64,000 bases of DNA from Candidatus Heimdallarchaeota archaeon (GTDB lineage Archaea > Asgardarchaeota > Heimdallarchaeia > JABLTI01). The position numbers were made by a program, and so were the translations under genes. The notes beneath the pieces were generated by a model that was not told the DNA's origin, searched no databases, and saw nothing but the letters and a program-made list of their open reading frames with translations. The stretch is taken from the NCBI GenBank assembly GCA_018238155.1, contig JABCTZ010000017.1:1-64000 (forward strand), written 5' to 3'. Each line of letters opens with the position of its first letter. The stretch's first letter is position 1. Shown piece after piece: positions 1 through 64,000 of this stretch.

Positions 1-2
1 CT

Positions 3-143
3 TGGAAATGGTATGATCATTTACATGAGTTTGTATTTGGAGTTTTCAATCCTTTTGCAACAAAATATTGGTGTTCAAGCACAGGTCCTAATGGTTGTAC
101 AGCTAAATTTGATGCAAATTGGGCAAGATTTTACAGTTGCTAA
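3..143 (+). CDS. 3' end of a truncated protein, function unknown
   Basis: Only the last 46 codons lie in the window, read in frame 3 and ending at TAA 141-143. The visible tail is rich in aromatic residues and cysteine (it includes WCSSTGPNGC and ends in RFYSC), as in an extracytoplasmic domain. The same strand continues into another envelope protein 85 bp downstream. Frame 1 is also open to about 174 but gives a low-complexity peptide, so frame 3 is preferred. I do not recognise a family. Confidence 0.4.
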   Translation, partial: WKWYDHLHEFVFGVFNPFATKYWCSSTGPNGCTAKFDANWARFYSC

Positions 144-228
144 TTGTAATAGAGACAGTATTGGATAACATAGGAGTAATTGAAGAAATACAAAAAGCTA
201 AAACAGATGATGACGGAACGGAAATAAT

Positions 229-852
229 ATGAGAACAAGTAAATTAATAACAACTCAAGGTAACAAAAATAGAATTAGGGCAAGTGTTATCATTTTGTTT
301 GTCTTGATATTTCTGTTTGGGACTTTGAGCTCGACAAAGAATAGTTTTGCATGTTCATATAATACTGAACATGTTATCATTTGCAATACACCTGAGACAG
401 ATATAGCCTTAATTTATGAGGAAGGTGTATTAGAGATGTATTGGGAAGTCTCCAATGAATACTTTGTAAGTTCGCCAATTTTGGGTATAAGTGCTATTTT
501 CCAAATTAATTGTACACTTTTAGCAATCTCAAATACCAGTGTATTGTTTAAATTTGATGATAATCCAGTTGAGCACTGGTCACCTTCCCCAGAGAACATA
601 ACTCTATTACCTGGTGAATCTTTTGAAGAAACATTTACATTAGAATCCAGTGAATTTCAAGGTGCAGGTGAATTCACTTATTTACCGACATTGCTAACAG
701 AAGGATCGAATGCCACAGTTAATTGGTGGTGGAAAGTTCTGAATAAAGGAGAAATAGCACCAGGAAATAGCTTTGTATACACTTTTGGTATTCTCTTACT
801 CTTTACAACTATTAATGCACTTGTTCTTAAAAAACAAAGAAAGAAAAAGTAA
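229..852 (+). CDS. Membrane-anchored extracytoplasmic protein, unknown function
   Basis: A 207-residue protein with a hydrophobic signal or anchor segment at about residues 17-36, a roughly 140-residue beta-rich outer domain with two cysteines near residues 42 and 51 and several N-glycosylation-type NxS/T sites, and a second membrane helix at about 181-200 followed by a basic KKQRKKK tail. This is the layout of an archaeal surface protein held by a C-terminal helix with a cytosolic basic anchor. The truncated gene before it may be co-transcribed. No catalytic motif is visible and no family is recognised. Confidence 0.6.
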   Translation: MRTSKLITTQGNKNRIRASVIILFVLIFLFGTLSSTKNSFACSYNTEHVIICNTPETDIALIYEEGVLEMYWEVSNEYFVSSPILGISAIFQINCTLLAISNTSVLFKFDDNPVEHWSPSPENITLLPGESFEETFTLESSEFQGAGEFTYLPTLLTEGSNATVNWWWKVLNKGEIAPGNSFVYTFGILLLFTTINALVLKKQRKKK

Positions 853-1599
853 TGGTTTTGAAAGACAAATTCATACTTTTTCTATTCATTTTTTTTTCAA
901 AAAACGCGATAATTGACTTTAAGAAAATCGTAAAAGAAATGAGACTGGGGAGAACTCGTAAAATTCTATTTTGAGAGACAGAACAATCTTAAACAATTTC
1001 CAGATACTCTATTGTGTAATTTTATTCGAGCACAAGCAAATAATATCACGATTATTCCAGAGAATAATTTGTGAAGCATATTAAATAGGGTTAACAAAAA
1101 ACAACGAAAATTAATACTGAAAAGGAGATAAAAAAAAAGTAGTAATACTAATGATTATTCAGTTTTTTTGAAAAACAAAGAAGGTGGAAAAAATAACGAA
1201 AACAGTGGATGAATCAAATAAATAAAAAAGGAAAAAAGAATAGGAGAGAAATCAAAGCAACCTGAGAGAGAACTAAAACGTTCCGCTCAGAGCGGTTAAA
1301 CGAGCAAATGATACTGTCCTTTATTGTTTCTTAACAATAAAAGTTGACTTAATACTAATTTGACTTTGAGCTTGTTTATTAAATGGTCGGCCACTTTAGA
1401 AATGTGCGTAATCATGAGAAAAGAGCTTATTTCAACATTTTTTCATTGAATAACTTGTAGTTTTACTTCTGTAGTGTGCATTAAAAACTACTATCTATGA
1501 TCATATATTTGAAATAAATTCTGTACCATTTTCAATTTTCAGTTGCACCCACAAAAGATAAAAGACCAAGTTTCTTCTTCTTTAATTGGTAATGATACG
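853..1599. other. Long AT-rich intergenic region
   Basis: About 750 bp without a convincing gene. The first half is rich in A-tracts and short T-runs that could end transcription of the upstream gene. The only GC-richer structure is a short hairpin at 1283-1295 (CCGCT, 3-nt loop, AGCGG). In-frame leftward extension of pyrE begins at a TTG at 1543. No repeat array or RNA gene was recognised. Confidence 0.4.
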
Positions 1600-2154
1600 A
1601 TGAATGATACATCAGCTAAAGAACTAATCTTTAAGATTTTAGAGAAATCGGGAGCATTGAAATTCGGTGATTTCACACTTGCTTCCGGAGCAAAATCTAA
1701 ATATTACATTGATATGAGAATTATTCCAAATTTCCCCGAGGAATTTGAGCAATTGGTTGATCATGCTATCACATATATCAAGGCAACTATCCCTGACCTT
1801 GAGGGCATCGTTGGTATTCCTCTTGCAGCAATGCCATTTGGAACCTTGATTGCTTACAAACTCAAGTTACCTTACTATATTCTGCGAAAAGAACCTAAGA
1901 AACATGGTTTGAAAAAGTTAATAGAAGGTGAAATAAGGAAGGGACAGAAAATTCTCTTAGTTGATGACTTAATTTCAAGTGGTTTTAGTAAATTAGCAGC
2001 AATTACTGCTTTACGAGATGAAGGAGCAAAAGTGGATGATTTATTCGTTTTCATTGATCGTACTCCAGAGGGTTTGACCGAATTTGAAAAAGAGCACAAA
2101 ATAAATGTTCACTATTTAGTGAATGCTAAAGATATTCTTGAAAAGGCTCAATAA
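1600..2154 (+). CDS. pyrE: Orotate phosphoribosyltransferase
   Basis: Transfers the phosphoribosyl group of PRPP to orotate to make OMP in pyrimidine synthesis. The fold is shown by the N-terminal GALKFGDFTLASGAKSKYYID segment, typical of OPRTases, and by the PRPP-binding motif ILLVDDLISSG. The ATG at 1600 is chosen because it gives about 184 residues and places the conserved helix near the N-terminus, as in the family. A TTG at 1543 would add 19 unconserved residues and has no visible ribosome-binding site. It is followed on the same strand by queC and queE. Confidence 0.93.
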   Translation: MNDTSAKELIFKILEKSGALKFGDFTLASGAKSKYYIDMRIIPNFPEEFEQLVDHAITYIKATIPDLEGIVGIPLAAMPFGTLIAYKLKLPYYILRKEPKKHGLKKLIEGEIRKGQKILLVDDLISSGFSKLAAITALRDEGAKVDDLFVFIDRTPEGLTEFEKEHKINVHYLVNAKDILEKAQ

Positions 2155-2211
2155 ATTGATAAGACAGATAATAGTAAAAACAAAGAATTACAAATCTGGA
2201 ATTGTTTATGC

Positions 2212-2958
2212 ATGAACTCTCGAGTCTCATCTAAAAAGTCAGCAATAATCCTTCTAAGTGGTGGATTAGATTCAACAGTTTGCCTTTGGTGGACAAAGCA
2301 ACAAGATTATACTCAAGTAGTCTGTCTTACCTTTGAATATGGTTCGAAAGAAGAGACAGTATTACATGCTGTTACTAAGAAACTGGGAGAGCTGGCTAAA
2401 GTTGATGACCATACATTCATCACTCTTGATTTCCTTGCAGAATTCTCAAAAAGAATTGGAAGCTCACTAGCAAAGGATAGTAACAAAACACTTCCAAAAC
2501 CTAAAACTGAGGATCTGGATGATGAAACAATTGGGAAAGAAAATGCTCAATCAGTTTGGATTCCTGCCAGAAATCTTGTCTTTCTCTCCATTGCTTCCTC
2601 CTATGCGGAAACACTGGGTGGAGAAGTTGACATCATTACCGGTTTCAATCTAGAGGAAGGTGCAACTTTTCCTGATAACACTCAAGAATTCATTGATGAT
2701 TTCACTAAAACTGCTTCACGAGGAGTTATGAATGCTCAAGTACAAATTTATTCACCGATATCTGGTATGGATAAAGCAGAGATAGTGAAGCTCGGGAGGA
2801 AGCTAAAAGTACCATTCGATTTTAGTAATTCTTGTTATGAACCTAAAGGTTTTGATGCTGGAAAAAGACCAATCCATTGTGGTGTATGTGAAAGTTGTAT
2901 GCGTAGGAAACGAGGCTTTAACGAAGCAGCCAATTCTGACCCCACAAAGTATGATTAG
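2212..2958 (+). CDS. queC: 7-cyano-7-deazaguanine synthase
   Basis: ATP-dependent conversion of 7-carboxy-7-deazaguanine to preQ0, the precursor of archaeosine in archaeal tRNA. The N-terminal PP-loop LLSGGLDSTV marks the N-type ATP pyrophosphatase fold. The C-terminal zinc site is complete, with one cysteine in FSNSCYEP and three in HCGVCESC. Length (248 residues) is normal for QueC. It is immediately followed by queE, the preceding step of the pathway, so the pair is a functional unit. Confidence 0.96.
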   Translation: MNSRVSSKKSAIILLSGGLDSTVCLWWTKQQDYTQVVCLTFEYGSKEETVLHAVTKKLGELAKVDDHTFITLDFLAEFSKRIGSSLAKDSNKTLPKPKTEDLDDETIGKENAQSVWIPARNLVFLSIASSYAETLGGEVDIITGFNLEEGATFPDNTQEFIDDFTKTASRGVMNAQVQIYSPISGMDKAEIVKLGRKLKVPFDFSNSCYEPKGFDAGKRPIHCGVCESCMRRKRGFNEAANSDPTKYD

Positions 2959-3014
2959 TAAAAAAACAATTAAAAATCGTAAACGATACTATTACATTAT
3001 CTGAGGGAAAAACA

Positions 3015-3827
3015 ATGAATCCAAACCAAGATGAAAACGATAACAAACCACCTGGTCATTTAGTCGAGATTTTTAGCTCCTACCAAGGAGAAGGAGGTTC
3101 TGTTAGAGGATCCTGCTTTGGTAGAAGACAAATATTTATTCGATTTGCTGGTTGTGATCTTCGCTGTGCATGGTGCGATTCAGCAAAATCCCGAGACCCC
3201 AAATACCCAGAATGTAAAGTAGAGATCAGTCCAGGAACATGGAAGTTCACTACTTATACAAATCCCATAGATGAAACATTCGTTCTCGATCAAATATTGA
3301 ATTTATCTACAAAGGACTTTCATTCTGTATCCCTTACGGGTGGAGAACCAGCTTATCAGGAGGATTTCTTTTACAAAATAGTTAATCGTCTGTACGATTT
3401 GGAATTACCAATTTTCCTCGAAACGGCAGGTTATTTTCCAGAACGAATTGAAAAAGTAGCCCATCTCCTCAGCTATTCTTGTGTTGATATTAAAGATCGA
3501 AGTGCAAAAAGTATCAAAAACAGTGATTGGGAAAAACTCGTTGAAAAAGAATTGAAAACATTAGCTATCTTAAATGAGCATTCCGTTAAAGCCTTTGCAA
3601 AATTAGTTGTTACTGAAGACACCTTAATAGACGATGTTCGAATGATTGCTGATAAAATGAGAGAGATAGTTTTACCGATAGTTATTCAACCCGTTACGCC
3701 AATAAATAACGTAGGACCAATATCTAATGAAAAATTGTTTAATATAACAGAAACGATTGCAGAGGTTTTGCCCACTGATTTATTTGGTGTATCAATACAA
3801 AGTCACAAAATATTCAATTTGTTATAG
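3015..3827 (+). CDS. queE: 7-carboxy-7-deazaguanine synthase (radical SAM)
   Basis: Radical SAM enzyme converting 6-carboxytetrahydropterin to 7-carboxy-7-deazaguanine. The cluster-binding motif is GCDLRCAWCD (CxxxCxxC). The N-terminal EIFSSYQGEGG segment, which binds substrate in QueE, and the SLTGGEP SAM-binding segment are also present. At 270 residues it is slightly longer than many homologues owing to an insert after the cluster loop. It lies 56 bp after queC and ends before a terminator-like hairpin. Confidence 0.95.
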   Translation: MNPNQDENDNKPPGHLVEIFSSYQGEGGSVRGSCFGRRQIFIRFAGCDLRCAWCDSAKSRDPKYPECKVEISPGTWKFTTYTNPIDETFVLDQILNLSTKDFHSVSLTGGEPAYQEDFFYKIVNRLYDLELPIFLETAGYFPERIEKVAHLLSYSCVDIKDRSAKSIKNSDWEKLVEKELKTLAILNEHSVKAFAKLVVTEDTLIDDVRMIADKMREIVLPIVIQPVTPINNVGPISNEKLFNITETIAEVLPTDLFGVSIQSHKIFNLL

Positions 3828-3877
3828 TATCCAGTAATTTAACATTCTTCATAAGTAAAAATGAAAAAAGGAACGGT

Positions 3878-3897
3878 AAATATTTCCTAGAATATTT
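3878..3897 (+). terminator. Terminator-like hairpin after queE
   Basis: Perfect 7-bp inverted repeat (AAATATT, 6-nt loop, AATATTT) followed by a T-rich run. It lies between the convergent queE and TetR genes. Confidence 0.5.
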
Positions 3898-3956
3898 TTT
3901 GATTTTCACTCCAATTTCTGCAATTTAATTAATTCTGACATTGAAGTTTCTGATTT

Positions 3957-4598
3957 CTATTTGAACATTTTTAAAATCAAACTGTAGACATATTTGTGAA
4001 ATTCCATTTTGTTAAATTCTTCTGATTCAAGACCTTCAAAGAAGCCTGCTTGAATAGGTGATGTTATTATAGCTGGTCCAAGAACAAATCCCCATAATGC
4101 TAACGAAAAATACATCGAATTTGGAGTATTCAGCTCTCCAGAATTCACTGCTTGAGAAACCGTTTTAAACAAATTTGTAAAACCGCCCCTGTTGCATTTT
4201 AGCTCATTAGGGCCTGGTTTTTCGCTATTTGCTTTCGGAGGGTCATGTAGAAACATGAATTTAAATAGTGGGAAATTTCTGAGTGACAATTCAAGAAATG
4301 CTTTTCCGAATTTTCCTACTAACTCCAAGTTATTGCCTTTATGCTCTCCTTCCATTTTGTCCCATTCTTTTGCTAATTGATCGAACGCTCTATTTTGACA
4401 TGCAAACCACAACTCTCTCTTATTATCTACATACTTGTACAATCCACTTACTGTAATGTTTAACTCTCTTGCCAAGTTACGTAAACTCATATTTTGCCCA
4501 TCTTTGAGAAATAATTCAGTTCCTTTATCTACTATCTTCTCCATTCTTTCCTTCTTCTTTTCCAGACTTCTATTTCTACTACTTTTCTTCTCAGACAT
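3957..4598 (-). CDS. TetR-family transcriptional regulator
   Basis: The N-terminal HTH spans about residues 20-65 (NMSLRNLARELNITVSGLYKYVDNK, TetR recognition-helix pattern), followed by an all-helical ligand-binding domain. The start is the ATG at 4598; a GTG three codons upstream is possible, but the AGTGA box fits the ATG better. The gene is divergent from the membrane/SCP2/flavoprotein fusion at 4730. The shared upstream region carries two related inverted repeats, so it probably represses itself and the fusion gene. The ligand is unknown, but the lipid-binding and redox neighbours suggest a lipid-like or redox-active compound. Confidence 0.88.
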   Translation of the reverse strand: MSEKKSSRNRSLEKKKERMEKIVDKGTELFLKDGQNMSLRNLARELNITVSGLYKYVDNKRELWFACQNRAFDQLAKEWDKMEGEHKGNNLELVGKFGKAFLELSLRNFPLFKFMFLHDPPKANSEKPGPNELKCNRGGFTNLFKTVSQAVNSGELNTPNSMYFSLALWGFVLGPAIITSPIQAGFFEGLESEEFNKMEFHKYVYSLILKMFK

Positions 4599-4610
4599 TA
4601 TCTTCACTTA

Positions 4611-4627
4611 AGAGAACACTATTCGCT
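4611..4627. promoter_or_regulatory. Imperfect TetR operator half of a pair
   Basis: AGAGAAC, 3-nt spacer, ATTCGCT. It matches the perfect palindrome at 4660-4676 in one whole half-site and in 5 of 7 positions of the other. It sits just upstream of the TetR start codon. Confidence 0.5.
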
Positions 4628-4659
4628 ATATTTATATACTTTTACGACTACCTTATCCG

Positions 4660-4676
4660 AGAGAACGATGTTCTCT
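4660..4676. promoter_or_regulatory. Perfect TetR-type operator palindrome
   Basis: AGAGAAC-GAT-GTTCTCT, a 7+3+7 perfect inverted repeat in the TetR/fusion divergent promoter. A TATA-like TTATATACT (4632-4640) lies between the two operators and a TTAAATAG follows this one, so binding would occlude promoters in both directions. Confidence 0.6.
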
Positions 4677-4729
4677 TAAATAGATATTATCTTTGAGATA
4701 ACAAAAAACTGAGCAAGAGGAAAATAATA

Positions 4730-6520
4730 ATGAAAATAGATTTGAAGAAAGTTTTACTTTCGGTAATAAAATATTCACCATTTGTTTATCTGATATTATT
4801 GAGTATATTGAGTAGTATTTATCTTTATGATGTAGGAACATTGCTGATTCCAACGATAATATTCAGTTCGTTGCTTACTATAAATCTTGTATTAGCAATA
4901 ATCTTGCGAGTAAATGATTACTTCATATATGGTATCTCAACTGTTGCATTAATTGGAAGCATTTTTGTATTTACAATTCGATCAGTTGGGCAACTTTATT
5001 TGGAAAATGTTGTAGCTTGTATATACATTGGCTTGTTTTGTGTAGCATTTTTACCACCAATTTTCAAGTTAAAGCCATTTACTTTTAGCTTTTCAGAAGC
5101 AAGTTATCCAGAAGCTATTACTAAGTCCAAAGTATTTTTGAAAATTAATCTGGTAATAAATTATCTTTGGGCGCTCATTTTTGCAGGATCTTTTCTGCTA
5201 ACAATAATAAAGTACTCGGAGATTAAAGCGGTACAAATTCCACTTTCAATAATTCTGCCAATTGTTTTACAAATGTCGATTGGTATTCCTGCGACGATAA
5301 AACTTCCGGCATTATTAATGAAAGGAGAATCTGGTGCTAGGAAGAATATTTCATCCGTTAAAGAATTATTAGAGACCATGCCTTTAGGTCTGAACAAAGA
5401 TAAAGCCAAAGGTTTGGATATTATAATACAATTTCTCCTCACTGGAGATGAACCAATAGAAGGTTATCTCGAGATAAAAAACTCTAGCTGTAGATATATT
5501 GAAGGTGTTCATCCGACTCCAACTACAACGATAAAAGCTGATTCAAACCTATGGTTGGGGATTTCAAATAATGAGATATCTGGAACTAAATCCTATATCA
5601 ACAATGAATACAAAGTAGAAGGTAATATGTCAATATTAATGGAACTAGGCTCCTTATTCTCCCCCTCCTCCAATCCTTCCGAAATAATCCAGAAAAAAGA
5701 GAAAAATCCTACAAGTGAGAGAGATGAAACAAGTTATACAAGTTTTGCTCCTGGAAAGATAAAGAATGTAATAGTCTTTGATAGTGGTCCAAGAAATAGA
5801 ACACTTAGCAAAACAACATTTATGGTGGATAAATTCATTGAAGGAATAGAAGCTATGGGAGCAAAAGTGGAATATATTCAGTTGAAAAATGCTGAAATAA
5901 AGGATTGTAAGGGGTGTTATAATTGCTGGACGATAACTCCTGGAAAGTGTGTTTACAAAGATGATATGCCAGAACTTTTGATTAAATATCGAAAAGCAGA
6001 TCTAATTGTTTTCGCTTCCCCTCTCTATATTTATAATGTGAATGGAATTATGAAGCGATTTCTTGATAGATTGATTCCAATAGTTTTGCCATATATGGAC
6101 ATCCATGTAGACGGTTTTATACAACATCCTGATAGATTCCCTGAGATGGGGAAACAAGGTTTCGTTGTATTTAGTGCTGCCGGATTTCCAGATGTGAAGA
6201 ATAACTTTGATGGTTTGGTTTCAATGTTTAAAATGTTCGATATGCATAATGAAAACTTGCACATGATGGGTGAATTTTATTTACCTGCAGCTGAAACAAT
6301 TGTTCAAAAAGTGTATACAAAAAGATTTGAACTCGTGGCAGAAAATTGTAGAAAGGCAGGTGAACAAATCATTAAACATGGAAAGATTGATACCATTCTA
6401 ATGGATCAATTACAAGAACATGATTATTCAGCAGAACGATTTAAAGAAGACTCGAATTATTTTTGGGAAAGGTTAGAAGGAAAATTATCTTATCTAAAAG
6501 AAATCCCAAAAATCAAATAA
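4730..6520 (+). CDS. Membrane / SCP2 / Fe-S flavoprotein fusion
   Basis: A 596-residue three-part protein. Residues 1-200 contain about six hydrophobic membrane segments. Residues 220-325 resemble an SCP2 sterol-carrier domain (IIIQFLLTGDEPIEGYLEIK through IKADSNLWLGI and a KVEGN segment), a fold that holds lipids. Residues 344-596 are an NADPH-dependent FMN reductase/flavodoxin-like domain with the compact cysteine motif of iron-sulfur flavoproteins, CxxCxxCx7C at C393, C396, C399 and C407. The architecture suggests electron transfer to a membrane lipid or quinone-like substrate presented by the SCP2 part; this is inference. It is divergent from the TetR gene with two operator-like repeats between them. 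Confidence 0.8.
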   Translation: MKIDLKKVLLSVIKYSPFVYLILLSILSSIYLYDVGTLLIPTIIFSSLLTINLVLAIILRVNDYFIYGISTVALIGSIFVFTIRSVGQLYLENVVACIYIGLFCVAFLPPIFKLKPFTFSFSEASYPEAITKSKVFLKINLVINYLWALIFAGSFLLTIIKYSEIKAVQIPLSIILPIVLQMSIGIPATIKLPALLMKGESGARKNISSVKELLETMPLGLNKDKAKGLDIIIQFLLTGDEPIEGYLEIKNSSCRYIEGVHPTPTTTIKADSNLWLGISNNEISGTKSYINNEYKVEGNMSILMELGSLFSPSSNPSEIIQKKEKNPTSERDETSYTSFAPGKIKNVIVFDSGPRNRTLSKTTFMVDKFIEGIEAMGAKVEYIQLKNAEIKDCKGCYNCWTITPGKCVYKDDMPELLIKYRKADLIVFASPLYIYNVNGIMKRFLDRLIPIVLPYMDIHVDGFIQHPDRFPEMGKQGFVVFSAAGFPDVKNNFDGLVSMFKMFDMHNENLHMMGEFYLPAAETIVQKVYTKRFELVAENCRKAGEQIIKHGKIDTILMDQLQEHDYSAERFKEDSNYFWERLEGKLSYLKEIPKIK

Positions 6521-6524
6521 AAAA

Positions 6525-6566
6525 TAGTTAAATTGTCAGAACAGCTTCTGTTCTGGTAATTAACTA
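6525..6566. terminator. Long hairpin between convergent genes
   Basis: CAGAACAG-CTT-CTGTTCTG (8+3+8, perfect) nested inside TAGTTAA...TTAACTA outer arms. It lies just after the fusion gene, facing the SCP2/FixX/FixC operon from the other side, and could act as a bidirectional terminator. Confidence 0.55.
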
Positions 6567-6736
6567 TATTCAAATCTTACTCTTCACCTTTTGTAGTATT
6601 TCTTGAATAATTTGTTTCTACAAATTTCGAATCATCTATTACAAAATGATTATTTATATCTAAAACAAATAAAAATAGCTCTTATGAAAAAAGAAAAATC
6701 TCCAAAATCTTTTTGCTGTGATTCTGGAAAAAAAGA

Positions 6737-7072
6737 TTACTCTAATTTCTGCAGTTTGATTATATCAGGCATAGAAGCTTTAATTTTGATCTTACCTTGA
6801 TTGTATAGCTTCAAACCTTTTACTTTACCATGCATTAAATCTAACCAGTCATCAGTTGCTATTTTATAACTAATTTCAGGTTTTTCTACCTGACCTTTTA
6901 CAGGCTCTTCTGGGAAACCATTGACGAGTTTAATGTACCAGTATTCTTCAATATCTGTAAAGTGGTATTGCATAGTCTTGTTCCATTTTTTGAAATGTCT
7001 GGTGAGCTTTTCGTTTGTTATTTTACTTCGAAAATTATTCAATTCAGCTCTTATTTCTTCATCTGTGACCAT
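6737..7072 (-). CDS. SCP2 sterol-carrier-like protein
   Basis: 111 residues, essentially one SCP2 domain: YHFTDIEEYWYIKLVNG, then EISYKIATDDWLDLMHGKVK, then YNQGKIKIKASM, the usual strand-helix-strand order of the lipid-binding fold. It is the last gene of a leftward FixC-FixX-SCP2 operon (gap of 37 bp to fixX). The context suggests it delivers or shields a hydrophobic substrate of the flavoprotein. Together with the SCP2 segment in the neighbouring fusion protein, this makes two SCP2 domains within 2 kb. Confidence 0.78.
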   Translation of the reverse strand: MVTDEEIRAELNNFRSKITNEKLTRHFKKWNKTMQYHFTDIEEYWYIKLVNGFPEEPVKGQVEKPEISYKIATDDWLDLMHGKVKGLKLYNQGKIKIKASMPDIIKLQKLE

Positions 7073-7109
7073 TTAATTTACCTCCAAAAAAGTGAAATGA
7101 TTGGACATA

Positions 7110-7370
7110 TTATCCAAACTCAAATCTTACACCGGTTCCTCCTTTAGGTTCACTAAAAATAACTGCATCAAAGTCGCAAATATTCCAGCAAGCACCACAT
7201 TCAGCACAATCCTTCAAATTCTTTGGTCGATAGATTTTACCATCTTTTACCCAAACATTTCTTGTACAGAATTTAGCACAATCGCCGCATCCAGTGCACT
7301 TTTCTTCATCTACTTTGATGAATTCACCAGTATCACCAGGATAGTAATCTACTTTCATTTCAACTTTCAT
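7110..7370 (-). CDS. FixX-like ferredoxin
   Basis: 86 residues with two cysteine clusters, KCTGCGDCAKFC and DCAECGACWNIC, each CxxCxxCxxxC, so two [4Fe-4S] centres are predicted. The C-terminal GTGVRFEFG tail and spacing match FixX-like ferredoxins that partner FixC/ETF-QO or geranylgeranyl reductases. Its ATG overlaps the stop of the flavoprotein gene (ATGA), so the two are translationally coupled and probably form an electron-transfer pair. Confidence 0.88.
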   Translation of the reverse strand: MKVEMKVDYYPGDTGEFIKVDEEKCTGCGDCAKFCTRNVWVKDGKIYRPKNLKDCAECGACWNICDFDAVIFSEPKGGTGVRFEFG

Positions 7371-8671
7371 TTTTCAGCCCTCATTTTTTTGTATATTTCA
7401 ACAGATTCAGAACCCACTTGTCTGTAGGGTTGAATAAAATCATAGAAATCTTTTGCATCTTGCACTAGACTCATATCATCTTCATCTGCTCCTTTCATCC
7501 AGTTTGAATGAATTGCATTGCTGATGAATCCACCTCCAATGACGACATTTTGCATCATTGCTGCTATTTCTTCATCTGGCATTGATTGGATTGATTTTTT
7601 ATTCAAATCAGCAACATAGCGGAAACTTTGTAAGAAAGTATTTTCATTAAATTTGCCCATGAAGTTTTCTTCTAAGAACTCTGCTGAGAAATCGTTTGCT
7701 TCAATTGCTTTTGCTGCTACTTCAGCTGCATAGATGCCCGTGAAAAATGCTTCTGGCATTCCTTCACCCAGGAACGGAATTACGAATCCTCCCGCATCAC
7801 CAGTTAGGATCAATCTGTTTTTCGTTCTTTTTTCAATTCCTTCATCATATTCGAGATGCAATCCCCATGCTTCTACTCGTCCCCCTTCTAGTTTTTCTTT
7901 AATCACTGGGAGATTGATGAGATTCTGCATGTAATCATTAACTGATTTAATATCTCCTTTGAATAATTCATCATCCATATAGCCACCTGTTCCGATTGTG
8001 ACTACATCTTTCTTTGGAAAGATCCACGGCCATGTCTTGTGTTGAGTATTGGGTGCTAAGAAATAATAGATTGAATTACCAAATCGTTCATTGACAACTT
8101 CCTCTCCTAACCAGACATTCAGGATGGTATAGAGAATCATATTTTTTCCTTTTCTCTTTGGAATAAGTCCTGCTTTTCGACCAATTATTGAATTTACTCC
8201 TGCGGCATCAATAATCACTTTTCCGAAGTATTTTTCACCCGAATCAGTTACTACTCCGGTAATCGTTCCATTTTCTTCAATGATGTCAATAACGGTTGTT
8301 GATAGCTTAACTTCTGCTCCTGCTTTCTTTGCTTCTTCAGTGTGCCACGCATCGAATTCGTCTCTTCTTACAGAAAGCAAAATTAATCCTTCACTAGGGG
8401 TTTCACGCATCATTGTTGTTCTTTCTGGTGTTACCATGTAGGAATGCATTTCAGTTATTTCACGTTCAACTGGTCCTTTCATTAAATAATGTAAATCAGG
8501 ATCAATCAAAGCAGCCATATTCAAACAAGTACCAGAAACGTTTTTCTCTCCTGGTTTTTGAGATTTTTCTAAAAGAAGAACTTTCAAGCCGAGCTCTGCA
8601 GCTTTCTTTGCTGCTGCCGGTCCCGCACATCCAGCGCCAACTACTATAATATCATATTCAGAGTTTCCCAT
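7367..8671 (-). CDS. FixC/geranylgeranyl-reductase-family flavoprotein
   Basis: 434-residue FAD enzyme. The Rossmann GxGxxG is at the N-terminus (DIIVVGAGCAGPAAA), the second FAD motif is LTGDAGGFVIPFLGEGMPEA, and the middle carries PWIFPKK, which resembles the aromatic-W-x-FP substrate-pocket motif of archaeal geranylgeranyl reductases. A coupled FixX-type ferredoxin and an SCP2 protein follow in the same operon. Two roles are possible: reduction of double bonds in isoprenoid lipids or of menaquinone, or an ETF-quinone-oxidoreductase-like electron transfer. The lipid reductase role is favoured because no ETF genes are adjacent. Confidence 0.8.
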   Translation of the reverse strand: MGNSEYDIIVVGAGCAGPAAAKKAAELGLKVLLLEKSQKPGEKNVSGTCLNMAALIDPDLHYLMKGPVEREITEMHSYMVTPERTTMMRETPSEGLILLSVRRDEFDAWHTEEAKKAGAEVKLSTTVIDIIEENGTITGVVTDSGEKYFGKVIIDAAGVNSIIGRKAGLIPKRKGKNMILYTILNVWLGEEVVNERFGNSIYYFLAPNTQHKTWPWIFPKKDVVTIGTGGYMDDELFKGDIKSVNDYMQNLINLPVIKEKLEGGRVEAWGLHLEYDEGIEKRTKNRLILTGDAGGFVIPFLGEGMPEAFFTGIYAAEVAAKAIEANDFSAEFLEENFMGKFNENTFLQSFRYVADLNKKSIQSMPDEEIAAMMQNVVIGGGFISNAIHSNWMKGADEDDMSLVQDAKDFYDFIQPYRQVGSESVEIYKKMRAEK

Positions 8672-9040
8672 AGGTGGTTCAACTATTTATTGTTGGTAAT
8701 ATTATGAATAGGCAGAGTGTTCCTTAACTCAAACCTAATATTGTTGGAAATAATGTTTTCATTAGAACTTGGTAGTTTTTAACATTTTCCCATTAAGTAT
8801 CAATTTAACAGTTCCACTTAATCCTAGATACAATAACCTTGGATTAATGGTTTGGAATTTAACGGTAAAATTTTTATCTATTTTAAAAGCAAAAGATACG
8901 TTTTAGGAATCCAATGTGCATTTCTTCTGCTGAAATAAGAAATACAACTAGAATTTCATTATTGTTTTACTTCCACTTTATCAACCATTTGTTGAACACC
9001 AACTTATTAATATCAAATCTATTTTTCAACTGGTGGTAAT
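8672..9040. other. Divergent intergenic region
   Basis: 369 bp between the leftward flavoprotein operon and the rightward Fe-S flavoprotein gene, so it should hold two promoters. It contains a 7-bp inverted repeat TTAATCC/GGATTAA with a 17-nt spacer around 8818-8848, and AT-rich TATA-like stretches. No ORF of note. Confidence 0.35.
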
Positions 9041-9739
9041 ATGAAAATTATTGGTATTTGTAGTAGTCCATCTATAAACGGTAACACTGGCGTTTTAGTA
9101 AAAAGCTTACTAGGTGAATTAGAAAATCTTGGAGCTGAAATTGAGTTCATTGATTTAGCTCGAGAAGAATTGCAGTTCTGTCGAGGTTGTATGTCCTGTT
9201 TGCGAACTGGTCAATGTATCATCCCCGATTCTCTGAATGAAATACGGAATAAGATGGCTGTTGCTGATGGACTCATCCTTGGTTCTCCCTCTTATGGTAT
9301 CCGACCAAATGCTATTATGAAGAATTTCCTTGACCGCGTTGGTTTGTTTAACGCATATGCTGCAATGTTTGGTGATAAGTACATTATTGGAGTATCAACA
9401 GCTGGTGGAATCGGTGCAAAACAAGTTGCGAAACAACTTACTGATCTTGTCATTTGTCCATTCAAGCAAGGTAAAATCGTAGGTACACTTCATGCTCATG
9501 TAGGAGTTAAAAGAGTTGAAGAATTACCTGATATCGACAAGAAAATTTCAAAACTTGCGCTAAAGATGTTCAATGCAATTGAACGAAAACGTCGATTTCC
9601 TTTTCAGAAATTATTCAAAAAAATTTTGTTTGGAATATTGTTGAGAAGAATCTTCATTAATAATCTAATGAGAAATAAGGATGGTCGAATGAAAGCAGTT
9701 TATGAGTATCTTATTGAAAAGAAAATACTTGCTGCTTAA
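9041..9739 (+). CDS. Iron-sulfur flavoprotein / NADPH-dependent FMN reductase
   Basis: 232 residues. The N-terminus MKIIGICSSPSINGNT is the flavodoxin-like FMN phosphate loop of the NADPH-dependent FMN reductase family. C47, C50, C53 and C59 form CxxCxxCx5C, the compact [4Fe-4S] motif of Isf-type proteins, as in the C-terminal domain of the fusion at 4730. A GGTGG ribosome-binding site lies 5 nt before the ATG. It probably moves electrons from ferredoxin or NAD(P)H to an unknown acceptor. Confidence 0.85.
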   Translation: MKIIGICSSPSINGNTGVLVKSLLGELENLGAEIEFIDLAREELQFCRGCMSCLRTGQCIIPDSLNEIRNKMAVADGLILGSPSYGIRPNAIMKNFLDRVGLFNAYAAMFGDKYIIGVSTAGGIGAKQVAKQLTDLVICPFKQGKIVGTLHAHVGVKRVEELPDIDKKISKLALKMFNAIERKRRFPFQKLFKKILFGILLRRIFINNLMRNKDGRMKAVYEYLIEKKILAA

Positions 9740-9762
9740 TATCCTCTTTTTTTCAGTTATTT

Positions 9763-10643
9763 TTAGAATTCATCAAAAATATTCATTCTCCAAGTTTCGA
9801 AGAAATAGCCAGTATATATTACTCGTAATATTACATCTTTAAAATTTGAAGTATCAAATTTCTCATATGCTTTTTGCAGTTTTCTTGAAGCCTCAAACCA
9901 AGTTGTTAGCATAATTAAATTGGTGATATTTTTAAATGTTTGAAGAAATATAATATTGGGGTACTCTTTGTGAAATTGAAAAGTTTCCTCATTGAGGTTT
10001 TGCTCTTCACTTAGATACAATTCGAAATTTCCAATTATGTCTTTCTCTGAATCTGGTGCCCAAAAAATCGAAAAATCAACCATTTTTTTATCTTGCATAC
10101 GTTTCAATGATTTTCTAATTGTTTTTGTTGAAATACCTATTTCAACTGCAATATCTACTGTAGACTTTCTACCATTCTCACTTAATGCACTTAAGATTGC
10201 AATATCCGTTTTTGTGAATGTTTCTGGGGTTTCTACTTTTGGTTGGTTGATATAACCAATAAATGGGTTCGATAACTTTGCTGTTTCAGTTACAAAAGAA
10301 CAGTATTCTTGGATATCATCATCTTTCCTTAATTCACCATCTATTAGAAGGTGTTTTCCTCCTGTAATACCAATAAAGAAAACTGATTCGTGTTTTCCTA
10401 ATTCCTGACACATCTCTGTGACTGCCTTTTCATTTGAAATTCCACTAATTAGCACTTGTTGACCTTGTAAATTTGCTAGATTGGGTGTTGCGGTAAATTT
10501 TCGTATGACTTCTAATTCACAAAGATTTTTCACTCTTTTATGGATAGCATTAACTGTCATCTCTAGCTGAGTAGCTATTTTTCGATATGATGTCCGAGAA
10601 TTTCTAAGAAGTATTTAATAATTGCTAGATCCGTGATATCCAT
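9763..10643 (-). pseudogene. Lrp/AsnC-type regulator with an apparent frameshift
   Basis: From the ATG at 10643, preceded by GGTTGATT, translation begins MDITDLAIIKY, the classic AsnC N-terminus. The continuation LLRNSRTSYRKIATQLEMTVNA is in the -1 frame, with the switch near 10612. Inserting one base there restores a complete AsnC HTH. Without it, the intact frame starts only at the internal ATG 10560 and lacks half of the first HTH. The rest holds a second HTH (FTKTDIAILSALSENGRKSTVDIAVEIG) and ligand-domain-like segments, so the full protein would be a dual-HTH Lrp member. The cause may be an assembly error, a real mutation or programmed -1 frameshifting. Confidence 0.7.
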
Positions 10644-10955
10644 TTTAATCAACCAAATATACCACTGTTTTATTGTTCAATTTGTGTGACAGAGTTTAAT
10701 AACAATTGTCTTTCTATCCTTTGATGAAACAGATATGTTGCAAGAATTTTTTTGTTAATATTTCTTTAATTTAGGAAAAAAGAAACGATACTTTGATTTG
10801 TTATTACTTGTTATTTCTCATTTTTTATATTACCAATTTATTTATGTGTAAATTCATCAAAAGGTGACTTGAAATTACAAATTGAATAATTGGCAATATT
10901 TAATTACTCCCTAGTCAATAGGAAGATACAATAAAATAAAAAGAGGTAATTAGAA
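10644..10955. other. AT-rich intergenic region
   Basis: About 310 bp of strongly AT-rich sequence between divergent genes, with TATA-like stretches and the AGAGGT ribosome-binding site of the zinc-ribbon gene at its right end. No ORF or clear repeat. Confidence 0.3.
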
Positions 10956-11783
10956 ACGACAATTTTTTGTCCAAGTTGCGGTACTGCTAACCGCGATGAT
11001 ATAGCAGTTTGCTCTGAATGTGGTAGTGTTATTCCTAAATTAGCTGATGATGAGATTACTTCTAATAACCAATCCTCTCCTGCTGATTTCGGCATAATTG
11101 AAGATTCTCCACGTTCAACAGTTCCCAATGATTATCCTCTTCCTCCCCCTCCTCCTGGATATACACTTCCTCCTTCTTCTAGCGGTACTCCTACAAATAC
11201 TCGTCGAGGTTTTGTAAAAGCAGGATCTAAAATTGTTTGTGATCGATGTGGTACTGTTTTACATTCTGATGATAGACAATGCTCTGGATGTGGAAATCCT
11301 ATTCAATCTACAGCAAATCGTACTGCAGAACCTTATCCAACTCCTCCACCCCCACAAAAATCTCCAATTCAACCATATCCACCTCCACAACAACAAAAAC
11401 GACCTCCCCCTCAACAAATAGATAGAAAGAAAGGTAATTTTGCTAAGTGTGCTAAATGTGGTACTATTGTGTATGATTATGAAACTAGATGTAATAACTG
11501 TGGACGAGTTCTATCTCCTCCTAAACCCACAAATAAATCAAAATCGGTTGATACCACACCTAAAAGAGCTCCTCTTGGAACTGCTCAATGTGAACGTTGT
11601 AATGCATTAGTCTTTCCACATCAATCGGTATGTCCAAATTGTAGTAAACCTCTTGCTACAGTATCCTCTGAACAATCTAGAGGTTCTGGACAAAGAGTTT
11701 CTCGGTGCCGACGTTGTGGTCATACTGTGTATCCTACTGATACTATTTGCTCAAATTGTGGGAGAGATTTAGATGCCTTATAG
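10956..11783 (+). CDS. Five-zinc-ribbon protein with proline-rich linkers
   Basis: The open frame runs from 10950 and contains five paired CxxC zinc ribbons: FCPSCG/VCSECG, VCDRCG/CSGCG, KCAKCG/RCNNCG, QCERCN/CPNCS and RCRRCG/CSNCG. Proline- and glutamine-rich linkers separate the first three. No ATG, GTG or TTG lies before the first ribbon. The best candidate start is ACG at 10956, 8 nt after AGAGGT, giving MTIFCPSCGT, a normal beginning for such proteins; ATT at 10962 is the alternative. The ribbons could bind protein partners, RNA or DNA. No catalytic domain is present. Confidence 0.7.
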   Translation, partial: TTIFCPSCGTANRDDIAVCSECGSVIPKLADDEITSNNQSSPADFGIIEDSPRSTVPNDYPLPPPPPGYTLPPSSSGTPTNTRRGFVKAGSKIVCDRCGTVLHSDDRQCSGCGNPIQSTANRTAEPYPTPPPPQKSPIQPYPPPQQQKRPPPQQIDRKKGNFAKCAKCGTIVYDYETRCNNCGRVLSPPKPTNKSKSVDTTPKRAPLGTAQCERCNALVFPHQSVCPNCSKPLATVSSEQSRGSGQRVSRCRRCGHTVYPTDTICSNCGRDLDAL

Positions 11784-11945
11784 TTCCATTATTCTCTATG
11801 GTTTTATTTTACTCTCTTCAAAAACAATTTCTTGCTCCTATTCAGAAAAATCTTTTCTTCAACATTTTCAAAATGAAATAAATAGAACAAGAAAATGAAC
11901 GAAAAGAAGAAGGAAAAAAATAAAAAAACGAAAGAGGATAAAAGC

Positions 11946-14786
11946 TTAAATGGTCTTTAACGTTCCTCCAATTTTCTTGCGGGAATTTATTATTATTGGA
12001 ATTATCGTACTTATTAATCCACAACCAAATATTACCAATGTTGTCCAAGCAATATTTCCTAATGGAAAGATATTTTCATGTGGTGGGAAAACCGATCCAA
12101 TTCTCAATACCTTCATTATCATTACTGAAGTACCAAAACCAAGGCTCACACCCACAATCATCGTAAAGATTAGTACAATCAATGCTTCTGAAAAGAAAAA
12201 CGTGAATAATTGTCTGAAGTTAATACCCATTGATTTCATGACTGCTAATTCTTTTTCTCGTTCGATTGCTTGTATTGTCATCATTATCATTAAAGTAGCT
12301 GCTGAGATCAGCATTGAAATTATGAAACTTGTGTTTAGAGAACCGAAGAGAACTGTTGCTTTCAGTGTTCCTGTTGAGATTAGTAACATGTCTTCAACAT
12401 TGACAGTATCATGTTTTATAGCTGTTTTGATAGTTTGTGCTACTTCACTAATACTGTATCCCTCTTTTACTTTTACAAATAATTTCCCTTGAATATCACT
12501 TTGAAATCTAGATATGTGACTAAGTAACGAGATATTTGCAATCAATCCAATATGGATTTCCTTTGAAATTGTTGATGGTTGAACAGTATACAGTGTAGGC
12601 CAGTATTCATAAAAGTTCACAAAATTGACAGGGTATTTCAGCATTACAACATCTGCGCCTACGTCTGCCCAATTTTCCATTACAAAGGTTGAATTGTCTC
12701 CTAAATTAAGGAGTTCCATTTGATCTTTTTGTCCAATTACATCAGTAAAATTGGTTATTGACTGTAGTACATTCTCAATTTGCCGTCCATTTGTATATTC
12801 ATCTTCTTGATAAGCTACCTTTGAGAAATTATCCAGCTCTATACCAAGAATTTTTATTGTATATACTAAATCACTTTCAGAATTGGAAAGCTCCAATATT
12901 CCAACATATGTTGATGCTTCCACTCCCTCTATTGCTTCTACAGTTTGTTTATAAGTCGGATTTAGAATATCTAACTGATTTACAACAATATCTGAACCTA
13001 GGGTATAGTAAGCATTCTCTAAATCATACGCCCTATAAGAGTCTGGTATGATAATCGTTGCTACTGTTAAAGTGAATGTAATTGTCATTAATATTATCGT
13101 TCTGTTTGTTGAACCCTTCCTTCTGAGAGCATTTCTTGCTGAAACAGCACTAATTTCCATTTTTGGAATTTTGAAGAGTAGATCTGAAAAGAGCTTTATA
13201 ATTGTTGGATAAATTCTCGTTGAAAGCATTACTGTTCCGGTAATAATTAATATTGGAGCCGGTGCTGCAAAGAAGAATGCAAACTCAACTGCTTTATCGG
13301 ATGAACCTCCGATATTAGATGAAGCTAATATCCATAGGACGATGCCAATGATTAAAATAAAAATATCAATATAGAACCGTTCCCAGAAAGGACTTTTTTC
13401 TACTCGCTCTTGAGTGGCTTCGTCAATAGTTGTTTTTGTTCTTTTCCAAAGGGAAAAGATATTTGAGAAGATTGCAATACCAAAGCCTATTCCTAGACAA
13501 ATAAGAGTTATCCAAATACTTGGTATTGATATTGCTGCTGTTCCTCCAAATGAGAAGAATCCATCACTTTTTTGTGCAACCATTGTATATGGCCAACCAA
13601 TTAGAAAACCAATTACTACTGCTAAGAAAGCATAGATAATAAGCTCAAAAATCATAAATAAGAAGAGCTTGTCTCTTGAAGCTCCACGTTGATGCAAATT
13701 ATTTATGTGTAGATCTCTCTGTTTTTTAACTTGATTTGTAGCAAAGGCTGTTAAAGCAAGCGAAATTCCTAAAGTTGGAAGCATGAATAATAGGATAAAA
13801 ATCTGAAATATACGATATTCTTGTTTAAATGTAGAAAGAAGGGGAATGATTCTAGAATTAATATCTAATTCATAATTCGTACCTCCTTTAATGATTACTA
13901 ATAGAGATTCTTGAAGATTATTTACCGTGATTTGCAAATCGTCAATTATTTTATCCAAGTCAAAAACATTGAATTCTGGTAAATTGAAAAGAACTCTCCC
14001 TGATATAGAAATATCATCTCTTGAACGATTAATATAATTAACAGTATTGATACAAGTAGACATATCAGTAATTATTATCTCAGAACCTAATGAGAAAGCC
14101 ATTGAGATTAATGTTTGTAGTTCTGTTGGAAGTTCGATGCTCCCAAAAGCAATTTCATCAAAATTGATTATCCCTGCAAAATCAATAGTAATACCAGCTT
14201 CCCCTAAACCATAGCTGAATGAAATGTAAGGATTACGTGATTCTTCTACAGGGACATATATTTCAAAAGTATCATTTACGTTTAGATTTGTCTCTTCCAT
14301 TGTTTGGGAATTTGTGATGATAACCGCTTCTCCATTCCCAGGTGCACTTCCTTCAGTAATTAATGGAGCAAGTTCAGCAAGATAAAGGGGGTCTATTCCT
14401 ATCAGGAACGTATCATGAAATTCATTTTCGTGATATATATCATTATATAACATCAGAAAGAAATCTTTGTATGTAAACCATTCTTGGTTATATAATTCTT
14501 CTTCAAAATCCACTTTTTCCATTTGCGTATCAACAGATAATTCAATCTGAGTAACAATCCCCGTAGCAGAGGTACTAATATGGTTCATATCTATATCTAT
14601 GTACGTCTCAGCTGTATTACTGGAAAATTCATTGAATGCATTCTCTCTAAAACTATTTAGAAATAAAATGTTTTGGGTTATCATAGCTATGCTAATACTC
14701 AATCCAATAACAGTAATTATTGCTAATCTCTTACTGAACCCTATAAACTTCATATTTAATTTAATGTGTTCCCAGAATGTTCCCAT
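11946..14786 (-). CDS. FtsX/MacB-type ABC transporter permease
   Basis: 946 residues. One membrane helix lies near residues 20-45, followed by a roughly 270-residue outer domain (MacB periplasmic-core-like). A bundle of three helices follows, then further helices and a second outer domain, and a final FtsX-like three-helix bundle at about residues 820-935 (IEREKELAVMKSMGI is typical of FtsX domains). It is a duplicated-FtsX permease of the lipoprotein-export/MacB class. No ATPase gene is adjacent, so its partner must lie elsewhere. Substrate unknown. Confidence 0.85.
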   Translation of the reverse strand: MGTFWEHIKLNMKFIGFSKRLAIITVIGLSISIAMITQNILFLNSFRENAFNEFSSNTAETYIDIDMNHISTSATGIVTQIELSVDTQMEKVDFEEELYNQEWFTYKDFFLMLYNDIYHENEFHDTFLIGIDPLYLAELAPLITEGSAPGNGEAVIITNSQTMEETNLNVNDTFEIYVPVEESRNPYISFSYGLGEAGITIDFAGIINFDEIAFGSIELPTELQTLISMAFSLGSEIIITDMSTCINTVNYINRSRDDISISGRVLFNLPEFNVFDLDKIIDDLQITVNNLQESLLVIIKGGTNYELDINSRIIPLLSTFKQEYRIFQIFILLFMLPTLGISLALTAFATNQVKKQRDLHINNLHQRGASRDKLFLFMIFELIIYAFLAVVIGFLIGWPYTMVAQKSDGFFSFGGTAAISIPSIWITLICLGIGFGIAIFSNIFSLWKRTKTTIDEATQERVEKSPFWERFYIDIFILIIGIVLWILASSNIGGSSDKAVEFAFFFAAPAPILIITGTVMLSTRIYPTIIKLFSDLLFKIPKMEISAVSARNALRRKGSTNRTIILMTITFTLTVATIIIPDSYRAYDLENAYYTLGSDIVVNQLDILNPTYKQTVEAIEGVEASTYVGILELSNSESDLVYTIKILGIELDNFSKVAYQEDEYTNGRQIENVLQSITNFTDVIGQKDQMELLNLGDNSTFVMENWADVGADVVMLKYPVNFVNFYEYWPTLYTVQPSTISKEIHIGLIANISLLSHISRFQSDIQGKLFVKVKEGYSISEVAQTIKTAIKHDTVNVEDMLLISTGTLKATVLFGSLNTSFIISMLISAATLMIMMTIQAIEREKELAVMKSMGINFRQLFTFFFSEALIVLIFTMIVGVSLGFGTSVMIMKVLRIGSVFPPHENIFPLGNIAWTTLVIFGCGLISTIIPIIINSRKKIGGTLKTI

Positions 14787-14970
14787 TGATATCAGCTCAG
14801 AGTGATATTACACTCAATCTACGTTTAAATTGTAAAATCCCATTTAAAGTATTATTACTAATCTAAGAAAGCATTTTCTCCATGAGGATATTATAAAGAT
14901 TGGAAAAAAATTGTAAAAGCAAAAATTGGTTGGATTAAAGTCCACCAATCTTTGTCTTTAAAAAGAAAAA

Positions 14971-15387
14971 CTATTTTTTCTTCAAGTGGTTAGGATAATT
15001 TTTAGGTCTAAATTTGAAACCATAGGTAATAACACCTTCATCTCCTTCAGATGAAATTTTTCTGAAAGAGAATTCTACTGGCATTCCAATTTCAACATCA
15101 CCTTCTTCCACAGCAACAAGCTGTGTTGTTAATTTTGGACCTTCATCCAGTTCAACAATAGCTAAACAATATGGTATTCTATTATTGAACCCCTTAGGTG
15201 GTGTATAGACCCATGAATAGGTTGCGACTTTCCCTGTTCCAGAGAAGTTGTAATTTTCTAATTCATTAGTATTGCAATCTAGGCATCTATTACGGCCTGG
15301 GAAGTAATATTTCCCACATTTTTGGCACTTTGATCCTTCAAGACTGTAAAGCGCTCTTCTGTTTCTCCAAGTACGTGGTACGGACAT
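14971..15387 (-). CDS. DUF35 zinc-ribbon/OB-fold protein
   Basis: 138 residues. The N-terminal zinc ribbon uses C21, C24, C35 and C38 (KCQKCG...RCLDC), followed by an OB-fold with GTGKVATYSWVYTPP. In archaea this protein bridges thiolase and HMG-CoA synthase and channels acetoacetyl-CoA. It is the last gene of the HMG-CoA synthase-thiolase-DUF35 operon, 3 bp after the thiolase, which fits exactly that complex. Confidence 0.92.
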   Translation of the reverse strand: MSVPRTWRNRRALYSLEGSKCQKCGKYYFPGRNRCLDCNTNELENYNFSGTGKVATYSWVYTPPKGFNNRIPYCLAIVELDEGPKLTTQLVAVEEGDVEIGMPVEFSFRKISSEGDEGVITYGFKFRPKNYPNHLKKK

Positions 15388-15390
15388 TTT

Positions 15391-16554
15391 TTAAGCACCT
15401 CTTGAAAAGACGTTTATGACACATGAAGCTCCAGAACCGCCGATATTTTGTGTCACACCAATGTCGTTCTTTGACACTTGTCTTTTACCTGCTTCATTTC
15501 GCAATTGATGGAACATCTCAATAACTTGATAGATACCTGTTGCACCTACCGGATGACCCTTTGATTTGAGTCCGCCACTAGGATTAACAGAAATGGTACT
15601 ATTTAGTGCTGTTTCTCCATCTAGAGAGAATTTTCCACCTTTCCCAACTTTGCAAAATCCAAGATCTTCAAGAGTAATTACTTCTGCAACAGTAAAGCAA
15701 TCATGGACTTCTATAAAATCAATGTCTTTTGGAGTGATCTTGGCCATTTTGAAAGCTGTTTCTGCAGCTCTTTTGGTTGCTTGTAGTGAAGTTAAGCTTT
15801 CTCGTTGATGGAGTGCTATATGATCTGTTCCTGCACCTGATCCTTTAATGTAAATAGGATCATCAGTGTATTTCTTAGCAACATCTTTTGCTGTAAGAAT
15901 GACAGCTGCTGCTCCATCGCTTACTGGTGAACAATCAAATAATCTAACAGGTTCAGCAATCATTCTCGAATTCATTACTGTCTCCATTGTCACTACTTTT
16001 CTAAATTGTGCATCGGGATTTAGTGAACCATTTTTATGATTTTTAACTGATACACTGGCAAATTCTTCCAAGGTGCTACCGTATTGATGCATGTGAGCTC
16101 GCATTATTAGTGCATAGAGTGCTGGAAAAGTAGCTCCTATACCAAGTTCCCATTCGCCATCTGATGCAGTTCCTAATGCAGTAGTAACATCTCCAATATC
16201 AATAAGATCGGTCATTTTCTCTACACCAACAACTAAAGCCGTTTCATAGAAACCAGCGTTAATTGCCATCATTGCAACTCGTAATGCTGACCCACCACTT
16301 GCACAAGCATTTTCAACTCGTATTGCCGGAGCGTTAATACCTGAATGTGGTCCTATTAATGCAGCTAAATGTTCTTGTTGGTTAAATATTCCTGAGGACA
16401 TAGATCCCACAAAAGTGGCTCCTATTTCTTTAGGATCAATATTAGCTGATTGAACAGCTTTTGATATAGCTTCATCCGTTAATTCACGAAGGCTGCTATC
16501 ATACCATTCTCCGATTTTGGTGTTTCCTACACCTACAACTGCTGTCTCTTTCAT
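15391..16554 (-). CDS. Acetyl-CoA C-acetyltransferase (archaeal thiolase)
   Basis: 387 residues. The nucleophilic cysteine is C84 in VENACASGGSALR. Conserved thiolase segments include EVHDCFTVAEV and GHPVGATGIYQ, and the C-terminal GGSGASCVI supplies the second cysteine. It condenses two acetyl-CoA to acetoacetyl-CoA, the first mevalonate-pathway step, and resembles the SCPx-like archaeal thiolases. AGGAGG lies 6 nt before the ATG, and a 14-bp gap separates it from the upstream HMG-CoA synthase. Confidence 0.93.
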   Translation of the reverse strand: MKETAVVGVGNTKIGEWYDSSLRELTDEAISKAVQSANIDPKEIGATFVGSMSSGIFNQQEHLAALIGPHSGINAPAIRVENACASGGSALRVAMMAINAGFYETALVVGVEKMTDLIDIGDVTTALGTASDGEWELGIGATFPALYALIMRAHMHQYGSTLEEFASVSVKNHKNGSLNPDAQFRKVVTMETVMNSRMIAEPVRLFDCSPVSDGAAAVILTAKDVAKKYTDDPIYIKGSGAGTDHIALHQRESLTSLQATKRAAETAFKMAKITPKDIDFIEVHDCFTVAEVITLEDLGFCKVGKGGKFSLDGETALNSTISVNPSGGLKSKGHPVGATGIYQVIEMFHQLRNEAGKRQVSKNDIGVTQNIGGSGASCVINVFSRGA

Positions 16555-16568
16555 ATGCTCTCTTCCTC

Positions 16569-17645
16569 CTAGTGTATCTTAATTTTGCCTCTATGTTTCG
16601 TATAGAAAGCATAGTCTAAGTATTGTTTATGGTCGAGATAATTTTGCACCGTTGGTACAATGCCTCTGTGTTTCTCGATTTCATCAGTTATTGTGTAGAT
16701 AAATGCATCACTACCAGAACCCGATCCATAGGAAACCATTAGTATTCTATCACCGGATTTGGCGATATCAAGAACTGCTGCTAAACCAATCATCGAAGAT
16801 GCGGAATAAGTATTTCCAATATATTTCACCGTAAGGCTTGGTTCAACTTTCTCCTTCGGAAAACCCAACATTTTAGCAGTAGCTAAAGGAAATTTTGAAT
16901 TTGGTTCATGAAAAACCACATAATCAAAATCATCAGGTGTTGTATTAGTATGTTTCATTATGTTCTTTGCTGCAGCTATTACATGTCTGAAATAAGCTGG
17001 TTCTCCAGTAAATCTTCCACCATGAGAGGGGTACGTTGCTCCTTCTCTTCTCCAGAAATCTGGAGTATCAGTGGTATAACTTTCTGTGTGGTCAATAGTT
17101 GCAATAACATTTTCATTGCCAAGAAGTAATGCACATGCTCCTGCACTTGCGGTATATTCAAGTGCATCGCTTGGTCTGCCCTGGGAACAATCTGCTCCAA
17201 TAGCCAATCCAACTTTTATTAGGTTGCTTTTCACCATTCCAAGACACATTTGGATTCCTGCCGTTCCAGCTTTGCAAGCAAATTCAAGATCTGCTGCAGT
17301 GGTAATTGGAGTAATCCCATTTGCTTCTGCAACAATAGTTGCAGTTGGTTTAACAGCATAAGGATGACTTTCGGAACCAACATAAACTGCTTCTATGTCG
17401 TCTGGGTTAGTGTTAGCCATTTTTATAGCATTACGTGAGGCTTCAACAGAAATTGTTATTGTGTCTTCATCCATATCAGGAATACTCTTTTCGAGAACAC
17501 CAAGACCTTTTTTCACTGCTTCTCCTGGTTGCCCCCAAATTCGAGCAATTTCTTCCACTTTTATTCTAAAGCGAGGAATATAGACACCATATCCTATTAT
17601 TCCCGTTTTGTCTTTTTTAGTCAATAGTTGTGACCTCATATTCAT
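16569..17645 (-). CDS. Hydroxymethylglutaryl-CoA synthase
   Basis: 358 residues of the archaeal HMG-CoA synthase type: IIGYGVYIPRFRIKVEEIARIWG at the N-terminus, catalytic C124 in EFACKAGTAGIQ, and the HEPN histidine segment (VFHEPNSKFP). It makes HMG-CoA from acetoacetyl-CoA for isoprenoid lipid synthesis. It is first in the operon with thiolase and DUF35, which supply and channel its substrate. Confidence 0.95.
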   Translation of the reverse strand: MNMRSQLLTKKDKTGIIGYGVYIPRFRIKVEEIARIWGQPGEAVKKGLGVLEKSIPDMDEDTITISVEASRNAIKMANTNPDDIEAVYVGSESHPYAVKPTATIVAEANGITPITTAADLEFACKAGTAGIQMCLGMVKSNLIKVGLAIGADCSQGRPSDALEYTASAGACALLLGNENVIATIDHTESYTTDTPDFWRREGATYPSHGGRFTGEPAYFRHVIAAAKNIMKHTNTTPDDFDYVVFHEPNSKFPLATAKMLGFPKEKVEPSLTVKYIGNTYSASSMIGLAAVLDIAKSGDRILMVSYGSGSGSDAFIYTITDEIEKHRGIVPTVQNYLDHKQYLDYAFYTKHRGKIKIH

Positions 17646-17988
17646 TTGCGACCCAAAAAACAGTTACATTAGCATAACTGCCTTCCAAATCTTTTAACTC
17701 TACAGAGATAGAATATAAACGCCGATTTCTTTCTTTAATGTTCTATATTAGTTTTCCCTCATTGTTTGATATTGTTTAAGGTTCTCTAATAGTACAGTAA
17801 AAAAAGCTCACTCGAAAAATGCATAATACAAAGTGTTTTTTAATTCAAATGTAAATAATCTTTTTAGATATAAATTTGTAATGAAAAATTTGACTAATTA
17901 TGACTAATTTCATTTCATTGTTAGATACTTATCTATGTAATTAATAGAAAGTCAAGTTTTCCATTGAAAATATAATTGAGGCTTCCTT
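17646..17988. other. Divergent promoter region
   Basis: 343 AT-rich base pairs between the leftward mevalonate operon and the rightward subtilase. Several TATA-like segments are seen (for example TAGATATAAATT near 17866). No ORF and no strong inverted repeat. Confidence 0.3.
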
Positions 17989-20289
17989 ATGAAAAAAAGT
18001 AAATTAATAACAATCTGTTTCTTTATTTTGTTTACTTTTCCCATAATCTTCAATGTTTATGCAACAAATACACCTACATTTGAATTCACTCCACAGAGAA
18101 GAGCTACTTATAATCCATTTGTAGAAGTAAATGCCGCATTAGACAAAAATGGGAATAAAATTGATGATCAATTAGAACAAATTGTTTCAAAAGGTTTTAC
18201 TAGCACCTATTATGATACCATCGTTACTTTTGATGAACCTGTTAATAATGCAATAATCAAAAGTATTGAAGCTGTTGGAGGAGTTATCCTTTCAACTTGG
18301 ACTTTAATAAATGGTGCAGCAGTAAGAATAAAATCGACAGATCTTACAGCACTATCAACAATAGCTGAAGTAAGTTTTGTTGCAAGAAATGCACGCACTC
18401 GTGCAAAGCTAAGTACTAGCGTTCCACAAATCAATGTTCGTCCGTATGTTTGGGATACACTTGGTTACGAAGGTGATTCAGGTACTACAATTGCAATCCT
18501 TGATACCGGAGTAGACGATATTCATTCCGATCTCTCAGGTAAAGTTTCCTATTGGAAGGATTTCATTGGTGCTGACGTTAGCGCTGGTGGTGATTTATAC
18601 GTAACTGCAACAGATAAAAATGGTCATGGAACTCATTGTTCAAGTATAGCGGTAGGTAGTGGTGCAGCTGGCGGTACAGCTTCAACTGTAGAGGTAACTG
18701 GTACACTTGGAGTATCTACGACTCTGGCTGGTGGTAGTGGTTATGTTGTTTATATTGAAGTCGAGTCTACAGGCACTGTTACTGTTGATTTCCAATGGGA
18801 AGAAGAACCGGGTCCTTCAGCTGCTGGTGATACAATGTTCGTTATGATTGATGTTGATAATAATGGAGCATTTGATGATGCTTATGTTACAGTTGATTAT
18901 GACAGTCAACCTGGTTCAATAACCACTGGATCATTAACTCCTGGTTTTTATCCGATGCTAATTGGTGCTCAATCAGATAGCGAAATTGATCGCTGTGCAA
19001 TTATCTATACAATAACAAGACCCGCTTCATCAACATCGGATGGTAATAATAAATATCGTGGTGTTGCTCCCAGTTGCGATGTCGTTGGTTTGAAAGTGCT
19101 CGATGATTCAGGTTATGGCACTAGTGTCATTTTATTGGATGCTCTAGATTGGATAAAAGTAAATGGTCTGACATATGACATTGATGTAGTAAGTATGTCA
19201 CTAGGATTAGATGCAGTTCTTTCTGCAGTTGATACGGCAATAAATGAACTCGTTGGGTTAGGATATGTATGTGTTGTTGCAGCTGGAAATGGTTTTACAG
19301 ATGGAACAACTATTAATTCTCCTGGTACGGCAGAAAAGGCAATTACTGTAGGTGCAATTGATGATGTTGATAAAATTGCTATCTACTCCTCAAATGGTGC
19401 TGCAAGCAGTGGAAAACCAGATGTATTAGCTCCTGGTGGAGCTTATCAATACTTCCAATCAACAGATGAAGACACTCACCCTATTATTGCAGCTGATTCA
19501 AATGATGCAGATGCAATAACTGTTGGCAATCCTGATACTACATATTGGGAAACAGATGTTAATTCAAATGACTATGCAGGTTATCAAGGAACAAGTATGG
19601 CAACACCTCATATTGCCGGTTTAGTTGCTCTATTAATCGATGCAATGGGTTCAGATTGGACTCACTCAGAGGCGGATGTTCTTGAAATCAAGAATTATCT
19701 CTGTGGTACTGCTACAGAAGTAATTTATGGTGAAGAATTGAGCACTTATCATAATGAACCCATTCTAAACAGAGGCGATGCTGATTTAGTCGAAGGTTTT
19801 GGTAAAGTGCATGCCGATGCTGCAATTGAAGCATTTCTATCAACATATACTGCTGGTGCTGTCGTTACTGCAACTCTAAGTGATTCTCCCACTGGTGCTC
19901 AAAGTTGGGCAAGAAAAGTGGAACTTGTTGGTGGAATTGAATTTACAGCAGGTATTGAAATGGATGGAACTGCAGATTATGATTTATATCTCTATGATCC
20001 CTCTCAAGATATGGGTCAGTATCTTGGTTATTTAGCATCAAGCACTACAGCTGGCACAGGCATATCAGAGAACATTCTCTACACTCCCAGTTCCAATATG
20101 ACTGCTTATATCGTTATAAAGCGAGTTTCAGGAGAGGGTTCATTTACCTTACAAGCTGAAGCAACTAAAATCGGAACAACAAGTGGTGGATTTACAAACC
20201 CATTTGGAATATCTGCTTTAGCATGGATTGCTTTGGGAACTCTTGGATTAGCTAGTGTAACCTTTGCTTTTAGAAAGTTACGAAAATAA
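17989..20289 (+). CDS. Secreted, membrane-anchored subtilisin-like serine protease
   Basis: 766 residues. A signal peptide (about 1-25) is followed by an inhibitor-I9-like prodomain (about 60-140) and an S8 catalytic domain with D172 (ILDTGVDD), H213 (GHGTHC), oxyanion N434 (AAGNGF) and S536 (GTSMATPH). About 110 residues of beta-rich, PPC-like sequence are inserted between H213 and the YRGVAPSCDVVGLKVL strand. The C-terminus has a PPC-like domain (about 620-725), a membrane helix and a basic tail, so the enzyme acts outside the cell, tethered to the membrane. All catalytic residues are intact. Confidence 0.94.
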   Translation: MKKSKLITICFFILFTFPIIFNVYATNTPTFEFTPQRRATYNPFVEVNAALDKNGNKIDDQLEQIVSKGFTSTYYDTIVTFDEPVNNAIIKSIEAVGGVILSTWTLINGAAVRIKSTDLTALSTIAEVSFVARNARTRAKLSTSVPQINVRPYVWDTLGYEGDSGTTIAILDTGVDDIHSDLSGKVSYWKDFIGADVSAGGDLYVTATDKNGHGTHCSSIAVGSGAAGGTASTVEVTGTLGVSTTLAGGSGYVVYIEVESTGTVTVDFQWEEEPGPSAAGDTMFVMIDVDNNGAFDDAYVTVDYDSQPGSITTGSLTPGFYPMLIGAQSDSEIDRCAIIYTITRPASSTSDGNNKYRGVAPSCDVVGLKVLDDSGYGTSVILLDALDWIKVNGLTYDIDVVSMSLGLDAVLSAVDTAINELVGLGYVCVVAAGNGFTDGTTINSPGTAEKAITVGAIDDVDKIAIYSSNGAASSGKPDVLAPGGAYQYFQSTDEDTHPIIAADSNDADAITVGNPDTTYWETDVNSNDYAGYQGTSMATPHIAGLVALLIDAMGSDWTHSEADVLEIKNYLCGTATEVIYGEELSTYHNEPILNRGDADLVEGFGKVHADAAIEAFLSTYTAGAVVTATLSDSPTGAQSWARKVELVGGIEFTAGIEMDGTADYDLYLYDPSQDMGQYLGYLASSTTAGTGISENILYTPSSNMTAYIVIKRVSGEGSFTLQAEATKIGTTSGGFTNPFGISALAWIALGTLGLASVTFAFRKLRK

Positions 20290-20303
20290 TTGGAATAACC
20301 TAT

Positions 20304-20321
20304 AGAAGGATTTTTCCTTCT
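20304..20321 (+). terminator. Terminator after the subtilase gene
   Basis: AGAAGGA-TTTT-TCCTTCT hairpin followed by a pyrimidine run with several T-tracts. Confidence 0.65.
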
Positions 20322-20550
20322 TTTCTCTTTTTCTTATTAAACTATTTTTAATATATTACCAACTTACTTCAATATAAACAATGTATTAGACTAATGCCAA
20401 GTAACTTTAGAGAGCTGGATAAATGCTATTATGCAAATACTTTCGGCTAACTCCATTGGTATTGTTATTTAAATCGAATGAAATAGTAGAACCATTTAGT
20501 AAAATAGAAAGAAAAGAGAAATCGGGTTTAGTGTTTAATTAGGGTTTCAT

Positions 20551-20590
20551 CTAATGAAAAGACATCTTCATTAGGAGTATAGCTCCTAAT
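20551..20590 (+). promoter_or_regulatory. Two overlapping, mutually exclusive hairpins upstream of the SMC operon
   Basis: Repeat 1 is CTAATGAA (20551-20558) with TTCATTAG (20567-20574). Repeat 2 is ATTAGGAG (20570-20577) with CTCCTAAT (20583-20590). Both are perfect 8-bp stems and they share ATTAG at 20570-20574, so only one can form at a time in RNA. The element lies 38-77 nt before the SMC start codon. It may be an RNA switch or a compound operator. Confidence 0.5.
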
Positions 20591-20627
20591 AATTCAATTG
20601 ATGTCTGTTCGTTATGGGGTATAAATT

Positions 20628-23615
20628 ATGGAAAACAAAGTAACGCTATTCCAAAAGATAACGCTCGATAATCTAATGCTACATGAATTCACTGAAGTTG
20701 ACTTAGCAAAAGAGTCAATTACATTGATTACTGGAGCAAACGGTTCTGGAAAAACGCAAATACTTGATGGAATTATTATTTGTATCGGACATATACCTAC
20801 TCGAGCAAAGGCTAAAGGGATTGGGAGTTTGGTTGGGAAAAATGGTAAAAATGCGAAAGTAACCCTTGAATTAGCAAATCCAATAGTAAACTCTCGTAGA
20901 GCAATTACTACCATGGATAAAGACCTTAATGCAGTAATTAATTCTGATCGTTTTAAAATAAATGCTAAAATATCTAGAAATGATAGTTCGATTATCTATT
21001 CAATAAATAATTCTCGGACAATTATTAGAGGACGGTTAGTCTCTAGGAGAGATATTAGACGAATTTTCGAATCAATTGGTGTTCGAGGTGACAATCGATT
21101 GGCATTTACAGGAGAAGGTACTGTAGATGAATTTGCTTCAAAGAGTGCAAAACGAAAATTGGATGTTCTATTAGATGTTACTGGTCTTAAACAATACAGA
21201 GAAGAAGTAATCGCTTCTCAAGATACACTCAGAGCAAGCATTCAAGAAATTGAACCATTAAAGAGAAAATTAGAGACAGAAGGAAAGCTCCTCAACCTAT
21301 GGAATGATGCATTGAATATTCTAAAACAAAAAAAGAAATTAATGATAATGAAAACCAATTTGCAAAACGAAATGGCTTGGTCTTATGTTATACGATTAGA
21401 AAAAAGAGTAGAGGGTCTGAATAAAGAGCGATTAAAAATTCTAAAACAAAGAAGCGACAATGAATCCGCAATTCAAAAGAAGGATGAAGAGATAATCATT
21501 CTTAGACGAAAACTAAATTCGTTAGATGACGAATTGGATTCTTTTGAGGAACAGCAAAGAGTAAAAAATAGACGAGTAATAACTCTCGAGACTCAATTAG
21601 AAAATGATGAAGATAACATTGCTAGTTTCCAAAAGGAAATTGTAAGATATTCTGAGCAAAAACAACAAATGGAGTCTCTATTAGCAAATAAGGATTTGAG
21701 TGCCAAGGATCTAAAAATTCAAGATAAACAAGAAGCTCTTGCAGTAAAATTAAAGAAACTTTCAATCCTTCAAGAAAAATGTTCTAGAGCCGAAAATGAA
21801 TTAAGACTTTTACGAAAACAAATTATCAATGAACCGGATTTTGATTCATTCACTTCTAATGAGGAAGTATTCGCGGGGAAAAGATTAACCAAATATGAAA
21901 ACGAAATGGTTCACGCTTCACAAATCTTCCTGCAAAAAGTGAAGCAAATTTCAAAATCTGACGAAATTGCAGGACCAATAATTTCTCTAATTAAGATAAA
22001 AGATGGGCATAAATCTTGGGAAAAAGCAGTAAAAACTATCATCGGTCGAAATCTCTATGCATTTATTGCTAAATCAGATGATGCTTACAGGTTGGCAAAA
22101 CGGATTTATGACGAAACATGGCCTAGATGGAAACCCCCATTATCAGTATACAAAGTTTCAGCAGAAGATGCCCAAAGAGCAACTATCACTACAAAAAAAC
22201 CTTCGTTTAAGGAAATTTATAACATAGCTGCTAATCTAATAGAGGGAGACCCTTTTGCAGTTGGATTCTTGAAAAGAACAACAAGAAATGCATTAGCAGA
22301 AGATAAATACGATCCAAATAGCTTAACCGGTATTGCTAAGCTAATTAAAACTAATATTTTAACAAAATCAGGTAAAAGTTATTACCTTTATCATGGCGGT
22401 TTCGGAAGACCGCCCGTACCGATTAATAATCCATTAGGATATCAATTAAAACCACAAACCGGTAAAACTAGAATTTCTTTTTCAAATGAACGAAAAATAA
22501 GAGTAGAAATTGCTAAATTAGAAAAAGAAAGGAGAGATCTAAAATTCGATGAAATTCAAACAATGGGTGCGATTTCAAAATTACATCAAGAAGTTCAAGC
22601 ATTAGGATTGCCTGATGAAAAAATAATCGGTAAAATTGAAACAATAAACGAACTGATTGCTAATATTGAAGCAAAAGCTGCAGAAATCAAATCACATTAT
22701 AATCAACTAGATTCTGATCTGAATATTGCTACAACTGCTTTTACTTCTTTCAAAAACTCTAAAGGAGAAATTACTCTAAGAATTGACGAAATTGCGGAAA
22801 CAATGGATTTACTAAGAATCGAACAACATAGCTTAAAAGAAAAAGGATCGAGATTATTAACTCTCGAACTAAATTATGATGCTGAATATGAGGAATTTAT
22901 TGAAGATAAAAAAGAACGAGAAGAAACCGCAAAGCGAAAAGGAGAACGACCCGAAGAAATTAGAAATTACTCTGACATTAGAGATGAGCTTAATAGAATA
23001 GAAGGACATCTCGAGTCAATTGGTATAAGCAATGTTGATGAAGACAAAATCGAAGATCAAAAAACAAAGGTCGAATCTCTTAAGAAATATATGACTGAAA
23101 GAGAGGAGCATATTACTCGATTACGTGCTGATTTAGAAGCAAGATTAGCCTTTTGGAATGGTGAATTGCAAGAAATAATAACTAACATCTCAAGAGCGAT
23201 GAAACTACTTCTAGGAGGGATTTTTGATAAGATTCGTTTGAAAGTAACAAATATCAACAAACCTGATGAGGCTGGCTTATTCATTGAAGCCATTACTAAA
23301 GGAGATGACTTTAGGGATTTCCGTGAATTAAGCGGAGGAGAAAAAGTACTTGCCATTGAAGGTCTAATTCTTGCTATGCATACTCTCACAGATTCTCCAA
23401 TTCATGCTATTGATGAATTTACTCAAAGATTAGATGAAAAAAATAAAGCACTAGCCTTTAGTATTGCAATTAGGACACAGAAATTAGCTAATGAAAATTC
23501 TCGTTTTATACCTCAATTTATTCTTTTGTGCCCAGAAGCTCTTGATGTTAAACTCTCAGAAAGCATACATCATGTAGTTGTATCAGAAATGAAGGTGATG
23601 AAAGCTGAACACTGA
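20628..23615 (+). CDS. SMC-family ATPase
   Basis: 995 residues. Walker A is TGANGSGKT at 35-43, followed by a long coiled coil (about 180-430). A globular hinge-like region lies at about 440-620 with no CxxC zinc hook, which argues against Rad50. A second coiled coil follows, then the ABC signature LSGGEK at 901-906 and Walker B with D929-E930 (HAIDEF). It is shorter than bacterial or condensin/cohesin SMCs and nearer to Smc5 in size. The next genes encode kleisin-like and tandem winged-helix proteins, as expected for an SMC complex, then a complete ubiquitin-like set. Only one SMC gene is present, so a homodimer or a distant partner is implied. Confidence 0.92.
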   Translation: MENKVTLFQKITLDNLMLHEFTEVDLAKESITLITGANGSGKTQILDGIIICIGHIPTRAKAKGIGSLVGKNGKNAKVTLELANPIVNSRRAITTMDKDLNAVINSDRFKINAKISRNDSSIIYSINNSRTIIRGRLVSRRDIRRIFESIGVRGDNRLAFTGEGTVDEFASKSAKRKLDVLLDVTGLKQYREEVIASQDTLRASIQEIEPLKRKLETEGKLLNLWNDALNILKQKKKLMIMKTNLQNEMAWSYVIRLEKRVEGLNKERLKILKQRSDNESAIQKKDEEIIILRRKLNSLDDELDSFEEQQRVKNRRVITLETQLENDEDNIASFQKEIVRYSEQKQQMESLLANKDLSAKDLKIQDKQEALAVKLKKLSILQEKCSRAENELRLLRKQIINEPDFDSFTSNEEVFAGKRLTKYENEMVHASQIFLQKVKQISKSDEIAGPIISLIKIKDGHKSWEKAVKTIIGRNLYAFIAKSDDAYRLAKRIYDETWPRWKPPLSVYKVSAEDAQRATITTKKPSFKEIYNIAANLIEGDPFAVGFLKRTTRNALAEDKYDPNSLTGIAKLIKTNILTKSGKSYYLYHGGFGRPPVPINNPLGYQLKPQTGKTRISFSNERKIRVEIAKLEKERRDLKFDEIQTMGAISKLHQEVQALGLPDEKIIGKIETINELIANIEAKAAEIKSHYNQLDSDLNIATTAFTSFKNSKGEITLRIDEIAETMDLLRIEQHSLKEKGSRLLTLELNYDAEYEEFIEDKKEREETAKRKGERPEEIRNYSDIRDELNRIEGHLESIGISNVDEDKIEDQKTKVESLKKYMTEREEHITRLRADLEARLAFWNGELQEIITNISRAMKLLLGGIFDKIRLKVTNINKPDEAGLFIEAITKGDDFRDFRELSGGEKVLAIEGLILAMHTLTDSPIHAIDEFTQRLDEKNKALAFSIAIRTQKLANENSRFIPQFILLCPEALDVKLSESIHHVVVSEMKVMKAEH

Positions 23616-24510
23616 AGATGATACCAACAACATTGAATTTATAATAGAATCTAATTCAGATGAATCTTTAGTAGATGTAATTGAAAACAATGACAATACC
23701 TCCAAACTAAAGAAGGTCAAAGATAAAATTAAATCTCCAAAGAAAAAGACTTCTTCAGTTTCTAGTATAGAGAAGAAATTATGGAATGTCGCTAAAAAAT
23801 ACAAGTCGTTTTTCGATAAAGATGAAGTCCCCCAAATTGCTGAAAGTGAAGAAGATCGCCAAGAAGTATCTGATGCTTATTTGGAAGTTTCAACAAAGCG
23901 CCATAGACAGCTAGATTCACGCGTTTATTACTCTTTGACAAAAATGCAAAGAACACGAGATGCAAAAGTTGCTTTAGAAGGGACGACAGAGAAAGATAGA
24001 TTAAGAATGATTGCTTGGGAAGTAAAAATTCGTCTTCAACCGATTATTTTTGCTGTTGGTGATAGTACAATAGAAATGGACATTTTTAATCTTCATGAGA
24101 CAGGGGCTGATGTTAGAATTATTGAGGGAAATAGTCAAGAATTGCTGATTGAAGATAATGTCCTTGATGAGAACAGCATTGCAATACTTGATGATTTACC
24201 TCTTAGAAAACTAACAAAAGATCAGAAAACAAAATTGAAAAGAGAAATTATCGAGAAATTTGTTGGAAAGGTTTTTTCAAGAGATGATTTTAATAGAAAG
24301 CTCAACAGCCTTTATGCAGATTTGATTTCTTTAATGGTGCGTGAAAAACAAATCATCATTTTAAAACAGCAAGATAATAGATTCAAGCTTATACACGTAG
24401 AACATGAAGAAGCTATTGACTTAGAACATCTAGTTAGTCAATCACTTGTAATTATACCAAAAATGGTTCAACTACAGAATGTAGCTATTAGAAGGAGTAA
24501 GAAGAAATGA
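23605..24510 (+). CDS. Putative kleisin-like SMC subunit
   Basis: The frame opens at 23602 inside the end of the SMC gene. The best start is CTG at 23605, 7 nt after AGGTG, giving about 301 residues; the first ATG in frame is not until 23947, inside the conserved region. The first 90 residues are acidic and lysine-rich and probably disordered. A middle part follows (HRQLDSRVYYSLTKMQRTRD...), and the C-terminal 90 residues have a winged-helix pattern (KREIIEKFVGKVFSRDDFNRKL...REKQIIILKQQDNRFKLI). A C-terminal winged helix is the kleisin mark (ScpA, Nse4). The gene overlaps both neighbours (11 bp with SMC, ATGA with the next). The kleisin call rests on position and fold pattern only. Confidence 0.5.
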   Translation: MNTEDDTNNIEFIIESNSDESLVDVIENNDNTSKLKKVKDKIKSPKKKTSSVSSIEKKLWNVAKKYKSFFDKDEVPQIAESEEDRQEVSDAYLEVSTKRHRQLDSRVYYSLTKMQRTRDAKVALEGTTEKDRLRMIAWEVKIRLQPIIFAVGDSTIEMDIFNLHETGADVRIIEGNSQELLIEDNVLDENSIAILDDLPLRKLTKDQKTKLKREIIEKFVGKVFSRDDFNRKLNSLYADLISLMVREKQIIILKQQDNRFKLIHVEHEEAIDLEHLVSQSLVIIPKMVQLQNVAIRRSKKK

Positions 24511-25136
24511 TTGATAATAGATTAGAAGATTACGAAGAAGTGACAGAAAATACTCGAGATTCATCTGAAGTAGAAGAAAAATTAACAGAAGATTTTGGAG
24601 AAATGGACCCCCAGTTATTTGTTGCATTATCTTCGCGTTGGAGAAAAGAAAATGGCTCACTTGCTTTTGGTATAGAAAAACGACAACTACGTAATAAGAC
24701 AGGCTTAACGTTGATGGAACTTGAAACGCTGCTTGAAGATTTTGGCAAAAAAGTAAAAAGAATAGGATTGGAACTAATTTCATATGTTGAGAATAATCAA
24801 GAATGGTATTGTTTACGCTCGATATTTGTTGTTCCAAATGAATTGTCATTGGATGAACAAGCAGTACTAGGTACAATTATTTTCTTAATAGAGAAAAAAA
24901 CTGATCATCGAAGAAGGGAAGAAACACCAATTACTTCAACTGAATTAATTGCAAGATTGGTAAAAAGGGGCTACTACTCTGAATATACATTAACGAAAAT
25001 TCTACGTAGATTAGATAATTCTGGGTATGTTAGGCGAGGGGGAAATAAAATACGCTATGGAGCAAGAACAAAAATTGAGATTTCTTCTGATAGACGAAAA
25101 GAAATTGCTGATAGAACTGAGGGAATGCTACTTTAA
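24507..25136 (+). CDS. Tandem winged-helix (KITE-like) SMC subunit
   Basis: 209 residues. An acidic N-terminal tail precedes two predicted winged helices, at about 32-110 and 118-200 (LDEQAVLGTIIFLIEKK...TSTELIARLVKRGYYSEYTLTKILRRLDNSGYVRRGG). Tandem winged helices next to SMC and kleisin genes define KITE proteins, such as ScpB, MukE and the MAGE-type Nse1/Nse3 of Smc5/6. Its ATG overlaps the stop of the kleisin-like gene (ATGA), so the two are coupled. Whether it is closer to ScpB or to Nse1/Nse3 cannot be decided by eye. Confidence 0.6.
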   Translation: MIDNRLEDYEEVTENTRDSSEVEEKLTEDFGEMDPQLFVALSSRWRKENGSLAFGIEKRQLRNKTGLTLMELETLLEDFGKKVKRIGLELISYVENNQEWYCLRSIFVVPNELSLDEQAVLGTIIFLIEKKTDHRRREETPITSTELIARLVKRGYYSEYTLTKILRRLDNSGYVRRGGNKIRYGARTKIEISSDRRKEIADRTEGMLL

Positions 25137-25156
25137 TTCAATGAGGTGAAGATGAA

Positions 25157-25648
25157 ATGGCCGTTGTAACAACTACTACTGTTTCGGTGAGGTGTGCGGG
25201 GCACAATGGTAGAGCTACGCTAAAAGAAGCGGTAGAAGCAGGTTGGCGTATGTGTAGAATTTGTAGGTCATTTATCTGTCCAAAATGCATCGAAGAATTT
25301 GATTTGAAAATGAATGGAACTTGCCCATCGTTTATTTTTGGAATGGACCAACACCAGCTTAGTCCAGGGCCTATTCCCGTTGAAGAAGTAATTCTATTTG
25401 CAGAATCAAACAAACAAGAAGGAATTACCGGTGGGTTGTTAGAAGCACTCTTCTTTGAGGATGAGCAAATGGGTTTTATGCCTTTTTATGCTGCTATTGA
25501 AAAGAAAAAGAAAGAAGAAGAAGAGACGGATGAAGATGAATTGAGTTTAGAACCTCCAAAAATACAAGAAGAAATGTGGTCGTCTTTTGGATTTGTAATG
25601 ACTAAAAGAAGACGAGGAAAATTCATTACTTGGGAGAAAATCGGTTAA
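25157..25648 (+). CDS. Small RING-like zinc protein
   Basis: 163 residues. Likely zinc ligands are C13-x2-H16, C33-x2-C36, C41-x2-C44 and C56-P, a RING/treble-clef-like pattern. The rest is acidic, with a KKKKEEEETDEDE linker and a basic aromatic C-terminus. In Caldiarchaeum-type archaeal ubiquitin operons a small RING finger protein acts with E1, E2, ubiquitin and Rpn11-like genes. Here it lies 20 bp after the KITE-like gene and 33 bp before the JAMM gene. It could be the E3-like subunit that links conjugation to the SMC complex, analogous to the Nse1 RING. The same cysteine spacing recurs in the protein at 35113. Confidence 0.6.
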   Translation: MAVVTTTTVSVRCAGHNGRATLKEAVEAGWRMCRICRSFICPKCIEEFDLKMNGTCPSFIFGMDQHQLSPGPIPVEEVILFAESNKQEGITGGLLEALFFEDEQMGFMPFYAAIEKKKKEEEETDEDELSLEPPKIQEEMWSSFGFVMTKRRRGKFITWEKIG

Positions 25649-25681
25649 GGTTTTTAGAGACTAACAATAGGTGTAATACAG

Positions 25682-26317
25682 GTGACAAAAAAACAACAAA
25701 AACAAAAAAAATTACTTTCCGAATTACTTGGTGAAGTCGCACCTGAAGAAACCCCTTCAGAACAAATTGAAGAGGAATCTCAAACTGTTGATAATGAAGA
25801 GCTTACTGAGGAAATTTTAGAAGAATATCCATTAAATGAAATATATTCGGTATACATTCTACATAGAGTCGTTTATGAAACAATAGTTATGTGTAAGAAA
25901 GCTATTCCAAATGAAGCAATTGGTATTCTCTTAGGATATAAAATGCGATACAAGGGGAAAAATTATGTCAAGGTAGTTGATTGGGTCACAGGTAAAGCAA
26001 ACCAAAGTCAAGCTTTTGCAGAATTTACTCCTGAGGGTGTAAGACAATACACTACACTAATTGATGAAAGATATGGAGAAAGTGAAAACCGACCAAGAAT
26101 AGTGGGTATAATTCATTCACATCCATTTGGGTCTAATCCACATTTCTCCAGAACGGATTATAATACCTTTCTGAATTTTCCCTATGATGCAGAGCACAAT
26201 GTATTCGTTTTAGTAGATCCGAAATCTGGTTACTACAAAACATACATGGTTCTTACAAATGAGGAAAAACAAAAGGATTTGATCGAAGTAAACTGGATTG
26301 AATATACAGCACGATAA
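25682..26317 (+). CDS. JAMM/MPN+ metalloprotease (Rpn11-like)
   Basis: 211 residues with a GTG start preceded by AGGTGT. An acidic N-terminal tail (1-50) is followed by an MPN domain with E78 (NEAIGILLG), H145 and H147 (HSHP) and D159 (FSRTD). The HSHP-to-SxxD spacing is 7 residues, one more than in Rpn11 or CSN5, but all zinc ligands and the catalytic glutamate are present. It should remove or mature ubiquitin-like tags. The ubiquitin-like protein here already ends at its terminal glycine, so isopeptidase action is the likelier role. Confidence 0.9.
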   Translation: MTKKQQKQKKLLSELLGEVAPEETPSEQIEEESQTVDNEELTEEILEEYPLNEIYSVYILHRVVYETIVMCKKAIPNEAIGILLGYKMRYKGKNYVKVVDWVTGKANQSQAFAEFTPEGVRQYTTLIDERYGESENRPRIVGIIHSHPFGSNPHFSRTDYNTFLNFPYDAEHNVFVLVDPKSGYYKTYMVLTNEEKQKDLIEVNWIEYTAR

Positions 26318-26329
26318 AGAGGTGAAAAA

Positions 26330-27184
26330 ATGACTGAAAAACCACTACATGTAGGATTTTACGAGGATGACCTTGAAGATCGTACTCGAAGATATTATGG
26401 AATAGATAACCTCAAACGAATTAAAGATAGCACAATTTTGTGTGTCGGTGCCGGAGCTGTTGGAAATGAGGTTTGTAAAAATCTTGGTATGTTGGGTGTA
26501 GGTCATATTCGTTTAGTTGATTTTGATATAGTAAGTAAATCAAACATAAATCGTTGTATATTTTTCAGACCTGAGGATCACAAAGAAATTTCAAAAGTTG
26601 AAGCTGTAACAAAACGATTGCCGGAAATTGTCCCAAATACAAAGATTACTCCCTATAATGTGAGAATAGAAGAAGCACCCCTAGAAGTTTATGATGCTGA
26701 TTTAATTATTATGGCATTGGATAATGACTATGCAAGGTATATGTTAAATTTCGCTGATTTAATGTTAGAAGTACCCATTCCAATTGTTAATGGTGCTATG
26801 GGAAGATCATTTTTAGAAGCGGAAATATATCTCCCAGGTGATACTGCTTGTGCAGTTTGCTTATGGAGTGAGGATTATTATCGTTCAATAATGACTCATC
26901 AAGTAACGCTAAAATGTGATGAATTTTTTATTGACACATTACCTAAATTTCCAATGATCAGTACATTGACTTCAATTGTTGGTGGGATTATGTCTGTTGA
27001 AGCAACTAAAATTCTCATTAGTAGCGATGGAACTGGTAAATACCCGAATATTACAAAAGGGCAAGAACCAAACTTCGGTAAAATGATTAGATATGATCTT
27101 AGAAATCATGAATTAACTATTGGGAATATTATGCCAAATCCAAAATGTGTAGATGTAACATGCAGAGCAAGGCGAAAAAATTGA
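26330..27184 (+). CDS. E1-like ubiquitin-like-protein activating enzyme
   Basis: 284 residues, one adenylation domain of the ThiF/MoeB/Uba class. The nucleotide loop is VGAGAVGNEVCKNL (39-52), followed by VDFDIVSKSNINR (63-75) and ALDNDYAR (129-136). Structural zinc ligands are C174/C177 (CAVC) and C273/C278. The likely catalytic cysteine is C196 in LKCDEFFIDTLPKFP, in the position and context of the UBA2/UBA3 active cysteine (CT...TP). No C-terminal ubiquitin-fold domain is present. It lies 12 bp after the JAMM gene and activates the ubiquitin-like protein encoded next. Confidence 0.92.
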   Translation: MTEKPLHVGFYEDDLEDRTRRYYGIDNLKRIKDSTILCVGAGAVGNEVCKNLGMLGVGHIRLVDFDIVSKSNINRCIFFRPEDHKEISKVEAVTKRLPEIVPNTKITPYNVRIEEAPLEVYDADLIIMALDNDYARYMLNFADLMLEVPIPIVNGAMGRSFLEAEIYLPGDTACAVCLWSEDYYRSIMTHQVTLKCDEFFIDTLPKFPMISTLTSIVGGIMSVEATKILISSDGTGKYPNITKGQEPNFGKMIRYDLRNHELTIGNIMPNPKCVDVTCRARRKN

Positions 27185-27208
27185 CGCTCACATCGGTAAT
27201 TTCCATCA

Positions 27209-27271
27209 ATCAAATATTTGATGGAATATCAAAGATGCAGAGCAGCATCCATACAGTTGTAATAATAAATT
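27209..27271 (+). promoter_or_regulatory. Cluster of hairpins between E1 and the ubiquitin-like gene
   Basis: Within the 128-bp gap are a perfect 14-bp palindrome ATCAAATATTTGAT (27209-27222), a 5-bp stem GATGC/GCATC (27234-27249) and a third small stem GTAAT/ATTAC near 27257-27271, followed by A-rich sequence. It may be a processing site or a second promoter that lets the ubiquitin-like protein and E2 be expressed at a different level from the SMC genes. Confidence 0.35.
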
Positions 27272-27312
27272 ACTCTGTAAAAATAAAAAAAATCAACTAA
27301 AGGTGTTAATAA

Positions 27313-27624
27313 ATGAGCGAAGAAATATGGCGTGAAATAATCGTTGACGTAGAGCCTAGACAAAAAGAGTTTAGGGTAGCAGTTGAAGAAGAATCTACTA
27401 TAGATGAAGTTGTCAAAACATTAGTACAACGATGTGTAGATGAAGGTGTAGACATTTCCAAATGGGCTAAAGAAAAGGTAGGACAACCAAATGTTAGTTT
27501 CGTGTTAATGCGAAAATCAACAGGTAATACTGCCTTACCTCCTGCAGTAACTTTTGGTTCATTAGAACCAATACTCGAGACAAATGAACGCTTTAAACTT
27601 GATGCATGTGCTCAAGTTGGATAA
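27313..27624 (+). CDS. Ubiquitin-like modifier protein
   Basis: 103 residues with a beta-grasp pattern: two N-terminal strands (REIIVDVEPRQKEFRVAVEE), the main helix (TIDEVVKTLVQRCVDEG), then FVLMRKSTGN, a turn and FKLDACAQVG. It is preceded by AAGGTG. The C-terminus is a single glycine after valine rather than Gly-Gly, with no extra tail. Position between E1 and E2 genes makes it the probable substrate of this conjugation set. A YukD/EsaB-like non-conjugated beta-grasp protein is the alternative. Confidence 0.72.
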   Translation: MSEEIWREIIVDVEPRQKEFRVAVEEESTIDEVVKTLVQRCVDEGVDISKWAKEKVGQPNVSFVLMRKSTGNTALPPAVTFGSLEPILETNERFKLDACAQVG

Positions 27625-27722
27625 AGTTTCGAAACGAACATTCAACAGTAATTATAGTTAGGTATTGATCTTTGGGGATTACAAATTAATTCCCAATTTA
27701 TCTTAATGAAATAAAACGAAAG

Positions 27723-28502
27723 GTGAAAAAAATTTCAAGAGCAAATTTCCCGGCGACTGTAGTAAACGCAAGAATAGCCGAATCGATAAATGTCTTTTAT
27801 GATTCGATGGAAGATTTCTTCAAAAAAGAAGGATGGAAATGGCAACCATTCGCACGAAAAGGTGACAAATGGGTACAAGAAGATTATACAGTAGAAATAA
27901 CTGGGAAATATCAAGATGGCGCATTTAGAGAGATACTCTTTACTGCTAGAAGAACTCCGGGTTTAATTGGACAATCAACTAAAAAGGATAAAATGAATAT
28001 CGGTTACATTCACAAGTTCTCGATATATCTACCCAGGGTGTATCCTGCAAACTTGTCCCACATAAAAATGAAAGTTATATCACGACTTTGGCATCCAAGA
28101 ATATCCATGTCTGGTAGAGGAGATGCTTGTATAACCGTAAATGGTGAAGTGGATAGAATTTTGATTGATTTGATTTACCATCTATTAATGGACCCAAAGA
28201 GAATACGTCCACCAAAACTATATCCAAAAGAGGATTCGGGTATGAATACAGTAGCTATGCGTTGGTTTGAAAAAGATGCAGAAGATATACATAAAGCAAT
28301 GCTAGTAAATTGGGATACAAAACACGAAAAAACTTCTTTGAAAGATGGTGGTGGTGGAATAAAGATAATCGGTGGAGATAACAAAAAGCAGGAAAGCAAA
28401 GGAAAGAGTGCAATCAGAATCATTCCAAAAAAGATTGAGGAAACAAAAGAATCCTCACAAAAGAAAGAGAAAAAGAAGAAGGGTGGCATGCGTATAATTT
28501 GA
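27723..28502 (+). CDS. E2-like (UBC-fold) conjugating enzyme with motif-bearing tail
   Basis: 259 residues. The UBC fold is shown by IYLPRVYPANLSHIKMKVIS, then HP at 124-125, then GRGDACITVNGEVDRILIDLIYHLL, where C136 is the expected catalytic cysteine, and a following RPP segment. The family's HPNI...GxICL pattern is well kept. Residues 215-259 are a charged tail with three IKII/IRII/MRII-type motifs. The annotated GTG lies inside the AAAGGTGA box; spacing suggests initiation at ATT 27732 instead. Its stop overlaps the TTG of the next gene. Confidence 0.85.
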   Translation: MKKISRANFPATVVNARIAESINVFYDSMEDFFKKEGWKWQPFARKGDKWVQEDYTVEITGKYQDGAFREILFTARRTPGLIGQSTKKDKMNIGYIHKFSIYLPRVYPANLSHIKMKVISRLWHPRISMSGRGDACITVNGEVDRILIDLIYHLLMDPKRIRPPKLYPKEDSGMNTVAMRWFEKDAEDIHKAMLVNWDTKHEKTSLKDGGGGIKIIGGDNKKQESKGKSAIRIIPKKIEETKESSQKKEKKKKGGMRII

Positions 28503-28795
28503 AAAAAAGGACGAATGTGCAAGCAAACGATGAATTCGATGAGTTTACCTTCGAAATTAGCTCATCAAATGCAAATGATGAGATAATTGAAGAAATTGAA
28601 AGCCTAGATCTGATAGATGAAAACATTGAAGATAAACCCAAACAAAAAACGATTAAAATTCTATCTGAAAGGGATATTCAATACAGAGAATCACCACCTC
28701 CAAATTATTATCCAAAATTCAAATGTATTTTACATTATAAAGGTGGGAACTATCGGAAAAGGAAAATACTCAAGGTAGCACATCAGGAAGACTAG
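28499..28795 (+). CDS. Small acidic operon protein, unknown
   Basis: 98 residues from a TTG that overlaps the E2 stop (TTGA), with GGTGGC upstream. The first half is acidic (NDEFDEFTFEISSSNANDEI...ESLDLIDENIED), then PKQKTIKILSERDIQYRE, then a basic aromatic end (NYYPKFKCILHYKGGNYRKRK). TIKIL resembles the repeated motif in the E2 tail. No family is recognised. Coupling to E2 suggests an adaptor or inhibitor of the conjugation set. Confidence 0.6.
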   Translation: MKKRTNVQANDEFDEFTFEISSSNANDEIIEEIESLDLIDENIEDKPKQKTIKILSERDIQYRESPPPNYYPKFKCILHYKGGNYRKRKILKVAHQED

Positions 28796-28917
28796 TGAAA
28801 CGCAATTCATATTCTTTTTTTATCAACTCTATTTTGGATTTAATAGATGATTTAAAAACACATCAGTTATTTAGCTTGCTAAGCAAATACTATCATTATC
28901 AAAGTAGTTCTAGTTAA
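28795..28917 (+). CDS. Possible 40-residue operon-end micro-protein
   Basis: A GTG overlaps the preceding stop (TAGTG), with AGGAAG about 5 nt before it. It encodes 40 residues, mostly one amphipathic helix (SFFINSILDLIDDLKTHQLF) ending SSSS and TAA. The coupling and ribosome-binding site are suggestive, but the size makes chance possible. Confidence 0.35.
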   Translation: MKRNSYSFFINSILDLIDDLKTHQLFSLLSKYYHYQSSSS

Positions 28918-28940
28918 TTCAATCTTAGGAGAAAAATAAC

Positions 28941-30659
28941 TTGACAAAAACTATTGTTCTAAAAGTAAAAGGTTTGTCACATGAAGATGTATGTAATATT
29001 GTGAGGAATAATTATCAATTAACCCTCTCTGAACCTGTTAAGAAAAAAATACGATTAGCTAGAAAAGCAATTGAGATATCTGTGGAATCAGGACAGAAAG
29101 TCTATGGAATTACTACCGGTTTTGGCTCTCTAAGGGATATCGTTATCCGAGAGAAAGATGCTGAACAATTACAGATAAATTTAATCAGAAGCCACTCTGT
29201 TGCTGTGGGTGAACCCGCAAAAGATGAACAAGTAAAAGCAATGATGGTTCTACGCGTTACTGCTTTGGCTAGAGGGAACTCTGGTTGTCAGCTCTCTACA
29301 GTAGAGAATCTAATTGCTATGATAAATGACAATGTATTACCTATCATTCCAAGTAAGGGATCTGTTGGCGCAAGTGGTGATTTAGCTCAACTTTCACATA
29401 TGGCATTAACAATGATTGGGGATGGTCATAATAACCTAAAATATAAAGGTAAAATATATGATGCTAAAGATGGTTTGAAAAAAGCAGGCATCCCTATAAC
29501 AAAATTATCATACAAAGAAGGCTTGGCTTTAAATAATGGTGTACAATATTCTGCTGGAATAGCATGTATGGCTATAAAGGATTCATATAATCTATTAGAG
29601 AATTCGCTAATAGCGCTTGCATTAACAATGGAAGCTCTAAAAGCTGCAAAACAACAGTTTGATGAGAGAATACATTTAGCAAGAAATCATCCTGGACAAA
29701 TAGCAATTGCTCGAAAAATAAGAGCATTCTATAAAGGGAGCAAATTAGTAAAAATCTATGGGGATGTCTATACTTGTCCCGAAGAATTTTGTGGATACTA
29801 TTACGATTCTGAAATGGGCGATTCAAATCGTGGAATTAAAGAATGGACTCTTTTTGAAGATTTGCCTGAAGATTGGACTTGTCCAAAATGCGGTTTAGTA
29901 AAGAACACTTTCATAAAAACACTGCCAAAGTTGCAAGATGATTATTCAATCCGATGTTCACCACAAGTACTTGGACCAATAAGTGATGTGATGGATAATA
30001 CTAGAACAATATTATCTCGAGAGATAAATGCTGCAACAGATAATCCTTTGATTTTCATTAAGAGGGAAGATCCACTAGAATTTGATATTTTTTCCGGTGG
30101 CAATTTTCATGGGGAACCGATAGCAATTGCTATGGATCATCTAGCTATAGCAATGGCAGAATTAGGAAACATTGCAGAAAGACGATGTGCAAAATTAGTT
30201 GACGGTTCTAGGAATGAGGGCTTGGGTGCATTTCTAATCCATAGAGAAGCTTTAGGATTAAATAGTGGTTTTATGATGCCTCAGTATGTCACCGCCGCAC
30301 TTGCTTCTGAAAACAAAGTATTAGCTTCTCCTGCTTCAATAGATTCAATACCAACTTCTGCAAATGCTGAAGATCATGTAAGTATGAGTCCAATTGCTGC
30401 AAGAAAAGTTGTTGCAATAAATGAAAATTTAGTCTATATTATTGCTATAGAAATGATGCTAGCTGCACAAGGTGTAGATTTAAGATGCCAAATACAAAGC
30501 TTGACTCCAAAAGATGCTCTAGGTGATAAGACTTTCAAAGCTTATCAATTTATAAGAAGTATAATTCCAGTATTAACTCATGATAGAATAATTTATACCG
30601 ATATAGAAAAACTAGCTAAAAAAATAATTGATGGAAGTATTGTAAAATCAATTTCATGA
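28941..30659 (+). CDS. MIO ammonia-lyase (HAL-like) with inserted rubredoxin domain
   Basis: 572 residues from TTG with AGGAGA upstream. GSVGASGDLAQLSH holds the MIO triad A144-S145-G146. The selectivity loop LIRSHSVAVG has the Ser-His of histidine ammonia-lyases. QDDYSIRCSPQVLG and ATDNPLIF are also intact, so the lyase looks active. A complete rubredoxin (about 277-322) is inserted directly before QDDYSIRC: C279-x4-C284-GYYYD, GIKEWTLFEDLPEDW and C314-x2-C317-G. Removing it restores the normal length of about 515-525. Iron binding beside the active-site segment suggests redox or oxygen sensing. Histidine to urocanate is the likeliest reaction, not proven. Confidence 0.9.
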   Translation: MTKTIVLKVKGLSHEDVCNIVRNNYQLTLSEPVKKKIRLARKAIEISVESGQKVYGITTGFGSLRDIVIREKDAEQLQINLIRSHSVAVGEPAKDEQVKAMMVLRVTALARGNSGCQLSTVENLIAMINDNVLPIIPSKGSVGASGDLAQLSHMALTMIGDGHNNLKYKGKIYDAKDGLKKAGIPITKLSYKEGLALNNGVQYSAGIACMAIKDSYNLLENSLIALALTMEALKAAKQQFDERIHLARNHPGQIAIARKIRAFYKGSKLVKIYGDVYTCPEEFCGYYYDSEMGDSNRGIKEWTLFEDLPEDWTCPKCGLVKNTFIKTLPKLQDDYSIRCSPQVLGPISDVMDNTRTILSREINAATDNPLIFIKREDPLEFDIFSGGNFHGEPIAIAMDHLAIAMAELGNIAERRCAKLVDGSRNEGLGAFLIHREALGLNSGFMMPQYVTAALASENKVLASPASIDSIPTSANAEDHVSMSPIAARKVVAINENLVYIIAIEMMLAAQGVDLRCQIQSLTPKDALGDKTFKAYQFIRSIIPVLTHDRIIYTDIEKLAKKIIDGSIVKSIS

Positions 30660-30680
30660 AAATTAAATTGACCAAATCTG

Positions 30681-30697
30681 GCGAGTCGAGAGCTCGC
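30681..30697 (+). terminator. Terminator-like hairpin after the first ammonia-lyase
   Basis: GCGAG, 7-nt loop, CTCGC, followed by the pyrimidine stretch TTCTCTCTTCC. Confidence 0.5.
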
Positions 30698-30779
30698 TTC
30701 TCTCTTCCACCAGTATTTTCATTTTCTTAATCACTTTATTTAATCAAAAAACTAAAAAAAACCAGTACTTCTTTCTTCT

Positions 30780-30902
30780 TCAGTTTTTAATAAAAACTGT
30801 TGGTATTATTCCTCCAATACCTATCATAGCTAAATGAATTATGATTTCTGAAGGTGTTATTTTGGTATGTGCATTAGAATCGATAACTGTTATAGTATCC
30901 AT
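30780..30902 (-). CDS. Possible 40-residue single-pass membrane protein
   Basis: Antisense ATG at 30902 to TGA at 30780. The peptide starts MDTITVIDSNAHTKITPSEI and then has one membrane segment (IIIHLAMIGIGGIIPTVFI) ending KN. A helix-breaking Gly-Gly lies within the segment. A perfect CAGTTTTTA/TAAAAACTG inverted repeat (30781-30799) covers its 3' end and could terminate it. Composition supports a real small membrane protein; no ribosome-binding site is obvious. Confidence 0.35.
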   Translation of the reverse strand: MDTITVIDSNAHTKITPSEIIIHLAMIGIGGIIPTVFIKN

Positions 30903-31115
30903 TGTATTTTATCCAATAATACCGTGACCATAGCCTTTGAATACGTCCAAATGTAAATACCTTTTTTGTACAAAAGAATCTTCAAGTTAATAGTAAAAAC
31001 TGCTTTTTGTGGGTAGAATGTGGGGTAACGAACCAATCCTATCCCATGCTTTCTAGATAAAGATTTTAAACTTAGCTCAAATACTTTGACAATCATTCAC
31101 TTTAGGTGGAAAAAC

Positions 31116-32639
31116 ATGACCTATACAATCAAAGGTGCTGGACTAACAATTGAAGATGTTGTAAAAGTCGCACGACATAATGAAAAAGTAAAGTTGCATC
31201 CTGACGCAATAAAACGCATGCAAACATGTAGAGATATGGTCGAAGAAAAAATCGAAGCAAACGAAGTTATGTACGGAATAACAACAGGAATTGGTGAATT
31301 CTCAGAGACATTTCTTAAAGGTGAGGAAGTCAAGTTATTCCAGAAATATTTGATATATAATCACGCTGCAGGTATTGGTAAAGCAGCTCCTATTGAGCAT
31401 GTTCGTGCTGCTATGCTAGGTAGACTCAATGTTCTCGCACATGGAAATTCTGGTAACAGAGTAGTAATTGCTGAAACATATGTTGAAATGTTGAATAAAG
31501 GAGTCACTCCAGAAGTTTGTGAAAAGGGTTCTGTTGGTGCTTCTGGTGACTTATGTTCCATGTCACAAATAGCTTTACTTCTTATGGATGAAGGAAGAGC
31601 TTTCTATAAAGGTAAATTATTGCCTGGAAAAGAAGCCTTGGCTAAAGCAGGAATCAAAGCTCCAGGATTAGAACCTAGAGATGGTTTAGCAGCAATTAAT
31701 GGCTCTAATTTTCTTACTGCAATGAGTGCTCTTTGGCTTTATGACGCATTAAGATTCATGAAGCAAGCAGAGATTGCTTGTGCAATGACAATTGAAGCAT
31801 TAATGGGTAATATGAAACCTTACACTCCAAAGCTGCACGAAATTCGCGGCTTCCCTGGCGCAATTAGATCTGCAAAGTCACTTTCAAAACTTTTCAAAGG
31901 AGGGGACTTGTTTGAAGCAAAACTAAAAGTAAAAGTTCAAGATGCTTATTCAATGCGCTCTGCTCCCCAAGTATTAGGTGCTGCTCATGATGCATTAGCT
32001 TGGGCTCGTTCACAAGTGGAAATTGAATTAAATGGCGTTGGAGATAATCCTATCTTCTTCCCCGAAGAAAAATTAACACTCACTGGAGCAAACTTCCAAG
32101 GAACTCCTGTTAGTTTACCATTTGATATGGCTGGTGCAGCAATTACTATGGTCTGTGTTATGTCTGAAAGACGTATGAATAGATTAAATCATCCAGCACT
32201 TAGTGTAGGTTTACCACCATTCCTAACAAAAGGAGCAGGATTAATGTCTGGTTTGATGTTAAGTCAATATACTGCAGGTATGCAAATCGTTGAAATGCGA
32301 ATCTTATCCGCTCCTGCAAGCATCCAATCTATTCCAGCAGCTGCAGATCAAGAGGACTTCGTTTCAATGGGAATGAATACTGCTCTCAAAAACAATCAAA
32401 TTTTGGATAATGCTTATGGTGTTCTTGGTATAGAGCTTATGGCAGCTGCACAAGCTTTGGATTTCAGAGAATTCAAATTTGGTGATGGTGTAATAAAAGC
32501 CAAAGAAGTAATTCGAAAACATGTTGATTTCCTTGACGAAGATAGACCATTGTTTGACGATCACAATGCTATGAAAGCATTGGTCAAATCATGTGAAATT
32601 CTCGAAGAAGTTGAAAAAGAAATTGGCAGTTTAGATTAA
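31116..32639 (+). CDS. Second MIO-type aromatic amino-acid lyase family protein
   Basis: 507 residues from the ATG 31116, preceded by AGGTGG (a TTG at 31086 is out of range of this box). GSVGASGDLCSMSQ gives the MIO triad A142-S143-G144, and VQDAYSMRSAPQVLG, GVGDNPIFF and the N-terminal YGITTGIG tyrosine loop are present. The selectivity loop reads LIYNHAAGIG, with Asn-His instead of the Ser-His of the lyase upstream, and LAQLSH is replaced by LCSMSQ. It may therefore use another amino acid or act as an aminomutase. No hutU, hutI or formiminotransferase genes are in the window. Confidence 0.88.
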   Translation: MTYTIKGAGLTIEDVVKVARHNEKVKLHPDAIKRMQTCRDMVEEKIEANEVMYGITTGIGEFSETFLKGEEVKLFQKYLIYNHAAGIGKAAPIEHVRAAMLGRLNVLAHGNSGNRVVIAETYVEMLNKGVTPEVCEKGSVGASGDLCSMSQIALLLMDEGRAFYKGKLLPGKEALAKAGIKAPGLEPRDGLAAINGSNFLTAMSALWLYDALRFMKQAEIACAMTIEALMGNMKPYTPKLHEIRGFPGAIRSAKSLSKLFKGGDLFEAKLKVKVQDAYSMRSAPQVLGAAHDALAWARSQVEIELNGVGDNPIFFPEEKLTLTGANFQGTPVSLPFDMAGAAITMVCVMSERRMNRLNHPALSVGLPPFLTKGAGLMSGLMLSQYTAGMQIVEMRILSAPASIQSIPAAADQEDFVSMGMNTALKNNQILDNAYGVLGIELMAAAQALDFREFKFGDGVIKAKEVIRKHVDFLDEDRPLFDDHNAMKALVKSCEILEEVEKEIGSLD

Positions 32640-32653
32640 TAGATTTGTATTAA

Positions 32654-32674
32654 GAATTAGGATATTCCTAATTC
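32654..32674 (+). terminator. Terminator after the second lyase
   Basis: GAATTAGGA-TAT-TCCTAATTC, a perfect 9-bp stem followed by CTTTCTTTTATTT. Confidence 0.7.
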
Positions 32675-32716
32675 CTTTCTTTTATTTCAATTTATATCAA
32701 TGTTGTTTGATTTTTC

Positions 32717-33160
32717 TTATCTTATTTTGTATTGATTTCGATGTATCAATGATTTTGCGAATTTTGTAACTATCTCAGCGTGTGTTGAATTATAATCAAT
32801 TAATCCAATAATCTCATCATTATTGTTTGAATCTATAACTGCTAATCGGTTTATTTTTTCCTTATGCATAATTTGATCTGCTTCATCAATAGATGCTAAT
32901 CGATTTACTGAAATCACTGGTTTTATCATGAAACTTTTTGCAGTAGTATCAGGTGAGATTATTCCACCATCTTTTAAAATCAATCTTTGAATATCTCTGT
33001 CAGTAATTATTCCAACTAATTTTCCAAACCTTGTTACAAAAACACACCCTCGTTTTGTTTTAAGCAATATTTTAGTTACTTTAACGAAGTTTGTATTTTC
33101 TTCTACTATTTCAGGCTTAATCATTATCGTTTCTACTGTTGTAGTTCTTAAGAAAGGCAT
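32717..33160 (-). CDS. CBS-domain pair protein
   Basis: 147 residues forming two CBS motifs: first about 10-65 (VEENTNFVKVTKILLKTKRGCVFVTRFGKLVGIITDRDIQR), second about 80-140 (VISVNRLASIDEADQIMHKEKINRLAVIDSNNNDEIIGLIDY). Such stand-alone Bateman modules bind adenine nucleotides and sense energy state. No fused effector domain. It converges on the second lyase gene. Confidence 0.85.
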   Translation of the reverse strand: MPFLRTTTVETIMIKPEIVEENTNFVKVTKILLKTKRGCVFVTRFGKLVGIITDRDIQRLILKDGGIISPDTTAKSFMIKPVISVNRLASIDEADQIMHKEKINRLAVIDSNNNDEIIGLIDYNSTHAEIVTKFAKSLIHRNQYKIR

Positions 33161-33493
33161 TAGCTATATCCTTCATTTTCAATAAACATTGAATCTCTAA
33201 TCTTTTAAACATTTGGTTCACTATTTAGACTTATACATTGCTAATTAATTCTTCTACTAATTCTTTAACTTCTTTATTCGTTTCTCTTTTCGAGGGAAAT
33301 AGTTAAATAAATCTAATTTTGTGTTCTCATTAGGTGAAATTTAATGTGGGATTAACTTCACTAATAATAAAATTGAAAAGATAAGATTTTATGATAGATA
33401 TTGTTCCACATCTGAAGAGATTTTTTCATCCAACCAATGAGTTATATTAGTTGAAAGAAAAAATTCTTCCAAGAAAGCCCCGAGGTGTTTCAT
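33161..33493. other. Divergent intergenic region
   Basis: 333 AT-rich base pairs with TATA-like elements for the leftward CBS gene and the rightward hisS. A short antisense stretch reads like a helix (KEVKELVEELISNV) but has no start codon. The region ends in GAGGTG, the hisS ribosome-binding site. Confidence 0.3.
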
Positions 33494-34990
33494 TTGACAG
33501 AAGAAGAAATGAAGAAATTAAAAGTAGGCAGACCAGCCGGTTTCCGAGATTTTTATCCAGAAGATTATACAAAAGTAGATTTTGTATTACAAACTATGCG
33601 ACGAATCTCTCAAGAATATGGATATGTTGAATATGTTTCTCCATCCATTGAACTAAGAAAATTATATGAGTTAAAATCCGGTGAAGGTTTAATTAAAGAA
33701 ACTTTCAAAATTGAAAGTAGAAGTGGTCAAGAACTCGTGCTTATTCCTGAGTTAACTCCAAGCTTATCTAGAATGCTTGCAGCAAAACAACAGTATTATA
33801 CTAAACCAATTCGCTGGTTTTCATTTCCAAAATGTTACCGTGATGAAACTCTCCAAAGAGGAAGAGTAAAAGAATTCTGGCAATATAATATTGATATTTT
33901 AGGTATAGATGAAATTTATGCAGATGCTGAAATAATAACTATACTAGCAAGAATAATCAATGAATGTGGATTGTCAAAAGAGCAATTCGTAGTACTAGTT
34001 AATGATAGAGAGTTTATGCAACAATTCATGGTCGCTCTCGGTATTTCTGATTTTCTAGCAGTTTTCAGGTTATTTGATCGAAAGGATAAGTTGTTTCAAG
34101 AACGCATTCAAGAAATGCTTAAAGGAGCCTTTGAAGAGGATCAAATAATTGATATTGCTCTAAAGATTCGTCATGCAAAAAAACCAGATGAATCAATATT
34201 TGAGCAAATTCCTAAAACGAAAATTACCGAAGAAATAATAGATGGATTTGAGAGCATCCGAAAAGTAACCTTGATTGATGCTTTGAAAAAGTTAGAAATT
34301 TCAAAGGAACAGGCAGAAATCTTGTACGAATTATCTGAAATTAAAGATACACCAAAAAATTTCATTAAAAAAGTCAAGAAACTTTACCCAGGGGAAAATT
34401 CAATTGAAGCATTGAAAAATCTCGAAGATTTAGCTTTAATTCTTGATAATTTTGGGATAGCTGATTTCATTCTTTATGATGGAAGTTTAGCAAGAGGATT
34501 GGATTACTATACCGGAATTATTTTCGAAGCTTGGAGCAAAGAAGGAATTATTCCAAGAGCAATTGCCGGTGGAGGTAGATATGCTGATTTAGTAGCAATT
34601 CTAGGAGGTCAACCCCTAACAGGAGTAGGATTTGGATTCGGTGAAACCGTGTTAATGGAATTGATGAGTGACTTTGAAGTAGAATATCCAAGAGTGGAAA
34701 TTTGTGATGTTTATATTGCTCCAATAAAATTAGATGATTTTTCGATAATAATTGATCTTTCTAATAAACTTCGAACAAAAGGGTTGAAAGTTATCTTAAA
34801 CCCCTTTAATTGGAAAATGAAGAGACATTTTGAAAATGCAGAGAGAATAGATGTTGAGTGGATGATAATTGTTGGTAAGAAAGACCTAGCAAACGATTCA
34901 GTAACATTACGAAATATTATTTCTGGGGATCAAGAAACTATTCCTTTAAAGAAAATCACAACAATACTTCAGAAGAAATTAGAAAAGTAA
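33494..34990 (+). CDS. hisS: Histidyl-tRNA synthetase
   Basis: Class II synthetase charging tRNA-His. Features: AGFRDFYPED at the start, motif 2 FPKCYRDETLQRGRVKEFWQYNIDILG, the histidine-binding segment LARGLDYYTGIIFE, and motif 3 around GGRYADLVAILGGQPLTGVGFGFG, with a C-terminal anticodon-binding alpha/beta domain. The TTG at 33494 lies 6 nt after GAGGTG; the GTG at 33485 overlaps that box and is less likely. Length is about 498. Confidence 0.95.
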   Translation: MTEEEMKKLKVGRPAGFRDFYPEDYTKVDFVLQTMRRISQEYGYVEYVSPSIELRKLYELKSGEGLIKETFKIESRSGQELVLIPELTPSLSRMLAAKQQYYTKPIRWFSFPKCYRDETLQRGRVKEFWQYNIDILGIDEIYADAEIITILARIINECGLSKEQFVVLVNDREFMQQFMVALGISDFLAVFRLFDRKDKLFQERIQEMLKGAFEEDQIIDIALKIRHAKKPDESIFEQIPKTKITEEIIDGFESIRKVTLIDALKKLEISKEQAEILYELSEIKDTPKNFIKKVKKLYPGENSIEALKNLEDLALILDNFGIADFILYDGSLARGLDYYTGIIFEAWSKEGIIPRAIAGGGRYADLVAILGGQPLTGVGFGFGETVLMELMSDFEVEYPRVEICDVYIAPIKLDDFSIIIDLSNKLRTKGLKVILNPFNWKMKRHFENAERIDVEWMIIVGKKDLANDSVTLRNIISGDQETIPLKKITTILQKKLEK

Positions 34991-35010
34991 TCCTACCAAC
35001 ATACGCAAGA

Positions 35011-35074
35011 TTATTTAGAAGAAATAATACACTCAGAAGAGTAAGTAAGTGTATTTATTTCTAAATCTAAATAA
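35011..35074 (+). terminator. Long imperfect hairpin after hisS
   Basis: Outer arms TTATTTAGA (35011-35019) and TCTAAATAA (35066-35074), inner arms GAAATAATACACT and AGTGTATTTATTTC. It lies between hisS and the zinc protein gene and may terminate or process the transcript. Confidence 0.45.
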
Positions 35075-35112
35075 TTGATTAACATGGGAATTTAAAGTCT
35101 GGTGTGATTTTA

Positions 35113-35481
35113 TTGGTAGAGACTAGAACAGAACAAATTCGTTGTATTTTGTGTAATAAGCACCTAGACCTTACAATGAGCGATGGAAAAGAATTGTTCA
35201 TTTGCTCGGAATGCCAAGCCTATTTTTGCCCTGACTGTTTACAAGCAATAGAAAATTATTCAGCATGCCCTGCAGCAAGATTGCTAGGAGCTAAAGAGCA
35301 TGAGTTGAAATTTCTAAAAATCCTTCCACCAAAACTAATCTTTTCAAGTGGTAATTTATCACAAATTGAAAAAAATAAACCATCTACAGTAAAAATTTTG
35401 CCCAAAAAAAGTATCAAGGTAATTGAATCAAAATCCGAAAGGAATAAAGCAGTGAAAAAAAAAAATAACTTCAAGAAATAA
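35113..35481 (+). CDS. Second small RING-like zinc protein
   Basis: About 122 residues from TTG 35113, with GGTGTGAT 5 nt upstream (GTG 35104 would add three residues). Ligands C11-x2-C14-x16-C31-x2-C34-x4-C39-x2-C42-x9-C52-P follow the spacing of the protein at 25157, where H16 replaces C14 and the last interval is x11. The tail carries VKILPKKSIKVIES, similar to the motif in the E2 tail, and ends in a lysine-rich stretch. The next gene, 27 bp on, encodes a transglutaminase-fold protein. It is probably a paralogue of the operon RING-like protein and a candidate for ubiquitin-like signalling. Confidence 0.6.
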   Translation: MVETRTEQIRCILCNKHLDLTMSDGKELFICSECQAYFCPDCLQAIENYSACPAARLLGAKEHELKFLKILPPKLIFSSGNLSQIEKNKPSTVKILPKKSIKVIESKSERNKAVKKKNNFKK

Positions 35482-35508
35482 ATAGCATTCATAAAAGGGG
35501 TGTATTAT

Positions 35509-37212
35509 TTGCAAATTAAAGCGTTCAAATTAACTATGACCGGTGAAATAGCAATAACTAAAACTACTCCAATAAGTAGTGGAGAACTGCTCAGGTTAAT
35601 GGTCATCCCAGTAATGAACGATTCAGAAATTGTAAATGCTTCCAAAGTTGAAGTTCTAAATCCGTATGAAATTAGAGTTGTTGATTCTAGATTACCTGTA
35701 TTTGATCAAACAAAAGTTGTTTATTTTGATATCACAATTCCAAAAAATTGGTCTAGTGGACGCTATTTAACTAGTGTACTGTGTACTAATGGAAAAATAA
35801 TAACCAGTTGCTATTTTTATTTTCAAGCGGGGAAAAATGCTCATGTAATAAATCGAATACAAAACCCAAAATGGATTCTTAATTATTCGTTAAATGTGAA
35901 AAATGTCAGTGAAAAACCAGTGGGTAATTTTTCAGCATTTATTGCGTTACCATTAACTATTTCTCCACAGCAAATAGTAAGCAATTTACAAATTCATCCC
36001 AGTAACCTAACTATATCAACCGATGTAGAAGGAAACCATTGGACACATTTCTCAGTAAAAAGAATGGAAGCAAAAGAATCGCGTTTATTGAGCTATAGTG
36101 CTGAAGTTGAAATGAAACCTTTGATTATCCCTCAAAGGATTTCTAAAATTACGAAAACAAATCCCTACGAAAGAAAATTCTTGCAAAATTATCTGCAACC
36201 TGAACCACATATTGAAAGTGATCATCTTAAAATAGTGAAGATGGCTGCAAATATTCCAAATAATGATCCGCTCACCTTTGCTAAACGTGCTGCAAAACAA
36301 GTGCAAAAAACAGTTAAATATGAAATACAACCAGGAGAATTCGGAGCAGCTTTTGCTATTGAAAAAAGAAAAGGGGATTGTACTGAATTTGCTGCATTAT
36401 TTGTTGCTCTTTGTCGAGCTGCTGGCATTCCAGCAAGAACAAATGCCGGTTTTGCTTTAGCCCAAAGATGGGAGAGGCACGCAACTGCAGAATTCTTAGT
36501 TCAAGGAAGGTGGATTCCTATAGATCTCACTATGCAGAGAAGCAGTGAAATTATTCTCGGATCTTTACCACTAAATATTATCGTTACTCGAGGTAACTGG
36601 ATGGGTGGAACTTTAGCTAAAGAAGTAGCTTACAAATATCAAGTTATAGAACCTAAACAGAAAGTAGATATTGATATTCTCTGGAATATTGTTCTTAGCA
36701 ATGGGAATAATCACTCAACAACTAATCATTCTGCAATAAATAAAACAGTTAAAATTATTGATCCACAAATTTTTAACTCATCAAAAATTAAACCAAAAGT
36801 AATTGAGCAAAGCAAAATAAAAATTTTAGTCGAAAATGAAGGACAAGAAGTTGATTTTATAAAAGTAACTAAAAATAAACCAATTGTTCTTTCGAAAAAG
36901 AAGCATAAAATGTTCGAGTTAAAAGTAGAAATGCCTGATGCTATTAAACAAGGTGCCTCTTTTAAACCAAAAATAACTCTTATTAACCATTCAGAAAACA
37001 ATCTCACTGGCTGCTGCGAAATAAGAGAATTTGTGGATGGAATAATCAAAATACGATCAATTGTAGGGAAGAAAATACCGCCGAATTCCCAAAGGACGAT
37101 TAAACCAATAATTAGTTTGGATTCCATTGGAATGAGTGAACTAGAAATTATTTACAGCAATCGTATTGGAAGAGTGCTATCCAGAATATCTGATTTGATA
37201 AGTCTTTATTAG
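35509..37212 (+). CDS. Transglutaminase/papain-fold protein, cytosolic
   Basis: About 567 residues from TTG 35509, with AGGGG 8 nt upstream. The core (about 235-350) holds the triad C291 (KGDCTEFAALFVALCRAAGIPAR), H324 (RHATAEF) and D339 (PIDLT), all intact. N- and C-terminal parts are beta-rich, possibly immunoglobulin-like. No signal peptide or membrane helix is seen, unlike many archaeal transglutaminase-like proteins, so it should act in the cytosol as a protease, deamidase or cross-linker. Its position beside a RING-like protein raises a link to ubiquitin-like tags, as inference. Confidence 0.8.
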   Translation: MQIKAFKLTMTGEIAITKTTPISSGELLRLMVIPVMNDSEIVNASKVEVLNPYEIRVVDSRLPVFDQTKVVYFDITIPKNWSSGRYLTSVLCTNGKIITSCYFYFQAGKNAHVINRIQNPKWILNYSLNVKNVSEKPVGNFSAFIALPLTISPQQIVSNLQIHPSNLTISTDVEGNHWTHFSVKRMEAKESRLLSYSAEVEMKPLIIPQRISKITKTNPYERKFLQNYLQPEPHIESDHLKIVKMAANIPNNDPLTFAKRAAKQVQKTVKYEIQPGEFGAAFAIEKRKGDCTEFAALFVALCRAAGIPARTNAGFALAQRWERHATAEFLVQGRWIPIDLTMQRSSEIILGSLPLNIIVTRGNWMGGTLAKEVAYKYQVIEPKQKVDIDILWNIVLSNGNNHSTTNHSAINKTVKIIDPQIFNSSKIKPKVIEQSKIKILVENEGQEVDFIKVTKNKPIVLSKKKHKMFELKVEMPDAIKQGASFKPKITLINHSENNLTGCCEIREFVDGIIKIRSIVGKKIPPNSQRTIKPIISLDSIGMSELEIIYSNRIGRVLSRISDLISLY

Positions 37213-37303
37213 AGAAAGAATATATTTAAATCACTTCACCTATTATTTTTCTAGAACAATATTAATTTAAATTAAAAAAATTGTTATACTCTTAAACACA
37301 TGG

Positions 37304-39172
37304 ATGATTGATGGCATGCATTTTGCACTTTTGGCACTTATTCTGGGTTCAATATTTGGCGTTCTCGCTACTCTTGTAGTTTGGGTAGCGAAAGGAGAAG
37401 CTACTCCTGCAATGGGCATCATTGGCGGTGGGACCTTTGTAGCAGGATTTCTCGTATCTCTAACACAATTTTGGTATTCACTACCAACGCATGGTACAGT
37501 AATTGTGGTAAGCCTATTATTTGGTGGAATAATGGTAATTGTAATGTTGAGATTATTCTCAAAAAGCTTCGGCAGATTAGGACGGTCACCATTAAAAATC
37601 GTTGTTTTGGTAGTAGGTATTCTATTGATGGTAACACCTGCCTATTTTGGTTTTAGTTCTGCGATTTATAGGGGCTTCGATACCGCTCGCTACTTTGATT
37701 CAGTACTTGAATTTCCTGATGAGCAGTTACCTTTTAACAATATCGTTACAGGTGATCATTTACGTGTGGTCGACAGTGATCTTGCAGAAGAAATCATTCA
37801 AAAATCATCCCCATTTGGTAGCAATACTAAGATTTTAGAAATGCATGTTGGAAAAATTTATGGGAAATTGATGTGGATTGGAGTAATAGGTACGGATTCG
37901 TTTCATGTTGGAACGGATAATGCTGATCGGAAACGGAACTCCATTTTTGGATTTGTTGGAGTAGACTTGACAAATCCATCTGCAGATGTGGTAGTAATTG
38001 AACAATCCTTCACAATTGGTCATTATCTAGTCCGCTCAAAGACATTGGGCAGAATTATCTGGAAATATAATCCTGATTACAGAGCAGGTGATAACAGCTA
38101 TTTCTCAATGAATGATGAAGATCAAATGCGATTACTTGTACCGTATTCAATCTCACATAGTTTAACGATTGAAAATGTCAATGGAATAGCAATGACGACC
38201 TACCTGGAAAAAGTTGGTGGTGTGCTTGAATATGATTCATTGGGTAATTTGATTAAAGATCATACAGACCTCGAAGATTTACCTCATTATGCTCGCATTC
38301 AATGTTATCCTGAGGATTGGTTAGAATTTAATATCAATAAATGGGGTCGACACAGAAAAGGTAATCATGAATTCCAATATTTCTTTACTACCACAGAGCA
38401 ATTAGGCATTTCTTGGTATGATGATGTTAGAGTTATTTATGATGCAAATACCGGTGAAACATCACAATATGTTATGCTCACACAACCTGAATCCGAAAGT
38501 CAGTTATTACGAGGTGCAATAAAAGCAAATGCTTCTGGTATCTTCTTCTTTGATTGGTCCGATCTTCAACCAAAACCAATTGATACCTATAACGCACTGA
38601 TACATTGTGCAACAGCTATCGATGTTGAAGTTGGAACAACAGAGCATAATTATCATCCAATATTACCATTATTGTATCCAGTAAGAGAAAAATATCAGAA
38701 CATGTCTGATTATGCGTATATTGTTCCAATTCAATTTGAGCAATTAAGATTTGGAGGAATAACGATAACAAATCCACTTGATACAAGTGGTATAGAAACC
38801 ATTGTAGAAATTGCTGATCCAAGTGACACTGTTGAAACAGTGCTAATTAGAGCATTAGACAGTTATTTGCTTATGTTAGGAGATGAAGGTGTTACAGTTT
38901 CTAACTACACAGAAACATTGGAAATAGAAGCAATTACTTCCTTTGAAAAAGATGGGGACACAATTTACGTTGCTTATGGTAACCTAACATATCTTCCTGA
39001 AGGAGAAGTAATACCCATTAGTGAAAACCAAACGGTATGGTTCACACAAAATTACCTAAATCTAACATATTGGGAACAAGTATTATTCCTAGAAGCTGGT
39101 GATGTTCTAAAATTAGAAGTGATTTATCTTCTTGATGTCTTCTATTGTAAGAGCATTGTTTCGATAAATTAG
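37304..39172 (+). CDS. Uncharacterised membrane protein with large outer domain
   Basis: 622 residues. Four hydrophobic segments lie in the first 120 residues, followed by about 500 residues without further membrane helices and rich in aromatic and acidic residues. Conserved-looking motifs include FHVGTDNADRKRNSIFGFVGVDL and YFFTTTEQLGISWYDDVR. No catalytic site or family is recognised. It probably sits in the membrane with its C-terminal domain outside. Confidence 0.6.
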   Translation: MIDGMHFALLALILGSIFGVLATLVVWVAKGEATPAMGIIGGGTFVAGFLVSLTQFWYSLPTHGTVIVVSLLFGGIMVIVMLRLFSKSFGRLGRSPLKIVVLVVGILLMVTPAYFGFSSAIYRGFDTARYFDSVLEFPDEQLPFNNIVTGDHLRVVDSDLAEEIIQKSSPFGSNTKILEMHVGKIYGKLMWIGVIGTDSFHVGTDNADRKRNSIFGFVGVDLTNPSADVVVIEQSFTIGHYLVRSKTLGRIIWKYNPDYRAGDNSYFSMNDEDQMRLLVPYSISHSLTIENVNGIAMTTYLEKVGGVLEYDSLGNLIKDHTDLEDLPHYARIQCYPEDWLEFNINKWGRHRKGNHEFQYFFTTTEQLGISWYDDVRVIYDANTGETSQYVMLTQPESESQLLRGAIKANASGIFFFDWSDLQPKPIDTYNALIHCATAIDVEVGTTEHNYHPILPLLYPVREKYQNMSDYAYIVPIQFEQLRFGGITITNPLDTSGIETIVEIADPSDTVETVLIRALDSYLLMLGDEGVTVSNYTETLEIEAITSFEKDGDTIYVAYGNLTYLPEGEVIPISENQTVWFTQNYLNLTYWEQVLFLEAGDVLKLEVIYLLDVFYCKSIVSIN

Positions 39173-39189
39173 TTAAAAAGAGATAGAAG

Positions 39190-39212
39190 AGTTTTCCTAT
39201 CACCGGAAAACT
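39190..39212. terminator. Bidirectional terminator between convergent genes
   Basis: AGTTTTCC, 7-nt loop, GGAAAACT, a perfect 8-bp stem followed on the plus strand by TTCAATATTTTTTTC. Confidence 0.7.
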
Positions 39213-39245
39213 TTCAATATTTTTTTCTGTTTTTTCTATTATCAA

Positions 39246-40628
39246 CTATTTTTTTGCTTTAGCTTTTTTTCGCTCAATTTTACGAATACAAACATCTGCA
39301 ACTTTTACTAAAGGATAAATCGTTTCAGAAACTGCCGGAGCATAACAGAAGTCAATATCCATTATGTCATATACAGTTAAACCAGTTTGTAATGCAAAAG
39401 CAACATAATTGACATTTTCATCAATTTTTTCTTCGCCAATTACTTCTACACCAAGAATTTTTCCATCATTTGCTTGAGCAATAAGTTTGATGGTAATTTC
39501 TTTACTTTCAGGCATGTAATGTGGTCTAATTGGGGCAGAAAGTTTTGCCGTAACAACTTCGATTCCTCTTTCTTTTGCTTGCTCATCATTTAAACCTGCT
39601 AAGCCAACATAAAAAGTTCTTGATGAAACAATGAAGGAGTTAACACTTCCCGGATATATGCCTTTTCCACCTGCAGCATTTATTCCTGCAATTCTTGCTT
39701 GTCTTACTGCTGGACCTGCTAACATAGCAAGACTTGTGCTATTTGTAACTAAATTATTTACAACAACACAATCGCCTGCAGCGTAAATGTCCTTAATACT
39801 TGTTTCCATTTTGTCATTGACAACAATGGCTTTGAATTTATCATGAATCTTTAGGTTCATAGCTTTAGCAAGTTCAACGTTTGGTCGCACTCCCGTTGCT
39901 AAAACAACAAGATCTGCATCAATGGTTTCTTCGAAATCTTTACTACCATATTTGATTTTCTGGACTTTATCTTTACCAATGATTTCTTTTACCATCATCT
40001 CAGTTTTAACAATCAAACCAGTTTCTTCTAAATTTTCTTTTACTAATTTAGCAAATCCACCGGATATTTTGAAAGGCATAAGTTGAGGTTGCATTTCAAT
40101 AATAGTGACCTTTTTACCTAGGTGAACTAATTCAGAAGCAACTTCTATACCAATAGCACTTCCTCCTATCACAACAACATTTTTGACTTCTTTTGCATCA
40201 GCTGCTTGTTTAATTGCTGCAGCATCCTCTGCAAATTTAAGTGAAAAGGCATTTCCCAAATCTCTTCCTGGAATGGGTGGAACAAAAACACAAGAACCAA
40301 TACAGAGAACTAATTTTTCGTACTCAGTAGAAGATTCTTCTCCATTTTTATGTTTATAATATACTTTTTTCTTCTCAGTATCTACCTTTTCTACTATAGA
40401 GTTTTTGTGAAGCGTAATCTTTGATCTTTCATAATTAAGATCTTCAATAATAGAGTCGATATCTGGTAGATAACCACCTATTACAAAAGGCATAGCACAA
40501 GGGTGATAGGTATCATAATCTTTTGAATCTATAACCGTGATTTCTGCCGTTCTATTAGCTAAACGTGCTGCACCTGCTGCACTCATACCTGCGGGACCAT
40601 TCCCAATAATAACAATCTTTTGGCTCAT
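39246..40628 (-). CDS. NADH oxidase / CoA-disulfide reductase-family flavoprotein
   Basis: 460 residues, pyridine nucleotide-disulfide oxidoreductase fold. FAD loop IVIIGNGPAGMSAA, redox cysteine C43 in YHPCAMPFVIGGY (single-cysteine type, as in NADH oxidase and CoA-disulfide reductase), NAD loop VVVIGGSAIGIEVASEL, the FAD motif IYAAGDCV, and a C-terminal dimerisation domain. It could reduce oxygen, CoA disulfide or polysulfide with NAD(P)H. The substrate cannot be told from sequence alone. Confidence 0.9.
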   Translation of the reverse strand: MSQKIVIIGNGPAGMSAAGAARLANRTAEITVIDSKDYDTYHPCAMPFVIGGYLPDIDSIIEDLNYERSKITLHKNSIVEKVDTEKKKVYYKHKNGEESSTEYEKLVLCIGSCVFVPPIPGRDLGNAFSLKFAEDAAAIKQAADAKEVKNVVVIGGSAIGIEVASELVHLGKKVTIIEMQPQLMPFKISGGFAKLVKENLEETGLIVKTEMMVKEIIGKDKVQKIKYGSKDFEETIDADLVVLATGVRPNVELAKAMNLKIHDKFKAIVVNDKMETSIKDIYAAGDCVVVNNLVTNSTSLAMLAGPAVRQARIAGINAAGGKGIYPGSVNSFIVSSRTFYVGLAGLNDEQAKERGIEVVTAKLSAPIRPHYMPESKEITIKLIAQANDGKILGVEVIGEEKIDENVNYVAFALQTGLTVYDIMDIDFCYAPAVSETIYPLVKVADVCIRKIERKKAKAKK

Positions 40629-40748
40629 TAGATAACCTTCAATTATATAGATTTTTGATTAAATCAAATAAAGGAATTACTTTATTTGATATTTAAATGC
40701 TAACAAGTAATTGAATTAAATGAAATAAAAGAAAAAAGTTAGAAATAG

Positions 40749-41369
40749 CTAAATTTCTAATTGAAATGCCATATCAGCTGCATTCTTAACAGCAATGCTA
40801 AAACCAGGTTGAAAACCAATTATTGCTGTATCTAGACCATTTGCTTTTGCAGCTCGAAGTAATGGAGCACATCTTGCATGTCTGCTGGCTATAACTACAA
40901 TATCAACATTCTTCGAAAAAACACTATCCATAACTTCAACAACCATACGAATATAGATATCACTTGAAGCAACAATAGGTTCATAGCCACTATTCTCAAC
41001 AGCTTTTAGTAAATTGCGAGGAGCATGACGATTTAGAATTACTTTGGCAATTTTAATTTGTCCTAATTTATTAGCTATTCTCTCAATATCTTCTAGACGA
41101 ATCTGTTTGTTATTCACTCTGCGAAGAATATTTGGTGCATCAATAATTAGCGCTATTTTCTTTTGTTTAGAGAAAATATTCTTCACTGTTTTGAAACCCA
41201 ATGTGCTTCGTTCTTCGATACTCCCACTTCGTGTTGCAGCTGCAGAAGCAACAGAACCTTCTATTTCTTCATCTGCACTATTTTTGTGGTTTTGAGGTGC
41301 GTTTTCATTGGTTTCTGATAAATCTGTCAATTGTAATTCAACCTCTTTATTAAGCGAAGTTTTTGTCAT
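40749..41369 (-). CDS. NYN-domain (PIN-like) protein, TIGR00288-type
   Basis: 206 residues. About 70 disordered polar residues precede a NYN domain: ALIIDAPNILRR (first acidic site), AKVILNRHAPRNLLKAVENSGYEPIV, then VDIVVIASRHARCAPLLRAAKANG and TAIIGFQPGFS. The fold is that of PIN-like RNases, and an archaeal family of this type is known without a settled function. The third acidic position of typical NYN nucleases appears as serine (ASRH), so activity is uncertain. Confidence 0.78.
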   Translation of the reverse strand: MTKTSLNKEVELQLTDLSETNENAPQNHKNSADEEIEGSVASAAATRSGSIEERSTLGFKTVKNIFSKQKKIALIIDAPNILRRVNNKQIRLEDIERIANKLGQIKIAKVILNRHAPRNLLKAVENSGYEPIVASSDIYIRMVVEVMDSVFSKNVDIVVIASRHARCAPLLRAAKANGLDTAIIGFQPGFSIAVKNAADMAFQLEI

Positions 41370-41496
41370 TTTAATCTATTCGTTACTTCACACTTATCGA
41401 CATAAGTAAAATATAAATAATCCTCGATTGTTGCATTTTATTTGCTAATGATATTTGAAGCATTTGATTTTTGAAATAAAAAAATGGCTGGGAGAA

Positions 41497-43128
41497 TTAA
41501 ACCCTATTTACAAAGGTTTTATTCTCTTTTTTAGAAACTTTCACTAATCCATCTTCTTTCAAATCGGAAACAATGTGTTCAACCACATTATTTGACTGTC
41601 CAACAATCTTAGAAAGATCCTTTATAGCTATTTCGCCACCAATATCCTGAATGGCTAAAAAGACTCTGAATTTTGGAACTCCTTGTAGTGATTTGGTGAG
41701 GCTTTTGATTATAGCTTCTTTCTCATTAGCTGCTTTTTCTAGATCACCAACACTACTTTTAAGATTTTCAAGTTGAATCATAATTTTGTCTCGTTCTTCT
41801 TGAATGGCATTTCTATCTTTTTCAATAACCTCTTGAGTTTTCGAAATTTCAGCAATAGACTTCTCTTTCCCCTCAAATGACTTTTTAATATCCCTTATTT
41901 CTTTCTTAAGATTTTTGAGTTCAGCTTCATTATTGGTTTTCTCTTTAAGCAAATCATTGATTTTTGCCTCTTGAGATGATTTTTCAGATGAAACATTATC
42001 CTTTGCATCTACAATCTGGTCCCTAAGTGAACGAATCTCATCATCTTTAGTATCTATTGCTTTCTCTTTCTCAGTTAGCTCTGCACTAAGATTTGCAGTT
42101 TTCTTTTCAGTTCGCTCTAAGGAATTTTTATTATCAGTTAGCTGGTGCTCTAGAGCTTTGTGATCATCTTGTAATTTTTTGATTTGTGCATCCTTTTCTG
42201 TAGATGAAGAAGCAATTTCTGATTTTGTATCTGTAACATTTTTTCGAAGCTTGTCAATTTCTTTATCTTTTTGTTGAACAGCATCTTTGTAACTATTGAT
42301 TGCTGTTGTTGCCTCTTTCATACTTACTTCTAATTCATCTGCTCGTTGCCTTTCAAGATTGAGAAGTTCATCAAGTTGATTGGTTTTCGCTTCAAATTTT
42401 TCGGAGCTAACAGACTTCATTTGGGAAACACGTTTTTCCATTGAGGTCAGTTGTTCCTTCAAAGCTTCAATGTCCTTCTTTTGTTCAGTAATTACTTCTT
42501 CTTTTTCTTTTGTAGAGACATCTGAATGTTCTCTTTGTTGAGAAAGGTTGCCAAGTTGTGTTTGTAAATCCTCAATTTCCATTCGTTGATTAACTAAGGA
42601 TTCTCCATGTTCCATAACCTGTTTCTCGTACATTTCAATAGTACGTTTCTGTTCATCAGTAATTTCTTGGAGTTTATTAAGTTCTCCAATCTGACCTTCC
42701 CCTCGATTTTTAGAGGTCTGCCGTTCTGTTTCAAACGTCTTCTCTCTTTCGACGAGTTCAATTTTCAATCGATTTGTTTCTTGTTCCAATTCCGCTATTC
42801 GTTGAGTTGCCTCACCGCTAAAGCTTAAGTTACCTGAAAGGGCACTACTTAAAGTATTTCCAAGAATTTTGCTACCATTTCCAGAAGCATTGGTTAGGAT
42901 ATTCTTCATATAATCCAATTCGAGAGATTTGATGGTATCAAATATTTTACTAATCTCTGCAGGAGGATAGCTAGCTTTAGAAGTAGCTAGAAAATTGTTT
43001 ATTTGTTCATCAAATCTTGAGGAAAACTCAAGCTCAATTTTCTGCTTTAGATCTTGCATTTCTGCAAGAAAACGAACAACAGATTGTCTTTTAATTTCAT
43101 CAGCGTTAGGTGGTTGAAGTTCAGGCAT
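41497..43128 (-). CDS. Long coiled-coil protein with C-terminal winged helix
   Basis: 543 residues. Residues 1-110 are helical, 115-465 are almost continuous coiled coil (E, K, Q and L heptads), and 480-543 form a winged helix (FRVFLAIQDIGGEIAIKDLSKIVGQSNNVVEHIVSDLKEDGLVKVSKKENKTF). GAGGTCT lies before the ATG. There is no ATPase motif. The architecture suggests a DNA-binding tether or scaffold. It is not an SMC, because Walker A, hinge and signature are all missing. Confidence 0.75.
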   Translation of the reverse strand: MPELQPPNADEIKRQSVVRFLAEMQDLKQKIELEFSSRFDEQINNFLATSKASYPPAEISKIFDTIKSLELDYMKNILTNASGNGSKILGNTLSSALSGNLSFSGEATQRIAELEQETNRLKIELVEREKTFETERQTSKNRGEGQIGELNKLQEITDEQKRTIEMYEKQVMEHGESLVNQRMEIEDLQTQLGNLSQQREHSDVSTKEKEEVITEQKKDIEALKEQLTSMEKRVSQMKSVSSEKFEAKTNQLDELLNLERQRADELEVSMKEATTAINSYKDAVQQKDKEIDKLRKNVTDTKSEIASSSTEKDAQIKKLQDDHKALEHQLTDNKNSLERTEKKTANLSAELTEKEKAIDTKDDEIRSLRDQIVDAKDNVSSEKSSQEAKINDLLKEKTNNEAELKNLKKEIRDIKKSFEGKEKSIAEISKTQEVIEKDRNAIQEERDKIMIQLENLKSSVGDLEKAANEKEAIIKSLTKSLQGVPKFRVFLAIQDIGGEIAIKDLSKIVGQSNNVVEHIVSDLKEDGLVKVSKKENKTFVNRV

Positions 43129-43334
43129 ATTCAGACCTCTTCAATAATGCATTTTATACTAATATCTGATAATTATCACTCTTATATGCACAAGTAAGCT
43201 TGATAATACTTTTTCACTTTATTAATCATTTAGTTTGAGGAATATATATCTTTCACCTTATTCTTAAACATTAAAAACATCTAGAGAATATTATTTTTTC
43301 CTATAGAGCACATTCTTAAGCATAAGAAACACAG

Positions 43335-44036
43335 TTAATTTTCTTTTTCCTCAGAAAGATTCACAGGTATCTGAAGAATGTCATCGATATACAAATAGAA
43401 ATTAGTGAAAAACGAATGCAGTTTAGTGAAAGGAACAACAGGTACATTTTCATGAAAATATACTGAATCATCTAACCATGTAACTATCATAGGTATTATT
43501 ATTCCCTTTTTCCATTTTCTTACGTTAATTTTACTTTTCAGTTTGTTGATATTTATTACTAGAGCTTCAGTTCGAATTATCTGTTCGGTAACTGCAGTAC
43601 GTAAAACAGACTGCTTTCCCGTGCCTCCAAAATGTTTACAATCAATAAGAAGTATGTACGGTTTATTCTTCAAGATGACATCAATTTGATACTTTCTCTC
43701 TTCTGTTGAGAAATTCAAACCAGTTTTTGCTATATATCCGAACTCATCACTAACCATAGTAGTTAATAGTTCAAATTCTTGCCAAGATAATTGTTTGATG
43801 ATTTTATCCCAATCTACACCATTCTTTGCACCATATAATACTAATTGAGCTCTCTGCTCTCGAGTAATTTGAAAGTTACCATCTATGGTTGGCTGTAGTT
43901 GTATTCCAATTTGTTCTATTTCCCTCAAAAAAGAATTTATCTTGTAAAGATTTACTTCTTCCTTCAATTCATCTAACAGAAGGTACGGAACATCTTTTGT
44001 TTTTTGTAGAACTACTAGAAGTAGCTTTTTATACAA
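43335..44036 (-). CDS. PD-(D/E)XK nuclease-like protein
   Basis: 233 residues from TTG with GGAGAGAT upstream. An N-terminal helical region (1-95) precedes a restriction-endonuclease-like core: FELLTTMVSDEFGYIAKTGL, then QIDVILKNKPYILLIDCKHF, which fits the D-x(n)-(D/E)xK catalytic pattern (D-C-K), and a following TEQIIRTEAL helix. It may be an archaeal Holliday-junction-resolvase-like or RecB-type nuclease. No methyltransferase partner is adjacent. Confidence 0.68.
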   Translation of the reverse strand: MYKKLLLVVLQKTKDVPYLLLDELKEEVNLYKINSFLREIEQIGIQLQPTIDGNFQITREQRAQLVLYGAKNGVDWDKIIKQLSWQEFELLTTMVSDEFGYIAKTGLNFSTEERKYQIDVILKNKPYILLIDCKHFGGTGKQSVLRTAVTEQIIRTEALVININKLKSKINVRKWKKGIIIPMIVTWLDDSVYFHENVPVVPFTKLHSFFTNFYLYIDDILQIPVNLSEEKEN

Positions 44037-44165
44037 GGATTATCTCTCCGGTTAAGATGCAGTGTTGATTTCTAATTAAAAATCATTTTGGTTAGATAAT
44101 AGATTAACTTTAAGAGTTGAAATGCTTTTATTTGAAAAGGAAGAATACATTATCTAGATTAGAAG

Positions 44166-45131
44166 GTGAATAAAATAGACCAAAAAATTGTTGTTACAGG
44201 CGGATGTGGGTTCATTGGTAGTAACATTGTTAAAAAGCTGGTTAGTATTGGTTATTCAGTAAAAGTTATTGATGATTTATCTGCAGGAAAAGTAGAGTAT
44301 ATTGAGGAACCTATGAAAGATAGGGAAAAATGTATTTTTGTTAAAGGAAGTATAACTGATTCCGAGTTTCTCAAAAGAGAATTCGAGGGTTATGATGCAA
44401 TACTGCACGAAGCCGCAAATCCAGATGTAAGAACCAGTAAGGATAACATCTTCAAGGATTTTGAAATCAATGTTTTAGGAACATTGAACGTGTTACAAGC
44501 AATGACCAGTAATAAAATAACAAAAATCGTTTTTGCCTCATCAGGAGGAACAGTTTATGGAGAAACAAAAGTAATACCAACTCCTGAAGATCATCGCTTA
44601 GATCCAATCAGTCACTATGGAGCTTCAAAAGCTTCATGTGAACAATACATGGCCAGTTATGCTAGTTTGTATGAAATTGATGCTATTACATTGCGGTTAG
44701 GCAATATTTTCGGTCCTCCATCAAATCACGGAGTAATGCGAGATTTCTTCATGAAATTAAAGAAGAATCCAAATACATTGGAAATTCTTGGAAATGGGAA
44801 ACAAATAAAATCCTATCTCTATATTGATGATTGTGTGGATGCACATATACGCGCATTACAAACACAACTTAGTGGACATACAGCTTTTAACATAGCAACC
44901 TCTGAAGGGATAACTGTAAATGAAATTGCTGACAGTGTAGTCTCTGTAATGGGATTAGATAATGTAGAATACTCTTATACTGGTGGTGAAAGAGGTTGGG
45001 CAGGAGATGTCAAAAAAGCAGTATCTGATACTTCAAAAGCAGAAAGGGAATTGCAATGGAAACCAAAAACATCAATTAAAGATGGTATTAGGAAGTATAT
45101 TTCATGGTTGGAAAAGGAATCTCAAGGATAG
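44166..45131 (+). CDS. NAD-dependent sugar epimerase/dehydratase
   Basis: 321 residues, extended SDR fold. NAD loop VVTGGCGFIGSNIV, catalytic YGASK, and a C-terminal region typical of UDP-glucose 4-epimerase-like enzymes (GERGWAGDV). The GTG at 44166 lies inside the AAGGTGA box. Spacing would favour initiation at ATA 44175, three codons later. It converges with the HAD phosphatase gene with a 5-bp gap and belongs with the sugar nucleotidyltransferase nearby. Confidence 0.9.
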   Translation: MNKIDQKIVVTGGCGFIGSNIVKKLVSIGYSVKVIDDLSAGKVEYIEEPMKDREKCIFVKGSITDSEFLKREFEGYDAILHEAANPDVRTSKDNIFKDFEINVLGTLNVLQAMTSNKITKIVFASSGGTVYGETKVIPTPEDHRLDPISHYGASKASCEQYMASYASLYEIDAITLRLGNIFGPPSNHGVMRDFFMKLKKNPNTLEILGNGKQIKSYLYIDDCVDAHIRALQTQLSGHTAFNIATSEGITVNEIADSVVSVMGLDNVEYSYTGGERGWAGDVKKAVSDTSKAERELQWKPKTSIKDGIRKYISWLEKESQG

Positions 45132-45136
45132 CATTC

Positions 45137-45802
45137 CTAGTTCTCTGATAAAATCTGAATGAGTTCTACCATAGAGCGAATGTGCTTCCAAATAGTTATT
45201 CCATATTTTTGAGCATCCAATAAATCATTACGTATTAAGATAAAAGATACTTTAGCTTCATTTGCAGCTTTTGCATCAATCCATGAATCACCAACAAAAA
45301 GGACTTCGTCGGGTTGAAGCCCCATTTTTGATAAAATGAGTTCAATACCTTCTTTATCTGGTTTCATCTTTGTAACATCTTCTCGTGCAACAATTAGAGA
45401 AAAATAGTTGGTCATGTTGAATTTTGTTAAAACTTCCATAGTTGGATTACAAGCGTTATTAGTTAATAGAGCAGATTCAATTTCTAATTTCATAATTGAG
45501 TCCAATGTTGTAAGAACATCTTGATCAATAGTGATATTTTCCATTCCTTTACGTTCAAATTCCTCGACAATTTCCCATAATTCCGGGACTAGTATAGTAC
45601 CATTTCTTTTATCAAAAGATTCAGCTTTGTCGATGATATTTCCGGCAGTATATTTGTGAGGAATCTCTTCTTCACTTCCGAATTCTAAACCAAATTTGGT
45701 TGTTAAACGTGCCATTTCAACTTTCATTTTTGGAAAATCAATATTCGATTTAACTAGGGTGTTATCAAAGTCAAAGATAATACATTTCAAGGAATTGATC
45801 AC
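45137..45802 (-). CDS. HAD-superfamily phosphatase
   Basis: 221 residues from GTG with GGTGAT upstream. Motif I IIFDFDNTLV, motif II LLTNNACNP, a lysine in VTKMKPDKEGI and motif IV FVGDSWIDAKAA, with a helical cap: a phosphoglycolate-phosphatase-like HAD. It lies 3 bp after the sugar nucleotidyltransferase gene, so it may dephosphorylate a sugar phosphate of that pathway. Confidence 0.9.
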   Translation of the reverse strand: MINSLKCIIFDFDNTLVKSNIDFPKMKVEMARLTTKFGLEFGSEEEIPHKYTAGNIIDKAESFDKRNGTILVPELWEIVEEFERKGMENITIDQDVLTTLDSIMKLEIESALLTNNACNPTMEVLTKFNMTNYFSLIVAREDVTKMKPDKEGIELILSKMGLQPDEVLFVGDSWIDAKAANEAKVSFILIRNDLLDAQKYGITIWKHIRSMVELIQILSEN

Positions 45803-45805
45803 TAT

Positions 45806-47014
45806 TCAATCACCTTTTTTCACAACAGAATGTGCTACTATTTTACATCCTTTTGTAATAGTAACATTTGCTGATAAGAGTGCTTTCCCACCAATAATAA
45901 CAAAATCCTCTAGCTTGTCACGATCGCGTTCTGCGATCAATAATTCTTCTGAAAGCTCTATTGGAGTAATTTTAGTATTAGAACCTACCACTACTTCTTC
46001 CCCTATAATTGTGGATGAAAATTCACAATTGGCTCCAATACGAGACTTGTTCATCAACAAAGTTTCAGCAATAATACTATCACCACCAATTTCACAATCG
46101 GAACCAATATAGACTCGTGGACCGATTTTAGACCCCGTTTCAATAAGTGTTCCTTTGCCAACAAGAACGGGTCCTTTGAAGAAAACACTAGAGAATTCTA
46201 TTTCTACATCCGCTTCAAAGAATATATCTTTGACAGCTTTGAAACCGATTTCTCCGCCTGAATGAAATTGCATTTTAAGCATTTTCTCTTTTGGAAGGAA
46301 AAATCTCTGAGCATTGAATAAATCAATAGGATTCTCAATACTCATCCAATTATCAGTAATTAACGCACCAAGAACTCCTTTCTCGCCAAGAAGGGAAATG
46401 GTATCAGTTATTTCGAATTCTCCTCTCTCTGAAAGAGGTGTTGCTCGAATAGTATCAAAAAGATCATTACCAAAAAGGTAAATTCCCGCATTGATGTACC
46501 TTTGCTCACCGTTAGCAGATCCTCCTTTTGCCTTTTCTTTAATATCAAGAACTTTCCCATCATCAGTAATTCGAAGTAACCCATATCGTTCATCATCTCC
46601 TGGAAAAACAACCATAGAACATTTGGCTTTGATTTTTTCATGATGATCAATTAATTCGGGAATGATCACATCCAAAGGTGCAAGAATATCTCCATTCATA
46701 ACTAAACAATGTTTTTCATTACCAACAAAAGGCTCTGCTTGTGCGATAGCATCTGCTGTACCTTGTGCTGGATCTTGGATAGTGATTTCAATTTTATCGG
46801 AATATTCCTTACATGAAAAAATAGCACTCATTTTATCAACTTGTCCTGGAGAAACAACTAAAACCAATTTATCCATTAAACCTGATTCTTGAATCATATC
46901 TGCCATATGCACTAAAAGAGGTTCATTCATAATAGGTAATGACCCCTTCAAACGAGTTTCTGTTAAGGGTCGTAATCGTTTCGCTTGTCCGGCTGCAATA
47001 ATAATAACAATCAA
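45806..47014 (-). CDS. Sugar-1-phosphate nucleotidyltransferase with left-handed beta-helix
   Basis: 402 residues from TTG with GGTGATC 5 nt upstream. N-terminal nucleotidyltransferase domain: IIAAGQAKRLRPLT, KGSLPIMN, VMNGDILAPLD. From about residue 265 come hexapeptide-type repeats (LVGKGTLIETGSKIGPRVYIGSDCEIGG) as in GlmU-like archaeal bifunctional proteins. It makes an NDP-sugar for glycan synthesis, together with the HAD phosphatase and epimerase. The exact sugar is undetermined. Confidence 0.9.
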   Translation of the reverse strand: MIVIIIAAGQAKRLRPLTETRLKGSLPIMNEPLLVHMADMIQESGLMDKLVLVVSPGQVDKMSAIFSCKEYSDKIEITIQDPAQGTADAIAQAEPFVGNEKHCLVMNGDILAPLDVIIPELIDHHEKIKAKCSMVVFPGDDERYGLLRITDDGKVLDIKEKAKGGSANGEQRYINAGIYLFGNDLFDTIRATPLSERGEFEITDTISLLGEKGVLGALITDNWMSIENPIDLFNAQRFFLPKEKMLKMQFHSGGEIGFKAVKDIFFEADVEIEFSSVFFKGPVLVGKGTLIETGSKIGPRVYIGSDCEIGGDSIIAETLLMNKSRIGANCEFSSTIIGEEVVVGSNTKITPIELSEELLIAERDRDKLEDFVIIGGKALLSANVTITKGCKIVAHSVVKKGD

Positions 47015-47126
47015 CAGTGATCACCAAGATAATTACAAACAATCAAAGAATGAATACTCTTACTTATTTTAATACTATCATTGACTTTATGATTAGAAGA
47101 AAAGACAAGTACAAATAAGAGAAAAA

Positions 47127-47148
47127 TCTCAGCGGAAAGAAGCTGAGA
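47127..47148 (-). terminator. Terminator after the UEV gene
   Basis: TCTCAGC, 8-nt loop, GCTGAGA, read on the minus strand and followed by TTTTTCTC. A 22-bp perfect palindrome (47162-47183) overlaps the UEV stop codon just before it. Confidence 0.65.
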
Positions 47149-47170
47149 AAAAAATAAAATAACAAATAAG

Positions 47171-47854
47171 CTAGCTTATTTGTGTGATGATCTGAAGTTG
47201 TTTGCGAATTCGGAGATAATTTTTAGCAAAATCGGTAGCAGAATAATCTGCCCAGTGGAACTTCTCCTCGCAATCAAAGAGCTCCTCTTCAAGATGTAAC
47301 TTTCGACGTTCAAGATATTTTTCACGTTCTGAGCTTCGATCAAGAGATGAACGACCACTCATTCCTGCACGAATACTAGCTAGCTCTTGTTCTTTTTGGC
47401 GTAGAACTTCCTCAAGTTGAGCTTTCTGTCGAGTGAAAACTTTAATTGCGTTAGCAGGTTTTGAGGCAGCTGAAATTGGTCTAGCACCTTTCTCAAGTAA
47501 ATGTCTCGCAGGGCGGAGAGGCTCTCGAGCAAATAACCCTTTAATGGAATTTGCAACTTGGAATATATGATACTCTGGATTCCATTTCTTAACAATCCAG
47601 AGGTCAATAATTTTGCCTTCAGTAACCCTAGGGTGCTCTACTTCAGAAATCATTTTAACAATAGGAGGAGTAGCGGGAAAACCACCGATAATTTCAATTT
47701 CAACAGTGAAGAAGCGATTGGAAAATTCGCCCCTGCCTGGAATAAGACCTTTCCATCGAGTCATATCACCTTTGATAGGTTCAAACCCACGACCCTTCTC
47801 ATACATCCAACGTGCCTCACGGGCAATGACAAGATCTGGAATATTTTTAATCAT
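47171..47854 (-). CDS. UEV/E2-variant protein with steadiness-box-like C-terminus (ESCRT-I Vps23-like)
   Basis: 227 residues from ATG 47854 (an upstream in-frame extension of 45 residues lacks family features). Residues 1-120 follow the UBC fold: FTVEIEIIGGFPATPPIVKMIS, HPRV at 74-77, then GKIIDLWIVKKWNPEYHIFQVANSIKGLF. The E2 cysteine position (GKICL in E2s) is not cysteine, and there is no cysteine in the domain, so it is a non-catalytic UEV as in TSG101. Residues 140-195 are coiled coil. Residues 195-227 (FHWADYSATDFAKNYLRIRKQL) resemble the ESCRT-I steadiness box. It should bind ubiquitin-like cargo and act in an ESCRT system. Confidence 0.78.
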   Translation of the reverse strand: MIKNIPDLVIAREARWMYEKGRGFEPIKGDMTRWKGLIPGRGEFSNRFFTVEIEIIGGFPATPPIVKMISEVEHPRVTEGKIIDLWIVKKWNPEYHIFQVANSIKGLFAREPLRPARHLLEKGARPISAASKPANAIKVFTRQKAQLEEVLRQKEQELASIRAGMSGRSSLDRSSEREKYLERRKLHLEEELFDCEEKFHWADYSATDFAKNYLRIRKQLQIITQIS

Positions 47855-48227
47855 TATACTATCAACCACTTTTATTTTCTTTTTTATAAAATTGATACTA
47901 TTCGTATCTCTACTTCTTATAGGGCTCTTACCCTTATTATTTATTTGCAATTCAACATTATAAAAGTGATTAATTGACATTATTCGCATTAAATTAAAAA
48001 TGGGCAGTTGATTTTCTCTGCTAAAATATAAAAATTCACTTATCGAACCTCGAATATTATACTTACATTTATCAACCTACAGAATTTCTCTAATTCATTG
48101 AATCAAAGAACTATTGAAAAAATCGTTTCAAAAACTATTTCCTTTGAATGATGAATTAGTTTCTGTATAGTTAATGTTATGAAAAACAACAATTTGAGAA
48201 TGAAAAAATTTCTATTGAAAGAAAGAA

Positions 48228-48415
48228 TTATAAATAGATAGTCTCAACTTCGTCAAGTGATAAAGAAAACTTTATCTTTGTTAGAGATGCTGAGATGCAT
48301 TCTATTCTTAGTCTATGAATAAAGCTGAAACTGAGAGTGTAACCAACTCAAAGAACGAGTAGGCTTAGAACATAGCCCGAGAAAATCAAATAAAAAACTT
48401 CAAGGTTATATAAAA
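48228..48415 (+). promoter_or_regulatory. Promoter and structured leader of the ribosomal cluster
   Basis: TTATAAATA at 48228-48236 behind a purine-rich BRE-like stretch is a good TATA box. Initiation about 25 bp on would leave a leader of roughly 155 nt. It contains a perfect GATAAAG-AAAA-CTTTATC hairpin (48259-48276) and short stems ACTC/GAGT and GGCT/AGCC at 48346-48377. Confidence 0.5.
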
Positions 48416-48856
48416 ATGCCAACGGCTTATGACGTTCCTGCAGAAGACTTGATCAAAGAAGTTGCAAAGGAACTAAAGAAATCAAAGAAAATAACTCCGC
48501 CCGAATGGGCAAGCTACGTTAAGACAGGATCATTTAAGCAACATGCCCCAAGAGAAGAAGATTGGTGGTTCATCCGTTGTGCATCTCTATTACGTAAGCT
48601 CTATGTTAGTGGTCCAATCGGAACTTCCCATCTAAGAAAAGAGTACGGTGGATTAAGAAGAGGAAGAAATAGACCAGAGAAGTTCACAAGAGCAAGTGGA
48701 GCAGTTATACGAAAAGCTTTACAACAATTGGAAAAAGCTGATTTAGTGACCTCAGACAGAAAAGGCAGAGTTGTTTCAGCAAAAGGGCGATCAATGCTTG
48801 ATAAAACTGCAGCACAAATCATAAAAGAACAATATCCCGAACTCAAAAAATATTAG
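48416..48856 (+). CDS. rps19e: 30S ribosomal protein S19e
   Basis: 146 residues matching the archaeal/eukaryotic eS19 family from start (TAYDVPAEDLIKEVAKELK) through PPEWASYVKTG, DWWFIRCASLLRKLYV, the SHLRKEYGG loop and ALQQLEKADLV. First gene of the eS19-PDCD5-eL39-eL31 cluster typical of archaea. Confidence 0.97.
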   Translation: MPTAYDVPAEDLIKEVAKELKKSKKITPPEWASYVKTGSFKQHAPREEDWWFIRCASLLRKLYVSGPIGTSHLRKEYGGLRRGRNRPEKFTRASGAVIRKALQQLEKADLVTSDRKGRVVSAKGRSMLDKTAAQIIKEQYPELKKY

Positions 48857-48894
48857 TTCTTGAACGATGATTAGTAAATGTGAGAGAAAAAAAT

Positions 48895-49233
48895 ATGTCC
48901 CAAGATAAAGAGCTTGAAGAATTGCGAAAAAGAAGAGAAGCTGAATTACAATCTCAAGCAGGAACACAAGCGCAAGCACAAGCTCAAAGAGCAGAAATTG
49001 ATGCTCAAAAAGCAGTGATCCTACGACAAATTCTCACACCAAAAGCAAGAGACCGATTAGCAAATATCAAGATGGCTAGAGCCGATTTTGCTGAAAAATT
49101 AGAAAACCAACTAATTCAATTAGCGTCAAGTGGGAACCTTCGAGGCCAAATGACCGAAGAACAATTAGTGGAAATCTTGCGACGATTGCAATCTGGAAAA
49201 AGAGAAAGTACTATCGAGTTTAAAAGAAAATAA
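48895..49233 (+). CDS. PDCD5-family DNA-binding protein
   Basis: 112 residues from ATG 48895 (a GTG at 48880 overlaps the GTGAGAG box). Triple-helix family signature: ELEELRKRREAELQ, then AQKAVILRQILTPKARDRLANIKMARADFAEKLENQLIQLA. Conserved from archaea to eukaryotes and usually encoded between eS19 and eL39, as here. The N-terminal linker is an unusual AQ/TQ repeat (QAGTQAQAQAQ). Confidence 0.95.
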   Translation: MSQDKELEELRKRREAELQSQAGTQAQAQAQRAEIDAQKAVILRQILTPKARDRLANIKMARADFAEKLENQLIQLASSGNLRGQMTEEQLVEILRRLQSGKRESTIEFKRK

Positions 49234-49254
49234 TAACAAAGGAAGGAAAAAACA

Positions 49255-49410
49255 ATGGGTCGAAGTGTACCACTAGGAAAAAAATTAAGAATGGCAAAAG
49301 CAAAAAGAAGAACACACGGTGTTCCAACCTGGGTTGTTATGAAAACCTCTGGTAAAGTAAGAAACCACCCCAAGAAGCGACACTGGCAGAGAAATAATCT
49401 GAAAGTGTGA
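49255..49410 (+). CDS. rpl39e: 50S ribosomal protein L39e
   Basis: 51 residues, too short for ordinary ORF filters: MGRSVPLGKKLRMAKAKRR, then VPTWVVMKT and the C-terminal KKRHWQRNNLKV, which matches the KRRHWRR...L end of eL39. GGAAGG lies before the ATG. It is a tunnel protein of the large subunit and sits in its usual place between PDCD5 and eL31. Confidence 0.95.
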   Translation: MGRSVPLGKKLRMAKAKRRTHGVPTWVVMKTSGKVRNHPKKRHWQRNNLKV

Positions 49411-49449
49411 TTACGATTAATGAATCAATGTTAAGTGAGATGATACCCA

Positions 49450-49824
49450 ATGAGCTCAGAAGAAGTTGAAATCGAGGAAAGAATTTATACGATTCCGTTC
49501 TACCCCAAGCTTAAATTATCTACACGCTATAAACGTGCTCCTCGTGCTATTAGAATTATGAAGGAATTCATTTACCGTCATATGAAAGCTGAGGATATCA
49601 TTATCGATAATGAATTGAATGAATTCATTTGGGCACGCGGCATCCAAAAGCCACCTCGAAAAGTGCGTGTACGTGCAATTAAAGATGAAGATGGTATTGT
49701 AGAACTCTATTTAGTTGAAAAGAAAGTTGCTACAGAGGCAAGAATTCCCGAAGTCCGCAGAAAACCAGGACGAGGCGAACTCCGCCCACCCGAAGACGAA
49801 GATATCGAAGAAGAAGAAGACTGA
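49450..49824 (+). CDS. rpl31e: 50S ribosomal protein L31e
   Basis: 124 residues. RIYTIPFYPKLKLSTRYKRAPRAIRIMKEFIYRHM and LNEFIWARGIQKPPRKVRVRAIKDEDG are diagnostic of eL31. An acidic tail (PPEDEDIEEEED) extends the C-terminus. In many archaea eIF6 and L18a-type genes follow; here they do not, and an ECF S component comes next. Confidence 0.96.
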   Translation: MSSEEVEIEERIYTIPFYPKLKLSTRYKRAPRAIRIMKEFIYRHMKAEDIIIDNELNEFIWARGIQKPPRKVRVRAIKDEDGIVELYLVEKKVATEARIPEVRRKPGRGELRPPEDEDIEEEED

Positions 49825-49827
49825 GAT

Positions 49828-49870
49828 CTTTTTCCTTTTTTCTTTCCTTTTTCCTTCCCTTCAAACTTTC
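49828..49870 (+). terminator. Pyrimidine-rich terminator of the ribosomal cluster
   Basis: Several consecutive T-tracts separated by C, directly after the eL31 stop and without a hairpin, as expected for archaeal T-tract termination. Confidence 0.5.
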
Positions 49871-50045
49871 TCTTTTTCTTATTTTTTCAATCTGTTTTTT
49901 GAACATTTTCCTTTTTTGAGACGATTAACCATCTTTTTGTTGCGTCACTCATAATTGAGTTAATACAATTTCTATTTATAAGAATTTGATAACATAATTT
50001 TAAGCAAACTATTTTGCCTAACTAAAAACATCTGGGTGACAATGC

Positions 50046-50822
50046 TTGGGTAATTCATTCACAAACGAAATTGATGATAAAATAGCAAAAGAAGATGAAA
50101 CTTCAATAACAGAGCAGATCAATTCCAAACCTGTTGATCTTGAAATAGATTCCTCTTCTGATAAATTCGATGATGATTTAATTGAAACAAGAGAATTTAA
50201 GGGAAAATCAATTGCTATAGAGTTTGCTGGAGGAGCAATATTAGGTGGGTTAAGTATTGTTTTTGCAGTATTAGTTAATCCCTTTATGCCTACCCTCCCT
50301 GGGTTGGGTATCAAAATCTTTGATTTAATAGCAATTCCAATGATACTGGCTTACATTATCTTTGGTATTAGAAGTGGTCTTTTAGCAACAGTTATTGGTT
50401 GTTTAGGGATTTTAATCTTACCTGAATCAATGGCTTGGGTCGGAATGCTTGCTAAATTCTTTGCAACGATTCCTATGATAATCATTCCTTGGTTAGTTTT
50501 CAAGACCAATACCTTAATCTCTAAGAAAAGTAAAATTATTCCTATTATCGAAGAAACTTCTGATAATCTGAAGAAATATTATTTTTGGTTTATGTTAGTA
50601 GCAATTTTAATTCGTTTTATTCTCATGTTCGTTTTGAATCTTTTTGTGTTTGTTCCTCTATTCACTGGTGGAGGTGTCACAATAGCAACTAATCCACAAA
50701 TTGCTCTAACGAGTGCAATTATTTATGCTCTTTGGAATTTCGTACAAGGAACGGGTGATGCATTAATTCCTTTTCTGCTTGCCTATCCAACGCGATTCAC
50801 AAAAATCTTTGGAACTTGGTAA
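50046..50822 (+). CDS. ECF transporter S-component-like membrane protein
   Basis: 258 residues from TTG with GGGTGAC upstream. About 55 acidic cytosolic residues are followed by six predicted helices, including FAGGAILGGLSIVFAVLVNP and an LGIKIFDLIAIPMILAYIIFGIRSGLLATVIG segment reminiscent of RibU/QueT-like vitamin-binding S components. It would bind a micronutrient and need energising ATPase and T subunits, which are not in the window. The acidic N-terminal tail is unusual for an S component. Confidence 0.65.
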   Translation: MGNSFTNEIDDKIAKEDETSITEQINSKPVDLEIDSSSDKFDDDLIETREFKGKSIAIEFAGGAILGGLSIVFAVLVNPFMPTLPGLGIKIFDLIAIPMILAYIIFGIRSGLLATVIGCLGILILPESMAWVGMLAKFFATIPMIIIPWLVFKTNTLISKKSKIIPIIEETSDNLKKYYFWFMLVAILIRFILMFVLNLFVFVPLFTGGGVTIATNPQIALTSAIIYALWNFVQGTGDALIPFLLAYPTRFTKIFGTW

Positions 50823-50869
50823 AAAACCATTTTCTTCTTTTTCTTTATCTATGAAATTGTATCGACCTA

Positions 50870-50983
50870 AAGGTAATTTAATAAACAAAGCGAATACTTT
50901 ATAAAATGCATCTAAAAAGTGCGCTAAAATCACATATTTACGCGTAACACTTTTTAGGTAGATTGCATTTAACATATTACCTT
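50870..50983 (+). repeat. Large nested inverted-repeat element
   Basis: Outer arms AAGGTAAT (50870-50877) and ATTACCTT (50976-50983). Middle arms AAATGCA (50904-50910) and TGCATTT (50964-50970). Inner arms CTAAAAAGTG (50912-50921) and CACTTTTTAG (50948-50957). A competing stem AGATTG/CAATCT is also possible. It lies between the S-component gene and the RPC34-like gene and may be a structured leader RNA or a small mobile element. Confidence 0.5.
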
Positions 50984-51121
50984 AAACAATCTATCGTAAT
51001 ACGTACTAGAAAACCTTGAGTCTATTACAGCTCAAAGACAAACAAAAGCTTGCCGAAGGTGATCTGTCGTTTTCTATTATAGATGAAATTACAGATGAAT
51101 TTGCGTGTGAGGTCTAAAAAA

Positions 51122-51520
51122 ATGATTGCTATTACAAAAGAATTCAAACAAATGTTGAAAGAATTGTTTGATGCTCGAGAAGTTACAGAGATGTCCGTAG
51201 AGGACCTAGTTAACCTTCTATCCGTGAGCTTAGATGAATTGAGAATATTGCTGAAAGATGAGCAGATAAGAACAGAATACAAACTCACACAAGCAAATGA
51301 TGGATCAGAATATGTGAAAAGATTCCTTCAAACAATATTAGAAGGGAAACAAATGACAATCTCACTTAATATCCAATGGGACAATATCGGTGGATGCCCA
51401 TGTTTCACCTGTCATGAACTTGATAGATGTGATATTGGTAACCCAATCTCTTCAGTTGATTGCCCATTGTTTAGTCGATGGTTATTTACTGAACCCCAAC
51501 AGGAAGAAGAAGAAGAGTAG
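51122..51520 (+). CDS. RPC34/RPC6-like protein with Fe-S cysteine motif
   Basis: 132 residues from ATG 51122 with GAGGTC 7 nt upstream. The N-terminal half is winged-helix-like (MSVEDLVNLLSVSLDELRILLKDEQI). The C-terminal cysteines CPCFTCHELDRC, then SSVDC and PLFSRWL, parallel the CxxCPVxxxC...C...WL [4Fe-4S] end of the RNA polymerase III subunit RPC34 and its archaeal orthologues. It is therefore a likely transcription initiation factor. One winged helix is shorter than the full eukaryotic protein. Confidence 0.7.
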   Translation: MIAITKEFKQMLKELFDAREVTEMSVEDLVNLLSVSLDELRILLKDEQIRTEYKLTQANDGSEYVKRFLQTILEGKQMTISLNIQWDNIGGCPCFTCHELDRCDIGNPISSVDCPLFSRWLFTEPQQEEEEE

Positions 51521-51674
51521 CTCTAGCTAGATCTTTTTTATCTTCTTATTTATCCTTTTACTTTCTTAGTTTGAATCAAAGGGCTAATAAAAACAGTAAA
51601 ATTGTTTTTTGGTTTTCTTAAACATGACTTACTTTTTAAAGGGAATCTCTTCAATTTGTAACAAGGTGAATTTC

Positions 51675-52325
51675 TTGAGCCATAGAGAACGAATGAGACG
51701 TAGAGAATTTTATTACCGAGAAGCACAACGAATAGGTTATCGCTCTCGAGCAACCTTTAAGCTCAAACAGATTCAAGAAAAATTCACTGTATTCAAAATA
51801 GGTGATATTGTTCTCGATGTTGGTGCAGCTCCTGGTGGGTGGAGTCAAATTGCAACAGAATTTGTTGGTATCCCTGGAAGGGTTTATGCTGTTGATTTGG
51901 ATTTCATTGAACCTATTGATTTTGTAATTTCTATTCAAGGAGATATCACTGATAGAAAAACCCATGAACGTCTTAAAACTCTCATAGGTGAGCCTGTTGA
52001 TATTATTATAAGCGATTTGAGTCCAAAAGTAACTGGTAATTGGTCTACCGACCAAGCAAGACAAATATTCCTTTCAGAACAAGCTCTTAGATTAGCTGTT
52101 TCCGGTCTTTTAAAACAAGGCGGAAAATTTGTGAGCAAGGTTTTCCAAGGGGATCTTTATGAACAATTTCTAGCAATTGTAAAACAATTATTTACCGTTG
52201 TCTATTTATATAAACCAAAAGCTTCTCGAAAAGGAAGTGCTGAAATTTACGTTATTGCAAAGGGATTAAAGAAAGGACCAAGGAAGAAGCGAAAACCCAC
52301 TAAGAAGGTGGAACAAGATGATTAA
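51675..52325 (+). CDS. rlmE: RlmE/FtsJ-family 2'-O-methyltransferase
   Basis: 216 residues from TTG 51675, which follows AGGTGAATTTC; codons further upstream (TTG 51609, ATG 51624) have no such box. K in YRSRATFKLKQI, LDVGAAPGGWSQ (SAM loop), D in IISDLSPKVTG, K in GGKFVSKVFQG and E in GSAEIYVIAKG complete the K-D-K-E tetrad. It methylates U in the large rRNA A-loop or a related site. The gene overlaps trm1 by 8 bp. Confidence 0.93.
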   Translation: MSHRERMRRREFYYREAQRIGYRSRATFKLKQIQEKFTVFKIGDIVLDVGAAPGGWSQIATEFVGIPGRVYAVDLDFIEPIDFVISIQGDITDRKTHERLKTLIGEPVDIIISDLSPKVTGNWSTDQARQIFLSEQALRLAVSGLLKQGGKFVSKVFQGDLYEQFLAIVKQLFTVVYLYKPKASRKGSAEIYVIAKGLKKGPRKKRKPTKKVEQDD

Positions 52326-53547
52326 GTATCCTTTAGCAAAGGTCATTGAAGGACAAACAACAATCATCGTACCCGATGTAGAAGCTTTTAGAAAGTCTCC
52401 CTCAAGTTTCCCGCCTTCAGATGCCCCTGTTTTTTACAATAAAAAGATGGAAATCAATCGAGATTTTGCTCTTGCTCTATTACGAGTGTACCTTAATAAG
52501 AAAGAAATTGAGGATGAAGTTACTTACTGTGAACCAATGGCTGGAAGTGGCATCCGTTCTATTCGTGTAGCAAATGAGCTGCCTTCTATACAAGTGCTAA
52601 TGAATGATCGAAATCCTCAAGCAGTAAAGCTTATCAAGGAAAACGTCAAACGATTAAAATTAAAAAAACATACTGAGGTTTTTGAAGAGGATGCTAATGA
52701 ATTAATGCTGCGTTTTCGAGCCTCGGGGAGGAAAATAGATATCATAGATTTGGACCCATTTGGATCACCATCACAGTTCATAGATGTGACTGCACAAACA
52801 ATAAGTAAAAATGGTCTGTTGGCAGTTACCTCTACTGATATGGCTACAATGTGTGGTGTGTACCCTAAAGCATGTATACGGAAATATGCATCAAAACCAA
52901 TTCATTCATTCATTAGTCATGAATTAGCTGTAAGAATGATGTTAGGGTTCACTGCAATAGCTTTAGCACGACATGGAAAAAGTGCGGTACCGATTTTTGC
53001 TCATAGTACTGAGCATTTTATTAGAGCATATATAATAATTGAGAAAGGTATTACCAAAGCAAAGAATGCAATGACAAATTTAGGTTTTGTTGCTCATTGC
53101 AATAATTGTTATAGTCTTGAAACGGTAAATGGATTGATCAATACTCTTGCGAAGCAATGTTCCAATTGTGAGCAAATACGTCAAATAGGTGGTCCTATCT
53201 GGCTAGGTAAAATGTATGAGAAGGATTATGTTAAAGCTTTGGAAAATGAATTGGTTCAAAATGCAATTGCTTATGGTACTACAAAGAAAATGCTCAAAAT
53301 TGTTTCTTTAGTAAAAGAGGAAGTTGAAGCAGAAGTTTCCTCAGAAAAAAATCATTTTTACTTTGACATACATCGAATAACTGATAAATTAAATTTACCC
53401 TCGCCAAAAATGGTCAAAGTAATTGCCATCCTTCAAAAAGGAGGTTTCATTGCTTTTAGAACTCATTTCAGAACAAATTCGATTAAAACTGATGCTCCAA
53501 TTGAAAAAGTAGTTGAAACAGTGAAACAAGCTATCCAAGAAAAGTAA
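52318..53547 (+). CDS. trm1: tRNA (guanine26-N2)-dimethyltransferase
   Basis: 409 residues. The N-terminal PVFYNKKMEINRDFAL segment, SAM motif EPMAGSGIRSIRVANEL (72-88), catalytic DLDPFGSPSQFID (145-157) and zinc cysteines HCNNC and CSNC are those of archaeal Trm1, which makes m2,2G at position 26 of tRNA. Co-transcribed with rlmE and probably rnhB, forming an RNA-processing operon. Confidence 0.95.
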   Translation: MIKYPLAKVIEGQTTIIVPDVEAFRKSPSSFPPSDAPVFYNKKMEINRDFALALLRVYLNKKEIEDEVTYCEPMAGSGIRSIRVANELPSIQVLMNDRNPQAVKLIKENVKRLKLKKHTEVFEEDANELMLRFRASGRKIDIIDLDPFGSPSQFIDVTAQTISKNGLLAVTSTDMATMCGVYPKACIRKYASKPIHSFISHELAVRMMLGFTAIALARHGKSAVPIFAHSTEHFIRAYIIIEKGITKAKNAMTNLGFVAHCNNCYSLETVNGLINTLAKQCSNCEQIRQIGGPIWLGKMYEKDYVKALENELVQNAIAYGTTKKMLKIVSLVKEEVEAEVSSEKNHFYFDIHRITDKLNLPSPKMVKVIAILQKGGFIAFRTHFRTNSIKTDAPIEKVVETVKQAIQEK

Positions 53548-53589
53548 TTTTTAAGACAATCCTTTTGTTTCAAGAAGGTAGAGAATACT

Positions 53590-54267
53590 TTGAAGCCAAT
53601 GTATCTTGCCGGAGTAGATGAAGCAGGACGAGGTCCCGTTTTAGGTCCCCTAGTAGTTGCTGGAGTAGTTTTACACCAAGATGATTTACCACAACTAGTT
53701 GAAAATGGGCTTGCAGATTCTAAACTCGTTCCAAAGGAAAAACGAGAACGCCTATATCAAACTATTTTAGCCAAAGCAATTGATTATAAAGTAATTATCA
53801 TTGAAGCATCAGATATTGATAGTCAAAGAGCACAAGCAATAAACCTGAATAAAATTGAAATGAATTCCTTTGTTGAAATATTACTTTTAATGAAAAAATG
53901 GTCAAAGGCTTTTGTTGATGCTTGCGATAGAAATGCTAATCGATTTCAATTAACATTACAAAATAGAGTGAGTACTAATATCGTTGCAGAGCATTTTGCA
54001 GATCAAACCTACCCCATTGTTTCTGCAGCATCAATTATTGCCAAGGTTGTTCGTGATAGGGAAATAGAAAAATATCACAATGAATATGGTGTGGACTTTG
54101 GTAGTGGGTACCCACACGATTCAAAAACAAATCAGTTTCTAAACGACTACATTTCTAAATATGGTAAATTACCGTTGGTTGCCCGAAAAAGTTGGGAAAC
54201 ATCAAGAAGAGTTGTTGAAATATACGAACAAAGAAATTTGGATGAGTTCTTTTCAAACGCTGAATAG
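53590..54267 (+). CDS. rnhB: Ribonuclease HII
   Basis: 225 residues from TTG with AAGGTAGAG upstream. AGVDEAGRGPVLGPLVVAGV gives the first acidic pair of the DEDD site, FVDACDRN the third acid, and SAASIIAKVVRDREIEKY and GSGYPHDSKT complete the family signature. It removes ribonucleotides and RNA primers in RNA-DNA hybrids. It converges with the regulator gene 7 bp away. Confidence 0.96.
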   Translation: MKPMYLAGVDEAGRGPVLGPLVVAGVVLHQDDLPQLVENGLADSKLVPKEKRERLYQTILAKAIDYKVIIIEASDIDSQRAQAINLNKIEMNSFVEILLLMKKWSKAFVDACDRNANRFQLTLQNRVSTNIVAEHFADQTYPIVSAASIIAKVVRDREIEKYHNEYGVDFGSGYPHDSKTNQFLNDYISKYGKLPLVARKSWETSRRVVEIYEQRNLDEFFSNAE

Positions 54268-54274
54268 GACAACA

Positions 54275-55258
54275 TTATTTTTCCTTGTTATCTTTTTTCT
54301 TCTTTAATTTTGTGAGTTCATCAATAGAGAGAATAGGGACTCCTTTGAATTCTTTCTGATCAATTTCAGAACCAACTATAACCAAAGGATTAGCATCGGC
54401 AATTCTGGATACATTGTAAGTTACAAGTATTTTTTTAGTAAAATCATCTCCACTAGGCTTTCGTGTTATTCCAGTAATAGTTGTAATTGATTTTTCAAAT
54501 TCATCGATCTTATCGACCGATTTTGCTAACACTCTAAATGGCAATTTTTTCGTCCAAAGCTGATCCTTCATTCCTAAGGAATCAAAATGTTTTTTGACAT
54601 CTTTTTCAAGTTCACTTCTTGGTGCTCCAGAATATTTCTCAGGTTGAGTAACAGACCCTATCCTTTGCATTTCATCGAACAAGTTTATTGCTAAGGTTAA
54701 GGGTTCATCAAGGAATTCTTCAATCATCATTGCTGTCTCTAGAGAGACGTTGATCTTCCCACGTTCATACTCATATACAGCTCGCTTTGATATACCCACT
54801 TCTCGGGCTAGATCACTTAAGCTAAGGTTTTTTCCAACTCTTTTTTCTTTCAAAAGGTCGCCATCAAACCTAACTTTGAACCCGCCACGGTAGGCAAAGA
54901 TGAGAGGAGGAATTTTGTGGAGCAGCAGATTTCGAAGAGTTTCGAGAGAAACTACTGGAATTTCATAGCGAGAATAAACAACACCATCTTCAATAACTGA
55001 ATTTCTTCGAATATTTTTTCCAACAATAAGTGGAAGACCTCCAAGCATTGAAGAAAGTTTTCGAAGTTCATAAGCTTGATCTTCACGGAGGTTATCGATA
55101 GTTTCAATTATTTTTACTAACATTAGTAGATATTGTTTCTTTGCGATAATGTCGAAACAACCACCACAACCTAGTAAAGGAATCGATAGATCAAAATGGA
55201 GGGTCTCAAATAACTGAGTGATTCCTTGAATAAATTGTTGGTGTTTATCTACAATCAT
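54275..55258 (-). CDS. Archaeal Cro/CI-type HTH regulator (COG1395-like)
   Basis: 327 residues. About 130 residues of an alpha/beta domain with GCGGCFDIIAKK precede an HTH_3 domain at about 140-195 (NLSLSDLAREVGISKRAVYEYERGKINVSLETAMMIEEFL), and a C-terminal alpha/beta domain with cysteine-free hydrophobic strands (PLVIVGSEIDQKEFKGVPILSIDEL). This three-part layout is that of a conserved archaeal predicted regulator of unknown targets. Confidence 0.85.
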   Translation of the reverse strand: MIVDKHQQFIQGITQLFETLHFDLSIPLLGCGGCFDIIAKKQYLLMLVKIIETIDNLREDQAYELRKLSSMLGGLPLIVGKNIRRNSVIEDGVVYSRYEIPVVSLETLRNLLLHKIPPLIFAYRGGFKVRFDGDLLKEKRVGKNLSLSDLAREVGISKRAVYEYERGKINVSLETAMMIEEFLDEPLTLAINLFDEMQRIGSVTQPEKYSGAPRSELEKDVKKHFDSLGMKDQLWTKKLPFRVLAKSVDKIDEFEKSITTITGITRKPSGDDFTKKILVTYNVSRIADANPLVIVGSEIDQKEFKGVPILSIDELTKLKKKKDNKEK

Positions 55259-55390
55259 TTTCTTATCCTTCGTACACTCATTGTATAATTGGACGGTTCT
55301 CTCAAATGAAAAAATAATCTTATTAGAAAGAAATTTGTCACAAGTGACTTTAAAGTCTTGCGTTTTTTACATGTGAGATGAAGAAAAAAA

Positions 55391-56392
55391 CTATCCTTTC
55401 TGCTTCCGAATAAGCAATTTTAATGGTTTTGCAAGGCGCTCATCCATAACGAATATTTTTATTCCAGATTTGAGATTCTTTTTATTTACGACCATTTTTC
55501 CGTCAAGAATAATTCCTTTAAGCATAAGCTTTGGATCTGCAAGACCAAAAGCATAAGCAATGCGAGTTGCGAGTTCTTCTATTGTTTCTCCATTTTCAAC
55601 TATGAATTTCGCTTCTTCAAGCTCATATTGTTCTCCACAAACAGGACACTTCTTATTTCGTGCTAACCTAATGGTTGTTGATGTACCTGAAAGACCATCA
55701 TAAAAGAAATAATTATCAAGGGGAGTTCCAATTTTCATTATTGTTTTTAATGCTTCTTGACTGAGAATGCCGCCGATAATCATAGATAGAGTTGCGACAG
55801 CAGGCATTGGAGCTTCTTTTTTCTTAGGTAAATGCTTTCGTTTTTTACCTACAGGAGAACAAGCTTGACTTAGCTTTTCTTGCGGAATTAGAGGTTGGCA
55901 TTCAAAACATGGAGTTTCATATGGAACGATTCTCTGTACATGCCCTAGAAAACCAAACATACCACCAGAGATGAGTGGTTTTTTCACATCTACTACCAAT
56001 GAGTTTAACCATCGACGAGCATCGAAGGAATCCAAACCAGCGATAATAACATCACATTCCTTGTAATATTTTCGCTTTACTTCTTCCAATCTCATAGGTA
56101 AGGAAATAACTTCGATTTCAGGATTTATTTCTCGTAACCGCTTAGCGGCAATTTCTGATTTGTATTTTCGAACATCTCGTTTTCGAAATAGAAATTGACG
56201 GTTCAAATTACTGTATTCAATAGTATCCATATCACAGAGGTATATATGACCAACACCACTTAAAGCTAAATTTGCGGCAACGAAAGAGCCAAGAGCACCA
56301 ACACCAGCTACTAGAGCAGTAGCTTTAGTAATACTATCTTGATTCCAATTTTTAATTCTCATTTGTCGGTCGTATCTTGACATACCTCTCAC
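55391..56392 (-). CDS. Second E1-like enzyme with C-terminal ubiquitin-fold-like domain
   Basis: 333 residues. RYDRQMRIKNW, VAGVGALGSFVAANLALSGVGHIYLCD and SNLNRQFLFR are classic ThiF/Uba motifs; zinc cysteines are C162/C165 and C249/C252. The likely catalytic cysteine is C178 (SQACSPVG). A lysine-rich insertion follows (KKRKHLPKKKEAP). Residues 260-320 (IVENGETIEELATRIAYAFG...KGIILDGKMVVNKKNLKSGIKIFVM) look like a beta-grasp domain equivalent to the E2-binding ubiquitin-fold domain of UBA2/UBA3. It stands alone, away from the operon at 26330. It may serve the ubiquitin-like protein there, or a Urm1/SAMP-type modifier. Confidence 0.85.
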   Translation of the reverse strand: MRGMSRYDRQMRIKNWNQDSITKATALVAGVGALGSFVAANLALSGVGHIYLCDMDTIEYSNLNRQFLFRKRDVRKYKSEIAAKRLREINPEIEVISLPMRLEEVKRKYYKECDVIIAGLDSFDARRWLNSLVVDVKKPLISGGMFGFLGHVQRIVPYETPCFECQPLIPQEKLSQACSPVGKKRKHLPKKKEAPMPAVATLSMIIGGILSQEALKTIMKIGTPLDNYFFYDGLSGTSTTIRLARNKKCPVCGEQYELEEAKFIVENGETIEELATRIAYAFGLADPKLMLKGIILDGKMVVNKKNLKSGIKIFVMDERLAKPLKLLIRKQKG

Positions 56393-56593
56393 TCACAAGA
56401 AGTTTTATGCATTAGTCCGAAATAGTTTAGAACACAATTAACTCTTTCGTTTAAGAAATCACTCTAGGATTTTAATTGCTTTGATAATTCCCAAAGCAAT
56501 GATTTTTATACTAATTCAATCTGAAATAACACAGTAATTCTTAACAAAAAAATGAAGGTAAGAATTTTAAAAAATAAATAGGTGCAAAACAAG

Positions 56594-57571
56594 TTGCCAG
56601 AAGTTTACGAATGGCGTGGAGCCAGACCCGGAGACATAGTTTGGAGACACCCTGATGATAGAATTCAATGGGGCAGTCAAATTATTGTCAAGCAAAATCA
56701 AAACGCTATCCTTTTCAAAGAAGGAAAAGCTTATGATGTACTTTCACCAGGAAGACATTTCATCACAACCAAAAATCTTCCCTTAATAACTAAGTTATTA
56801 TCAAAGATTGTTGGTTATGACAGATCACCATTTAATGCTGAAGTTATTTTTATAAGTCTTAGTGATTTTAAAGGTAAATTTGGTGGTAGAACACAAACAA
56901 TGGACCTTGCTCCATTACAATTCCATGGGGAATATTTCTTTGAAATAAAAGAACCAACACCCTTCATTATGGAAGTTGTAGGAAACCAAAGTATCTACAA
57001 TTCTGCTGCAGCACTAGATTATCTCAGAGGATTCTTTGTGCAAACATCTATGGATAATTTATCAGGATTTAAACTGATCAAAGTAATGCAAGAATTGAAT
57101 GAAGTAAGCGAAGAGATTGAGAAAACAATCTATCAACAATTAACTAGATGGGGTATTAATCTCATTGATTTGAAATTCCTTGGAGTTGATACTACACCAG
57201 AATATCGTGACCGATTGTTCTGGATGCAATCAGGAGTTTCTGCTGATAAACTCATTACATTGAAAACAGTAGAAAAATCATCAGAACATCTTGGAAAATC
57301 ACCAGGAGCAGGTCTCGGTGCAGGTATGTTCCTCATGCCAGAATTAATGAGACAAGCCAATGAAACAAAATCATCTGGTAGAGCTGATCAAGAAGCAGTA
57401 GTTCAATGTGCAAAATGTGGACACGATTCTTCTCCAGCAGCGAAATTCTGTCCTTCGTGTGGGACCCAAATGGGTGTCAAACCAAGAAAAGCGGCAAAGT
57501 TCTGTACTAATTGCGGAGCTCAGGTTGATGGTAAATCCAAATTCTGTTCAGGATGCGGTGCTTCGTTTTAA
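56594..57571 (+). CDS. SPFH-domain protein with double zinc ribbon
   Basis: About 325 residues from TTG 56594 (AGGTG 9 nt upstream; GTG 56582 overlaps the box). An SPFH/band-7 domain spans about 10-230 (VKQNQNAILFKEGKAYDVLSPGRHFITTKNLP, YGI-type WGINLIDLKFLGVD). A glycine/methionine-rich spacer and two C-terminal zinc ribbons follow (CAKCG...CPSCG and CTNCG...CSGCG). This matches the YdjI-like virion-core-protein family. No membrane helix is present. It may assemble on membranes as a scaffold. Confidence 0.85.
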   Translation: MPEVYEWRGARPGDIVWRHPDDRIQWGSQIIVKQNQNAILFKEGKAYDVLSPGRHFITTKNLPLITKLLSKIVGYDRSPFNAEVIFISLSDFKGKFGGRTQTMDLAPLQFHGEYFFEIKEPTPFIMEVVGNQSIYNSAAALDYLRGFFVQTSMDNLSGFKLIKVMQELNEVSEEIEKTIYQQLTRWGINLIDLKFLGVDTTPEYRDRLFWMQSGVSADKLITLKTVEKSSEHLGKSPGAGLGAGMFLMPELMRQANETKSSGRADQEAVVQCAKCGHDSSPAAKFCPSCGTQMGVKPRKAAKFCTNCGAQVDGKSKFCSGCGASF

Positions 57572-57617
57572 TTAGAAATCAAGTGGTTTCTAATTTATCC
57601 CCTCTTTTTTTCGGGGA
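57572..57617 (+). terminator. Double hairpin terminator after the SPFH gene
   Basis: Stem 1 TTAGAAATC/GGTTTCTAA (57572-57593, one T-G pair). Stem 2 TCCCC/GGGGA (57598-57617) with a T-rich loop. Confidence 0.6.
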
Positions 57618-57781
57618 ATTTCCTTTCTTTTTCAAATAAACCTTCTTTCGATCATTTAATTTGAGTAGCAATTTCTTGAGTATAATTCTAACGAAAATAT
57701 TATCAAGTTCCAAAAGCAATGTAACGCGTTGACAAAAACTCTTTAGCAATTAGACAATTAAATAGACCGTTAGTGATTAAA

Positions 57782-58999
57782 ATGAGTGAAGCGAAAACAC
57801 CAAGAAACGTTCATCTAAAAATAGTAAAAGAAAAACATAAACAATTACCTGCAATAATGAAAGAAGCAGCTATTGACTGTTGGGTTATTTTTACTCGAGA
57901 AACAGCACAAATATCAGAACCAGTAATGGATATTGTCGTAGGAGGAGATATAGTGTGGCATTCAGCATTTGTCTTCTCAAACATAAAAGGACAATTCAAG
58001 AAAACAGCAATAGTGGGAAATTATGATGTGAATGCTGAAAAAGATAAGGAGATTTGGGATGAAGTACTGGGATACAAAGAAGGGATTTCTGCTCTCCTAA
58101 AAGGATACATTGAGAAATTGGATTCAAAAAACATAGCACTAAATTATGATATAGATGATGTGTCCGCAGACGGACTAACTTATGGAATGTACCTAACTCT
58201 AGTGAAAATATTAGGTGAGAAAAAGGAACTATTCACAAGTGCAGCACCAATAATACAGAAATTGCGTGGACGAAAATCTGAAACAGAAATAGAGCTAGTA
58301 ACTAAAGCATGTTTACTAACAAAAGACATATACAAAAGGATAGGTGCACAAGTAAAAGTAGGGATGAATGAAGCCGAAATACAAAAGATGTTCCACGATG
58401 AAATGAACAAATTGGGAATAATAGAATCCTGGCAAAGAAACTCATGTCCATCCGTTGATGCAGGACCTGATAAAGAAATAGGTCATTCGGGACCACAACC
58501 AACAATAAAAGTGCAAAAGGGACAAACACTCCATTACGATTTTGGAGTGAAATTACATGGCTATTGTTCGGATATACAAAGAATGTATTTCTTCGGTGCA
58601 GAGAAAGATATCCCAGATGAATTGATACACGCATTTGATACTGTGTATAAAGCAATAACACTCTCAGCAGAATTCATAAAACCAGGGGTAAAAGGACATG
58701 AAGTAGATAAAATAGCCCGGAACCACGTAATCTCGAGAGGATATGAAGAATACGGGCATGCATTAGGTCATCAAGTAGGAAGACAAGCGCACGATGGAGG
58801 AACATTATTGGGTCCATTATGGGAACGATATGGAAATATTCCAAAAGGTGTAGTAGAAGAAAATATGATTTTTACTTTAGAACTAAATGTTAAAACAAAG
58901 AATTATGGTTATGTTTCCTTAGAGGAAGATATAGTAATAACAAAAGATGGTTGTAGATTTCTAATTCCACGACAAGAAAAATTCATAATAATTGACTGA
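57782..58999 (+). CDS. M24-family metallopeptidase (Xaa-Pro aminopeptidase-like)
   Basis: 405 residues from ATG 57782 with AGTGAT upstream. An N-terminal creatinase-like domain (1-165) precedes the pita-bread domain. Metal ligands: D in HYDFGVKL, D in GYCSDIQR, H in YGHALGHQVG, E in TLELNVK and E in SLEEDIVI, all present. It probably trims X-Pro dipeptides or N-termini in the cytosol. Confidence 0.9.
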   Translation: MSEAKTPRNVHLKIVKEKHKQLPAIMKEAAIDCWVIFTRETAQISEPVMDIVVGGDIVWHSAFVFSNIKGQFKKTAIVGNYDVNAEKDKEIWDEVLGYKEGISALLKGYIEKLDSKNIALNYDIDDVSADGLTYGMYLTLVKILGEKKELFTSAAPIIQKLRGRKSETEIELVTKACLLTKDIYKRIGAQVKVGMNEAEIQKMFHDEMNKLGIIESWQRNSCPSVDAGPDKEIGHSGPQPTIKVQKGQTLHYDFGVKLHGYCSDIQRMYFFGAEKDIPDELIHAFDTVYKAITLSAEFIKPGVKGHEVDKIARNHVISRGYEEYGHALGHQVGRQAHDGGTLLGPLWERYGNIPKGVVEENMIFTLELNVKTKNYGYVSLEEDIVITKDGCRFLIPRQEKFIIID

Positions 59000-59334
59000 A
59001 TGCTAACAAAAATCATTATAGAAAGAAAAAACAAGGGAAGAGAAAAGGACTAGTTCTTTCTCTCAATTCTTTTTCTACTTTCGAATTAACAATAAATATT
59101 GATACTACCAACATAAGAAAAATTAGTCGCATTTTTTTTTCAAGCAATCAAAAAAACTACTTTTTATCTTAGATTCTTTTCGGAATAATAATGAGAATGA
59201 ACGATCTTTCCTTTTAGATTATTTTGGATCTTTCAGAGAGGATGTTTGTAAGTAACTATTAAAGTCAAATAATCTCAACAATTATTAACAAAAAATCCAT
59301 TTGTAGTAGTGATTAGTAGAATAATCAGTTGTAG
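59000..59334. other. Intergenic region with terminator-like stem
   Basis: 335 bp. An imperfect stem AGAGAAAAGGAC/GTTCTTTCTCT around 59039-59063 is followed by T-rich sequence and probably ends the M24 transcript. The rest is AT-rich with no ORF. Confidence 0.35.
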
Positions 59335-60354
59335 ATGATTTATACCATGACCAAATTAGTGCTAGCTGGAACAATTCGTGCTGATATTGGAATGCCCCGG
59401 GGCATTGATCTATTGCTTTCTGGAAAAAGTGCTCTAGATGCTATTGAGGAGACAATCAAAATTGTTGAGGATAATCAGGATGATTGGACCGTTGGATCAG
59501 GTGGTTTACCAAACCTTCTTGGTGAGGTTGAACTCGACGCTTCAATAATGGACGGGACAACTCTTCGTGCAGGCGCTGTTGCTAGTATTAAGAACTATAA
59601 GAATCCCATTTCTATTGCTCGGAAAGTCATGGAGAAAACTCCTCACGTTTTACTGGTTGGAGAGGGTGCTAGCCAATTTGCAAAGATAATGGGTTTTGAG
59701 CAAGCAGAATTATTGACTGAAAATGCTCAAGACATGCACAAAGATTTCTTGGAAGGAAAGGGAATAATCAAGAAATCATATGACACTGAAAAATCTTTCA
59801 AAACCAAAGAACGATATTTCAAATCATTTCAAGATATGGTTCAAAATGCCAAGCTTATGGATTGGTATCGTGATTACGTTGCAAATAATCATGGAACAGT
59901 TAACATCCTTGCAAAAGATATAAACGATAATATTTGCTGTGGAGTGTCCACCTCGGGATTATCTTTTAAATTTCCAGGAAGAGCAGGTGATTCTCCAATT
60001 ATTGGAGCAGGAAATTATGCTGATAGTCGGTATGGCGCAGCTGCATGTGTAGGAATGGGTGAACTGGTCATTCGTTTATCTCTTGCTCGAATAGCTGTCT
60101 ATGAACTCTCTAAAGGAGCAACTGTAGAAGAAGCAGCTGTTAATGCGATAAAATCTTTGAAGGATTTAGCTCCAGATCAAGGTTCAGTTTCAATTTTGGT
60201 TATGGGTAAAGATGGAAAAGTCACTGCTGCTTGTAATTGGAAAAATTACTATTATTGGATAGCCACTTCAGATGAACCTATTCTACAAAAGAAAGAATGT
60301 ATTTATGTTGATCTAGCATTAGAAGAAATTAATGGTGTTGGTTATCATCGTTAA
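59335..60354 (+). CDS. Asparaginase/glycosylasparaginase-family Ntn hydrolase
   Basis: 339 residues. The expected autoprocessing site and Thr nucleophile is T188 in ANNHGTVNILAKD, which corresponds to H-D/G-T-V/I in the isoaspartyl peptidase and glycosylasparaginase family. RAGDSPIIGAGNYAD matches the substrate-binding loop GRVGDSPIIGAG. An ATG at 59347 (MTKLVLAGTI) is an equally possible start. No signal peptide is seen, so a cytosolic asparagine or isoaspartyl-peptide hydrolase is likely. Confidence 0.9.
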   Translation: MIYTMTKLVLAGTIRADIGMPRGIDLLLSGKSALDAIEETIKIVEDNQDDWTVGSGGLPNLLGEVELDASIMDGTTLRAGAVASIKNYKNPISIARKVMEKTPHVLLVGEGASQFAKIMGFEQAELLTENAQDMHKDFLEGKGIIKKSYDTEKSFKTKERYFKSFQDMVQNAKLMDWYRDYVANNHGTVNILAKDINDNICCGVSTSGLSFKFPGRAGDSPIIGAGNYADSRYGAAACVGMGELVIRLSLARIAVYELSKGATVEEAAVNAIKSLKDLAPDQGSVSILVMGKDGKVTAACNWKNYYYWIATSDEPILQKKECIYVDLALEEINGVGYHR

Positions 60355-60369
60355 GATTTTTTTAAAAAG

Positions 60370-60393
60370 AGGTTAAGAGACGTTAATTAACCT
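60370..60393 (+). terminator. Terminator after the asparaginase gene
   Basis: AGGTTAA, 10-nt loop, TTAACCT, followed by TCTTGGTTTTTTTCTTG. Confidence 0.65.
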
Positions 60394-60556
60394 TCTTGGT
60401 TTTTTTCTTGTTGTTGTTGTTATCGTCTTCTTCATACCAACCTACGAGAAAGTGATTTGTGTATTGAGATATGTTTTATATTTAGCTAATTATGCACAAA
60501 AAATAATAAGGAGATTAAAGTTAGAGAATATAATTTAGCAATATGAGGGATCAACA

Positions 60557-61075
60557 ATTTCAAATGAAGATGAAACCAATATCTACACTGCGAGTGCAAG
60601 ACGAGCTTTTATAGTCAAGAACCCAGTTCCAGAAGAGAAACTGTTAGCTGGAAATGAAATTATGATTGGGTGGTCCAAAGCTGAAGGATTATTAGATGAG
60701 AAATTATCTCGAGATGATTTTCGAGAAATTATTCATAAAGAATATTTTCCGCGGGAAGAGAATAAGCGTCGCTCAGGACAAGTTGCTGGTGATCTCTGGC
60801 GATTCATTCGCGATATGAAATTAAATCATTATGTTCTCATACCAACAAAAGATGGATTCTTCATTGGACAGATTACTGGTCCATCAACATATGATGAAAT
60901 GAAAATCTTTAATGATACTGCATATCATAGAAAAGTGGAATGGTTAAATGATAAGAAATCTGTCCCCTATAAAATGATCACTGAAGAGCTGCAAAAGAAG
61001 ATGAAATCAATTCAATCAGTTATTGATGCAACTGTTCTTTATGATGAAATTGAATTTGCCTTAAGACATCTGTAA
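60557..61075 (+). CDS. Stand-alone Mrr-N/EVE-like domain protein
   Basis: The frame is open from 60539, but the first ATG is at 60662. Upstream codons (SNEDETNIYTASARRAFIVKNPVP) look like real coding sequence. GAGGGATC lies 8 nt before an ATT at 60557, which would give 172 residues. The region RRSGQVAGDLWRFIRDMKLNHYVLIPTKDGFFIGQITG...YHRKVEWL matches the PUA-like N-terminal domain of Mrr-type restriction proteins, but no nuclease domain follows. It may read modified bases. Confidence 0.65.
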   Translation: MSNEDETNIYTASARRAFIVKNPVPEEKLLAGNEIMIGWSKAEGLLDEKLSRDDFREIIHKEYFPREENKRRSGQVAGDLWRFIRDMKLNHYVLIPTKDGFFIGQITGPSTYDEMKIFNDTAYHRKVEWLNDKKSVPYKMITEELQKKMKSIQSVIDATVLYDEIEFALRHL

Positions 61076-61094
61076 ACATGAAGTAGCTAATGAA

Positions 61095-61117
61095 TCCAAT
61101 AATGATAGATTATTGGA
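61095..61117. terminator. Bidirectional terminator between convergent genes
   Basis: TCCAATAAT-GATAG-ATTATTGGA, a perfect 9-bp stem between the Mrr-N-like gene and the flavin reductase gene. Confidence 0.6.
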
Positions 61118-61126
61118 CTATTATCT

Positions 61127-61663
61127 TTATTCAGTTTTTTTAGTCAATTGCTCAAAAAACGTTGGAGCATTTTTGGGTGCTTTTCCATGTTTTACTTTGT
61201 GATAATAAGCATAGGTCAGTGGTTCTCCATCTCGAGTAATTTTTCCACCAACAACTTTCGCGATAAAGAGAGTATGTGTTCCACAATCAACTGACTCTTT
61301 TACAACACCTTCAAGATATCCTAGAGAATGATCATAAACAATAGGTGCACCGGTTAAGAAATTTTCAATATTCAATGGTTCTTCGAATTTATCGAAATCC
61401 CTGCCAGATCGAAAACCAAAACGGCCAATAAATTTCATAGGTGTTTCTTTACAGAGAACAGAGGCAGTAAAGACTTTACTTTCCATAATGAAATCATGAG
61501 TGTAATTTTCTTTCGAAATGCTTACTGCAATCATTTGTGGTTCAGATGTTATTTGAAATATAGTATTTACTATCAAACCATTGTACTTGTCTCCTTTTTT
61601 AGAACAGAGGAGAAAGAGACCATAGCTGATTAAGCGTATGCTTTCGTAGAGTTTTTCGACCAT
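61127..61663 (-). CDS. Flavin reductase-like FMN-binding protein
   Basis: 178 residues. The split-barrel flavin-binding fold is shown by YNGLIVNTIFQITSEPQMIAVSISKENYTHDFI, FTASVLCKETPMKFIGRFGFRSGRD and VVKESVDCGTHTLFIAKVVGG. Proteins of this type reduce flavins or form part of high-molecular-weight rubredoxin-linked oxygen reduction. No partner gene is next to it. Confidence 0.85.
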   Translation of the reverse strand: MVEKLYESIRLISYGLFLLCSKKGDKYNGLIVNTIFQITSEPQMIAVSISKENYTHDFIMESKVFTASVLCKETPMKFIGRFGFRSGRDFDKFEEPLNIENFLTGAPIVYDHSLGYLEGVVKESVDCGTHTLFIAKVVGGKITRDGEPLTYAYYHKVKHGKAPKNAPTFFEQLTKKTE

Positions 61664-61796
61664 GAGATTTCATCCAAAATAGTACATTATATCTATACCT
61701 TTAGAATATTCTAAATTTAACCATTAAAAAAATATCGCTTAATAATATTCTCTTTTCCATTCTCTAAAATGTTATAAAAAAGTGGAATTAGTTTTT

Positions 61797-62414
61797 TTAA
61801 TCGAATTGTTTTGTTATAATAGTAGTGTCTTTTCCTGTGAAAAAATAATGATTTGTAACCCAATCTTTTTTTATTTCCCATAAGGTTCCTTGTATTCGAC
61901 GTTTATTAATGGGTATATCATCGAAAGGATAACTAATACCTAAATCGAAAATCTTTTTCCAACTATCTACAATTCGTTGATGATAGTGATTATTTGGGAG
62001 TGGCTTCTGAGTGAAAAAATTTGACTCTTGTTGTAGAAGTTCATCTTCTTCATCTACAGGTAAATACCAATAATTGAATACATAATGATAACGTTCAAAA
62101 TCAGAAAGCAAAATTGCTTGTTCTGGGATATCAAATTGTACAAGCACCATTTTTTGACCTTTTTCAATATCCTGACGAACCTTTCTCTTATGAGGTTTAT
62201 TGTTAGGTTGTTCAATCCATACACAAACGGGAAAGTGATTTGGCGAAGGTCATTTAAGACCACGTTCTTCCATGTGATGGATTATATAATCATAACTTCT
62301 TTCCAATAAAGAGTAACTTGGATGTTTCTCAACCATTTCTTTCAATGAATGATAACTACCTGTTCTTTGGAGAGATTCCCACATATCTGGAGCTTGAATG
62401 GTCCAACATTTCAT
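61797..62414 (-). pseudogene. DUF3841-like gene with in-frame TGA
   Basis: Reading from ATG 62414: MKCWTIQAPDMWESLQRTG...IIHHMEERGLK, TGA at 62252-62250, then PSPNHFPVCVWIEQP and on without shift through FDIPEQAILLSDFERYHYVFNYWYLP to 61797. Both halves fit one DUF3841-type protein of about 205 residues. The stop is one base from TGG (Trp). It is either a recent nonsense mutation, a sequence error or read-through. The downstream ATG 62150 could still give a 117-residue fragment. Function of the family is unknown. Confidence 0.65.
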
Positions 62415-62624
62415 AGCAAATTAACTACATCATACTAATTGATATTATTTTGTGTTCTCAATTTCAAGCACTCGATTTCATTAATCTCTCTCAGAAGACA
62501 AACACCTGAAAAATAGACTAATTGAATATACACTAAAGTTAGATTCCGTTTTTTCAGCAAAAACTTAAGTATCACTATTTACTTAATGGAAGTTTAAACA
62601 ATAATCATTTGGAGGAGACAGATA

Positions 62625-64000
62625 ATAACTTTAGATAAGGACTATTCGATACAGAATGTTGCATCTCGTTTCTACAAGCAATTTACTGTATTTCGGAGAA
62701 CACTGGCAAACTCTATCAAAAATAATTTTGAAGATACTGAGAAACTCCTTATTGCTCAAAGGATATTCAATAGAATTTTTTTATTATATTTCATAGTAAA
62801 CAAGCATGTGATTAAATGGAAAAACAATCAAATAATTGAGACTAAAGCATTTTTTGAAGTTTTACTCTCAGATGGGGATTTCGTTAATCATCTCTATCTA
62901 ATTTTTGATTTCATACAAACTCCAGGAAAGGAGAAGTTCCATCAAATTGGTGAACAAACGATAAAAATTCCTTTTTTACAAAAAAAGTTGTACCTAAAGA
63001 TCGAAGAAGAAAAAAGAATACTGACAGATTTGAAAACTGAAGATTGGCAAGAAATTCTCTCTTTTCTAAATTCCTTTGAATGGGATTCTGAGGATGGAAC
63101 CAATTATAACTCGATTACACCAGAGATATTGGGTTATATTTATGAAAGAAGTGTTGTTGAATGGGAAGAACAAAAGACGAAAACTTCCAAATCAGTTTCT
63201 TCTCGGAAAAAAAGAGGTGTATTTTACACTCGAGATGAAGTTATCCAATATATCATAAAACATACCTTCTATCCATTGCTTTCTGAAAGATTAGATAATC
63301 GTTACAAGAATCTCATCGATTTTCTGGAGAATGGAAAAAGTGATTATAAAGCAGCTTTTGAAATAATTGATTCTCTAACGATCTTGGATCCTGCTTGTGG
63401 TTCAGGTGCATTTCTCATCAAAGCTGCAGAGGAGCTGTATAAATTTAAATGCACTCTAATGAAGAAAATGGGAGAATCATTTGAAAAAGTGGACTTGAAA
63501 AAAGGAATTATTCTGCACAATCTCTATGGTGTAGATTTGCTTAAAGGTGCAATTGAAATTACAAAATTGAGGTTACACCTCTGGGGCATTACAAGTTATA
63601 CTCAATCTGACGAAATTAATTCTCTGCCAGATATTGAGCATATACTCGAGGGGAATAGTCTCATTGGGAAAATTAAAGACGAGCTTTCCGATATAGAAAA
63701 GAAACCAAATAAAAAACAAGCTACTTTCAAAGAAATTGAAAAACCATTCCATTGGAATACAAATTTCAAGGAAATACTATCAACTAGTGGTTTTGATATA
63801 ATAATTGGTAATCCACCATATGGTGCTTTAATTACTAAAAAAGAACATCAAATTATCTCTGAAGAATATAGTTGCACATCCAGCAATAATACCGCAGAGT
63901 ATTTCCTAGAACGCTCATATCGTTTGCTTAAGGAAAATGGATTCATGGGTTTTGTAGTTCCAAAACAAATAGCGTTTACTTCCAAATGGTGCGATATACG
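62625..64000 (+). CDS. N6-adenine DNA methyltransferase / type IIG-like enzyme, 5' part
   Basis: Open to the right edge (about 459 codons seen). GGAGGAGA at 62611 precedes the frame, which has no ATG, GTG or TTG near it; ATA at 62625 is the best-spaced start. An N-terminal helical region of about 190 residues is followed by KKRGVFYTRDEVIQYII, motif I LDPACGSGAFLIKAAEEL (SAM), GVDLLKGAIEITKLRL, and motif IV IIGNPPYGALI (from about 63801), all typical of Eco57I-class gamma methyltransferases such as type IIG enzymes or PglX. The end, with any target-recognition domain, is outside the window. Confidence 0.85.
   Translation, partial: MTLDKDYSIQNVASRFYKQFTVFRRTLANSIKNNFEDTEKLLIAQRIFNRIFLLYFIVNKHVIKWKNNQIIETKAFFEVLLSDGDFVNHLYLIFDFIQTPGKEKFHQIGEQTIKIPFLQKKLYLKIEEEKRILTDLKTEDWQEILSFLNSFEWDSEDGTNYNSITPEILGYIYERSVVEWEEQKTKTSKSVSSRKKRGVFYTRDEVIQYIIKHTFYPLLSERLDNRYKNLIDFLENGKSDYKAAFEIIDSLTILDPACGSGAFLIKAAEELYKFKCTLMKKMGESFEKVDLKKGIILHNLYGVDLLKGAIEITKLRLHLWGITSYTQSDEINSLPDIEHILEGNSLIGKIKDELSDIEKKPNKKQATFKEIEKPFHWNTNFKEILSTSGFDIIIGNPPYGALITKKEHQIISEEYSCTSSNNTAEYFLERSYRLLKENGFMGFVVPKQIAFTSKWCDI

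Follow-up and report, generated by a model that had tools for sequence, protein, structure and literature searches.

Gene organization of the locus

The window analysed here is a 64,000-nucleotide stretch of a contig (JABCTZ010000017.1) from a Candidatus Heimdallarchaeota archaeon. Nine genes, all on the forward strand, occupy positions 20628–28795 and encode SMC, KLE, WH, RING1, JAMM, E1, UBL, E2 and SM9 (Table 1). The start of KLE overlaps the end of SMC by 11 bp, which requires a CTG start codon at 23605; the same codon is TTG in the close relative L010 and CTG in L009. The KLE/WH junction is an ATGA overlap and the E2/SM9 junction a TTGA overlap. An earlier note on this DNA had described a one-strand gene set with these overlaps. 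Nine of its genes are confirmed, but its last small reading frame (28795–28917, with a TAGTG junction) is not conserved and, since stops interrupt it in the two closest relatives (G001 and G008), is probably not a gene.

Table 1. Genes of the SMC-linked cluster and their positions in the window
Gene	Product	Position	Strand	Properties
SMC	SMC ATPase, SMC5/6 clade (moderate support)	20628..23615	+	995 aa; head, coiled coil, hinge
KLE	Kleisin-like protein (putative)	23605..24510	+	301 aa; helical N-part, predicted C-terminal winged helix, conserved hydrophobic-basic tail
WH	Tandem winged-helix protein, KITE-like	24507..25136	+	209 aa
RING1	RING-like zinc protein 1	25157..25648	+	163 aa
JAMM	JAMM/Rpn11-type isopeptidase	25682..26317	+	Pfam Prok-JAB 5e-9
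E1	E1-like (ThiF/UbaA type) activating enzyme	26330..27184	+	284 aa; Pfam ThiF 1e-38
UBL	Ubiquitin-like modifier	27313..27624	+	103 aa; C-terminal end ..AQVG
E2	E2-like conjugating enzyme	27723..28502	+	259 aa; Pfam UQ_con 0.004, below cut-off
SM9	Small acidic protein; putative adaptor of unknown fold	28499..28795	+	Alignment; homologues beside E2 in f11, f7
RING2	RING-like zinc protein 2, putative E3	35104..35481	+	BLASTP 1e-9 to f11 RING2
TGL	Transglutaminase-fold (papain-like) protein, putative UBL protease	35500..37212	+	Pfam Transglut_core 2e-20; BLASTP 3e-46 to f11 TGL

A Pfam search of the cluster proteins assigns no significant family to KLE, WH, RING1, UBL or SM9. The system is larger than the nine-gene span, and RING2 and TGL at 35104–37212 are also members. 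Both of these, as well as the RING1-bearing cores without a ubiquitin module that are described below, were absent from the earlier note.

The SMC core

The SMC protein matches the Pfam families SMC_N (6e-20) and hinge (0.004). When its profile is compared with the PDB, Smc6 (4e-49) ranks ahead of Smc5 (3e-27) and prokaryotic SMC (5e-24), and a tree of the head domains groups it with Smc5/Smc6 and not with canonical SMC or Smc1-4 (92.6/98 and 97.3/98). In an AU test, the other SMC placements have p values of 0.079 and 0.061 and none is rejected at 5%; membership of the SMC5/6 clade thus has moderate support. On the profile ranking and the head tree, we reject Rad50, ClsN/ASRP and canonical SMC as identities of this protein. 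The source genome and most relatives have a single SMC of this clade, with extra paralogue fragments only in family f7, and no second SMC that could form a heterodimer of the Smc5/6 kind was seen.

The interpretation in the earlier note is upheld in part, and its reading of KLE as a kleisin is tentative. Its position after SMC, which is kept in five Heimdallarchaeia families and in f11, a family of another Asgard class, is consistent with a kleisin, and so are the helical N-terminal part and C-terminal winged helix predicted by a low-confidence model. Searches with Pfam, PDB and ScpA profiles, on the other hand, returned no match, nor does KLE match any kleisin in sequence.

WH lies beside SMC and is predicted from secondary structure to contain two tandem winged helices (pLDDT mostly 52–77), an arrangement that suggests a KITE protein. 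We modelled KLE-WH-RING of L011 with AF2 as one fused reading frame in which intervening stops were read as glycine; this model and a second one, of fused UBL-E2, were both built from shallow alignments of sequences from one genus. The KLE-WH-RING model is of low confidence (mean pLDDT 42), with the winged helices best defined (up to 77). A Foldseek search with this low-confidence model returns Nse1 as the best match (E 2e-5), followed by ScpB and MukE, and JetB is also among the best PDB matches. The UBL-E2 model (mean pLDDT 35) gives no significant Foldseek match, indicating that a poor model alone does not yield convincing matches. By sequence, WH aligns to ScpB with an E value of 0.0017 at a probability of only 15% (hhalign), and a fused WH+RING1 profile does not single out Nse1, all its matches being to RING E3s or to winged helices of a generic kind. 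The cluster contains one tandem winged-helix gene, and no second KITE, as in the Nse1 + Nse3 pair, was seen in it.

RING1 is a separate gene directly after WH and shows the ligand pattern C-x2-[CH] / C-x2-C / [CD]-x2-C / C-x9-H in alignments. Its RING part has weak PDB matches to RNF4, TRIM21 and other RING E3s. The alignment of RING1 and the Foldseek result from the low-confidence model agree with the earlier proposal of a tandem winged-helix protein of the KITE type with a RING-like partner.

Conservation and linkage of the gene set

Every relative of the genus with a long enough contig (L011/L041, L012/L040, L015/L039 and L043) keeps the order SMC-KLE-WH-RING-JAMM-E1-UBL-E2-SM9 without a break. 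Four other families of the class keep SMC-KLE-WH, followed by RING1 wherever the contig extends and the gene was detected. In f11, all eleven genes lie in one 9.9-kb block with a rearranged order, JAMM-E1> <TGL-RING2-SM9-E2-UBL SMC-KLE-WH-RING1>, in L126, L127 and L185, and the block is inverted in L125 and L138. A search for the gene order in other Asgard genomes, as had been suggested earlier, thus finds it kept in the genus and the whole set clustered in a second class. In f7, JAMM follows SMC-KLE-WH-RING (L090), and UBL-E2-SM9-TGL form an operon (L184). Orthologues of E1 were found in f1, f7 and f11. UBL and E2 occur in an identical set of 19 of the 228 Asgard genomes, and each of these 19 also has SMC (naive hypergeometric P 1e-14).

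SMC is therefore tied both physically and phyletically to its own E1-E2-UBL-JAMM set, and this linkage and co-occurrence suggest that the complex may be regulated by its own modifier, as previously proposed. Taking together the genes present, their order, conservation and co-occurrence, the intact catalytic residues and the moderately supported placement of SMC, we favour, with a probability of roughly 0.7, an SMC5/6-type chromosome complex with a dedicated cycle of ubiquitin-like conjugation and deconjugation.

An SMC5/6-like complex and a general ubiquitin-like system acting on unrelated substrates might instead be two independent modules, adjacent by chance or for co-expression only. This reading would account for f4, f5 and f6, which have the SMC core with RING1 and lack UBL and E2, so that the core can do without the modifier, and for f7, in which UBL-E2-TGL and the SMC core lie on separate contigs. 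However, the UBL module never occurs without the core in the 228 genomes, and the linkage is retained across two classes despite the reshuffled order. Moreover, RING1 (f4–f6) and TGL (f4) remain with the core where UBL is gone; the genes linked to TGL are UBL-E2 in f7 and f11 and those of the SMC core in f4 and f27. We therefore consider independent modules unlikely.

We also regard as improbable an antiviral or anti-plasmid defence system, in which a Wadjet-like SMC sensor would be coupled to ubiquitin-like tagging as in bacterial Bil/CBASS. Weak PADLOC matches point in this direction (E1 to CBASS E1-E2, 6e-18; JAMM to JAB, 6e-8; SMC to LmuB, 2e-16, and JetC, 0.003), and eukaryotic Smc5/6 also restricts viral episomes. 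Yet SMC occurs throughout the genus (9/9 genomes) and f11 (8/8) and in most genomes of f4 (21/23), and its neighbours do not change within a family, which argues for vertical inheritance and not for the patchy distribution of defence islands; the SMC core and RING1 are inherited vertically. The cluster contains no nuclease or toxin, the patchy, island-borne distribution with an effector that marks Bil/CBASS was not found, and SMC is nearer to Smc6 than to prokaryotic SMCs in the PDB profile search.

Enzymes of the proposed modifier cycle

Alignments show that the active sites of E1, E2, JAMM and TGL are invariant. JAMM retains an intact E-HxHP-x7-S-x2-D motif, with Glu78, His145, His147, Ser156 and Asp159 invariant across two classes. 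E1 has zinc cysteines Cys174, Cys177, Cys273 and Cys278, and Cys196 is the candidate catalytic residue in the alignment. In E2, the invariant catalytic Cys136 follows HPR and Gly133; PDB profile matches are mostly E2s and cover the active site. The Cys-His-Asp triad of TGL is intact (Cys294, His327 and Asp342, all invariant). The transglutaminase fold is common in Asgards, but of the proteins that have it, only those at E <= 1e-98 accompany the SMC core, and these orthologues stay with it even where UBL is missing.

UBL is conserved far better than any of its partners (91% against G006, compared with 60% for SMC). All UBLs end in ..VG plus 0–3 further residues, with a single glycine and no di-glycine, and these ends imply processing; the f11 ends include VGF and VGFSS. 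Neither a PDB profile search nor Foldseek on the low-confidence AF2 model gave a significant match for UBL; the f11 homologue, checked for a beta-grasp fold, matches Pfam YukD at 0.05.

The tail of E2 carries a repeated [KR][VI]x[IL][IL] motif, and the same short hydrophobic motif is found in the tails of SM9, with one conserved IKIL/IVIL motif in the alignment, and RING2. SM9 homologues adjoin E2 in f11 and f7, and RING2 of f11 sits between SM9 and TGL within the UBL cluster.

The ThiF/MoeB/UbaA-like sequence of E1 and the single-glycine end, less typical of ubiquitin, could point to a sulfur-transfer or cofactor pathway of the ThiS/MoaD/Urm1/SAMP kind in place of protein conjugation, which we reject as very improbable because E1 and UBL are accompanied by a dedicated E2 with an invariant catalytic cysteine, by two RING-like proteins and by proteases of two kinds, and there are no cofactor genes among the scanned neighbours.

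Proposed mechanism

For the SMC5/6-type complex with its own modifier cycle, we infer subunit contacts, direction of transfer, substrate and a role in replication or repair as follows. Two copies of the one SMC would form a V-shaped ATPase whose heads are bridged by KLE. WH, as the KITE subunit, would bind KLE and hold RING1 beside the heads, like the fused Nse1 of eukaryotes. Where the UBL precursor has a tail, JAMM or TGL may trim it to ..VG; E1 would then adenylate the C-terminal glycine and hand UBL to Cys136 of E2. RING1, RING2 or both may recruit E2 loaded with UBL to the complex on DNA. The target would be a chromosomal protein nearby or one of the complex's own subunits, from which JAMM or TGL would remove UBL again. 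E2, SM9 and RING2 may be tethered to one partner, either UBL or the SMC core, by the repeated short hydrophobic motifs of their tails.

Comparison with known systems

Eukaryotic Smc5/6 consists of Smc5, Smc6, the RING-KITE protein Nse1, the SUMO ligase Nse2, the KITE protein Nse3 and the kleisin Nse4. To our knowledge, no other eukaryotic SMC complex has ubiquitin-family ligases built in, and none of the others keeps KITE subunits. The archaeal cluster resembles it in the clade of its SMC, in a probable KITE and not a HAWK partner, in a RING-like protein encoded next to this probable KITE and in the proposed coupling to ubiquitin-family modification. It differs in having one SMC gene instead of Smc5 and Smc6, RING1 as a separate gene, and its own modifier, E1, E2 and proteases; no Nse2 SP-RING was seen, and no cluster protein scanned matches Pfam zf-Nse.

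The suggestion that the complex is an ancestor or parallel of Smc5/6 gains from the head tree, in which one archaeal SMC lineage stands beside the eukaryotic Smc5+Smc6 pair, and loses from the AU values, the missing SP-RING and the missing second SMC. It is conceivable, though we hold it only tentatively, that one archaeal complex gave rise both to this cluster and to eukaryotic Smc5/6, and that it was already a chromosome-bound ubiquitin-family ligase. It would have had a homodimeric SMC5/6-type motor, a KITE, RING1 as a protein of its own (fused at a later stage to give Nse1) and a modifier cycle dedicated to it. If so, the ligase functions of Nse1 and Nse2 would be remnants of the ancestral arrangement and not eukaryotic additions. 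Since these genes are also found together in a second Asgard class that is only distantly related, the association of Smc5/6-type machines with ubiquitin-type control may be older than eukaryotes. A prokaryotic SMC5/6-type complex tied genetically to a complete, small and probably self-contained modifier cycle makes the question of origin testable with about eleven proteins, as it does whether RING acts with E2, what the modifier targets and whether tagging controls DNA loading or release.

Archaeal SMCs that group with Smc5 and Smc6 are already known from the part of PMC9389158 considered here, and they very probably belong to the same family as this SMC; its text has no mention of kleisin, and that part, on SMC proteins only, names no KITE, RING or ubiquitin-like neighbours. 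In literature other than Yoshinaga and Inagaki 2021 and van Hooff et al. 2025 (Cell Reports 115855), we found no earlier report of ubiquitin coupling to an SMC5/6-type archaeal complex.

The linked E1, E2, UBL, RING and JAMM with intact active sites match the Caldiarchaeum-type operon (PMC5654768), and the cluster shares with it and with Asgard Ub-ESCRT clusters (PMC9192718) a compact set made up of E1, E2, UBL, a small RING protein and a JAMM protease. Some of their Ub precursors also require C-terminal trimming, as UBL seems to (PMC5654768, PMC9192718). In contrast to these systems, UBL ends in ..VG and not GG, E1 is short, there is an extra TGL, and the set is linked to an SMC complex and not to ESCRT genes or a stand-alone operon. 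The SMC-linked set points to a new, chromosome-dedicated class among the ubiquitin-like systems of archaea.

With its putative kleisin, the archaeal cluster shares the architecture of SMC, kleisin and tandem winged-helix (KITE) protein with ScpA-ScpB-SMC, MukFEB and JetABC (Wadjet), which differ in the clade of their SMC. We know of no ubiquitin-like genes in their operons. The source genome separately encodes a canonical SMC with an adjoining ScpA-like gene, plus a ScpB.

Organization of the gene cluster

Nine genes follow one another on one strand of the window in the order SMC, KLE (kleisin-like), WH (tandem winged helix, KITE-like), RING1, JAMM, E1, UBL (ubiquitin-like), E2 and SM9 (a small acidic protein); the assembly containing the window (contig C13) comprises 4.08 Mb and is 91% complete. 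The overlaps between cluster genes described in the earlier note were seen again. A tenth small gene that it had listed is probably not a gene, as stops interrupt this ORF in genomes G001 and G008. KLE requires a CTG start, and the same codon is TTG in one relative (L010) and CTG in another (L009). A Pfam scan of the nine cluster proteins identified SMC, JAMM and E1 and gave a sub-threshold match for E2, with KLE, WH, RING1, UBL and SM9 remaining orphans. Since homologues of RING2 (a second RING-like protein) and TGL (a transglutaminase-fold protein) also lie in the window, the system there has eleven components.

Features of the gene cluster and other genes in the window
Feature	Position	Strand	Details
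Nine-gene cluster, SMC to SM9	20628-28795	+	
KLE start codon	23605		CTG
Conserved KLE tail	24420-24480		SLVIIPK in f1
Former tenth small gene	28795-28917		ORF
Histidine/aromatic ammonia-lyase	28941-30659	+	Pfam Rubredoxin 5e-14 at residues 277-324; Lyase_aromatic 1e-168
Lyase paralogue	31086-32639		
RING2 and TGL homologues	35104-37212		6.3 kb past operon
RING2	35104-35481		BLASTP 1e-9 to f11 proteins
TGL	35500-37212		BLASTP 3e-46 to f11 proteins
Second E1/ThiF-family protein	55391-56392	-	333 aa

Conservation across Asgard genomes

We gathered orthologues from the window's genus (f1), other families of its class (f4-f7) and the phylum. The same gene order, looked for in other Asgard genomes, is intact in every f1 relative with a sufficiently long contig, and f11, which belongs to another class of the phylum, has the identical gene set in rearranged order. 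There, the SMC-KLE-WH-RING1 operon adjoins UBL-E2-SM9-RING2-TGL and E1-JAMM, with all eleven genes within 9.9 kb at L126, likewise at L127 and L185, and in mirror arrangements at L125 and L138. The four-gene core is kept in f4, f5, f6 and f7, with SMCs 26-32% identical to that of the window; the exceptions are L093 (f7), where the contig stops before RING1, and L092 (f6), where no RING1 was detected. In one f7 locus (L090) JAMM follows the core, and a UBL-E2-SM9-TGL operon lies on a different contig (L184). SMC is present in 9/9 f1, 21/23 f4, 1/1 f5, 3/3 f6, 2/2 f7 and 8/8 f11 genomes and absent from all 12 f2 and all nine f3 genomes, a distribution that looks like vertical inheritance with loss.

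The UBL and E2 profiles matched the identical 19 of 228 Asgard genomes (nine f1, two f7 and eight f11), all of them among the 50 with SMC. The naive hypergeometric P for this co-occurrence is 1e-14; because the genomes are not independent, the effective sample is three families. TGL has orthologues (E <= 1e-98) in f1, f4, f7, f11 and f27, and in f4 it lies near the core although this family is without UBL and E2. Since UBL and E2 occur only in genomes with SMC, whereas f4 has the core and TGL without them, the modifier module depends on the core and not the converse. At three f4 loci (L078, L083 and L085), the core is followed by ~5-6.5 kb of mostly transporter genes and then TGL; searches of these genomes turned up neither UBL nor E2.

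The SMC groups with Smc5 and Smc6

The earlier note had proposed a possible ancestor or parallel of Smc5/6. A profile of 18 Asgard SMCs searched against the PDB matched eukaryotic Smc6 best (4e-49, nearly full length), followed by Smc4 (4e-33), Smc5 (3e-27) and prokaryotic SMC (5e-24). A head-domain tree (367 columns) places the SMC in one group with Smc5 and Smc6 that excludes canonical archaeal SMC, bacterial SMC and Smc1-4 (SH-aLRT/UFBoot 92.6/98; 97.3/98 once unverified sequences and long branches were removed). PDB alignments served to check the human SMC2, 4, 5 and 6 heads and supplied those of yeast Smc5 and Smc6, together with a second head each for Smc2 and Smc4 (labels ct, 6qj1 and 6qj2). 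The heads of human SMC1A and SMC3 and of the SMCs from B. subtilis and P. furiosus are unverified sequences, used in the first tree only. Two alternative topologies gave AU p values of 0.079 and 0.061 and are thus disfavoured, not rejected. In a larger published analysis, Smc5/6 and 'SMC5/6-related' archaeal SMCs group with 100% bootstrap (PMC9389158).

In addition to the operonic SMC, f7 genomes have extra divergent SMC5/6-like paralogues (L135, L136 and L137), possibly from an independent duplication. More distant SMC5/6-like SMCs of ~1060-1080 aa have other neighbours at L130 and L131-L134 (families f26, f18 and f23), with a WH-like gene near the f26 protein.

The window's genome (G000) also encodes a canonical SMC with an adjoining ScpA-like gene, plus ScpB, on contigs C17 (L139) and C24 (L195), and therefore has two SMC complexes. 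ScpB had no match in any f3, f4, f5 or f6 genome tested, and this canonical SMC as query gave no strong match in the f3, f4 and f5 genomes tested; judged from these searches, f4 might have no SMC complex other than the SMC5/6-like one.

Kleisin and KITE candidates

The second and third proteins had been read as kleisin and KITE. WH comprises two winged helices. Modelled with AF2, the L011 KLE-WH-RING1 chain has low confidence overall, highest in WH, and a Foldseek search of the PDB with this low-confidence model returned Nse1 twice (1.6e-5 and 2.8e-5, probability 1.00), followed by ScpB, the tandem winged-helix factor SelB, MukE and JetB, matches that favour the KITE assignment. The Nse1 alignments span 246-253 columns against targets 231-236 residues long, with a TM of 0.27 and poor domain packing; their length suggests that WH and RING1 may be colinear with Nse1 WHA-WHB-RING. 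Sequence profiles did not confirm an Nse1 identity, and hhalign aligned the tandem winged helices of WH and ScpB weakly (E 0.0017, probability 15%). Homology of KLE to ScpA was not detectable, which counts against the kleisin assignment; we call KLE a putative kleisin from its position and from the weak model, where its C-terminus forms helix-strand-helix-helix-strand-strand. The KLE tail past the predicted winged helix is conserved in homologues (SSSVLLSPKK in f4), in a pattern similar to short motifs of E2, SM9 and RING2.

Modifier enzymes and proposed mechanism

E1 retains the nucleotide-binding loop, D64/D66, R75 and the zinc cysteines, and its invariant Cys196 occupies what we take to be the catalytic cysteine site of UbaA/Uba4 enzymes. 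E2 keeps LPR-x-YP-x-N, HPR and Cys136; most PDB matches of its profile are E2s over the active-site segment, and are weak. JAMM has the complete E-HxH-S-D set, and the Cys-His-Asp of TGL is kept in 8/8 aligned sequences. UBL is the best conserved of the set, sharing 91% identity with its G006 counterpart where SMC reaches 60% and KLE 48%, which is what a modifier with many partners should show. In f1 it ends in ..VG, as it does in one of the two f7 genomes, and the second f7 genome and f11 have ..VGF, ..VGD or ..VGFSS; the predicted end is a processed single glycine. Most E2 tails carry two or three copies of a [KR][VI]x[IL][IL] motif, also found in SM9, RING2 tails and the end of one f7 TGL; its enrichment over shuffles is modest per single protein, and its likeness to SUMO-interaction motifs is one of appearance only.

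The mechanism beyond a conjugation chain of E1, E2 and UBL is inferred. The complex most likely loads onto DNA as an SMC5/6-type motor; there RING1, carried by the KITE and acting alone or together with RING2, would most likely pass UBL on from E2 to the complex itself or to chromosomal proteins close by, and JAMM and TGL would most likely mature UBL, reverse the tag or both. Archaea are already known to have SMC5/6-related SMCs and ubiquitin operons. For the stable genetic coupling of such an SMC with a ubiquitin-like set, a dedicated single-glycine modifier and two protease-type proteins, we found no earlier description in the literature searched, van Hooff et al. 2025 lying outside the search.

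Other genes in the window

The ammonia-lyase has a complete rubredoxin domain inserted within the lyase fold and is followed by an ordinary paralogue. The second E1/ThiF-family protein resembles an E1-like protein present throughout the class and is probably part of another ubiquitin-like or MoeB-type pathway.

Follow-up and report, generated by a model that had tools for sequence, protein, structure and literature searches.

Histidine ammonia-lyases (HALs; HutH) are homotetramers that turn L-histidine into urocanate by a non-oxidative reaction, in an active site that is built from three subunits. The activity of the Pseudomonas putida enzyme is reportedly raised by zinc, an effect proposed to operate via His83 and the substrate, and the crystal structure is without zinc (PMC11432326, in the part of the paper available). 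The DNA analysed here (the window, a stretch of 64,000 nucleotides from a Candidatus Heimdallarchaeota archaeon) encodes a HAL-family protein that carries a rubredoxin domain directly before its catalytic Gln/Tyr segment. The gene is termed hutH-Rd, and its product and the corresponding proteins of the same genus are termed Rd-HALs. As far as open-licence papers show, Rd-HAL represents a previously unreported form of the known enzyme HutH: no report of a rubredoxin inside an ammonia-lyase was found in open-licence PMC papers. It offers a natural example of a metalloprotein domain placed next to the active site of an enzyme that requires no metal for its chemistry.

The hutH-Rd gene and its product

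The features of the locus are collected in Table 1. The hutH-Rd protein matches the Pfam family Lyase_aromatic (PF00221) at residues 12-539 with 562.3 bits (E 9.8e-169) and covers positions 1-465 of the 466 in that model, which marks it as a full-length lyase. The same whole-protein scan returned Rubredoxin (PF00301) at 52.6 bits (E 4.8e-14, cut-off 23). The motifs C279-X4-C284-G, C314-X2-C317-G, GIK, FEDLPEDW and QDDYSIRCSPQ are all present. The preliminary description, which had placed four rubredoxin cysteines, GIK and FEDLPEDW before a QDxYSxRCxPQ segment in an otherwise complete MIO lyase, was therefore right about the motifs and their coordinates, and about the complete lyase around them. 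A broken gene was rejected, as the frame is open and free of internal stops in all nine members of the genus, and an intein was rejected, as the inserted sequence is a known domain.

Table 1. Features of the hutH-Rd locus (window coordinates).
Feature	Position	Strand	Basis or remark
hutH-Rd, histidine ammonia-lyase with inserted rubredoxin	28941..30659	+	572 aa ORF, TTG start
AGGAG, Shine-Dalgarno-like	28927..28931	+	9 bases 5' of the hutH-Rd TTG start; sequence reading only
Ala144-Ser145-Gly146, MIO cofactor precursor	29370..29378	+	Alignment with annotated HALs; invariant in 9/9 Rd-HALs
Insert in presumed outer active-site loop, about residues 272-329	29754..29927	+	Alignment with HALs without insert
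Rubredoxin domain, residues 277-324; presumed metal ligands C279, C284, C314 and C317	29769..29912	+	PF00301; Cys invariant in 9/9; domain model matches rubredoxins
Catalytic segment Q332-D333-D334-Y335-S-I-R338; D334 peculiar to the Rd form	29934..29954	+	Sequence comparison
Glu477, taken as catalytic Glu411 of GkHAL	30369..30371	+	EDHVS motif match, not direct GkHAL alignment; PMC11432326 (part of the paper)
HAL2, second HAL-family gene, no insert, Asn at the Ser84 position	31086..32639	+	Pfam, TIGR01225, alignment

Twelve HAL positions were checked, with residue roles that the available part of PMC11432326 gives for GkHAL and that were transferred to Rd-HAL by motif. These comprise the Ser/His substrate dyad Ser84-His85, the Ala-Ser-Gly at 144-146, and the catalytic residues Tyr55, Asn199, Gln332, Tyr335, Arg338, Phe389 and Glu477. 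All twelve are the same throughout the nine Rd-HALs and in four bacterial proteins annotated as hutH. The NCBIfam hutH model TIGR01225 scored the hutH-Rd protein at 539.9, barely above its cut-off of 539.15; this model was passed by four of the five Rd-HALs tested (L004 reached 538.4) and by none of four HAL2 proteins, whereas the broader model NF006871 (cut-off 524) was passed by all five Rd-HALs and also by two of the four HAL2s. A phenylalanine or tyrosine ammonia-lyase or an aminomutase was rejected as an alternative: the protein scored 260.7 bits with TIGR01226 (phenylalanine ammonia-lyase, cut-off 519.15), it fell below the cut-offs of the models for FlxA and for the tyrosine and phenylalanine aminomutases, and its Ser/His dyad and Glu477 are of the HAL type.

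Downstream genes of histidine breakdown are present as well. Urocanase (hutU) is found in all nine genomes of the genus, and hutI exceeds its cut-off in eight, the ninth having a partial match. In the window's genome, hutU and hutI are found near each other, at G000:C39:53626-56102, on a different contig from hutH-Rd. Urocanate hydratase is described as a conserved key histidine-breakdown gene in Asgard archaea, including Heimdallarchaeota (PMC7015854, in the part available). Because the 12 active-site positions are kept and hutU and hutI accompany the gene in nine and eight of the nine genomes, respectively, the hutH-Rd product most probably functions as a HutH.

The window's assembly, which is rated 90.7% complete, holds two PF00221 matches, namely hutH-Rd and HAL2. 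HAL2 falls below the hutH equivalog cut-off and has Asn in place of the substrate Ser, and its substrate may differ; it might nevertheless be a second histidine lyase. Directly upstream of hutH-Rd, at 25157-28795, lies a ubiquitin-type gene cluster in which a JAB protease and an E1/ThiF protein exceed their Pfam cut-offs, an E2-like gene falls below, and a small gene without a Pfam match is, as a guess, a possible Ubl; the cluster holds other genes as well. The E1, the E2-like gene and a 98-aa gene before hutH-Rd were found at all nine loci compared.

Structure prediction agreed with both domain assignments. The whole-protein AlphaFold2 model (17 sequences) reached a pLDDT of 79.9 and a pTM of 0.80, and its ten best Foldseek matches were all HALs (1eb4, TMt 0.92). 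VIA-align gave Z 43.2 for 7tqr (rmsd 2.5 over 479) and Z 42.2 for 1b8f (rmsd 2.3 over 496); tyrosine aminomutases tie with HALs in this comparison, so that the fold alone does not decide HAL identity. The pLDDT falls below 50 in segments 272-275 and 327-335, of which the second holds the catalytic Gln and Tyr, and the orientation of the inserted domain is thus weakly placed. When the insert was modelled alone (pLDDT 77.3, pTM 0.54), the top Foldseek matches were rubredoxins or rubredoxin chimeras (1rdg, E 5.3e-4, TMt 0.74). Superposition on 1rdg gave Z 7.1 with an rmsd of 1.8 over 52; a Z of about 7 is middling when taken alone, and the sequence agrees with it.

Conservation and distribution of the insert

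The insert lies at the identical place in all nine genomes of the genus, that of the window included, all of which are Heimdallarchaeota or Asgard MAGs. In a search of 96 genomes the eight other members gave near full-length matches to the hutH-Rd protein, at 67-93% identity, and HAL matches of other families, among the matches listed, fall either side of the insert. The Rubredoxin family was matched above its cut-off of 23 by all nine HALs of the genus (53.4-66.4 bits) and by each of the eight inserts that were also scanned alone (54.4-67.3 bits). The eight other Rd-HAL records come from several isolate series, and their contigs are named in several styles (k127, k141, NODE, scaffold). Because of this conservation, chance and misassembly are both very unlikely explanations. 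Misassembly, which the preliminary description had named among the findings that would overturn it, is hence rejected on cross-genome conservation.

A 117-position model that covers the insert with its flanks was run against 227 genomes of the phylum. The nine genomes of the genus matched it over positions 1-116 or more, with 216-234 bits, whereas in the 218 others the best match was 59 bits over 62 positions and no rubredoxin fusion was seen, among the matches listed; in some genomes the scoring covered the 20 best first-look candidates. A scan of genome contigs with two narrow peptide patterns yielded 61 stretches, of which eight were confirmed, on contigs from seven Candidatus Heimdallarchaeota MAGs and one Asgard group MAG. 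This two-pattern scan returned members of the genus alone and no fusion beyond it, a result that speaks for presence and not for absence elsewhere, as distant fusions could escape such patterns. Judged by length, loci L033-L040 repeat the contigs of G001-G008 and were not counted as extra evidence. Among plasmids, 906 records match the whole hutH-Rd protein, the 15 listed spanning 1434-1512 bases and so being too short for the insert; the 116-aa joint segment is matched by 34 plasmid records and two phage records, in each case over no more than 80% of its length. Viral contigs gave one HAL only. The statement in the preliminary description that a rubredoxin inside an ammonia-lyase was not a known arrangement can thus be made more precise: the fusion is real, conserved in the genus and not seen in the 218 other genomes of the phylum, the plasmids or the phages that were searched, and its novelty extends as far as the open-licence literature.

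In a tree of 40 HAL-family sequences, computed with the insert removed, the Rd-HALs form one group with a support of 100, while families f2 and f4 fall together elsewhere (97). Vertical descent of the Rd-HALs from a HAL1 like that of the other Heimdall families was therefore set aside, though only provisionally, as their deeper neighbours are poorly supported in the tree.

The inserted domains have diverged considerably around a constant core. Against six of the other eight, the window's 60-residue insert segment has 43-50% identity, and against the remaining two 92 and 85%. All nine nevertheless retain the four cysteines, which are the presumed metal ligands, and further residues mostly of the rubredoxin core (Gly-Tyr-Tyr, Gly-Asp, Phe, Trp, Pro, Lys, Phe). 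The first knuckle is CX4CG in every insert, so the pair of CX2CG knuckles used to recognise a rubredoxin is not present; the second is CX2CG in eight inserts and CX2CQ in L011. In contrast, all 22 free Asgard rubredoxins that were read, including that of the window's own genome, have a CX2C first knuckle. The mean net charge is -3.7 for the inserted domains (n=9) and -6.5 for the free ones (n=22), a weak result in which kinship was ignored (Mann-Whitney p 0.013). Separately, in two of the nine genomes (L103 1-1623, minus strand; L104 1468-3117, plus strand) a short N-terminal rubredoxin-like domain was observed on an enzyme that, named by eye, reads like a TPP-dependent enzyme of the acetolactate synthase/pyruvate oxidase type.

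In all 36 pairs compared, the non-synonymous rate pN of the insert exceeds that of the remaining protein, by about 1.3 to 2.4 times. Omega for the insert was computable in 17 of these pairs, where it lies at 0.10-0.45; the remaining 19 are saturated. Among the seven pairs of lowest divergence, the insert has 0.10-0.25 and the rest of the protein 0.03-0.15. Judged from these values, the insert is under purifying selection.

The insertion site and possible roles of the domain

HALs without an insert have 9 to 12 residues between a Gly-Ser (or Asp-Ser, Gly-Gly) turn and the Gln-Asp-x-Tyr segment, a stretch that we take to be the outer active-site loop. In the hutH-Rd protein this distance is 64 residues. 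The rubredoxin match ends at residue 324, after which only seven residues lead to Gln332 and ten to Tyr335. Moreover, D334, next to Tyr335, is present in all nine Rd-HALs and in none of 31 other HAL-family sequences, which suggests that the catalytic segment may be adapted to the domain as a lid. The exceptions to the usual spacing among other HALs are L013, with 24 residues, and five Asgard HALs of family f16 from five genomes (L016, L019, L021, L022 and L024), which carry an unrelated insert of ~90 residues, devoid of cysteine, at this same site. Two of the five f16 inserts were scanned and gave no Pfam family above cut-off; by eye, the f16 inserts appear helical. Some HALs have SHxxCxKVQD or SHxxCxRVQD at the loop (e.g. 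L014, L081, L086). The idea that the metal site arose from a conserved cysteine of the loop was considered and dropped, as the HALs of Cetobacterium, Peptoclostridium and Priestia are without it.

The preliminary description had suggested gating by redox state or oxygen. With all four cysteines kept and the catalytic Gln/Tyr segment following directly, the insert may indeed make the enzyme depend on metal or redox state. The reading that we favour, at about an even chance, is one in which a metal-bound, folded rubredoxin acts as a lid that positions the catalytic segment. The inserted domain would bind one iron (or zinc) via its four cysteines and, in this metal-bound form, would make up a rigid lid in the outer loop. 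Because a short linker ties the lid to the Gln-Asp-Asp-Tyr segment, metal loading would order that segment and close the active site, so that full activity would depend on metal. Besides the weakly placed orientation of the domain, two observations count against the lid: the faster non-synonymous change of the insert is as expected of a tolerated surface insert, and the presence of the unrelated f16 insert indicates that the site may simply tolerate insertions.

These two observations are in turn those that favour a neutral or merely stabilising insert, in which the rubredoxin would have landed in a permissive loop and persisted only because stability requires that it fold, with any metal. The use of rubredoxin as an inserted fusion partner in receptors, as seen in PDB molecule names, is consistent with this, and so are the genes around hutH-Rd, among which (10 proteins, three without a Pfam match) Pfam named no redox protein. 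A neutral insert would not, however, be expected to hold four cysteines and a core invariant across inserts as divergent as these, nor to be accompanied by D334, and we regard this explanation as unlikely.

A redox or oxygen switch is similarly doubtful. The rubredoxin iron would be reduced in the anoxic cell, and its oxidation or loss would shift the lid and turn histidine breakdown off or on; in the fuller version of this scheme, likewise improbable in our view, the lid would report iron or oxygen status to Tyr335 of a redox- or iron-gated MIO enzyme and so switch histidine catabolism. To our knowledge, no such control is known in the ammonia-lyase family. The position of the domain immediately before the catalytic residues fits a switch, and the CX4C first knuckle, which sets the inserts apart from the free rubredoxins, could shift the potential. 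However, the structure of rubredoxin changes little upon reduction, which leaves little reason to expect a strong conformational switch, and the neighbourhood again offers no redox protein that Pfam can name. In AvPAL, Vmax and Km fell and specificity rose when a disulfide was engineered into the other lid loop, the inner one (PMC13174424, a preprint, in the part available); this favours a switch to the extent of showing that lids of the family can tune activity.

Finally, a docking or electron-carrying module, in which the domain would take or give electrons or bind a partner such as another Hut enzyme, is very improbable: rubredoxins carry electrons, the PDB matches of the insert model include a class III hybrid cluster protein and an AlkB-AlkG protein, and two members of the genus bear a rubredoxin-like domain on the apparent TPP-dependent enzyme, but the inserts are less acidic than free rubredoxins (with kinship ignored in that test), hutU and hutI are on another contig, and the lyase reaction is non-oxidative with its HAL residues kept. 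The proposal in the preliminary description that the domain delivers electrons to an unusual reaction is hence not supported, because the 12 HAL positions are unchanged, the chemistry is non-oxidative and the neighbours include no nameable redox protein; electron transfer into the HAL reaction is unlikely.

Relation to known systems

The predicted metal site of Rd-HAL is defined and adjoins the catalytic loop, which makes metal control in the ammonia-lyase family directly testable, and Rd-HAL may serve as a natural template for engineering metal-switchable ammonia-lyases. Rd-HAL shares its whole fold and the HAL active-site positions with the known HutH enzymes (the Pseudomonas putida 1B8F/1EB4 series, Thermoplasma acidophilum 7TQR and Trypanosoma cruzi 6V6H). 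These enzymes have a short loop at the insertion site, where Rd-HAL has a predicted metal-binding domain instead. The f16 family of Asgard HALs has the insertion site in common with Rd-HAL and differs in what occupies it.

Adenylate kinases with a zinc Cys4 lid provide a case in which a metal-bound Cys4 element stabilises an active-site lid; their fold and reaction are unrelated to those of Rd-HAL, and the likeness is one of analogy only. The inserted domain itself has the four cysteines, the aromatic core and the fold of rubredoxins (Desulfovibrio gigas 1RDG, Clostridium pasteurianum, Pyrococcus furiosus). Free rubredoxins have a CX2C first knuckle, whereas the Rd-HAL domain has CX4C and sits inside an enzyme; a CX4C rubredoxin is known in Desulfovibrio desulfuricans. 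Engineered receptor-rubredoxin chimeras (CCR5, CCR2 and the apelin receptor in the PDB) likewise place a rubredoxin within the chain of another protein, but these are man-made, whereas the domain of Rd-HAL is natural and adjoins an active site.
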